From: Candidatus Iainarchaeum sp.
GTDB lineage: Archaea > Iainarchaeota > Iainarchaeia > Iainarchaeales > DTGL01
Assembly (NCBI GenBank): GCA_026413945.1
Contig: JAOAJX010000004.1
Location: 1 to 32,482, forward strand
DNA: 32,482 bases
Direction of reading: 5' to 3'
The notes under the pieces were generated by a model. It was not told where the DNA came from. It did not search any database and worked only from the letters and a program-made list of their open reading frames with translations. Within the stretch, counting starts at the first letter, position 1. Each line of letters begins with the position of its first letter. A program made the translations under genes and the position numbers. Below, piece by piece: positions 1-32,482 of the stretch.

Positions 1-162
1 ATGATTTTCAATTACTGAGAATAGATGTGTCGGTTGATGACTTTGAAGTCGGTCATAGTTCTTTCTTCATCAAGAGATGATTTTCAATTTAGTAAGGAGG
101 TGGAAAAATGAACATGAATGAAATTGTCATAGTTCTTTCTTCATCAAGAGATGATTTTCAAT
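1..162 (-). CRISPR. End of a CRISPR array, 37-nt repeats, truncated by the window edge
   Basis: Two complete identical 37-nt repeats lie at 52-88 and 126-162, and the last 12 nt of a third lie at 1-12. The spacers are 39 nt (13-51) and 37 nt (89-125). On the + strand each repeat begins GTCATAGTTC and ends GATTTTCAAT. It contains the short dyad TCATC-AAGA-GATGA. I infer that transcription is right to left (minus strand). The AT-rich leader-like stretch and cas2 lie on the right, a TATA-like element sits about 25 nt before the first repeat, and the minus-strand repeat ends in ACTATGAC, which resembles the 8-nt 5' handles ending in GAC or GAAC of known type III-A crRNAs. The array continues beyond the left edge, so its full length is unknown. 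Confidence 0.93.
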
Positions 163-343
163 AGTATAAAATTATTAGAAAGTATTAATATTTATGCTAT
201 TTTGATTTTGGTTGTTTTGGCATAACTAAAAAATGGAATATTTTTGCCTTTTTGTGAGAAAACAAATAAATTATTTTTTAACTTATTCAGCCATTTAAAG
301 AAATTTAAGGTCTTTTTACTTATTTTTGAACTTCGCAAAAAAA
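163..343 (-). promoter_or_regulatory. AT-rich CRISPR leader with candidate array promoter
   Basis: This 181-nt stretch between cas2 and the first repeat has no convincing gene and is very AT-rich, as CRISPR leaders are. On the minus strand a TATA-like TAAATATTA lies at 194-186. A start about 25 nt downstream would fall at the edge of the first repeat (162), which fits pre-crRNA transcription toward the left edge. The assignment as leader rests on its position beside the cas1-cas2 end of the operon; no leader motif was matched. Confidence 0.55.
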
Positions 344-352
344 TTAAAAAAG
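329..352 (-). terminator. Poly-T terminator at the end of the cas operon
   Basis: On the minus strand two T runs, GCTTTTTTAATTTTTTTGCG, overlap and follow the cas2 stop codon. Archaeal transcription commonly ends at such T tracts without a hairpin. This would end the csm-cas transcript before the leader. Confidence 0.45.
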
Positions 353-622
353 CTCAAAGGCGCTATCTTCCACTATTTCTGCATTTCCAAGCAGTTTTAC
401 CTTTTTATAGCATTTGTTGCAAAGCTCTATGATGTGCATTTTGTCTGTAATTATAAAATCTTTCATAACCCTTTCTATTTCGGCCAATTTTTCACTCGGG
501 ATTTCACCATTAAAAACGCTGTATCCTATTCTATATAATCCAAAATTCTTCAGCTGCTCTGTTACTTGATTTCTCGTCTTATCATCAGTAATATCATAAA
601 CTATTACAACCTTTTTCACCAA
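344..622 (-). CDS. cas2: CRISPR-associated endonuclease Cas2
   Basis: Small (92 aa) Cas2, the structural partner of Cas1 in the spacer-integration complex. The N-terminus VVIVYDITDD is the classic first beta strand with the conserved Asp at residue 10, followed by the LKNFGLYRIGYSVFNGEI segment typical of the ferredoxin-like fold. The start is TTG, preceded at 4 nt by GGTGA, and lies inside the end of cas1 (7-nt overlap). The second codon is GTG and could also be used. It is the last gene of the operon and ends beside the CRISPR leader. Identification is firm; the exact start codon is less certain. Confidence 0.95.
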   Translation of the reverse strand: MVKKVVIVYDITDDKTRNQVTEQLKNFGLYRIGYSVFNGEIPSEKLAEIERVMKDFIITDKMHIIELCNKCYKKVKLLGNAEIVEDSAFELF

Positions 623-1599
623 TACGTCACCACATAAAAGTAATCGTTTTTTTTCAACAAAAAATCCCTCAAGTTATAGCAAGTATAAAGTATTGCTTTT
701 TCAGTAGCTTGTTTGTTTCCTTTAATCTCGACAATTTTCTCAAAAGAACTAATCGTTCTGGATAGGACTTTTTCTTTGCCGCTTTTTGTTAAAACAAATT
801 CTTGCAAATTAAAATCTGCCGCAACATCAAAAATTTTCTTAGTGAAGAGCGTAATTATTGCGCGATCTATCATAGCCCGGTATGGTTCCATCAAATCATA
901 AACAAGCGAAGACCTGTTTGGTATAGTGGAATGCAAAATACCAACGGTTGGATCAAGCCCTGCTTTTATGCAAGAACTCAGTACTCTCGAAGCTAAAACA
1001 GCATATCCATAGTTAAGACACGAATTTAGCGCATCCCTGGCGCCTTTTTTCTCTCTTTTAGTAAAACAATACTCTGGTGGTATAGCCAAGCTAAGAGTAA
1101 CCCAATAATGTTGGGCAAATTCTGCTTCTAGAGCAAACAAATTATTCCGAATTTCACCAAAGTTTCCAGACATGGTATTTATTTTACCATTAACATCCTC
1201 AAATTTGCTCTCAATAGAATCTATGCTATCAATTAAACCTGTCTTCTTAAGCCCACGAAGAAGATGCATTTGCCCAAATATTTTTTTCATGATAATCTCT
1301 TTGGATACTTTTGCTTTGTTATCATCTTGCATAAGCAAAAGTTCTTTCGTAAGAAGTGGGTTTCTTTCTAGATAACTTATAAAAGCGATTGGCTTGTCTT
1401 TATCGCAAAAAATAATATTGACTTCTTCATCTTTGAGCTCCTTCACCAGGTTTGATGAAATAGAAGTTCCACGACACTCGATTAATACAGAATCAACCTT
1501 GTATATGGCAAATTCTTTTTGCAAACCTTTTTGTTTTATAACTAGCCTTTGTCCTTTTTTAGCAAGAAAAGTACCAAAACCATCTACAACGATATTCAT
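616..1599 (-). CDS. cas1: CRISPR-associated integrase Cas1
   Basis: Cas1 integrase (327 aa, usual length about 300-340) that, with Cas2, inserts new spacers at the leader end of the array. The N-terminal beta domain begins MNIVVDGFGTFLAKKG. The C-terminal helical domain carries the expected metal ligands: Glu158 in ALEAEFAQHYW, His223 in VGILHS, and Asp235/Glu238 in YDLMEPYR. All appear intact, so the protein should be catalytically competent. Its ATG overlaps the cas6 stop (ATGA), and its end overlaps cas2, so the three genes are probably translationally coupled. No reverse transcriptase or Cas4 is visible with it, so acquisition from RNA is not indicated. Confidence 0.96.
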   Translation of the reverse strand: MNIVVDGFGTFLAKKGQRLVIKQKGLQKEFAIYKVDSVLIECRGTSISSNLVKELKDEEVNIIFCDKDKPIAFISYLERNPLLTKELLLMQDDNKAKVSKEIIMKKIFGQMHLLRGLKKTGLIDSIDSIESKFEDVNGKINTMSGNFGEIRNNLFALEAEFAQHYWVTLSLAIPPEYCFTKREKKGARDALNSCLNYGYAVLASRVLSSCIKAGLDPTVGILHSTIPNRSSLVYDLMEPYRAMIDRAIITLFTKKIFDVAADFNLQEFVLTKSGKEKVLSRTISSFEKIVEIKGNKQATEKAILYTCYNLRDFLLKKNDYFYVVTYW

Positions 1600-2477
1600 G
1601 AAAGTGAAAAGTTGTACATTCCATTACCAAATGAAGAAAATTTTCCAATGTGTGAATATTTACCAAAGTCAAGTAGGTAGTAAATAAGCTTTTTGTCGAG
1701 TATATCGCTGCAATCAAATCCCAAAAGACCAATAAAACCCAGCATCTTACGGTTTTTGCCTGATTTTGATGAGTAAGTTTCAATTATTTTATGCTCAAGC
1801 TTGTCTTCTATTTTAATGGCTTTGTCTGCTTCACAAAACACCTCAGGCCAATTTATCTTCTCAATTTTGTTTTCATGGAAATAAACGATTGCTGAATACT
1901 TTCTTGATAGGTTCTTAATGATATGAGAAAAGGAAATATCCGCTTGCACAGAATCTCCAAAAACTAATTGTGTAGGTGTCAAAAACTCAATTTTGATAAT
2001 TTTGTAGTTAGAATAATCCTTGCCAATTAATATTTTCCTCTGCTCCTTTCCGCTGTAAGATACAGATCCGAAGCCCCTGTTCCTAAAGCGACCTAAAGAA
2101 GTTATTTCCTTAATCGCATTTTCAATATCACCAACATATTTCTTGCTTTTACCAAAAAAATTAATCGTGAATTTTATTATGTCTCCCGGCAAATAGAGTG
2201 TCTTATCTTCTAAAGGTGGTTCAAAAACTATCGGCTTAGTAACTTGTTTATAAGCAGAGAATTTTTCTGCGCTTATTTTGGGCTGTGTTTCATATAAGTA
2301 GCCATAAGGACAAACATCGCCGTTCTTACACTTATAGCAGCTTTTTCTTTCTGGCAATAGACAATAAAGATTTTTTAATGATGCACCGACAGCACCACGC
2401 AAAGTAGAGCCTTTCCAAGTTGGCAATAGAACTTTAGACGTGGCACAAAGTCTAAATTCTGCTTGCTCGATTTCCAT
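1596..2477 (-). CDS. cas6: Cas6-family pre-crRNA processing endoribonuclease
   Basis: RAMP-fold protein of 293 aa, resembling the Cas6 group with a C-terminal RAMP domain. It should cut the repeat RNA to release crRNAs for the Csm complex. The N-terminus has PTWKGSTLRGAVGASL followed by a cysteine cluster (Cys39, 47, 50, 56), a pattern I recall for this Cas6 subgroup. A second glycine-rich element, RFRNRGFGSVS (130-140), and the C-terminal GKYSHIGKFSSFGNG (272-286) with His276 match RAMP RNA-binding loops. The catalytic residue cannot be fixed by eye. AGTGAT lies just before the ATG. It sits between the CARF/HEPN nuclease and cas1, and no other crRNA-processing nuclease is visible in the operon. 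Confidence 0.85.
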   Translation of the reverse strand: MEIEQAEFRLCATSKVLLPTWKGSTLRGAVGASLKNLYCLLPERKSCYKCKNGDVCPYGYLYETQPKISAEKFSAYKQVTKPIVFEPPLEDKTLYLPGDIIKFTINFFGKSKKYVGDIENAIKEITSLGRFRNRGFGSVSYSGKEQRKILIGKDYSNYKIIKIEFLTPTQLVFGDSVQADISFSHIIKNLSRKYSAIVYFHENKIEKINWPEVFCEADKAIKIEDKLEHKIIETYSSKSGKNRKMLGFIGLLGFDCSDILDKKLIYYLLDFGKYSHIGKFSSFGNGMYNFSLS

Positions 2478-2486
2478 TAAATCACT

Positions 2487-3773
2487 TTAAATAAAATTAA
2501 TAGAGTTTGGAAAAGAAATTTGTTCCTTTATGTCGTTTTCTTCCTTGAATATGCTAAATATCTCACTTTCAACGAACCGTTTAATCTCATTGTATTTGGT
2601 TTCATCTATGCTATCAAAGCCATGAGCTAATATTGAATTATTTCTAAGATTTAAAGGACTATCTGATTTACCGCTGAGAGTGCATAATTTATCCCGCAAA
2701 TGCCCATATTTGTCATCATTTAAAACATTGAGCAACCAGTAGCAATCTTGCAATGCCAACCTTATTTTATTATCATCGCGCTTTTTGCTATTCAAATAAG
2801 CCAGGTTTTCCTCACCAATCTTTTTAATATATTCGTTCTCAATGTTGACGTTATTAGCTTTTATCAAATATGTTCTTTCTAGCCTTATCTGAGCTACAGC
2901 TTCAGCAAAGCGGTATAATCTAGCGACCGCATCGTCGTATTTTTTATCTCTTTCACGCCTCAAAGCATTATAGTATATATCAAGGGCCAAATAGATGGCC
3001 CTATTTATGCCTTCTTTGGAATTAATTTTTTCTAGTATTTTTTCATTTTTTTTAAGCTTTTTGACTGCATCGTGTATTGCACCGTTTTCAGTGTAGCCAA
3101 TATTCTTTAAAAAGTTTTTTAAATTTCTTAACGCGTTTTTGTGATCAAACAAATCCCAATAGTAGAAGATTTCCACATAACTAGTCAACAAATTTCTTTT
3201 TTGCTCTGATAGTTTGGTTTTTTCTATAATTTCCAAGCAAGCTGAATAGTTACCTACTTTAAAAAACTCATCTATCAATTTTATTCTTAATGCTTCAGCT
3301 GCCGACATCTCAACTGCATATTCAGTGGTTTTTACTAAGCCATCATGGCCTCTTGGACCGGTTTCATAACAAATAATTGGATTATTGAATTCTATAGCCG
3401 CCAAAGAGATGCCTGCAGCCATCGCTTTCGTTCCACCAGTAATATCAAAAATTATTTTTTTGGCTTCTCTTAATCTTTCTAATTTTCGAATTTTTTCATA
3501 GATTTTTTTAATATCGTTTACATCAACGACGACAATCTCATGTTGCTTCTCTTGTGGTATCCATTTTTTCTGCAAAGCATTTGCTAGTTCCCGCGAGTCT
3601 TTAGTTGCTGCAAGATATACAAAATCCACTTTGTTTAAATAGCGGTCTAAGGTTTGTTTTTCCGGGCCTTTATCTAATCTATCTTCTAAAGCTTTTTTCT
3701 TCTGGTCTTCACCAGGCTTACAAAACCTTGTACCAACTGCTGGCAAACCTACCCCCAACACAAGCACATTCAT
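2487..3773 (-). CDS. CARF-HEPN ribonuclease (Csm6-like / TIGR02710-like), cOA-activated
   Basis: Predicted ancillary RNase of the type III response. The N-terminal CARF domain starts MNVLVLGVG and holds the nucleotide-binding motif DITGGTKAMAAG (about 110-121), as in families that bind cyclic oligoadenylate. A helical middle follows. The C-terminus has the HEPN motif R-x6-H as LRNNSILAHG (Arg377, His384), the catalytic signature of Csm6/Csx1-type RNases. I place the start at the ATG at 3773 (428 aa): it gives the canonical CARF N-terminus and has GGTGA at 5 nt. An upstream in-frame ATG at 3806 would overlap csm5 and has no such site. It lies within the csm operon, so it should be made with Cas10. 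Family assignment is firm at domain level; the exact subfamily is inferred. Confidence 0.85.
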   Translation of the reverse strand: MNVLVLGVGLPAVGTRFCKPGEDQKKKALEDRLDKGPEKQTLDRYLNKVDFVYLAATKDSRELANALQKKWIPQEKQHEIVVVDVNDIKKIYEKIRKLERLREAKKIIFDITGGTKAMAAGISLAAIEFNNPIICYETGPRGHDGLVKTTEYAVEMSAAEALRIKLIDEFFKVGNYSACLEIIEKTKLSEQKRNLLTSYVEIFYYWDLFDHKNALRNLKNFLKNIGYTENGAIHDAVKKLKKNEKILEKINSKEGINRAIYLALDIYYNALRRERDKKYDDAVARLYRFAEAVAQIRLERTYLIKANNVNIENEYIKKIGEENLAYLNSKKRDDNKIRLALQDCYWLLNVLNDDKYGHLRDKLCTLSGKSDSPLNLRNNSILAHGFDSIDETKYNEIKRFVESEIFSIFKEENDIKEQISFPNSINFI

Positions 3774-3778
3774 AAAAA

Positions 3779-4927
3779 TCACCCACAAAGGTCTATTTTT
3801 ATCCACCCAAATGGCAAATATTCTTTTTTGAAGTTAACCAGCAATCTAGATTTAACTTTCATGTCTCTATCTCTATCCCTCTTTATCGGTTTTCGATTCC
3901 TAGGTGCTTCTTTGGGAAGTGCGAAATCGATTAGATTTTCTTTTCCATCTATTGCTTTGCAATACAAAGATGAAGTGCTCTTAAAACCTGAGCCGTGGCC
4001 AACACGCAAAATTAATTCTTCCTTTTCAAGCAAATCGCGTAGGTTTTCATAAAAATCAATCAATCTGATGATACTGTCTTCGTCTATGCCTGTTGTTTTT
4101 TTGATTTTATTAAAGAATTTAAGTTCACTATCAACAACAAAAGAATTCTTACTTATAACAGCTTCCAAAATCTCTTCTTTGAAATTAGTTTTTCTAAATA
4201 AAAGTTCTGACTCAAATTTGGTTTGTGGCTTAACGGCTTCGCAGAAGAACGCTGCTGGCTGTTGGCTCTTAAAAACTAATTCGGAAATAGTCTTTACACT
4301 ACCAAGTTCTTTAGAAAAAACATAGCTCTTTGCTCCACCACCTGTAAGTGTAAAAATCCCAACATTGCTGAAGAACAAGCAATCTTTTGTACTAGATGCA
4401 CTGTCTCTAAAACCAAAATTGGATCCAAGATCCGGTTTTAACTCATAATCTAAATCCCTTTGTTTTTGAAAACTTTGCCTTAAACCACTTACTTTAGAAT
4501 AACTTACCAGTGCGGTATTAACTGCACCTTTCAAGCTAGAGCCTGGAATATATGGCTTATCTGAAATCTTTGCAGTTATCAATACATCCGACATTAAGCG
4601 AACTTTTTCACTTGAGTGGTTTTCTATAGCATAAGTAACAAACTTCAATATATCTTCCACTTTGCCTGTATTGTGAAGAATTTTTCGTAGATCCCCTTCT
4701 GTGTTTTTCTGGGCCTTGCTTGTTGATATAAGCAAATTTTTAACTATTATATCCAAAACATTCTTTTCTTCGGGGTATTTGATGCTTTCAATGAAACCAT
4801 CAAAATTAATTCTAAAAACTTTATCATTTTGACATACGTAAGAAAAACCCGCTGGTTCACTCTCTTGGCCTATAAGCAACGGAGATAAAGTCTCAACCTT
4901 GATTTTTTCTGACTGAAGTAAATTCAT
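3779..4927 (-). CDS. csm5: Type III-A effector subunit Csm5 (RAMP)
   Basis: Csm5 caps the crRNA 3' end of the Csm complex. The protein (382 aa) starts with the RAMP strand KIKVETLSPLLIGQES. It has the conserved PYIPGSSLKGAVNTAL block (125-140), a form shared by Csm3 and Csm5, and a C-terminal glycine-rich segment GHGSGFKSTS (around residue 316). Length and gene order (after csm4) agree with Csm5. Its stop TGA forms part of the GGGTGATT ribosome-binding site of the next gene. Its own start follows GGGGGTGACTTGCC, which contains the csm4 stop. Confidence 0.92.
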   Translation of the reverse strand: MNLLQSEKIKVETLSPLLIGQESEPAGFSYVCQNDKVFRINFDGFIESIKYPEEKNVLDIIVKNLLISTSKAQKNTEGDLRKILHNTGKVEDILKFVTYAIENHSSEKVRLMSDVLITAKISDKPYIPGSSLKGAVNTALVSYSKVSGLRQSFQKQRDLDYELKPDLGSNFGFRDSASSTKDCLFFSNVGIFTLTGGGAKSYVFSKELGSVKTISELVFKSQQPAAFFCEAVKPQTKFESELLFRKTNFKEEILEAVISKNSFVVDSELKFFNKIKKTTGIDEDSIIRLIDFYENLRDLLEKEELILRVGHGSGFKSTSSLYCKAIDGKENLIDFALPKEAPRNRKPIKRDRDRDMKVKSRLLVNFKKEYLPFGWIKIDLCG

Positions 4928-4933
4928 GGCAAG

Positions 4934-5827
4934 TCACCCCCGTTTGAATTTATAAATTGGGGTTATCCCATTCCAATATATTTTGTGTTTGAAATTGCCT
5001 TCAAGCTCAGCATAGGGCCCCCTCCTCCCATACGAAGTTTTACCGAGACTTGGAAAAATCGACCCTTCTTTAAAATAGTACTTTGCTGGTTTCTCCATAT
5101 TGACAGTAAAGTGGCCATCTGAAACTTCAGTCCAGCCAGCATATTGTACAAGCACGTAATTGGGCCCAAAAAACTCATCTTCTTTGCTCTTCTCTAAAAA
5201 CTGTTTTAATTCATCTTTAGTTGGAGAATATAAAGCTAAGTTAATAAAGAAGTCACCATCATCTTCAATCTCATGAAATTCGAAATCTTCAAATGGTTGA
5301 GATGAAGTAGTTTTGTCACGTCCAAAGCCAAAGTATTTCATTTCAAGAAGGGCTTTTTCTATAATGCTTTTGAATTGTGGAGAATAAGAAAACCACAAGC
5401 CACTTTTTTTTGTGCTTTTAATTCTATAAGAAAAAAACAATTTTGTCTCCCCAGCCATCTTGGTAGTCCTAGGAACGCTGTTATGGGCATTTTTAATTAG
5501 AAATACATCCTCTGGTTTATCATCGAGGTATTTTTCATTAAGGCCCTCTTTGAATGCATCAACTACAAGCAGTTTTTTACTTTTGATTTTCTTATTTAAT
5601 TCATCGTTTTTATCTTTCATTAAAATTTTTGCATTAACTATTGGCAGATATATTTTATTTCCAGAAAATGGAAACATAGAGCTAACCGCAAATCTATCAT
5701 CTAATATTAGCTTTTCAGCAAGATTTGGCATTGCGTTTAACAAAGCGGCGAAAATACTTTGCGAACTCACGATTGGGTAGTCTTCGTTTACTCCAATATC
5801 TACCTTATAAAGCTTCACTATATGCAT
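4934..5827 (-). CDS. csm4: Type III-A effector subunit Csm4 (RAMP, 5'-handle cap)
   Basis: Csm4 binds the crRNA 5' handle and contacts Cas10. The 297-aa protein has the family pattern of an N-terminal HIVKLYK strand, the SSQSIFAALLNAMP helix (21-34), an internal FGFGRDKTTS (166-175), and a C-terminal SLGKTSYGRRGPY glycine-rich loop (260-272). The start ATG lies 4 nt after the csm3 stop, and AGTGAT provides the ribosome-binding site. Position between csm3 and csm5 supports the call. Confidence 0.92.
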   Translation of the reverse strand: MHIVKLYKVDIGVNEDYPIVSSQSIFAALLNAMPNLAEKLILDDRFAVSSMFPFSGNKIYLPIVNAKILMKDKNDELNKKIKSKKLLVVDAFKEGLNEKYLDDKPEDVFLIKNAHNSVPRTTKMAGETKLFFSYRIKSTKKSGLWFSYSPQFKSIIEKALLEMKYFGFGRDKTTSSQPFEDFEFHEIEDDGDFFINLALYSPTKDELKQFLEKSKEDEFFGPNYVLVQYAGWTEVSDGHFTVNMEKPAKYYFKEGSIFPSLGKTSYGRRGPYAELEGNFKHKIYWNGITPIYKFKRG

Positions 5828-5831
5828 AAAA

Positions 5832-6476
5832 TCACTTATTCAAAATCTCTTTCCACCCACTTTGCTCTATTTTTACTTGTCCATATCCTCGCGTACCGCA
5901 ACCACCCAGATAATCATTTTGAAGTAGTTCTAATGCTTCTGCAACTATTTCTTTATATTTTTCCTCTTTATCAAGTTCATTGTCTAGCACTTTAAGGACG
6001 AACTCGCCTTTGAAAACAGTACCTGGTAAAACCCGTTCAACAAAACGAGGATTGGCTGCCTTTCCTGTCCCCCTACTAACAGTGTTCTCTGCTTTCAGCT
6101 CCAAAAATTTATCTTCCATATATTCTTCCTCATTCTCTAAGTAAAAGTCCCTAACAATTAAAGCGCCTGTTATCTTAGAACCACCTTTACCACCAGAACA
6201 TCCAAAAGTTTGGCAAATAAGGCAATCGTCTTTTCCACAATCACAAACCCCTTCTTTGCTTATTCCTTCTTTATTATACTTGGCTTGTTCCAAAAGGGAT
6301 CTCATCTTGCCTTTTAGGCTAGAGCCCGGAATATATGGGATTTCTACTCTTTGGTTTGGCCCCCTTATTTTAGCAACTGGCAGATCGGTGTTGCCAATTT
6401 CAAAATCATCTTTGTTGCCACCTATGTGAAGACCAGTAACAACTTTTATTTTTATTTCATTTCTCAAATATTTCAT
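5832..6476 (-). CDS. csm3: Type III-A backbone subunit and target-RNA nuclease Csm3
   Basis: Csm3 polymerises along the crRNA and cuts the target RNA every 6 nt. The 214-aa protein has VVTGLHIGG, then IGNTDLPVAK, where Asp31 aligns with the catalytic Asp of known Csm3 proteins (IGGxDxPVI), then the hallmark PYIPGSSLKGKMRSLL (47-62). A cysteine cluster, CDCGKDDCLICQTFGC, in the middle matches the zinc-binding insertion of the family. The C-terminal DYLGGCGTRGYGQVK is the glycine-rich RAMP loop. RNase activity is therefore predicted to be intact. The ribosome-binding site GGGGTGAT includes the csm2 stop codon. Confidence 0.95.
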   Translation of the reverse strand: MKYLRNEIKIKVVTGLHIGGNKDDFEIGNTDLPVAKIRGPNQRVEIPYIPGSSLKGKMRSLLEQAKYNKEGISKEGVCDCGKDDCLICQTFGCSGGKGGSKITGALIVRDFYLENEEEYMEDKFLELKAENTVSRGTGKAANPRFVERVLPGTVFKGEFVLKVLDNELDKEEKYKEIVAEALELLQNDYLGGCGTRGYGQVKIEQSGWKEILNK

Positions 6477-6482
6477 ACAAAA

Positions 6483-6890
6483 TCACCCCTCACCTTTAGG
6501 ATTGAAATATTTAAAGTAGCATATTATTGCCTCATTAAACTGATCTAAAAATTCTCTCTTCTCTGGATCTTTTACAGCAAGTTCAATCAAATCAAAATAA
6601 ATTGATAGAAAGTCCTCATTTTGTATAATTCTGTTTTGGTAAGCAATTTTAGGTTTAGCTAGAACAAGACTTTTTTCGTCTTTTGCATTTTTTATGATAG
6701 AAAAGATCCTACGAAGTTGATGATATTTTATATTCCTGTTATTGGCGATATTTTTAGCTATCTCTTTAGCAGAATGATCTACAACCTCTGTGCTCAATTC
6801 ATCATTTTTTATTTTTTTAGAAAATTCAATAAGTTGCTTTGAAAAATCACTTCTTTCTTGTTCTCTCCCACTAAAATAGCTTTTATTCAT
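6483..6890 (-). CDS. csm2: Type III-A small subunit Csm2
   Basis: Small helical subunit (135 aa, usual 120-150) lining the target-RNA side of the Csm complex. Family features are the QLRRIFSIIKNA helix in the middle, LAKPKIAYQNR, and the C-terminal DQFNEAIICYFKYFN, which matches the Csm2 end pattern with aromatic residues. Its ATG follows the csm1 stop directly (TGAATG), so translation is probably coupled to Cas10. Sequence conservation in this family is low; the position between csm1 and csm3 adds much of the confidence. Confidence 0.88.
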   Translation of the reverse strand: MNKSYFSGREQERSDFSKQLIEFSKKIKNDELSTEVVDHSAKEIAKNIANNRNIKYHQLRRIFSIIKNAKDEKSLVLAKPKIAYQNRIIQNEDFLSIYFDLIELAVKDPEKREFLDQFNEAIICYFKYFNPKGEG

Positions 6891-9299
6891 TCAACCACAC
6901 TCCTTATAAGTTTTAATTCTTCTTAATAAGAGCGCTAGCTTAAGTGTCAGAAGTGTTTTTTTGGATTGATAATCTTCAAGGTTCTGCATAGAACTTGAAA
7001 AGATCTCTTTCTCTAAGCGTTCGATGATCTCTTCGTCTTTATTACTGCTGCTTTCTTTAAGTCTTCCGATCAAGTAGTATAAAATATGAACTTTCTTGCT
7101 TCTACTATGTGCACTTTCAAAAAAAGATGTTAATCTGTAAAGCTGTGAAGATGCGATATTAGAGTCGCTTATTTGCTGGCTGAACAGTAAGATTCTAGAC
7201 CAATCTTCCCAACGTATGCTTTTTCCAAATAAGGAAATAGCATCTTTTTCATATTCTTTGTATTTGAAACTCTTTGCGTTATTACACTCTTCTGCTGCAA
7301 TGCCCATGGCAACATTCATAGGATAATGATGACCGAACAAAGTAATTCCGCCCGAGATACTCAGCTTTTTGTTGTAAAATTCTTTGAACTGCTCTACAAG
7401 TTCCTTTGCATGATAAAAAATCATATCGTAGCGGCCGATTATGTAAAGATCATCACCACCCACGAAAACCGTATAGAACAAATCTTTTTCTTCCTTAAGG
7501 TTCCATAACTCAGATACTTTTTTTCCAAAAAACAATAATAGTTGATCTGACATAGTGCTAATTTGTGATAGTGTCTTAGCGCTCTTCACAAACTTTCCTA
7601 AGCTATCGACATCAAGTTTTAAATGTGCTATTTTAGCAGTCTGTGCCTTATTCTCTGCTAACTTAGCTATTTTTTCGAGTTCTGGTGTACCACTGCTTGG
7701 CTTAAAGCCAAAGTCAAATGAAATATCTTTGTTGGAAATAAGTTTTAGAACTTCAGCAACAAACAATTTTTGTCTTTGCTCAAATTTTTCAGTAATGTAA
7801 GAGTAATCCAAAAAGCAGTAGAAAAACCCTGTTTCAAGTTTTCTTGGAAGAACAATATCGTCTTCTTCAGCACAAATTGCTAAATGTCCAAGCTCATTGA
7901 AAGGAGGTTCTAAAAAAATAGCAGATTCTATTAATCCTCCTTTTGGCAAAGCCACAATATTGTTGGAGGATATAAGGTAGATTTTGCTGTAGCTATATTT
8001 TTCACCAATTTTTTCGGCTAATTGACACATCTCGCATAACTGTTTTTCATTTTGTTCTTTGTATTTACCAATTTCCTTAAATCCACAGCTACCACAAGAT
8101 TTTCTGCCAAATTCTGTATCAAACAATATTTCAAACATATCTTCATTGAAAAGCCTTTGCATCTTACACTTAAAGCCTTTATCTTCGTTTAAATTCCCAA
8201 TCAGTTTGCTGAGCTTCTTTGGTTTGAAATCCTCCTTTTTTGCTTCAATCCAAGCTATGTTTAAAAAAAGAGTATCTGTATATTTGATAAAGAACTTGTT
8301 TATATCCGTCAAAGTCCTTTGTAATATTTCTTTGTTTTCTTTTGAATTTGGTGCTAGAATGTAAAATCTACCCCCCGCAGCTAAAACAAGACAACTACGA
8401 TCAAGATTAAGTCTTTTCAAAATTAGCTGAAGGGTTAATTCTGTAAATATCTGAACTAAAAACGAACGCCCTCTACTTCTTTTAGTAAAGCCTTTTTGAT
8501 CTTCGCTTTTGAAAGTTTGAGTTTTTATAAAATTCTGTATTCCTGAGAAGTCACCTAAAATTAACAGAACTGGCTTTTTGCGATCGCCATCAAGCAAAGC
8601 TCTTGTGATAGCAGCCACATTTTTAGAATGTTCAAACAATGAAGTTTTATTTTCACCACTGTGGGTCGAAGCAGGCATAAACCATGTAAACTCTCTAAGC
8701 CAGACCAAAGAATTATTTATTGAGTTATGAAATGACTTATTGCTAACAGCATAACTTAGAGCTAAATTAAAATCACAGTTTTTCAAAATTTTACTAATAT
8801 AACTGTAACTGTAACCGCCTTCATTTACACCGAATGATCTTCCTGAAAATAATTGAAGTGGAAAAAAATCGAATCCATCTTCAGTTTTCTCATCTTTGGC
8901 GTAAGAAAAAAATGATAGAACTCTTGTTTTTTGTAGCTTTTCCTGAAGTGCCATTTTATTATCTGGATCAAAATCATCTATGCCTTCTTGTCTTCCTTCT
9001 CTTTGGCCGGCATCAAATCTGTCGGCTTCTATTAAAATCTTTTTATATTCCTTTACCTCACTTTCTTTCAGAAGCTGCTCTGCAAACTTCAGCTCCTTAT
9101 CACTTAATTTTCTGTGGTAATGATGGTCATAAATAAATGTTTGCACGGCTTTAGAGAAAAAAGGTATTTTTAAGTCATTTAAGTAGGAGGCGCCAACAAA
9201 TGTATGTGGTTCTGCCATATTTTCCATACGCATTATTGCTTTACCAATATCATGGAAAAGAGCTGCAACAATCAAATCTTGCTTTGTTTCAGAATCCAT
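6891..9299 (-). CDS. csm1: Cas10/Csm1, type III-A signature subunit (HD nuclease and cOA synthase)
   Basis: Large subunit of the Csm complex, 802 aa. It starts with an HD nuclease domain (AALFHDIGK, His16-Asp17) for single-stranded DNA cleavage. A first Palm domain contains GDFSGIQNF (249-257). A zinc finger has Cys402, 405, 422 and 425. A second Palm contains KLDVDSLGKF (561-570) and the catalytic GGDD (614-617) that converts ATP to cyclic oligoadenylate when target RNA is bound. Both active sites look intact. It is the first gene of the operon. A TATA-like element about 28 nt upstream of the ATG suggests a leaderless mRNA; a GGGAG farther up could act instead as a ribosome-binding site. Confidence 0.97.
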   Translation of the reverse strand: MDSETKQDLIVAALFHDIGKAIMRMENMAEPHTFVGASYLNDLKIPFFSKAVQTFIYDHHYHRKLSDKELKFAEQLLKESEVKEYKKILIEADRFDAGQREGRQEGIDDFDPDNKMALQEKLQKTRVLSFFSYAKDEKTEDGFDFFPLQLFSGRSFGVNEGGYSYSYISKILKNCDFNLALSYAVSNKSFHNSINNSLVWLREFTWFMPASTHSGENKTSLFEHSKNVAAITRALLDGDRKKPVLLILGDFSGIQNFIKTQTFKSEDQKGFTKRSRGRSFLVQIFTELTLQLILKRLNLDRSCLVLAAGGRFYILAPNSKENKEILQRTLTDINKFFIKYTDTLFLNIAWIEAKKEDFKPKKLSKLIGNLNEDKGFKCKMQRLFNEDMFEILFDTEFGRKSCGSCGFKEIGKYKEQNEKQLCEMCQLAEKIGEKYSYSKIYLISSNNIVALPKGGLIESAIFLEPPFNELGHLAICAEEDDIVLPRKLETGFFYCFLDYSYITEKFEQRQKLFVAEVLKLISNKDISFDFGFKPSSGTPELEKIAKLAENKAQTAKIAHLKLDVDSLGKFVKSAKTLSQISTMSDQLLLFFGKKVSELWNLKEEKDLFYTVFVGGDDLYIIGRYDMIFYHAKELVEQFKEFYNKKLSISGGITLFGHHYPMNVAMGIAAEECNNAKSFKYKEYEKDAISLFGKSIRWEDWSRILLFSQQISDSNIASSQLYRLTSFFESAHSRSKKVHILYYLIGRLKESSSNKDEEIIERLEKEIFSSSMQNLEDYQSKKTLLTLKLALLLRRIKTYKECG

Positions 9300-9321
9300 T
9301 ATAAAAAACTCCCTACAAAAA

Positions 9322-9331
9322 AGATTTAAAC
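9322..9331 (-). promoter_or_regulatory. Candidate TATA box for the csm-cas operon
   Basis: On the minus strand the element TTTAAATCTT, preceded by TATG, is centred about 28 nt upstream of the csm1 ATG at 9299. This spacing fits a leaderless archaeal transcript. It is a reading by eye in AT-rich DNA. Confidence 0.4.
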
Positions 9332-9426
9332 ATAACTGAAAACATCTTTTAGTTTATCAAAGCTACTTTATAATTAATTTTATATTTTTATAACAAAAGT
9401 TTTAAAATTATTATAGTCCTAATAAC

Positions 9427-9446
9427 AGTAAAATATATCTTTTACT
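9427..9446. promoter_or_regulatory. 20-bp near-palindrome in the csm1/csa3 intergenic region (candidate operator)
   Basis: AGTAAAATATATCTTTTACT is palindromic at 18 of 20 positions, with perfect 7-bp arms AGTAAAA/TTTTACT. It lies between the divergent csm operon and the Csa3-like regulator gene, about 35 nt upstream of the regulator's TATA element. The half-site ATCTTTTA recurs at 9344-9351, and its inverse AAAAGAT occurs at 9319-9325. A winged-helix dimer such as the neighbouring regulator could bind it. Binding is inference. Confidence 0.4.
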
Positions 9447-9480
9447 AATAAAATATAAAAAAAGAGATGGCTGATACCTT

Positions 9481-9494
9481 TTTAAATTTTAAAC
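9481..9494 (+). promoter_or_regulatory. Candidate TATA box of the Csa3-like regulator gene
   Basis: TTTAAATTTTAAAC is centred about 22-25 nt upstream of the ATG at 9509. There is no ribosome-binding site before that ATG, so a leaderless transcript is likely. Confidence 0.4.
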
Positions 9495-9508
9495 ACTTTT
9501 TTTATTAA

Positions 9509-10105
9509 ATGGCTAATGTTCTAATATCAACAATATACTCTGTTGAATCTATAGTTCTAGCGATAACTCGCTTTTCTATAGATCGTGTTTTCCTTTTGAT
9601 AAGTGACGAGTATGACGAGACACAGCAGAAGGCACTAAAACAAATAGAAGATAATTATGCCAAAGTAATCGAAGTTAAAGAAAAAAAGATACCTTTGTAT
9701 GACATTGTAAGCATAACTGAGAAATGTGTAGAGCTAATAGATGCAATTTCGAGCACAGATAGAATTATAATAAATATCACTCCGGCTAGAAAAACACAAT
9801 CAATAGGTTTGCTTTACGCTGCTTATAAAAGAGCTAAGCTAGTAGACAAGATAATTTACATATGTGAAGATAGGAAAGAGGTAATAGTGTTGCCGATACT
9901 TGAATTCTCAATAACTGAGACACAACAACAAATTCTGGAAAACATAAGGCCTGATATGACATTAAATGAGCTATCAAGTAAGCTAAAAAACAAGCAATCA
10001 AAGGCGATGCTTTACAAAAATATAAAAGAATTAAAAGAAAAGGGGTACATAGATTACGGGAAAGGCTTAACCCTCACAGATGCTGGTAAGATTGCAAGAC
10101 TTTAG
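9509..10105 (+). CDS. csa3: Csa3-like CARF / winged-helix transcriptional regulator
   Basis: Protein of 198 aa with two parts. Residues 1-130 look like a small Rossmann-type CARF domain: the opening strand NVLISTIYSVESIVLAITRF, the following strand VFLLISDE, and INITPARKTQSIGLLYAA (88-105) at the position of the nucleotide-binding loop, although the usual TGG is replaced by TPA. Residues 135-198 form a winged helix: TETQQQILENI, TLNELSSKLK, KAMLYKNIKELKEKGYI, then a wing and a TLTDAGK end. This architecture is that of Csa3 regulators, best known from type I-A systems of Crenarchaeota. Here it is divergent from a type III-A operon. A cOA ligand is inferred from the family. Its end is 3 nt from the convergent phosphatase gene. 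Confidence 0.75.
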   Translation: MANVLISTIYSVESIVLAITRFSIDRVFLLISDEYDETQQKALKQIEDNYAKVIEVKEKKIPLYDIVSITEKCVELIDAISSTDRIIINITPARKTQSIGLLYAAYKRAKLVDKIIYICEDRKEVIVLPILEFSITETQQQILENIRPDMTLNELSSKLKNKQSKAMLYKNIKELKEKGYIDYGKGLTLTDAGKIARL

Positions 10106-10108
10106 TTT

Positions 10109-10840
10109 TCAAAACGATAAAATCTTTACATCTCTTGCATCCTTTATCTCTTTATTCAGGTCTACAACAGCAACTCTTCTTGGCAGTGGATAGTATTTAG
10201 AAGTGAACAGTGTTATGCATCTCATATTATAGCCAAACAGTGGTGCATTGGGCTGATGTGCCCTTATCAGCAGATTCATCTTACATGAAAGCATAACCTT
10301 ATCAAAATGTTCTTTGCTGTATTTAGGCCTCCCAGAGCAAAGGTGAATTCCCTTTAACTCTTCATCAAACTCGAAATCACCCCATGTAATTGCTTTCCAA
10401 TCATCACTGCCTAAAGCAATTCTTTCAATTTCTCTAACACTCTTTATATTTGGCAAAGATCCGTGCAAAGCGATTATGCAATTTTTCGCTACAGCAACTA
10501 GAGGAAGACTCAAAAGCAAAGATGAATAATACTTGTACTCTTCTTTACTCAAAGATGCCCAAAACTCGTCAGGTGAAAATGGTTTAATGCTATGTGCCTC
10601 ATGGTTCCCCATCAAAAGAAAAACATTGTCTGGATGCTTTTCTTTCATCTCTAAAAGATAATCTAAATTTTCCCTTGAAAATTCGCCTCTGTCAACATAG
10701 TCGCCGAGGAGTATTATATTGGTATCTTTATCAAGAAATCTGGAAAAAACTTCTTTTGATGCCTCGACATCACCATGAGTGTCACCTACAAAAACAGCGC
10801 GTTTTCCGGCATTTATTTCTACTAGTCTGCTTTTCAGCAT
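10109..10840 (-). CDS. PPP-family metallophosphatase (Ser/Thr protein phosphatase-like)
   Basis: Protein of 243 aa with the complete PPP signature: GDTHGD (19-24, metal ligands Asp20 and His22), GDYVDRG (46-52), GNHE (78-81), a histidine in LHGSLPN, and RAHQ near residue 214. These residues bind the two metals of a phosphoesterase. Likely substrates are phospho-Ser/Thr proteins; diadenosine polyphosphatases share the same motifs, so specificity is open. No signal peptide or extra domain is seen. It is convergent with the Csa3-like gene (3 nt apart) and downstream of the surface-protein gene on the same strand. A functional link to the CRISPR locus is not shown by the sequence. Confidence 0.88.
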   Translation of the reverse strand: MLKSRLVEINAGKRAVFVGDTHGDVEASKEVFSRFLDKDTNIILLGDYVDRGEFSRENLDYLLEMKEKHPDNVFLLMGNHEAHSIKPFSPDEFWASLSKEEYKYYSSLLLSLPLVAVAKNCIIALHGSLPNIKSVREIERIALGSDDWKAITWGDFEFDEELKGIHLCSGRPKYSKEHFDKVMLSCKMNLLIRAHQPNAPLFGYNMRCITLFTSKYYPLPRRVAVVDLNKEIKDARDVKILSF

Positions 10841-10859
10841 AAAAATCTATAGTTAGAAA

Positions 10860-10888
10860 ATAAAAAAGTAAAAAAATGGTAATAAAAA
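10860..10888 (-). terminator. T-rich tracts after the surface-protein gene
   Basis: On the minus strand, just after the stop of the surface-protein gene, are three T tracts within about 30 nt (5, 7 and 6 T). This matches archaeal poly-T termination. The same short region must also contain the phosphatase promoter. Confidence 0.4.
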
Positions 10889-10891
10889 GTA

Positions 10892-13534
10892 TTAGCCATA
10901 TGTCGGTGGGCTTTCTATCCCAACCTTAGAGCTCACAAAATCTGACGGCAATGGCTTTCCATCTCTATCTGTACCGCCGCCAATAGCAGTGAAGGTATAT
11001 TCGCCACGCTCTCCAATATTTATGGGGATTACAACATTGCCAGTTGCGGTACATGTCTCTGATCTTCCTGACAACGTATTTCTACAAACCTTTTCAATAT
11101 TTGTACCCCACGGACCACTAATCTTAATATGAGTTTGCGAAGTTCTGACTTGACAATTGATAGTGGCAGTTAAAGTTATGGTGCTACCAGGATATGCAAC
11201 ACGTGGAGAGATTGTGAAACTTGAAATTGAACAAGGTATTTCAGATGAAACAAAGTATGAAGTGTTTGCATTTATTGATAAACTCTTATCTGATGCATCT
11301 GTTATCGTCGCTTCTGCTAAAGCTGCTTTTGAGGTGTTTGGTTCTGTACTGGCAGGTATAAATACATTCATGCTATGAGAACACCCAGATACAGTACCAA
11401 TACATATCGTCGTCCAAGGGAAACATACTCCAAATCCACAAGATCTACTAGAACTCTTGCCATCAGATGATATTTTTATTTCAATTTTTGGATAGTTAGT
11501 TGGGCAGCTAACATTAGCTGTTAAAGTTGTATCACCACCTCTAAGAACATAAGTAGGTGAAGCTAAAAGGCTCATGTAGCAAGCTTGTGGAGACGTAACT
11601 ACCTGTGTTGTATAAGAGCTGGCGTAATTTGAAACATCGCCATCATTTTCTGTAACTGAGGCTTCTGCTGTTAATATATATAGTACACCATCTTCTTCGT
11701 TTATGGGTATGACTGCACTAACATCAGCAGTATTGCTAACAGCTGGAGACCCAGTAGTTACACTCCTAAGTACATATGGATTGCTGTTAACACATTTAGT
11801 TGGTTCTAGAGCTGTGGCTTTGCTTAAACACAAATTTATACTTAGCGAACGGATGTTTTCCCCGTATTCACATTCAATTTTAGCTGTTGCTTTGATTTCA
11901 GAGCCTGGGATAAATTTTTCTTTAGGCACTTCTAACCATGATATGCTGCAACTATTTGAAGATAGAATCTCGAAACTAGCTTTAGCTGGGCCTATTTTAA
12001 TGGAAGCACCAGTGGTATCAACAACAGTTGCTTCTGCTTCAAAATATTTGAGCCCGGGTGGTTCTTTAAGTTTTACATAATAGGGCATTGATAACGAACC
12101 TGAGTTCGAAGAGAAAGATGATATTTTGTCTTTCTTCCCATCTGGTGCGGACATATCTATGGTAATTTTATTAACCTTTACACCACTAGCACAAGAAACT
12201 TCGGCATTTGCTGTTACTTTCTGGCCGCGTTTAACTTGTGCTGGTTCTACAACTATATTTAGACCACAAGGAGCTGAATAAACCACAACACTAGCAGAAG
12301 CCTTGAGGTTTAACGGTATAGTGCTGCTTGTACTATAAACAGTTGTACTAACATTTACAATATATGCGCCGGGTTTTGCAGAAAGCGGAACATTAATAGA
12401 ATAGGTTTCACTGTAACTGGCTGTTCCGCCAGTTCCGCCAATTGCTGACGCCAAACTGGTAGAAAAAGCATATTGCTTTCCAGAAAATGGATCATCAATT
12501 TGACCAGAAAATGTAATTTTTTGGTTACAACTTATCTCAACGGATGCATTAACTTTGCCACCAGAAGCAACAACTTTAGGATCAGCGCTAACTGACAAAT
12601 TGCATTTGAGCTCATTAGTGTCTGTAGGCACATTTTTATCACATTTCAGGAAAGTATAGCAGCTTCTAGAACTATCCCATCCACAAACTACGCTGTCATA
12701 GGGACAATTGGGGGCAGCATTACCTTTTTTGCAAGTTGCATAGTCGTAATAGCATGCTGGCGTTGGAGTTGGTGTTTTTGTTGGGGTTGGTTTGACGCAC
12801 AAAGAATTGTCACATTTTGCAAATGCGTAACAATAATGATTTGGATGATAATCGCAAACTACAGCATCTTCACAATTGCACTTGCTTGAATTGTTTACCA
12901 TACATTGTGTTGGTGTGGCAACGCAACCTTCTGGTGGGCACAAATTGTTATCACAACTGTCAAAAGTGTAACATTTATGGGTGCTATTGTATTTACATTT
13001 TACTGCTTGCTGACATGAACATTTTGATGCGTTTTGAGTATAACAGCTTCCGTAATAATCATAACAATCAGATGGCTTAGAACATTTTGAGTTATTGCAT
13101 GAAGAAAACATGTAGCAATCGTAATTCCAATTGTAAGTGCAATTTACTGCATCATAACAAGCACACTTGTTTGCATTGGCTGATGCGCACTCATAGCTCC
13201 AGTTGTAGCAATTAGTTGGCTTCGGAGTTGGTGTAGAGCCAATCCAGCTGCAACCTGCAACTTTGCAAGTAAATTCATTTCCATAGTTATAACATGCGTT
13301 AGGAGTTCCTGTACAATAATCGAAATCCCATATGCAACCAGCCCCAGTGCATCCAGAGCGCTCAATCCAATAGCTGCACGGATGTGGAGTGCCGACGCAA
13401 GAATTAGAAGATAGGGAGGCGATTACAAATCCTGTTTGATCCTTTTCTTTTGATAAGTTATAGCCAACATAAAAATACAAAAATAAAAATGTTAAAAAAA
13501 TGGCAATTACCACAAAAGCTTTAGTGTATTTCAT
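10892..13534 (-). CDS. Large cysteine-module surface protein with five Ig-like repeats
   Basis: I do not recognise the family. The 880-aa protein starts with a hydrophobic segment (residues 7-24) acting as a signal peptide or anchor. Two 28-residue units follow (46-73, 74-101) with spacing C-x6-C-x8-C-x4-C. Three units of about 47 residues start at 109, 157 and 204 with identical spacing C-x6-C-x7-C-x-C-x5-C-x7-C-x5-C-x4-C, and a fourth degenerate unit starts at 261. Linkers STPTPKPT and PTPTKTPTPTP separate them. Residues 311-880 hold five Ig-like units starting near 311, 423, 529, 652 and 768, each beginning with Cys and a V-x-x-G-x-x-hydrophobic pattern. N-glycosylation sequons are frequent. 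There is no C-terminal membrane helix. An adhesin, S-layer or cell-cell contact role is inference. Confidence 0.85.
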   Translation of the reverse strand: MKYTKAFVVIAIFLTFLFLYFYVGYNLSKEKDQTGFVIASLSSNSCVGTPHPCSYWIERSGCTGAGCIWDFDYCTGTPNACYNYGNEFTCKVAGCSWIGSTPTPKPTNCYNWSYECASANANKCACYDAVNCTYNWNYDCYMFSSCNNSKCSKPSDCYDYYGSCYTQNASKCSCQQAVKCKYNSTHKCYTFDSCDNNLCPPEGCVATPTQCMVNNSSKCNCEDAVVCDYHPNHYCYAFAKCDNSLCVKPTPTKTPTPTPACYYDYATCKKGNAAPNCPYDSVVCGWDSSRSCYTFLKCDKNVPTDTNELKCNLSVSADPKVVASGGKVNASVEISCNQKITFSGQIDDPFSGKQYAFSTSLASAIGGTGGTASYSETYSINVPLSAKPGAYIVNVSTTVYSTSSTIPLNLKASASVVVYSAPCGLNIVVEPAQVKRGQKVTANAEVSCASGVKVNKITIDMSAPDGKKDKISSFSSNSGSLSMPYYVKLKEPPGLKYFEAEATVVDTTGASIKIGPAKASFEILSSNSCSISWLEVPKEKFIPGSEIKATAKIECEYGENIRSLSINLCLSKATALEPTKCVNSNPYVLRSVTTGSPAVSNTADVSAVIPINEEDGVLYILTAEASVTENDGDVSNYASSYTTQVVTSPQACYMSLLASPTYVLRGGDTTLTANVSCPTNYPKIEIKISSDGKSSSRSCGFGVCFPWTTICIGTVSGCSHSMNVFIPASTEPNTSKAALAEATITDASDKSLSINANTSYFVSSEIPCSISSFTISPRVAYPGSTITLTATINCQVRTSQTHIKISGPWGTNIEKVCRNTLSGRSETCTATGNVVIPINIGERGEYTFTAIGGGTDRDGKPLPSDFVSSKVGIESPPTYG

Positions 13535-13575
13535 AAAGACACCACATTAATATGGATGAATAATATGTAAAGTAG

Positions 13576-13585
13576 TATTTAAATT
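13576..13585 (-). promoter_or_regulatory. TATA box of the surface-protein gene
   Basis: Minus-strand ATTTAAATAC lies about 45 nt upstream of the ATG at 13534. A start 25 nt downstream leaves a leader of about 20 nt containing GGTGT before the ATG, the layout seen at other led genes here. Confidence 0.4.
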
Positions 13586-13677
13586 TTTCCTCAAGAAGTT
13601 AAAATAGATTATGATTCTCAGTGCAATTTATTTATATTGGCTAAAAAGCAAAACCCATTATGCTTTATCCTAAAAAA

Positions 13678-13751
13678 AGCCCGAGGCGGGATTTGAACCC
13701 GCGGCCCCCGACTTACGAGGTCGGTGCTCTCGCCAGCTGAGCTACTCGGGC
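13678..13751 (-). tRNA. tRNA-Thr (anticodon CGU)
   Basis: A complete 74-nt cloverleaf reads on the minus strand: acceptor GCCCGAG pairs with CTCGGGC, D arm GCTC/GAGC, anticodon stem CCGAC/GTCGG with loop CTCGTAA (anticodon CGT, at 13715-13717), a 5-nt variable loop, and T arm GCGGG-TTCAAAT-CCCGC. The discriminator base is U, as I recall for archaeal tRNA-Thr. CCA is not encoded and there is no intron. It lies 14 nt after the glyS stop on the same strand, so it may be cut from the glyS transcript. Confidence 0.96.
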
Positions 13752-13765
13752 ATAGCAAAAATTAC

Positions 13766-15262
13766 TCATTTGATATCTTCAAATCTTATCTTGCTTATTG
13801 AAAGCTTCCAGAGAAGCTCCGGCAGGGCATATATTTTAATGCGCTTCTGTGCCATTGTGTTGCGCTCTCTTAGTGTAATGGTGTCATCATTTAGCGTATC
13901 ATAATCTATTGTTATAGCGTAAGGCACGCCAATCTCATCAACTCTTGCATAGCGCCTTCCTATAGAGCCTTTTTCATCGTAGACACAAAAAAAGCCATGG
14001 CTTTCAAGATATTGGAAAACCTCTTCTGCTTTTGTGTCAATGTTATCCTTATTAACAAGCGGGAAAACTGCAACAAAGTATGGTGCTAACTGAGGCCTTA
14101 GATCAAGGTAAAGGCGCTCTTCTTTTCCACGGGTTTCCTTTCTTATTGCCTGATCCAAAACCGCATAAAAAGTCCTATCTATGCCTGCTGAAAGCTCGAA
14201 TACGTGAGGAATAAACTCTTTGCTGTCTTCTTTGACGCTAAGGTCTTTCTTACTTCCTTGCGCATGGCCTTTTAAGTCATAATCAGTGCGATAATTGCAA
14301 GCCACTAGCTCAGTCCATCCAACATCAAGCAACACTTCAAAATCCCAGCTTTCCTTTGAGTAAAATGCCTTCTCATCATCGGTGAGTTGCCTGAAGCGCA
14401 TCTTTTCTTTTGCAATACCGCATTTCTCATAAAACTGCTGCAACCTTGCAAGCCAGTAGGCAATTAGTTTCCCTGAAACAATCTTTTTTGAAACTGCTTC
14501 TTTGCAGGAAACATCATCAACCTTATTAGAGCTAAGCGACTGTAACCTAAGCTTGTAACCTGCAACTTCCTCGAACTTTTCAAATTCATTGATCCTCTCA
14601 GGATTAAAAAAGATTTCAATCTCCATCTGCCCAAGTTCGCGTTCTCTAAGCAAAGTTTGCTTTGGTGCAATCTCATTCCTGAAAGATGAGCCTGCCTGTG
14701 CAATTCCTATCGGCAGGTTTTCCCTACCAGACCTATAAATTCTCTGGAAATCAAGGAAGATGTTTTGACATGTTTCTGGTCGCAGAAAACATTCCTGGCT
14801 TTGAGTTGCACCTATGCGCAATGACATCATCATGTTAAAAAGCTTTACATTACCCAAAGCACCTTTGCATTTTGGGCAAAAAATCTTTTCTTGTGAAATA
14901 AGCAAATCCATTTCTTTTGGAGACATTGCTTCAGCTACTGGTTTTCCTATTTTTTCCTCAATAAGTGAGTTTGCTTTGTGAAAGGAGTGACATTTTGTGC
15001 ATTGTACAATTGGGTCATTAAAAGATTTTAGATGCCCAGAAGCTTCAAAAACTTCTCGCGGCAAAACTACAGAACCATGTATTTCAAAAAGACGCTCTTT
15101 CTCAAGAAGCTCACGGCGCCAAAAAGCAACTATGTTGTTCCTTATCCGCACCCCTACTGGGCCAAACTCCCAAAAGCCCGCTGGTGCACCCGCGTATATC
15201 TCAGCAGCGGGATAAAAAAGCATTCGCCTAAAAGCAAGGTTTTGAAGCTCTTCTTTCGGCAT
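13766..15262 (-). CDS. glyS: Glycyl-tRNA synthetase (dimeric class II type)
   Basis: Charges tRNA-Gly. The 498-aa protein has motif 1 region GFWEFGPVGVRIRNNI (29-44), two zinc-type pairs CTKC (88-91) and CPKC (129-132), motif 2 SFRNEIAP (193-200) with the following RERELGQMEIEIF, and motif 3 ELSAGIDRTFYAVLDQA (around 344-360). The C-terminal anticodon-binding domain begins near LAPYFVAVFPL. Length and zinc insertion fit the archaeal/eukaryotic alpha2 form rather than the bacterial alpha2beta2 enzyme. The ATG is preceded by GGGT at 6 nt. It is divergent from nop5 across 76 nt. Confidence 0.96.
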   Translation of the reverse strand: MPKEELQNLAFRRMLFYPAAEIYAGAPAGFWEFGPVGVRIRNNIVAFWRRELLEKERLFEIHGSVVLPREVFEASGHLKSFNDPIVQCTKCHSFHKANSLIEEKIGKPVAEAMSPKEMDLLISQEKIFCPKCKGALGNVKLFNMMMSLRIGATQSQECFLRPETCQNIFLDFQRIYRSGRENLPIGIAQAGSSFRNEIAPKQTLLRERELGQMEIEIFFNPERINEFEKFEEVAGYKLRLQSLSSNKVDDVSCKEAVSKKIVSGKLIAYWLARLQQFYEKCGIAKEKMRFRQLTDDEKAFYSKESWDFEVLLDVGWTELVACNYRTDYDLKGHAQGSKKDLSVKEDSKEFIPHVFELSAGIDRTFYAVLDQAIRKETRGKEERLYLDLRPQLAPYFVAVFPLVNKDNIDTKAEEVFQYLESHGFFCVYDEKGSIGRRYARVDEIGVPYAITIDYDTLNDDTITLRERNTMAQKRIKIYALPELLWKLSISKIRFEDIK

Positions 15263-15301
15263 AAAAATACCCAGTGTGTAAAAAAAGGTTACCGCAAAGT
15301 G

Positions 15302-15309
15302 TTTTAAAT
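15302..15309. promoter_or_regulatory. Possible shared TATA element of divergent glyS and nop5
   Basis: The only clear TATA-like motif in the 76-nt glyS/nop5 gap is TTTTAAAT, close to symmetric. It lies about 33 nt before the nop5 ATG (15339) and about 43 nt before the glyS ATG (15262). Both distances are usable by TBP. Two separate promoters cannot be excluded. Confidence 0.3.
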
Positions 15310-15338
15310 GGTTTCTTGCTTATTTTTTGGTTAGGCCT

Positions 15339-16133
15339 ATGAACGCAGAGCAGCTGAGAAAAAAAATATTGGAAAAAACAAAAAAGCAAGTTAGAGAGAA
15401 GCTAAGCGGCAAAGAAACGCACATAACAAAAGCTATGAATGCGTTAGAAGACCTTGAGCTCATGTTCAACATGCTATTTGAAGACGTGCGCGAGTGGTAT
15501 TCATTGCATTTTCCGGAGCTCTTTTCGGTAGTCAAAGACCCTGATAAGTGCCTTTTGCTAATATCAGAGCTCGGCCAGAGAGAAAATTTCAAAAAAAATG
15601 AAATCGAAAAGCTCTATAGCAACCCTGAAGCCGTTGCCTTACTCGAAGAAAAAGCAAAAAACAGCATTGGCGGAAAAGCAAGCAAAGAAAATATTGCGCA
15701 AATTTCATCTGTAGCAAAAAAAGCGCTTGAGTTAAGGAAACAAAAGGATGAGCTTGCTTCACATATTGAGAGAGAGATGCTTGAGCAGACACCGAACCTT
15801 GCAAAGGTTGCTGGGCCTATGCTTGGCGCAAAGCTCTTGTGCCATGCCAAGTCACTTAAGAAACTTGCTTTTGTGCCATCGTCAACAATACAGCTTATGG
15901 GTGCCGAAAAGGCATTGTTCAAGCACCTAAGGAAAGGTACAAAGCCTCCGAAGCATGGCATCATATTCCAGCATCCGCTTATGAGGCGCGTAAGGAAAGA
16001 AAACCGAGGAAAGATGGCAAGAGCTCTTGCAAATAAGATAAGCATTGCGGCAAAAGAGGATTACTTTGGAAAAAATGACATAAGTCAAGAGCTTATAAAA
16101 GAGCTGGAAGAAAAGGCAAAGATGCTAACATAA
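15339..16133 (+). CDS. nop5: Nop5 (Nop56/58 homolog), C/D-box sRNP core protein
   Basis: Bridges L7Ae-bound C/D guide RNA and fibrillarin in the complex that 2'-O-methylates rRNA and tRNA. The 264-aa protein has a coiled-coil central part (about 110-150) and the Nop RNA-binding domain with the signature GAEKALFKHL (188-197), preceded by TPNLAKVAGPMLGAKLL and followed by PPKHGIIFQHPLM. It lacks a long N-terminal domain, which short archaeal Nop5 proteins can also lack. I chose ATG 15339; an in-frame TTG at 15327 has less support. The usual partner gene flpA follows but is separated by a protease gene. Confidence 0.93.
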   Translation: MNAEQLRKKILEKTKKQVREKLSGKETHITKAMNALEDLELMFNMLFEDVREWYSLHFPELFSVVKDPDKCLLLISELGQRENFKKNEIEKLYSNPEAVALLEEKAKNSIGGKASKENIAQISSVAKKALELRKQKDELASHIEREMLEQTPNLAKVAGPMLGAKLLCHAKSLKKLAFVPSSTIQLMGAEKALFKHLRKGTKPPKHGIIFQHPLMRRVRKENRGKMARALANKISIAAKEDYFGKNDISQELIKELEEKAKMLT

Positions 16134-16206
16134 TTGGCATTCTTTCAGCGGAAAAATACACGAAAATAATAAATAGATCAAGTGCGATATTATTAGTGGT
16201 GATGCA

Positions 16207-16980
16207 ATGAGATATGAAAAATTCTTTATTATTTGTATACTTTTTGTTGTATTTTTATCTGTTTCCGTTTTTGCCTTAGCTGGAAAAAATGCTGCGAATG
16301 AAAGAGAAAATCCATTTTTGCAAATCAAAGAAAAAGACGAAGAGCCAATGTCTATGGCTCTTGAGAAGATTATAATCCTGCACTATGCAAATGGAAAGTT
16401 TAAGGTAGAGTCAGGAAGAACAAGAGAAACAACATGCTATGGATTTCTGGGAAAAGATTTGAGATGGAAAACAACGATTAATTACTACATAAACCCTGCA
16501 AACAATCAAGGATTAAGCCAAGACTTTATTACTACTGCAATTGATATTGCTGCAGATGAATGGGACAAATACACTTCTACAGCTCTTTTTGGGAATTACC
16601 AAATTGATGAAACTGCAAACTGGGATGATGCAAAACCCGATGGCAGAACAGAGATGTCATTTGGCAATTACAAACAAAACGGGGTTATTGCAGTAACGGT
16701 TATTTGGGGAGTTTTTAGTGGCAGAAACAAACAGATAACTGAATTTGATATACTATTTGACACTGATTTCAGGTGGGGAGACGCAACTGCAGACCCAACA
16801 AAAATGGACTTGCAAAATATTGCAACACACGAGATAGGTCATGGTTTGGGACTGAAGGATCTGTATAACACAGCATGCGCAGAAGAGACGATGTACGGTT
16901 ATTCCAGTGAGGGTGAAACAAAGAAAAGAGATTTAGGCAATGGAGATATAATAGGGCTGAGGACACTTTACGGAAGCTAA
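16207..16980 (+). CDS. Exported metzincin-like (matrixin-type) zinc metalloprotease
   Basis: Secreted protease of 257 aa. The N-terminus is a signal peptide (hydrophobic 6-24, probable cleavage near FALAG). The catalytic site HEIGHGLGLKD gives zinc ligands His208 and His212, the general base Glu209 and a third ligand Asp218. Met229 in EETMYGYS is the Met-turn. Upstream, TCYGFLGKDLRWKTTINYYINP (76-97) is the start of the catalytic fold. The closing GDIIGLRTLYG is typical of matrixin-like proteins. The HExxHxxGxxD form, with Asp as the third ligand, occurs in several prokaryotic metzincins. Substrate unknown. GGTGAT lies 3 nt before the ATG. The gene is inserted between nop5 and flpA. Confidence 0.9.
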   Translation: MRYEKFFIICILFVVFLSVSVFALAGKNAANERENPFLQIKEKDEEPMSMALEKIIILHYANGKFKVESGRTRETTCYGFLGKDLRWKTTINYYINPANNQGLSQDFITTAIDIAADEWDKYTSTALFGNYQIDETANWDDAKPDGRTEMSFGNYKQNGVIAVTVIWGVFSGRNKQITEFDILFDTDFRWGDATADPTKMDLQNIATHEIGHGLGLKDLYNTACAEETMYGYSSEGETKKRDLGNGDIIGLRTLYGS

Positions 16981-17067
16981 GGTCAATAGGATTTAGCAGG
17001 AATTGATGAGGAAACTTTTCTCATACATAATTTCTTTTTTTATTTGTTTTTATTCTTTTTTTAAATT

Positions 17068-17730
17068 ATGCGTGAGATTTTCCACGGTGTTTACAAATGG
17101 CAGGAAAAGCTCTGGACAAAAAATCTTGTGCCTGGGCAAAGAGTTTATGGCGAAAAGCTTGCTGTTTATAATGGGGTTGAGTACCGCGAATGGAATCCTT
17201 TCAGGTCAAAACTCGCTGCAGCCATAAAGAAGAAGCTTAAGAGTTTACCATTATATGATGGCTCGAAGGTGCTTTACTTGGGCGTAGCAGAAGGCACCAC
17301 TGCTTCACATATTAGCGATATAATCGGCAGCCGTGGAGTAATTTTGGGAATAGATATAAGTGAGAAATGTATCGCAAAGCTTGTGCAAGTTTCGGAGGAA
17401 AGAAAAAACATATTGCCGTTGGCTGCAGATGCTAACAGGCCTGAAACCTATGCTGAATATGCTAAGGAAATAATGCCAGATATTATTTATCAGGATATTG
17501 CTCAAAAAAACCAAGTCGAGATACTTGAAAAAAACGCAAGGTTTTTCCTGGGAAAGGGTAATTTTGCGATGCTTGCACTTAAGGCACCAAGCATTGATTC
17601 AACATCTAATGCAAAAAGGGTTTTTAGTGAGCAGGAGAGCATGCTTGAAAGAAGTTTTGAGATAAGTGAAAAAATACCACTTGAACCTTTTGAAAAAAAG
17701 CATAGGTTTTACTTGTTGGTGAGAAAATAA
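17068..17730 (+). CDS. flpA: Fibrillarin-like rRNA/tRNA 2'-O-methyltransferase
   Basis: SAM-dependent methyltransferase of the C/D-box sRNP, working with Nop5 and L7Ae. The 220-aa protein has the N-terminal GVYKWQEKLWTKNLVPGQRVYGEKL region, the SAM-binding loop VLYLGVAEGTTASH (68-81), the acidic strand ILGIDIS (92-98), and a probable catalytic tetrad Lys48, Asp143 (IYQDIAQ), Lys172 (LALKAPSID) and His212 (KKHRFYLL). Length is normal for archaeal FlpA. It follows the metalloprotease gene by 87 nt of AT-rich DNA, so it may have its own promoter. Confidence 0.95.
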   Translation: MREIFHGVYKWQEKLWTKNLVPGQRVYGEKLAVYNGVEYREWNPFRSKLAAAIKKKLKSLPLYDGSKVLYLGVAEGTTASHISDIIGSRGVILGIDISEKCIAKLVQVSEERKNILPLAADANRPETYAEYAKEIMPDIIYQDIAQKNQVEILEKNARFFLGKGNFAMLALKAPSIDSTSNAKRVFSEQESMLERSFEISEKIPLEPFEKKHRFYLLVRK

Positions 17731-17823
17731 TTTAAATAGCATATACATAATAAGAGCATTGATATTGTTTTTATGCAAAAAAATCTAAAAAATCCTGCAA
17801 AGTTATGTTGAGTTTATGTAATG

Positions 17824-17831
17824 TTTATAAA
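17824..17831 (+). promoter_or_regulatory. TATA box of nrdD
   Basis: TTTATAAA is a consensus-like archaeal TATA box 50 nt before the nrdD ATG. A start about 25 nt downstream gives a leader of about 29 nt that ends with GGGTGG at 5-6 nt from the ATG. Confidence 0.5.
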
Positions 17832-17881
17832 GATGCACACACTTAATCATTATCGCTTGGCTTTTTTGGTTGGGTGGTAAC

Positions 17882-20002
17882 ATGGAAAAATTCCTGTCCA
17901 AAGTAAAGAAGCGCGACGGCCGAATTGTTCCATTTCAAAAGGAGAAAATAGAAGAAGCAATATGGAAAGCCGCAAAAGCTGTTGGCGGTGAGGACAGGAA
18001 GCTTGCCTCGAAACTTGCTGACAAAGTTGTGCATGAGCTTAAGAAAAAGTTTGGCACAAAAATTCCAACTGTAGAAGAAATACAAGACATGGTTGAAAAG
18101 GTGCTCATTGAAGAGGGCCATGCTAAAACGGCAAAAGCATATATTCTTTATAGGGCAAAAAGATCAGCTATAAGAGATACAAAAGCATTTCTTGCAAAGA
18201 CCGCTAACATAATAGAAGAATATATGAACCAAAAGGATTGGCGTGTAAGGGAAAATAGTAATGCGGGTTATTCATTAAGTGGCATGCAAGCAAGAATCTC
18301 TGAGGCAATTATTTCCGAATATACGCTAAAGCACATATACCCAGCAGAGATTTCAAAGGCACATAAACATGCAAGTTTCCACATACACGATCTTGGCGTG
18401 GGAACTTTTGCAGCTTACTGTGCGGGTTGGTCTTTAAAGCAATTGCTACAAGAGGGTTTTAATGGTGTGGAAGGCAAAGTAGCAGCTAGGCCGGCAAAGC
18501 ATTTCACTGCTGCTGTTGGACAGCTTGTAAACTTCATGGGAACTCTGCAAAACGAATGGGCTGGGGCCCAAGCTTTGAGTTCTTTTGATACATACCTGGC
18601 GCCTTTTGTGGCCAAAGATAAGCTTGATTATAAAAGGGTAAAGCAAGGCATGCAGGAATTTGTGTATTCTCTTAATGCAACATCTCGTTGGGGTAACCAG
18701 GTGCCATTTACAAACATTACACTTGACTGGAGCGTACCCAAGGATTTAAAGGATGTGCCGGCTGTATTTGGCGGAAAAGAAATAAGCGAAACATATGGAG
18801 AATTCCAACAAGAAATGGACTTAATAAATAGGGCTTTCATAGAAGTAATGATTGAAGGCGATATGAACGGGCGAATATTTACTTTTCCTATACCAACATA
18901 TAATATAACTAAGGACTTTGATTGGAACAGTGAAAATGCAGATTTGCTCTTTAAGATGACCTCTAGGTATGGTATACCTTATTTCCAAAACTTTGTGAAT
19001 TCTTCTCTTAAGCCAAGCGATGTAAGAAGCATGTGCTGCAGGCTTCAGCTCGATGTCAGAGAACTTCGCAATAAAACAGGCGGTCTTTTTGGGTCAGGAG
19101 AAAAAACCGGGTCAATAGGAGTTGTGACAATAAACATGCCACAAATAGCGCATTTAACAAAAGACGAGGATAAGTTTATTGAGAGACTTGATTATTTGAT
19201 GTATCTTGCAAAGGAATCTCTCGAGATAAAAAGGAAAGAAGTCGAAAAAAATATGAAAAACGGCTTATTGCCATGGACTAAAAGATATCTCGGCACTCTT
19301 GAATTTCATTTCTCAACAATTGGGCTTATAGGTATGAATGAGGCTTGCCTAAATCTTTTCGGCAAAAGCATCGCTAACAAGGATAGCAAAAAATTTGCTC
19401 TAAAAGTGCTTGATTTCATGCGCTCAAGGCTACAAGACTTCCAAGAGGAGACAGGAAACATATACAATTTAGAAGCCACACCGGGTGAAGGCGCATCGTA
19501 TCGTTTGGCGAGAATAGATGTTAAGAATTATCCTGATATTATAACAGCCGGTACAAAAGAAGCCCCATATTATACGAATTCAACACATCTGCCAGTTGGA
19601 TATACTGATGACATATTTGAAGCTTTAGATCACCAAGATGAGTTGCAATGTAAATACACTGGTGGAACAGTATTGCATGGTTTTATAGGCGAAGAGATGC
19701 CTGATTCAGAAGCATGCAAAAAGCTTGTTAGGGCTATCGCACATAATTATAAACTCCCATATTTTACGATAACACCAACTTTCAGTGTATGCCCAGTGCA
19801 TGGCTATATAGCCGGAAAGCATTACACATGCCCTGCGGATATTGACGGTGGCCAACCAACGAAATGTGGGAAAAGAGCTGAGGTTTATAGCAGAGTTGTA
19901 GGCTATTACAGACCTGTGCAAAACTGGAACACTGGAAAACAACGTGAGTTCGAGGAAAGAAAGCCGTATGATGTAATAAAAGCACTTGAGAAGACAAAGT
20001 AA
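17882..20002 (+). CDS. nrdD: Anaerobic (class III) ribonucleoside-triphosphate reductase
   Basis: Reduces NTPs to dNTPs using an oxygen-sensitive glycyl radical. The 706-aa protein begins with an ATP-cone allosteric domain (about 3-95, VKKRDGRIVPFQKEKI). The ten-stranded barrel follows, with GSIGVVTINMPQIA and GLIGMNEACLNLFG. The C-terminal cysteine/histidine region CPVHGY...HYTCP...KCGK resembles the zinc site, and the glycyl radical loop RVVGYYRPVQNWNTGKQREF places the radical on Gly674. I see three Cys plus His in the metal region rather than a clear four-Cys set. Start ATG 17882 has GGGTGG upstream; the in-frame TTG four codons earlier lacks this. Its activase gene nrdG lies after aspS. 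Confidence 0.96.
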   Translation: MEKFLSKVKKRDGRIVPFQKEKIEEAIWKAAKAVGGEDRKLASKLADKVVHELKKKFGTKIPTVEEIQDMVEKVLIEEGHAKTAKAYILYRAKRSAIRDTKAFLAKTANIIEEYMNQKDWRVRENSNAGYSLSGMQARISEAIISEYTLKHIYPAEISKAHKHASFHIHDLGVGTFAAYCAGWSLKQLLQEGFNGVEGKVAARPAKHFTAAVGQLVNFMGTLQNEWAGAQALSSFDTYLAPFVAKDKLDYKRVKQGMQEFVYSLNATSRWGNQVPFTNITLDWSVPKDLKDVPAVFGGKEISETYGEFQQEMDLINRAFIEVMIEGDMNGRIFTFPIPTYNITKDFDWNSENADLLFKMTSRYGIPYFQNFVNSSLKPSDVRSMCCRLQLDVRELRNKTGGLFGSGEKTGSIGVVTINMPQIAHLTKDEDKFIERLDYLMYLAKESLEIKRKEVEKNMKNGLLPWTKRYLGTLEFHFSTIGLIGMNEACLNLFGKSIANKDSKKFALKVLDFMRSRLQDFQEETGNIYNLEATPGEGASYRLARIDVKNYPDIITAGTKEAPYYTNSTHLPVGYTDDIFEALDHQDELQCKYTGGTVLHGFIGEEMPDSEACKKLVRAIAHNYKLPYFTITPTFSVCPVHGYIAGKHYTCPADIDGGQPTKCGKRAEVYSRVVGYYRPVQNWNTGKQREFEERKPYDVIKALEKTK

Positions 20003-20042
20003 AGCAGAAAATGAAGGCGCAGATGCAGAGAAACTCATTTTA

Positions 20043-20084
20043 GGTTTAAGGCTTTGGCCGAAGCCACGATGAAGCATTAAAACC
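20043..20084 (+). other. Small structured element between nrdD and aspS
   Basis: A 5-bp hairpin GGCTT-TGGCCG-AAGCC (20050-20065) lies inside a second pairing, GGTTT (20043-20047) with AAACC (20080-20084). It could be an nrdD 3' end or an aspS leader structure. No known RNA family is recognised, and chance pairing is possible. Confidence 0.25.
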
Positions 20085-20120
20085 TTTTGTAAATGAATAG
20101 TTATTGCTAAAGGTGGTTTT

Positions 20121-21875
20121 TTGCGCACTCATACATGCGGTGAGCTTAATGAGAAATTTGCTGGCAAAGAAGTAGTGCTTTGCGGCTGGGTGCATACAAA
20201 AAGAAGCCATGGGGGGCTAATTTTTATAGATCTCAGGGATAGGTACGGAATAACTCAGCTTATAGTCAATTCAAAAGACAGCCCAAGTGCATACGATCAG
20301 GCACATAGAGTCGAAAAGGAGTTTGTGATCAGAGTAAAAGGAATCGTTAAAAAGCGCATGCAACCAAACCCAAAGCTAAAAACAGGCAACATCGAGATTA
20401 ATTGCAATGAAATTGAAATACTTAGTGAAGCGAAACAACCGCTTCCAATCGAGATAGCTTCAGAGCTACTTGCAAGTGAAGACACTAGGTTAAAGTATCG
20501 CTACCTAGACCTGCGTAGGCCTGAAATGCAGCAAAACATCATATTGAGGCACAAGCTTGTTAAGGCCATAAGGGATTATCTTGACAGCGATGGCTTTATA
20601 GAAATTGAAACACCAATATTGGCAAAATCAACACCAGAGGGCGCCCGTGACTATCTTGTTCCAAGCAGAGTACATAAAGGAAAGTTCTTTGCGCTGCCTC
20701 AAAGCCCGCAAATATTCAAGCAGCTTTTAATGGTTTCTGGTTTCGATAAGTATTTTCAAATTGCACGGTGTTTCAGGGATGAAGACTTAAGGGCTGACAG
20801 GCAGCCAGAATTTACGCAGCTTGACCTCGAAATTTCATTTGCAGATGAAGAAAAAGTTTTTGAGGTTATTGAGGGTTGCATAGCACATGTGATGAGAGAA
20901 GTAAAAAAAATTGACATTAAGAGACCTTTCCCAAGAATTTCATATGAAGATGCAATGAACAGATTTGGTTCGGACAAACCTGATGTAAGGTTTGATATGG
21001 AGCTTATTGATGTAACAAAATGCTTTGAAAAAACAGGGTTTGAAATATTTAAAGAGATCATAAGAAAAGGCGGGTGCATAAAAGCGCTTGTGGTTGACGA
21101 TAAATACAAAATAACAAAAGATCAACTTAAAGAAATTACTGAAATTGCAAAAACATTTGGTGCAAAAGGACTTATAATAGCGAGAGTGGAGGGAAAAGAG
21201 ATTGACTCCTCTATTGCAAAACATTTAAGTGCATCTGAAAGTAGCAAATTGCTAAAGGAAACAAAGGCAAAGGAAGGCATGCTTCTACTCATTGTAGCTG
21301 CCGACTGGAGAACTGCTTGCATTTCTTTGGGAGAGATAAGGCTAAAGATAGCTGAGTTGCTCTCACTAGTCAAAAAAGAATCTTACTGCTTCTTATGGGT
21401 AACTGACTTCCCACTTTTTGAGTACAATATCGAAGAGAAGAAAATAAATTCAGTGCATCATCCTTTCACTGCCCCAAAAGATGAAGATATAGCAAAAATG
21501 GATAAGGAACCTCTAAAAGTAAGAAGTAGGGCTTATGATATAGTGCTTAATGGCATAGAGCTTGGTGGTGGTAGCATAAGGATACATAATAAAGAGCTAC
21601 AAAAAAAAGTTTTCAAGATACTTGGCCTCTCAGAAGAACAGGCCAAAGAAAAATTTGGCTTTCTGCTTGAGGCATTCGAATACGGAGCACCGCCGCATGG
21701 TGGCATAGCAATAGGCATAGATAGATTTGCAATGCTGCTCGCAGACCAAAAATCAATAAGGCAGGTAATTGCGTTTCCAAAAAATAAAGCATGTCAATCA
21801 TTAATGGACGATGCGCCAAGTGATGTTTCTGAAGAGCAGTTGAAAGAGTTGGGCCTTAAAATAGAAAAGAGTTAG
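20121..21875 (+). CDS. aspS: Aspartyl-tRNA synthetase, bacterial type with GAD domain
   Basis: Class II synthetase of 584 aa, against about 430 for usual archaeal AspRS. The extra length is the GAD-like insertion (about 280-410) that marks bacterial AspRS. The N-terminal OB fold begins MRTHTCGELN and contains CGWVHTKRSHGGLIFIDLRDR; motif 2 is CFRDEDLRADRQPEFTQLD (217-235); motif 3 is GIAIGIDRFAMLLAD. His30 in KRSHGG lines up with the His (31 in Pseudomonas) linked to non-discriminating enzymes that also charge tRNA-Asn; this is from memory of the literature. The start is TTG with AGGTGG at 4 nt, with no better start nearby. The stop overlaps the nrdG GTG by one base. Horizontal acquisition from bacteria is likely. 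Confidence 0.95.
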   Translation: MRTHTCGELNEKFAGKEVVLCGWVHTKRSHGGLIFIDLRDRYGITQLIVNSKDSPSAYDQAHRVEKEFVIRVKGIVKKRMQPNPKLKTGNIEINCNEIEILSEAKQPLPIEIASELLASEDTRLKYRYLDLRRPEMQQNIILRHKLVKAIRDYLDSDGFIEIETPILAKSTPEGARDYLVPSRVHKGKFFALPQSPQIFKQLLMVSGFDKYFQIARCFRDEDLRADRQPEFTQLDLEISFADEEKVFEVIEGCIAHVMREVKKIDIKRPFPRISYEDAMNRFGSDKPDVRFDMELIDVTKCFEKTGFEIFKEIIRKGGCIKALVVDDKYKITKDQLKEITEIAKTFGAKGLIIARVEGKEIDSSIAKHLSASESSKLLKETKAKEGMLLLIVAADWRTACISLGEIRLKIAELLSLVKKESYCFLWVTDFPLFEYNIEEKKINSVHHPFTAPKDEDIAKMDKEPLKVRSRAYDIVLNGIELGGGSIRIHNKELQKKVFKILGLSEEQAKEKFGFLLEAFEYGAPPHGGIAIGIDRFAMLLADQKSIRQVIAFPKNKACQSLMDDAPSDVSEEQLKELGLKIEKS

Positions 21876-22591
21876 TGGTTTTTTTGAAATCAAAAAACAT
21901 ATGTTTTGGTGGTATTCAAAAGACAACGCTTATAGATTTTCCTGGCATGGTTGCATGCACGCTCTTTGTAAATAATTGCAATTTCAGGTGCCCTTTTTGC
22001 CAGAATCCGGATCTGGCAATAGGAAAAGCAAAATGCATAAGCAACGAAGAGATCATGAATTTTCTTGATAAGAGAAAAGGATTGATTGAAGGCGTATGCA
22101 TAAGTGGCGGCGAGCCAACAATTTATGATAATCTTGTTGATTTCACTAAAAAGATTAAAGAAATTGGCTATATGGTGAAAATTGACACCAACGGCTCAAG
22201 ACCAGAGATTATTGAAAAATTTATAAGAAAAAAAACTGTTGACTACATTGCAATGGACTTAAAAGCGCCATTGGAAAAATATTCTATTGCTGCTGGGGTC
22301 AAGGTAGATACAAATGCATTGAGAAAAAGCATTTCTTTAATTCTTGAGGGAAAAATAGATTACGAGTTTCGCACAACCGTGGTGCCAAAAATAATTCTCA
22401 GAGAAGATATTGAAAAAATATGCTTTGAGATTAGGGGTGCCAAAAAATATTTTTTGCAGCAGTTTGTCAACAGCACAGCTCTCCTGGATAAAAGTTTCAG
22501 TGAGATTATACCTTATCCAAAGAGTGTGCTTGAAGAGATGGCCAAAGTTGCCTCAAAGTATGTAAAAAATGTTGAAGTCAGGGCTAATTAA
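21875..22591 (+). CDS. nrdG: Anaerobic ribonucleotide reductase activating protein (radical SAM)
   Basis: Generates the glycyl radical on NrdD using a 4Fe-4S cluster and SAM. The 238-aa protein has the N-terminal GGIQKTTLIDFPGMVACTLF (12-31), the cluster motif C-x3-C-x2-C as CNFRCPFC (Cys35, 39, 42), the GGE motif CISGGEPTI for SAM binding, and DTNGSRPE. This matches the NrdG2/PflA-like subgroup common in archaea. The GTG at 21875 overlaps the aspS stop (TAGTG); a TTG at 21884 giving 235 aa is an alternative, and neither has a strong ribosome-binding site. Placement two genes after nrdD supports its role. Confidence 0.9.
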   Translation: MVFLKSKNICFGGIQKTTLIDFPGMVACTLFVNNCNFRCPFCQNPDLAIGKAKCISNEEIMNFLDKRKGLIEGVCISGGEPTIYDNLVDFTKKIKEIGYMVKIDTNGSRPEIIEKFIRKKTVDYIAMDLKAPLEKYSIAAGVKVDTNALRKSISLILEGKIDYEFRTTVVPKIILREDIEKICFEIRGAKKYFLQQFVNSTALLDKSFSEIIPYPKSVLEEMAKVASKYVKNVEVRAN

Positions 22592-22606
22592 ATAGATAAT
22601 TAATGG

Positions 22607-22624
22607 CGTTTTTTATATTTTACT
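22607..22624 (+). promoter_or_regulatory. Candidate TATA box of tRNA-Arg, T-rich end of nrdG
   Basis: GTTTTTTATATTTTAC lies about 34 nt before the tRNA 5' end, placing the start about 9 nt upstream of the mature tRNA. The same T-rich run could end the nrdG transcript. A second element, TTTATATTA (22632-22640), is too close to the tRNA to direct a start before it. Confidence 0.35.
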
Positions 22625-22649
22625 ATAGTGATTTATATTAGATTTCTGA

Positions 22650-22737
22650 GGGCCTGTAGCTCAGTTGGATAGAGCACCGACCTCCTAATTTCAAAGGAGT
22701 TAGTCGGGTGTCGGGGGTTCAAGTCCCTCCGGGCCCG
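22650..22737 (+). tRNA. tRNA-Arg (anticodon CCU) with 14-nt intron
   Basis: The acceptor GGGCCTG pairs with CGGGCCC (one G-U), with D arm GCTC/GAGC, anticodon stem CCGAC/GTCGG, 5-nt variable loop, T arm GGGGG-TTCAAGT-CCCTC, discriminator G and no CCA. Between the halves of the anticodon stem are 21 nt instead of 7. The extra 14 nt, ATTTCAAAGGAGTT (22688-22701), sit at 37/38. CTCC pairs with GGAG as the 4-bp central helix, with 3-nt bulges TAA and TTA, giving a bulge-helix-loop for the archaeal splicing endonuclease. The joined loop is CTCCTAA with anticodon CCT (22684-22686). The 3' end touches the ileS stop codon on the other strand. Confidence 0.95.
22688..22701 (+). other. Intron of tRNA-Arg(CCU)
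   Basis: Predicted 14-nt intron with cleavage after the second base of each 3-nt bulge (TA|A and TT|A) around the CTCC:GGAG helix. Removal restores a normal 7-nt anticodon loop. Its presence implies a tRNA-splicing endonuclease and ligase elsewhere in the genome. Confidence 0.88.
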
Positions 22738-25602
22738 TTATTTAGTTTTGGTTATTTCAAACCTGAACTCTCTCTGAATTATCTTTTCAAATTCTTTTTT
22801 AATGACCCCACTTTTATTTATTTTTGTGTTTGTTTCTTTCTCTATCCTTTTAACAAATTTTTCCAGAAAAACAACATCGTTACATTCGAGAATAAGACTT
22901 GCCTTTTGCTTTGGCATAAGGCCTTTTACTTTTCTCTCTGCCTGAATCCTTCTCACAAGCTCTCTAAACTCCCATTCATCTTTAAGCCACTGCTCAGCAA
23001 AGGTATCAATACAAACTTTGAAATTTTCAGTTTCAGTGCAAACTAAAGAGCTGTCTTTTGGGAAATTTTCAAGAACTTCAAGAACATTGCAACCAATTTT
23101 TAGTATTTGGGCAACTTTGCTAACCTTAAATTTTGCTTTTGGCTGAACAACAATGCTTCTTAGTGTCCAGCGCCTCCTAAGGTGGTTTTTTTCGCGAAGC
23201 AACAGCACGGCTTGAATTATTTCTAATGCCGATGCAAAGTCCTTTTCCAATTTCTTGTTTATTTTTGCCTTTTTTGACATAGGCATTGAACAAAAGTGTA
23301 TGCTTTCAGGCATATTCTTTGCTCTTAATTCCCTGTAGATATATTCTGAAAAGTGTGGCACTATTGGTGCTAAAAGTTTTGCGATTCCTAAAAGGATCTC
23401 TGAAAAAATTTTGCACAATATTGCCTTATCCTCATCTACGCGATCCCTTATGAGCTTTATATAGTTTCTGCTGAAATCTTCAATCACGAAGTATTCAACT
23501 AGCATCAGAACTCTCCAAAATTCGTAATTCGCATATGCTTGAGTTGCCTCTGAAATTATAGAGTTGTATCTACTCAAAATCCACAAGTCCTCTGTTCTTA
23601 GATCTTTGCCATTTTTCTTTGTTGCTGTTGCATCTTTAAGGTACATTAGGTAATAGTTTGTGGAATTCGTAAAGGTATTGAAAAATCTTCTTATGTCTTT
23701 AAACTCATCCCAGCTAAAAAGCATGTCTGTTCCACGGGAATTTTTGACTAAATAATACCTTAAGTAGTCTCTTGAGTATTCTTTTATAACATCGCTGGGC
23801 ATAACAACATTACCAATGCTTTTGCTCATTTTTCTTTTGTCAATGTCAAGGACCATGCCATGTACTGACACAGCCTTATATGGTGATTTTCCAAAGCATA
23901 TGAGCCCTGCAATTAGCTGAGAATTCCACCAGCCACGAATTTGGTCTGTGCCTTCAAGATTCAAATCAGCTGGCCAGAAGCTCTTGAAAAGCTTTTTTTC
24001 TTTTGGAAAGCCTAACGCAGCCCAGCTCGAAACGCCGGAATCGAACCACACATCAAGCACTTCTGGAATTCTAACCATTTCTCCGCCACACTTGCATTTT
24101 AGCCTAATCTCGTCTATATAAGGCCTGTGAGGCTCTGGCAGTTTTTTAACCCCTGATGCCTTTTTAAGTTCCTCGAGTGTTCCAAAGACATGGTATGAGT
24201 TGCACTTTTTGCATGACCATATAGGTACTGGGGTGCCCCAATAACGCATTCTTGAAATGGGCCAATCGCTCAAAGATTCTAACCAATTTTGCATTCTTGC
24301 TCCAACCCATTCTGGCACCCATCTCACTTTCTTGTTTGCAGCAATAAGCTTTTTTTGTATCTTAGAAACATTCAGGAACCACTGTGGTGTTGAGAGCATT
24401 ATGAGCGGCGTAGAACAGCGCCAGCATATGGGATAATCGTGAGTGTAGCTGTGCTTATAAACAATAAAGCCACTGCTTTCAAGGTCATCTATTATCTCTT
24501 GGTCAACTTCTCTGGCTTTTTTACCAGCGTATTTGCCTGCTTCCTCAAGCATTGTGCCATCAATACCAACAGGGCAAAGTAATGGTAGGCATGCTTTCCT
24601 TCCTGCTTCGTAATCTTCCTTTCCATGCCCTGGTGCACAGTGCACTAAGCCAGTACCAAAATCAAGGGTAACATAGCGGCTACTTGTTACAACACGATAT
24701 GCACCATTTAGTCCAGAATCAATTTTTAGGTTTTTGGCAAGAGGATTGGTGTAATGCATACCTTCAAGCTCTTTGCCTTTTACAACTTTTTCAATTGTGT
24801 AAGCGTATTCTAACTTCTCCATTATACCATGAATAAGTTCTTTAGCAATTATCCATACTTCGCCATTGCTTAGTGTTGCAAAGGCATAATCGAAATCGGG
24901 ATGCACCATAACTCCAGTATTGCCAGGCAAAGTCCAAGGGGTTGTAGTCCATATTATAAGATATGTTTTTTCTTTGCCTACAACTGGAAACTTAACATAT
25001 ATGCTTTCATCAGTAAGTTTTGTATAATTTATTTCATAATAGGCCAAAGGTGTTGCACACCTTGGACAAACATGTATTGGATAATAGCCTAAATAAAGCA
25101 TTTTCTTTTTTTCTGCATTTTTAAAAGCCCACCATATGGCTTCTATGTATTGTGCATCTAATGTTAAGTATGGATTCTCCCAGTCCATCCATACGCCTAA
25201 ATCCATAAATTCGGAGTTCATTGTGTCTATAAACTCAGTTGCAAACTTTTTGCATTCTTCTACAAAATTTGCAATTCCAAAACGCTCAATATCGCCTTTA
25301 TTTGAAAAGCCCAGCTTTTTTTCCACTTTGTGCTCTATTGGCAAACCATGGGTGTCGTAGCCGGGCCTATCAAAAACTTTGTAACCGTGCATGCGCTTTG
25401 AGCGCATTGCAACATCTTTCAAAACCTTGTTGAGTGCGGTGCCCAAGTGTATATGCCCTGTTGCATAAGGCGGGCCATCCATAAGGTAAAATTTCTTTTT
25501 TGCTTTAGAATTTAGTTGCCTCGATTTTTTTGGGATTTCTTTGGCTAACCAAAAGTCTTTTATAAGTTCTTCCTCTTCTCTGCCAAAATCCTTGAGAGGC
25601 AA
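22738..25602 (-). CDS. ileS: Isoleucyl-tRNA synthetase, archaeal type
   Basis: Class I synthetase that charges tRNA-Ile and edits mischarged valine. With the start used here it has 954 aa. It has the HIGH-type motif GHIHLGTALNKVL (near 50), the downstream FDRPGYDTHGLPIEHKVEKKLG, an editing (CP1) domain with TTPWTLPGNTG, CPRC and CKKC zinc pairs, DVWFDSGVSSW, and KMSKS as KRKMSKSIGNV. The anticodon-binding domain follows. I chose TTG 25602 because GGTGATTTTA precedes it, the same layout as several ATG starts in this window; a TTG at 25617 lies upstream of that site. It ends directly against the tRNA-Arg gene. Confidence 0.95.
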   Translation of the reverse strand: MPLKDFGREEEELIKDFWLAKEIPKKSRQLNSKAKKKFYLMDGPPYATGHIHLGTALNKVLKDVAMRSKRMHGYKVFDRPGYDTHGLPIEHKVEKKLGFSNKGDIERFGIANFVEECKKFATEFIDTMNSEFMDLGVWMDWENPYLTLDAQYIEAIWWAFKNAEKKKMLYLGYYPIHVCPRCATPLAYYEINYTKLTDESIYVKFPVVGKEKTYLIIWTTTPWTLPGNTGVMVHPDFDYAFATLSNGEVWIIAKELIHGIMEKLEYAYTIEKVVKGKELEGMHYTNPLAKNLKIDSGLNGAYRVVTSSRYVTLDFGTGLVHCAPGHGKEDYEAGRKACLPLLCPVGIDGTMLEEAGKYAGKKAREVDQEIIDDLESSGFIVYKHSYTHDYPICWRCSTPLIMLSTPQWFLNVSKIQKKLIAANKKVRWVPEWVGARMQNWLESLSDWPISRMRYWGTPVPIWSCKKCNSYHVFGTLEELKKASGVKKLPEPHRPYIDEIRLKCKCGGEMVRIPEVLDVWFDSGVSSWAALGFPKEKKLFKSFWPADLNLEGTDQIRGWWNSQLIAGLICFGKSPYKAVSVHGMVLDIDKRKMSKSIGNVVMPSDVIKEYSRDYLRYYLVKNSRGTDMLFSWDEFKDIRRFFNTFTNSTNYYLMYLKDATATKKNGKDLRTEDLWILSRYNSIISEATQAYANYEFWRVLMLVEYFVIEDFSRNYIKLIRDRVDEDKAILCKIFSEILLGIAKLLAPIVPHFSEYIYRELRAKNMPESIHFCSMPMSKKAKINKKLEKDFASALEIIQAVLLLREKNHLRRRWTLRSIVVQPKAKFKVSKVAQILKIGCNVLEVLENFPKDSSLVCTETENFKVCIDTFAEQWLKDEWEFRELVRRIQAERKVKGLMPKQKASLILECNDVVFLEKFVKRIEKETNTKINKSGVIKKEFEKIIQREFRFEITKTK

Positions 25603-25644
25603 TAAAATCACCTTCAAGCAGTTTTAATAAGTTTGCTAAAAAAG

Positions 25645-25654
25645 TAATATAAAG
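25645..25654 (-). promoter_or_regulatory. TATA box of ileS
   Basis: Minus-strand CTTTATATTA is centred about 47 nt before the TTG start at 25602. A start about 25 nt downstream leaves a leader of about 20 nt containing the GGTGA site. It lies at the end of the S16 protease gene. Confidence 0.45.
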
Positions 25655-25658
25655 GTTG

Positions 25659-26429
25659 CTAAGAAACAATAACAAAAGATGCCAGCTGGGATATATTTTC
25701 AATTTCAATGACCTGCATGCCATACTGCTCATACATAAGCTCGTTCAAATCAACTTTTTTTGGTTCATAATATACTTTTTTGATTAAAAACCCACGGCCG
25801 CGCTGCTCGCTTTCCTTGCGCTCATAAAAAATCACTTCTTTTTGGCCTTTTGGCACTAAAAAATACTTAAAGCCATTCTCTGCTGCAGCCTGTGCTTTTT
25901 CTAAAATTCCGCCGACATGACCTATGGAGCCATTGCTCTGTATCGTGCCTGTTATTGCAACATTGCTCCTTAAGCTTTTACCTTCTATTGCGGCAATCGT
26001 TGCAACACAAATTGCTGCGCCAGCGCTTGGACCGCCAACAAGCAGTGCTTTTGGAGCTTCTACTGAATAAACAACATCCTTTTGAGACAAAGAAACTTTA
26101 GCAAAGCTTTCAGCAACATTTTTTGCTGTTTCTATAGAGTATTGCATATCTGGCTCAACAAAGGGGTTTGTGTTAAAAAGCACTCGGCCTTTGCCATCAG
26201 CAATCTCAACTGTTGCTTTGCATATCACTCCTTGACCATCAGAGGATACTGCCACTACTGGAACTTCAGCACTTCTTTCCTTAAAAGCTGGTTTAGAAAG
26301 TTCATTTCTTGAAAAGGGCTTCTGTAAAGAGTATTCAAAAATTATGGTTGAAGCAATGAAACCCACCAGCACGCCTAACAACAAAACAAATGCAAAAAAA
26401 AGAGCTCTCTTTTTATCCAGAAAAATCAC
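25659..26429 (-). CDS. Membrane-anchored Lon-like (S16 family) serine protease
   Basis: The 256-aa protein has an N-terminal membrane helix (about 9-30, ALFFAFVLLLGVLVGFIAST) after a positive DKKR, then a Lon-type proteolytic domain. The nucleophile is Ser135 in GGPSAGAAI and the base is Lys178 in GGILEKAQAAAENG, with AITGTIQSNGSIGHVGGI between them, the usual S16 layout. There is no AAA+ ATPase domain, so this is a stand-alone protease; orientation of the domain relative to the membrane is not decided here. The start is GTG, with a TATA-like TTTAATAT about 26 nt upstream, fitting a leaderless mRNA. It is divergent from argS. Confidence 0.88.
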   Translation of the reverse strand: MIFLDKKRALFFAFVLLLGVLVGFIASTIIFEYSLQKPFSRNELSKPAFKERSAEVPVVAVSSDGQGVICKATVEIADGKGRVLFNTNPFVEPDMQYSIETAKNVAESFAKVSLSQKDVVYSVEAPKALLVGGPSAGAAICVATIAAIEGKSLRSNVAITGTIQSNGSIGHVGGILEKAQAAAENGFKYFLVPKGQKEVIFYERKESEQRGRGFLIKKVYYEPKKVDLNELMYEQYGMQVIEIENISQLASFVIVS

Positions 26430-26470
26430 CGACTATTTGCTATTAAAACATATTAAAGTAAGTCCCACAC

Positions 26471-26480
26471 TTTTTAAAAT
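26471..26480 (+). promoter_or_regulatory. TATA box of argS
   Basis: TTTTTAAAAT is centred 25 nt upstream of the ATG at 26501, supporting a leaderless transcript from that ATG and arguing against the in-frame ATG at 26483. Confidence 0.45.
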
Positions 26481-26500
26481 TAATGCAGTTTTATTTCGCT

Positions 26501-28234
26501 ATGATTGATTTAAGAAAAATGCTTGTCGAAAGCATTGCAAAAGAGCTTGGCCTTGATGTGGAAAAAATTAATTCTCTTGTTGAAGTTCCGAAGAAAAAGG
26601 AGTTCGGGGATTATAGCTTGCCTTGTTTTGTAATTTCAAAAGAACTCAATAAAAAGGCAAGTGAGATTGCTAGCGACCTTGTGAAAACTCTTTCTTTGCC
26701 AAAAGGTTTTTCAAAGGCCATAGCAGTTGGACCTTATGCGAATTTTTACATAGATCAACGGCAAATAGCTGGACTTGTAATAAACAAAATACTTAGAGAG
26801 AGAAAAAAATACGGGCAAAACAAAATAGGTGCTGGGAAAAGAGTCATGGTTGAATACTCACAACCTAACACCAACAAGCCAATGCATATTGGGCATTTGC
26901 GCAATGACTCAATAGGACTTTCAATAAGCAGGCTTTTTGGCTTTTGTGGCTACGAGGTTATAAAAGCAAACCTTTTCAATGACCGAGGCATACACATATG
27001 CCAAGCGATGTTAGCATACAAGCTATGGGGCAAAAAAGAAACACCTAAAAGCACAAGTCTTAGCGGCGACAAGTTTGTTGGAAAATATTACGTGATGTTT
27101 CACCAGAAAGCAAAGGATAATCCAAAGCTAAATGAGATGGCAAGGGAACTCCTCAAAAAATGGGAAAATAAAGACAAGAAAACGATTGCGCTTTGGAAAA
27201 AGATGCGCTCTTGGGTTCTAAGCGGCTTTGAGAAAACTTATAAGAAGTTCGGTTCTGAGTTCGATGTTTACTTCTTTGAATCTGATTTTTATGACAAGGT
27301 TGAAAGCATAATTAAAGAAGGGCTTGATAAAGGTGTCTTTGTTAAGGATGCTAACGGCACCATAATTGCAAAGTTAGCGCCATTGCCAGATAAGGTTATA
27401 TTGCGAGAGGATGGCACAAGCATATATATCTCAAATGATTTAGTGCTAACAAAACACAAGATAGAGAGATACAAGCTTGATTTAAATGTATTTGTTGTTG
27501 CTAGCGAGCAGAGAGAATATTTCAGGCAATTATTTAGGATATTTGAGCTTTTGGGATATGAATGGCACAAAAAAAATGAGCACCTCAGCTATGGTCTTGT
27601 GCTATTACCAGAAGGAAAGCTGAAAAGCAGAGAAGGCATAGTAATAGATGCTGAAGACTTCATAGAAGTGGTCAAAGAGCTTGCTAAAAAAGAGCTTTTA
27701 AAAAGATACGAAAAGTTGGGCAAAAAAGAGTTGGAAAAAAGGGCTCTTGCAATTGCTGTCGCAGCAATAAAGTTTTCAATGCTAAAAATAGAGCCAAACA
27801 AAGACATAATGTTTGAACCGGAAAAAAGCATATCGTTTGAAGGAAACACAGGACCATATTTGCAATACACATATGCAAGGGCTAAAAGCATAATTAGAAA
27901 GGCTCCAAAGTATAGAAAGAGTTGCACAAATAAAAAAAATTGCCTTGAAGCTGCGCTCAGGGGGCTTTCAGATGAATATGAAAAAGAGCTCATAGTTAAA
28001 TTAGACGCTTTTGAAGATGTTATAAAAAAAGCAATGTATGAAAGGAAGCCAAACATTGTTTGTAACTATTTGATTGAGCTTTGCGAAACATTTAATGCTT
28101 TTTATCATAAGTTGCCTGTGCTTAATGCTGACAGCAAGATGAGGATTGCACGATTAGCACTTGTGAAAGCTACAAGCATAACAATAAGAAATGGACTTTA
28201 CCTTTTGGGCATACCTGTCCTTGAGGAGATGTAA
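26501..28234 (+). CDS. argS: Arginyl-tRNA synthetase
   Basis: Class I synthetase of 577 aa. It starts with the Arg-specific N-terminal domain (FGDYSLPCFVISKELNKK), then VEYSQPNTNKPMHIGHLRND with HIGH at 129-132, NLFNDRGIHICQAMLAYKLWG, and the KMSKS loop in the degenerate form GKLKSREGIVID, which is common in ArgRS. The DALR-type anticodon-binding domain closes the protein. From memory, the NDRGIHIC-x-AMLAY segment is closer to a Bacteroidetes/eukaryote-like branch than to typical euryarchaeal ArgRS; a tree is needed. The ATG 26501 is favoured by the TATA distance. The stop overlaps the next start (TAATG), so both proteins are probably translated as a pair. Confidence 0.95.
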   Translation: MIDLRKMLVESIAKELGLDVEKINSLVEVPKKKEFGDYSLPCFVISKELNKKASEIASDLVKTLSLPKGFSKAIAVGPYANFYIDQRQIAGLVINKILRERKKYGQNKIGAGKRVMVEYSQPNTNKPMHIGHLRNDSIGLSISRLFGFCGYEVIKANLFNDRGIHICQAMLAYKLWGKKETPKSTSLSGDKFVGKYYVMFHQKAKDNPKLNEMARELLKKWENKDKKTIALWKKMRSWVLSGFEKTYKKFGSEFDVYFFESDFYDKVESIIKEGLDKGVFVKDANGTIIAKLAPLPDKVILREDGTSIYISNDLVLTKHKIERYKLDLNVFVVASEQREYFRQLFRIFELLGYEWHKKNEHLSYGLVLLPEGKLKSREGIVIDAEDFIEVVKELAKKELLKRYEKLGKKELEKRALAIAVAAIKFSMLKIEPNKDIMFEPEKSISFEGNTGPYLQYTYARAKSIIRKAPKYRKSCTNKKNCLEAALRGLSDEYEKELIVKLDAFEDVIKKAMYERKPNIVCNYLIELCETFNAFYHKLPVLNADSKMRIARLALVKATSITIRNGLYLLGIPVLEEM

Positions 28235-29733
28235 TGATTATAAGGGTTCCGAAGATAAGAAGCAATGTAATTCCTGAGGAAGAATTAAATAGGCTTCTTA
28301 AAAACATATACCAAAAATACGAGAAACCAGATATAGTTCTTGTAAAAAATGCAATATCTTTTGTTAGGAGGCGTCTTGCTTCGAGAGAGCTTGGCCTTGT
28401 TTCCCGCGCATATGATTTTTCCAAAAGAAAACACGATATGCAAAAAAGATATTCTGGCGAACCATATTTTAACCACCTTATTTCTACTGCGCTTATACTG
28501 AGCGAATATGAAGTTGATGCAAAGACTATATCTGCAGCATTACTTCACGATATACTTGAGGATACTAATGTCCAAAAGGAAGATCTTGAAAAGGAATTTG
28601 GTAAAGAAATTGCAAATGTGGTAGAAGCACTTACCAAAGCAAACAAAGAAAAACGAAGCAACGAGCCATACATGCAGAAGCTTTTGCTCAGCGCTTGCAC
28701 TGACATGAGTGTGCTCACAATAAAAATTGCGGATAAGCTTCATAATCTAAGGACTATAGAGGCATTACCAAAAGGAAAGAAGATAAGGATATGCAAGCAA
28801 GCGTTTGAGTTCTATGCTCCTTTGGCTGAACTTATTGGAATGAAAAAGGCTGCGGAAGAGATGCGTGAAATATGCATATCTGTGCTTTGGCCAAAAGAGT
28901 ATAAAGAACTTAAGGAAAGATTATCTGTAGAGTATACAAAAAAAGAGCTGGAAGTCGATGAAGCAATTTCTATCTTGAACAAGAAAATTGGCGGCAAGCC
29001 TTTTAGATCTTTTTCAATAAAAAAGGCAAAAAAACCATTTTCCCACTATTTTCAAAAGATAAGAGAGGGAAAAATACTTGAAGAATTATACGATTTCTTC
29101 TATATAGTGATATCTGCAAAATCTAAAGATGACTGCTATTTAGCCATGAAGATGGTGCACGAGAGCTTTCATCCAATACCAAGGAAATTTAAAGACTACA
29201 TTGCAACACCAGCTGGAAGCTATAAAGCATTACATACTTCAGTGATTGGGCCTAGTGGCAATCCGATAAAAGTTTATATTATGACTAACGAAGTGTATGA
29301 AATACAAGAAAGAAGCGCTGGCTGGTTTGCTAAAAGCAAGAAGAAACAGCAATTGCCACAGAAAATTGTGTGGCTTGCGCACAGACCAAAAGAAGAGTTT
29401 GAAGAGGCAATAGCCCATGGCCTTAAATGGCAGGATATAACAATATTTGATAGCAAAGGGAAGCCATCAAATATACCAAAGGGCTCAACAGTTATAGACT
29501 TTGCATTTGAAATAGAGCCTACTGTGGCAGAAAACCTTATCGCTGCAAAGATACATGGAAAGTTTGTGCCATTATCAACAGAGCTTAAGCATGCGGATAG
29601 GGTTGAGCTTTTCTTTGCTGAAGAAAAACAGATAAGACCTGAATGGTTAAGGATGGCAAAGCTTTACGAGACCAAGAAAAAAATAGGTCGTCTATTGGCA
29701 AAAGAAAAAGCCGAGGTAGACATTAATTTCTGA
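28234..29733 (+). CDS. RelA/SpoT homolog with intact HD hydrolase and degenerate synthetase
   Basis: The 499-aa protein has the N-terminal layout of long RelA/SpoT enzymes. The HD (p)ppGpp hydrolase domain has GEPYFNH (His81), ALLHDILED (His105, Asp106, Glu109, Asp110) and KIADKLHNLRT (Asp167), all expected catalytic residues. A synthetase-like domain follows (about 255-360) with KFKDYIATP, SYKALHTSVIGPSG and Asp287, but the catalytic Glu of the E-V-Q-I-R-T motif is Lys346 (IKVYIMT), and the Arg of the A-x-R-x-I segment and the Lys-His pair are missing. A TGS domain follows (about 401-463). The helical/zinc-finger/ACT tail of bacterial enzymes is absent. Probable hydrolase only. GAGGAG precedes the ATG, which overlaps the argS stop. 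Confidence 0.9.
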   Translation: MIIRVPKIRSNVIPEEELNRLLKNIYQKYEKPDIVLVKNAISFVRRRLASRELGLVSRAYDFSKRKHDMQKRYSGEPYFNHLISTALILSEYEVDAKTISAALLHDILEDTNVQKEDLEKEFGKEIANVVEALTKANKEKRSNEPYMQKLLLSACTDMSVLTIKIADKLHNLRTIEALPKGKKIRICKQAFEFYAPLAELIGMKKAAEEMREICISVLWPKEYKELKERLSVEYTKKELEVDEAISILNKKIGGKPFRSFSIKKAKKPFSHYFQKIREGKILEELYDFFYIVISAKSKDDCYLAMKMVHESFHPIPRKFKDYIATPAGSYKALHTSVIGPSGNPIKVYIMTNEVYEIQERSAGWFAKSKKKQQLPQKIVWLAHRPKEEFEEAIAHGLKWQDITIFDSKGKPSNIPKGSTVIDFAFEIEPTVAENLIAAKIHGKFVPLSTELKHADRVELFFAEEKQIRPEWLRMAKLYETKKKIGRLLAKEKAEVDINF

Positions 29734-29746
29734 TATTAAGCAAACA

Positions 29747-32482
29747 CTATTCGATATATATTGCTGGCTTGAATGGCATTGCGTCTTTTGCTTTGCTTTT
29801 AGGATCATATTCTACCTTATCTTCAAGTTGCACAATAACATCACATTCAAAAAGCCCTGAAAGGAAGTCCTTTGATGCAGCAAGTATTTTCATTTCATCT
29901 ACAGGCACCATTTCCCTAAGCTCGCTCCACTTTGCTAAGAGCTTTTTTATAATGTTTACAGCATATTGCCCTTTTGCTTTTATTGATTCGTCACTCATAG
30001 CAATCCTTATAGCACTACTTTGGTCCGGTATTTGGAGTTTTTCCTTGAGAAGGCCAAATAAGTTTCTTTTCCACTCACTGCAAACATAGATATAAATCTT
30101 TTTTGGCTTATCAATCTTTGCAAGCTTTTTTATTTCATTCAAATCATCAACAATGTTGGCAACGATACTCTCTGCAGCGCTGATCTTTTGATCTGTCTTT
30201 AGCTTTTTTGGAATTCTTGCGAAGAATATTGAGCTCCTGTTGCCTAGCTTTTGCCAAAGCTCCTCTGCTAGGTGAGGCATAAATGGAGCGATACAAACAG
30301 CCCAATTGCTCAAAAAATAATACATAAGTTGCTTATTATACTTATTTTTTCTATGCTCATACCAGTTAAAATCCTTCAGAAGCTGGAAAGATATGCACTG
30401 TAGAGCTCTTCTGAACTCCATTTTTTCCATTGCCTGGACATATTCATTTATGCGCTCATTTATCCTATTGTAAAACCACTTTTCTGGAAGGTTCAGCCCC
30501 TTAATTTTACCCTTTTTGGCTTTTGACGCATTTCTGAAAAGCAACTCTACAAAAGAATTCAGTTTAGAGAAGCTCTTTTCAATCTCCCTTTGCTGCCAAT
30601 TTAGTTCTTCCCATGGTTCAACGATATTCATTAGGAAAAACCTGACGAAGTCGGCACCTATGGAGTCACATAAGTCATTTATAAGAACAACGTTGCCTTT
30701 GGATGATGACATTTTTTTACCTTCAAGAACAACCATGCCTAGGTTAAGTGTTCCTTTTTGTCTTTTATTTGGTGGGAAAATCGCAGTGTGTTGGAAAATG
30801 GAAAAAGACATGTGATTTGGTATTAGCTCAATAGCACTCACATTATACGCCAAAGGATACCAATATTTGAATGAGTCATGCATTTCCTTGAGAACACTCT
30901 TTTTAATCCCATATTTTTTTGAGATCTCAGCTATTCTTCCCTTACCAAGAAAGATGTAATCAAATACTTCTGGCTCAAGCTTTTCTGCGGGCACCTGTTT
31001 TATTATGTTTGCAATAGTAAAATAAGCCATATAAATTGTTGAGTCTGCAAGCGGCTCTAGTATTAACTCTTTTTGGAATGGAAAGTTTGTTCCGAGCCCC
31101 TTAGATCTTGTACACGGTTTGTCATCAAGCCACTCGAAGACCTTCTCATAATTTATCTTGAAAAGTGCTGGCACTATTTGCATTCCTGACAAGGTTTTCT
31201 TTGATTCCTCCTTCCACCTTTCATCAGAATATTTCACAAACCATTGATCTTCTAAAACGCGCACCACACACTGAGAACCACACCTGCACACAACCTTCCC
31301 TTCAAGCTCATAAAAAATAGCTGCTTGGTTTTTTTCTATGAGCTCTTTTTTAACTAGCTCTTTCGCCTTATTTACTTGCATACCCGCATATTTGTTACAA
31401 TTGCTGTTCATGATTCCTTTGTGGAATCCGAGCTTGTAAACAGTTTTTTTTGCTTCTTCGAGTTTTTCAGCATCAGATTGGCTTTTTATTCCCAAATCAT
31501 TGCAAATCTTCACCGCTGATAGATTTCCATAGCCTTCAAGCTCTATTATTGGAATTGGCTTTATTGAAGTAAGCAAATCGTAATTTAGACCAAAGCTTTC
31601 AGCCAAAGCTTGGTTTTGCTGCAATTCTCTTAGAGCGATGTAATCTATTGGTGCATCACTCGGTACTGATGTTACAATGCCTGTGCCTGTTGCAGGATCA
31701 CAAAAGTCTGCTGGGAGAACAATAATGTTCCTTTCAATACCGGGTGCAAGCACCTGCCTGCCAACAAGCTCAGAGCCATTTAAAGTACCAACTTTCTCTA
31801 TATCCTTAACTTGTTCTTTGTACTTGTCGAAAAACTCTTTGCTTGCAATCCATTGCTCAGCCCCTACTTTTACCTTCGCATATTCAATATCTGGCCTAAC
31901 CCAAAGATTTGTTTGGCCAAAAACTGTTTCTGGTCGAAGAGTTGCAGCAATCAAATAAGTATTCTCATCGAGCTTGAACTTAAGCAAAGTATATTCCTGT
32001 ATGCCGAGGCCTTCGCCTTCGCTAAGGTCATGATCACCAACAGGATTCTTGCACTGTGGACAATATCGCACAGGATAAGCCTTCTTTATAATATATCCTT
32101 TTGATGCAAGTGTCTTGTATTGCCATTCTATAAAGCGCTTATATTGAGGATCTATCGTTTTAAGCTCACGCCTCCAATCAATGCCAAGGCCTAATTTCTT
32201 AAAACCTGCTTTATATCCATATTTTGCTTTGTTTATCATATAATCAACGAAGCTTTCTGGGCTTTCCGTAAGATATTTGAAATCTTCTTTTGGAATCCTT
32301 GCATTCTCATGGAATATTTTTATTGTTTTTTCATTTCCTTTTTGCAATGCTTCCACTGCAGCAATGACAGGAGTGCCTGAGACGTGCCATCCCATAGGCA
32401 TTAGCACATTAAATCCAGTAAGCATCTTGTACTTTGCGGCTACGTCCGTTGCGGTATATGTGCGTGCATGTCCTATATGCAT
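29747..32482 (-). CDS. leuS: Leucyl-tRNA synthetase, archaeal type, 5' end outside the window
   Basis: Class I synthetase; 911 aa are visible and the N-terminus is cut by the right edge, since the HIGH motif (MHIGHARTY) is the very first visible sequence and real LeuRS proteins have roughly 40-50 residues before it. Next come VLMPMGWHVSGTP, a CP1 editing domain with TLRPETVFGQTN and GTGIVTSVPSDAPID, a CPQC zinc-type pair, and KMSKS as KKMSSSKGNVV. The arrangement and the C-terminal extension agree with archaeal/eukaryotic LeuRS. It is convergent with the RelA/SpoT homolog, 13 nt apart. Confidence 0.95.
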   Translation of the reverse strand: MHIGHARTYTATDVAAKYKMLTGFNVLMPMGWHVSGTPVIAAVEALQKGNEKTIKIFHENARIPKEDFKYLTESPESFVDYMINKAKYGYKAGFKKLGLGIDWRRELKTIDPQYKRFIEWQYKTLASKGYIIKKAYPVRYCPQCKNPVGDHDLSEGEGLGIQEYTLLKFKLDENTYLIAATLRPETVFGQTNLWVRPDIEYAKVKVGAEQWIASKEFFDKYKEQVKDIEKVGTLNGSELVGRQVLAPGIERNIIVLPADFCDPATGTGIVTSVPSDAPIDYIALRELQQNQALAESFGLNYDLLTSIKPIPIIELEGYGNLSAVKICNDLGIKSQSDAEKLEEAKKTVYKLGFHKGIMNSNCNKYAGMQVNKAKELVKKELIEKNQAAIFYELEGKVVCRCGSQCVVRVLEDQWFVKYSDERWKEESKKTLSGMQIVPALFKINYEKVFEWLDDKPCTRSKGLGTNFPFQKELILEPLADSTIYMAYFTIANIIKQVPAEKLEPEVFDYIFLGKGRIAEISKKYGIKKSVLKEMHDSFKYWYPLAYNVSAIELIPNHMSFSIFQHTAIFPPNKRQKGTLNLGMVVLEGKKMSSSKGNVVLINDLCDSIGADFVRFFLMNIVEPWEELNWQQREIEKSFSKLNSFVELLFRNASKAKKGKIKGLNLPEKWFYNRINERINEYVQAMEKMEFRRALQCISFQLLKDFNWYEHRKNKYNKQLMYYFLSNWAVCIAPFMPHLAEELWQKLGNRSSIFFARIPKKLKTDQKISAAESIVANIVDDLNEIKKLAKIDKPKKIYIYVCSEWKRNLFGLLKEKLQIPDQSSAIRIAMSDESIKAKGQYAVNIIKKLLAKWSELREMVPVDEMKILAASKDFLSGLFECDVIVQLEDKVEYDPKSKAKDAMPFKPAIYIE

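What the first reader, a model, noticed from the sequence alone, without database searches (positions are those of the whole stretch)
28234..29733. Archaeal RelA/SpoT homolog with complete hydrolase and broken synthetase
RelA/SpoT proteins of the long HD-synthetase-TGS type are rare in archaea. This one keeps every HD-domain catalytic residue (His81, His105, Asp106, Glu109, Asp110, Asp167) and the FKDY and guanine-stacking Tyr330 regions, but has Lys346 where the synthetase needs Glu and lacks the conserved Arg. It would remove (p)ppGpp or a related alarmone without making it. Possible uses are clearing alarmone from a partner or host cell, countering toxic small alarmone synthetases, or sensing translation through the TGS domain.
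Basis: partly seen in the sequence, partly recalled or inferred. Interest (0 to 1): 0.75.

Follow-up and report, generated by a model that had tools for sequence, protein, structure and literature searches.

The report
Archaeal alarmone hydrolase of split pair
This gene encodes an enzyme of a DPANN-type archaeon that very probably only destroys the starvation signal (p)ppGpp, and its genome and 33 related genomes also carry a sister enzyme built to make that signal, so this order of archaea appears to have split one two-way bacterial enzyme into a maker and a breaker.

Summary
The gene is real: 28234-29733 encodes a 499-aa long RelA/SpoT homolog (HD, synthetase and TGS domains). All eight HD catalytic residues checked are intact. 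The synthetase looks dead: Glu324 (B. subtilis Rel numbering) is Lys346, and three conserved Arg are lost.

Across the window's order (75 genomes) this split holds without exception. Hydrolase type (H): HD intact in 34/34, Glu324 lost in 34/34 (Lys in 32). Synthetase type (S): Glu324 in 55/55, HD metal set complete in 0/55. H never occurs without S. All 80 sampled bacterial and woesearchaeal long RSHs are bifunctional by residues.

S keeps the TGS His (55/55) and the zinc finger, as ribosome-sensing RelA does; H has mostly lost the His and always the zinc finger. H usually lies directly behind argS (24/34 loci).

Best reading: the hydrolase-only half of an archaeal RelA/SpoT-like pair, matching the Moraxellaceae RelA + SpoT[Hs] split, apparently evolved independently. 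Activity is inferred from sequence.

The parts
28234..29733 (+). H-type long RSH, 499 aa: predicted monofunctional (p)ppGpp 3'-pyrophosphohydrolase
   Evidence: AF2 model pLDDT 77, Foldseek best hits Rel/RelA/SpoT
28408..28839 (+). HD hydrolase domain, R72 H81 H105 D106 E109 D110 D167 N171 all intact
   Evidence: PF13328 110.7 bits; invariant in 34/34 orthologs
29032..29325 (+). pseudo-synthetase domain; ATP-site Arg lost; D287, KxKD (318-321), Y330, H334 kept
   Evidence: PF04607 49.2 bits
29269..29271 (+). codon of K346 = B. subtilis Rel E324 (catalytic Glu lost; Lys in 32/34 orthologs)
29443..29613 (+). TGS domain lacking the conserved His (Glu instead)
   Evidence: PF02824 46.8 bits
26483..28234 (+). 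argS, arginyl-tRNA synthetase; stop overlaps the RSH start codon by one base (TAATG)
   Evidence: Pfam; argS directly upstream of H in 24/34 loci, 21 within 60 nt
29747..32482 (-). leuS-type class I aminoacyl-tRNA synthetase, convergent, 13 bp from the RSH stop (runs off the window)
   Evidence: Pfam class I IleRS/LeuRS/MetRS/ValRS family; same convergent neighbour in many H loci

Best explanation
The protein is the hydrolase-only half of a two-gene alarmone system in a DPANN-type archaeon (probably Iainarchaeota/Diapherotrites). An ancestral bifunctional long Rel was most likely acquired and duplicated before the order radiated. The S copy (C11, 612 aa) kept the synthetase and the ribosome/tRNA-sensing TGS His and zinc finger, and lost the HD. 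The H copy (this gene) kept the metal-dependent HD hydrolase, while its synthetase became a retained non-catalytic pseudo-synthetase and it lost the zinc finger and TGS His. S would make (p)ppGpp (or a close relative) on starved ribosomes; H would split off the 3'-pyrophosphate and reset the signal. H sits mostly behind argS, probably as an operon, so its expression may follow tRNA-charging capacity. SHOWN (sequence): the domain set, reciprocal residue patterns, co-occurrence, clades and synteny. INFERRED: catalytic activities, substrate identity, ribosome dependence of S, regulation through argS, regulatory role of the pseudo-synthetase, direction of the duplication.
For: Second RSH in the genome. 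Reciprocal residues without exception: H 34/34 intact HD and 0/34 Glu324; S 55/55 Glu324/Asp264/Arg241/Arg269, and 0/55 keep all of H53/H77/D78/D144. H never without S (0 of 34); 30 genomes have S alone. All 80 sampled outside long RSHs keep both active sites. Careful IQ-TREE: H 100/100, S 99/96, other long RSHs 99/91, each one group. Domain conservation follows function: mean pairwise identity in H is HD 50%, SYN 43%, TGS 38%; in S it is HD 25%, SYN 49%, TGS 52%. dN/dS below 0.5 in every domain where computable, so the pseudo-domains are not free pseudogene sequence. TGS His: S 55/55, bacteria 40/40, H 3/34; ZFD Cys/His invariant in 46 aligned S, motif absent from 34 H. S mostly carries RelA-like ExDD/AxDD, H KxKD, bacterial Rel RxKD; EXDD is the RelA form (PMC3153485). 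Precedent: A. baumannii SpoT (PMC9974481).
Against: No activity was measured, and (p)ppGpp was not detected in the two archaea tested in PMC8646023, neither of them DPANN. 30 S-bearing genomes, including near-complete ones (G035 99%, G057 97%), have no complete H gene, and most have no other intact HD_4 hydrolase, so S can apparently exist without H. The window's H is more divergent than its genus mates and lacks the C-terminal ACT-like domain. The outside RSH sample was chosen by HD-motif patterns, so its bifunctionality is biased upward on the HD side.
Confidence: 0.8

Rival explanations
1. The HD domain hydrolyses another phosphorylated nucleotide (for example (p)ppApp, PAPS or NADPH, as reported for some MESH1/SAH enzymes) and is not the partner of S.
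For: HD-fold homology to MESH1 and SAHs is detectable. Some small alarmone hydrolases are reported to act on NADPH (abstract of PMC9765508).
Against: Far closer to long Rel (6yxa 2.7e-76 against MESH1 6.8e-16). Never found without S. Full R/H/H/D/E/D/D/N set of long Rel.
Confidence: 0.1
2. A decaying, non-functional RSH: the synthetase is lost and the rest is drifting, as the short C-terminus of the window member suggests.
For: Long branch against genus mates; lost ACT-like tail in this genome; a genus mate (G004) has lost TGS internally.
Against: All eight HD residues are invariant in 34 genomes of 11 families; dN/dS well below 1; open frame and argS coupling kept; Lys replaces Glu324 in 32/34, not random residues.
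Confidence: 0.04
3. A variant on the origin only (compatible with the best explanation of function): the split did not arise by duplication inside the archaea; H and S came from two separate bacterial donors.
For: The unrooted tree cannot place the root; the midpoint root falls on the S branch.
Against: Sampled bacterial and woesearchaeal long RSHs form one group apart from both H and S (99/91), so no sampled donor is nearer to one than to the other. Sampling was limited to 80 loci.
Confidence: 0.25

Closest known systems
Moraxellaceae SpoT[Hs] (A. baumannii SpoT, PDB 7qpr) with RelA[hS]
   Same: Long RSH with intact HD, dead pseudo-synthetase, paired with a synthetase-only, HD-dead paralog; TGS repurposed away from tRNA recognition according to PMC9974481.
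   Different: Archaeal and order-wide. It keeps the Mg Asp (D264), the guanine-stacking Tyr and KxKD, whereas SpoT_Ab lost the Asp and Tyr (S263, N304) and the Gln (T321); it loses Glu324 and ATP-site Arg. No zinc finger, shorter C-terminus, argS neighbour.
Bifunctional bacterial Rel[HS] (B. subtilis Rel, 6yxa)
   Same: Best sequence and fold match; same HD-SYN-TGS order.
   Different: Synthetase catalytic and ATP-site residues lost, TGS His lost, ZFD lost.
RelA[hS] of beta/gammaproteobacteria (for the partner S)
   Same: Intact synthetase, degenerate HD, TGS His and ZFD kept, mostly ExDD/AxDD in place of RxKD.
   Different: Archaeal clade; neighbours are a KaiC-like ATPase, triosephosphate isomerase and a CBS-domain protein.
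RelA/SpoT annotated in DPANN genomes (PMC8407392)
   Different: The passages read report presence only; no split into H and S types was found there or in the other papers searched.

Membership tests
Long RSH (RelA/SpoT homolog) | HD + synthetase + TGS domains in one chain | tested here: met
   NCBIfam TIGR00691 347 bits, below its curated cut-off of 499
Long RSH (RelA/SpoT homolog) | fold of Rel/SpoT | tested here: met
   Foldseek 6yxa E 5.8e-30; 7oiw catalytic half TM(target) 0.90, rmsd 2.0
Long RSH (RelA/SpoT homolog) | ACT/RRM and ZFD regulatory C-terminus (usual, not universal: some RshC lack ACT, PMC3153485) | tested here: not met
   no ZFD motif in any H; window member also lacks the ACT-like tail
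Hydrolase-only long RSH (SpoT[Hs] kind) | intact HD catalytic residues | tested here: met
   8/8 residues, 34/34 orthologs
Hydrolase-only long RSH (SpoT[Hs] kind) | synthetase catalytic residues lost | tested here: met
   E324->K346, R241->A, R269->V, R328->M
Hydrolase-only long RSH (SpoT[Hs] kind) | a separate synthetase-only RSH in the same genome | tested here: met
   C11 RSH
Hydrolase-only long RSH (SpoT[Hs] kind) | measured (p)ppGpp hydrolysis without synthesis | not testable with these tools
   needs enzymology
SpoT proper (beta/gammaproteobacterial ortholog) | groups with proteobacterial SpoT in a tree | tested here: inconclusive
   H is its own clade apart from all sampled bacteria, proteobacteria included, but canonical RelA/SpoT sequences were not added
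Small alarmone hydrolase (MESH1/SAH) | HD domain alone | tested here: not met
   synthetase and TGS domains present

The most novel reading that the evidence does not exclude
An archaeal order runs a complete two-enzyme stringent response on archaeal ribosomes: S senses uncharged tRNA through the TGS/ZFD elements, H resets the signal. H's pseudo-synthetase, which keeps the guanine-stacking Tyr, the Mg Asp and a basic KxKD loop but has a nearly fixed Lys for Glu324, acts as a guanine-nucleotide sensor controlling hydrolysis, and expression is tied to argS.
Probability: 0.3. Interest if true: 0.85.

Novelty: new variant of a known kind. Interest (0 to 1): 0.62.

Why it matters
The stringent response is regarded as bacterial (and plastid); long RSHs were described as lacking in archaea (PMC3153485) and (p)ppGpp was not found in the archaea tested (PMC8646023). 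Here an archaeal order keeps a maker/breaker pair under selection, with ribosome-sensing elements preserved only on the maker. The split parallels Moraxellaceae RelA/SpoT[Hs] and appears independent, which gives a natural replicate of RSH subfunctionalisation and makes 'do archaea use (p)ppGpp, and can a long RSH read an archaeal ribosome?' directly testable with two purified proteins.

Tried and rejected
Single-sequence genome-contig scan found nothing; the profile scan found bacteria and one woesearchaeon but no named member of the window's order, so the species name and phylum remain unproven. No archaeal SSU rRNA found in this assembly. Ppx/GppA as an alternative degrader: absent from all 87 genomes. 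Contamination or chimera: rejected on synteny. Host-clearing role: dropped once S was found. Structure of S was not modelled, because loci from the genome search are not on the folding tool's list of allowed inputs.

Full report
WHAT IS THERE. The ORF 28234-29733 (+, 499 aa) is as described. It carries HD_4, RelA_SpoT and TGS domains, matches the spoT_relA subfamily at E 2e-103 but below that model's full-length cut-off, and is closest among solved proteins to B. subtilis Rel. An AlphaFold2 model built on bacterial and woesearchaeal Rel relatives (mean pLDDT 77, pTM 0.65) finds Rel, RelA and SpoT as best fold matches; the catalytic half superposes on S. aureus Rel with rmsd 2.0. The relative placing of domains in the model should not be trusted (pTM 0.65).

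RESIDUES. On an alignment numbered by B. subtilis Rel, all eight HD residues examined are kept in the window protein. In the synthetase domain the catalytic Glu324 is Lys346, Gln326 is Tyr348, and Arg241, Arg269 and Arg328 are Ala265, Val292 and Met350. The Mg-binding Asp264, Asp298, the guanine-stacking Tyr308 and His312 remain.

THE PARTNER. It does: a 612-aa long RSH at C11:131574-131897 (domain match). Its synthetase keeps R241, K243, D264, R269, D298, Y308, H312, E324, Q326 and R328, while its HD keeps H53, H77 and E81 but has D78->E, D82->K, D144->S and N148->K. It has TGS and ACT domains and the CC...HRxxC zinc-finger pattern.

ORDER-WIDE SPLIT. In the 75 genomes of the window's order, 64 have a RelA_SpoT match. 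The long proteins fall into two types. H type: 34 proteins, HD set complete in all, Glu324 in none (Lys 32, Arg 1, Asp 1). S type: 55 proteins used for the counts, Glu324 in all, the HD metal set in none. Every H genome also has S (two of these S genes, in G020 and G069, are interrupted in the assemblies), and 30 genomes have S without a complete H (G045 has a contig-edge HD fragment that may be H). As a control, all 80 best outside relatives (79 bacterial, one woesearchaeal) keep both active sites; the scan used HD motifs, so it favours intact HD domains.

EVOLUTION. A careful tree puts H (100/100), S (99/96) and the outside long RSHs (99/91) each on one side of a branch, and within H and S the larger groups follow the host families. 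This fits one acquisition and an early duplication, but the unrooted tree and limited sampling do not prove it. Conservation tracks activity: in H the HD is the most conserved domain, in S it is the least. Synonymous rates exceed replacement rates in every domain where the ratio could be computed, pseudo-domains included, so the dead halves are retained for a structural or regulatory purpose.

REGULATORY PARTS. The TGS His is present in 55/55 S and 40/40 outside RSHs but in 3/34 H (Glu in the window protein). The zinc finger is invariant in 46 aligned S and its motif is absent from all H. The 295-298 motif is RxKD in bacterial Rel, KxKD in H and most often ExDD or AxDD in S; EXDD is the RelA form and RXKD the Rel/SpoT form (PMC3153485).

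NEIGHBOURHOOD. argS lies directly upstream of H, same strand, in 24 of 34 loci, within 60 nt in 21, with overlapping or abutting ends in 10, including TAATG here (start codons were chosen mechanically). leuS or alaS usually converges from the other side. In one genome the series reads argD-argC-argB-argS-H, and in two others H follows an argH-like gene (by reading the sequences; not domain-searched). S is directly followed by a KaiC-like ATPase in 18 of 22 loci and lies near triosephosphate isomerase and a CBS-domain protein. No promoter or transcript evidence was sought.

KNOWN OR NEW. Subfunctionalised long RSH pairs are known: beta/gammaproteobacterial RelA, and the hydrolase-only SpoT of Moraxellaceae, solved and assayed in A. 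baumannii (PMC9974481). DPANN RelA/SpoT genes have been reported as present in 69.0% of Diapherotrites (PMC8407392); in the phylum searched here 65 of 87 genomes have a RelA_SpoT domain, which together with genome size is why I think it is Diapherotrites/Iainarchaeota. That assignment is inference. I found no paper describing the split in archaea in the library available. The pair is therefore a new variant of a known kind.

MECHANISM AND LIMITS. Most likely S makes (p)ppGpp when archaeal ribosomes stall with uncharged tRNA and H removes the 3'-pyrophosphate. The pseudo-synthetase differs from SpoT_Ab in keeping the guanine-binding Tyr and Mg Asp, which leaves open nucleotide sensing. Not shown: any activity, any alarmone in these cells, the effect of argS coupling, and how S-only genomes clear the signal (no Ppx/GppA in any genome; no intact HD_4 enzyme in most).

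Noticed in passing
window 13766-32482: Aminoacyl-tRNA synthetase-rich stretch: class II ProRS-like (13766-15262 -), AspRS-like (20121-21875 +), class I ValRS-like (22738-25617 -), ArgRS (26483-28234 +), LeuRS-like (29747-32482 -).
   Followed up: partly
L065 4473-5555 (minus strand), and L064, L069, L070, L073, L076, L078, L055: A third PF04607 type of about 361-395 aa in several relatives (small synthetase-like, with QDIGGCRA...DGYRSIH...VEIQIRS...ETVDFF), in genomes both with and without H.
   Followed up: partly
L120 (genome G035) and L085 (genome G057): Near-complete genomes with S but no H and no other intact HD_4 hydrolase; how the alarmone is removed is unexplained.
   Followed up: partly
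L014 682-2133 +: H of a genus mate lacks the TGS domain internally while keeping the C-terminal extension; the window H keeps TGS but lost that extension.
   Followed up: no
L112 2820-7022 +: S gene flanked by a CBS-domain protein with an uncharacterised C-terminal part and by a KaiC-like ATPase; the KaiC-like gene directly follows S in 18 of 22 loci.
   Followed up: partly
L117 (G069 C102): The S gene of G069 is broken by stops/frameshifts in the assembly although H is intact.
   Followed up: no
L111 2734-3351 +: Separate 206-aa synthetase-only RSH in G070, a genome without H.
   Followed up: no
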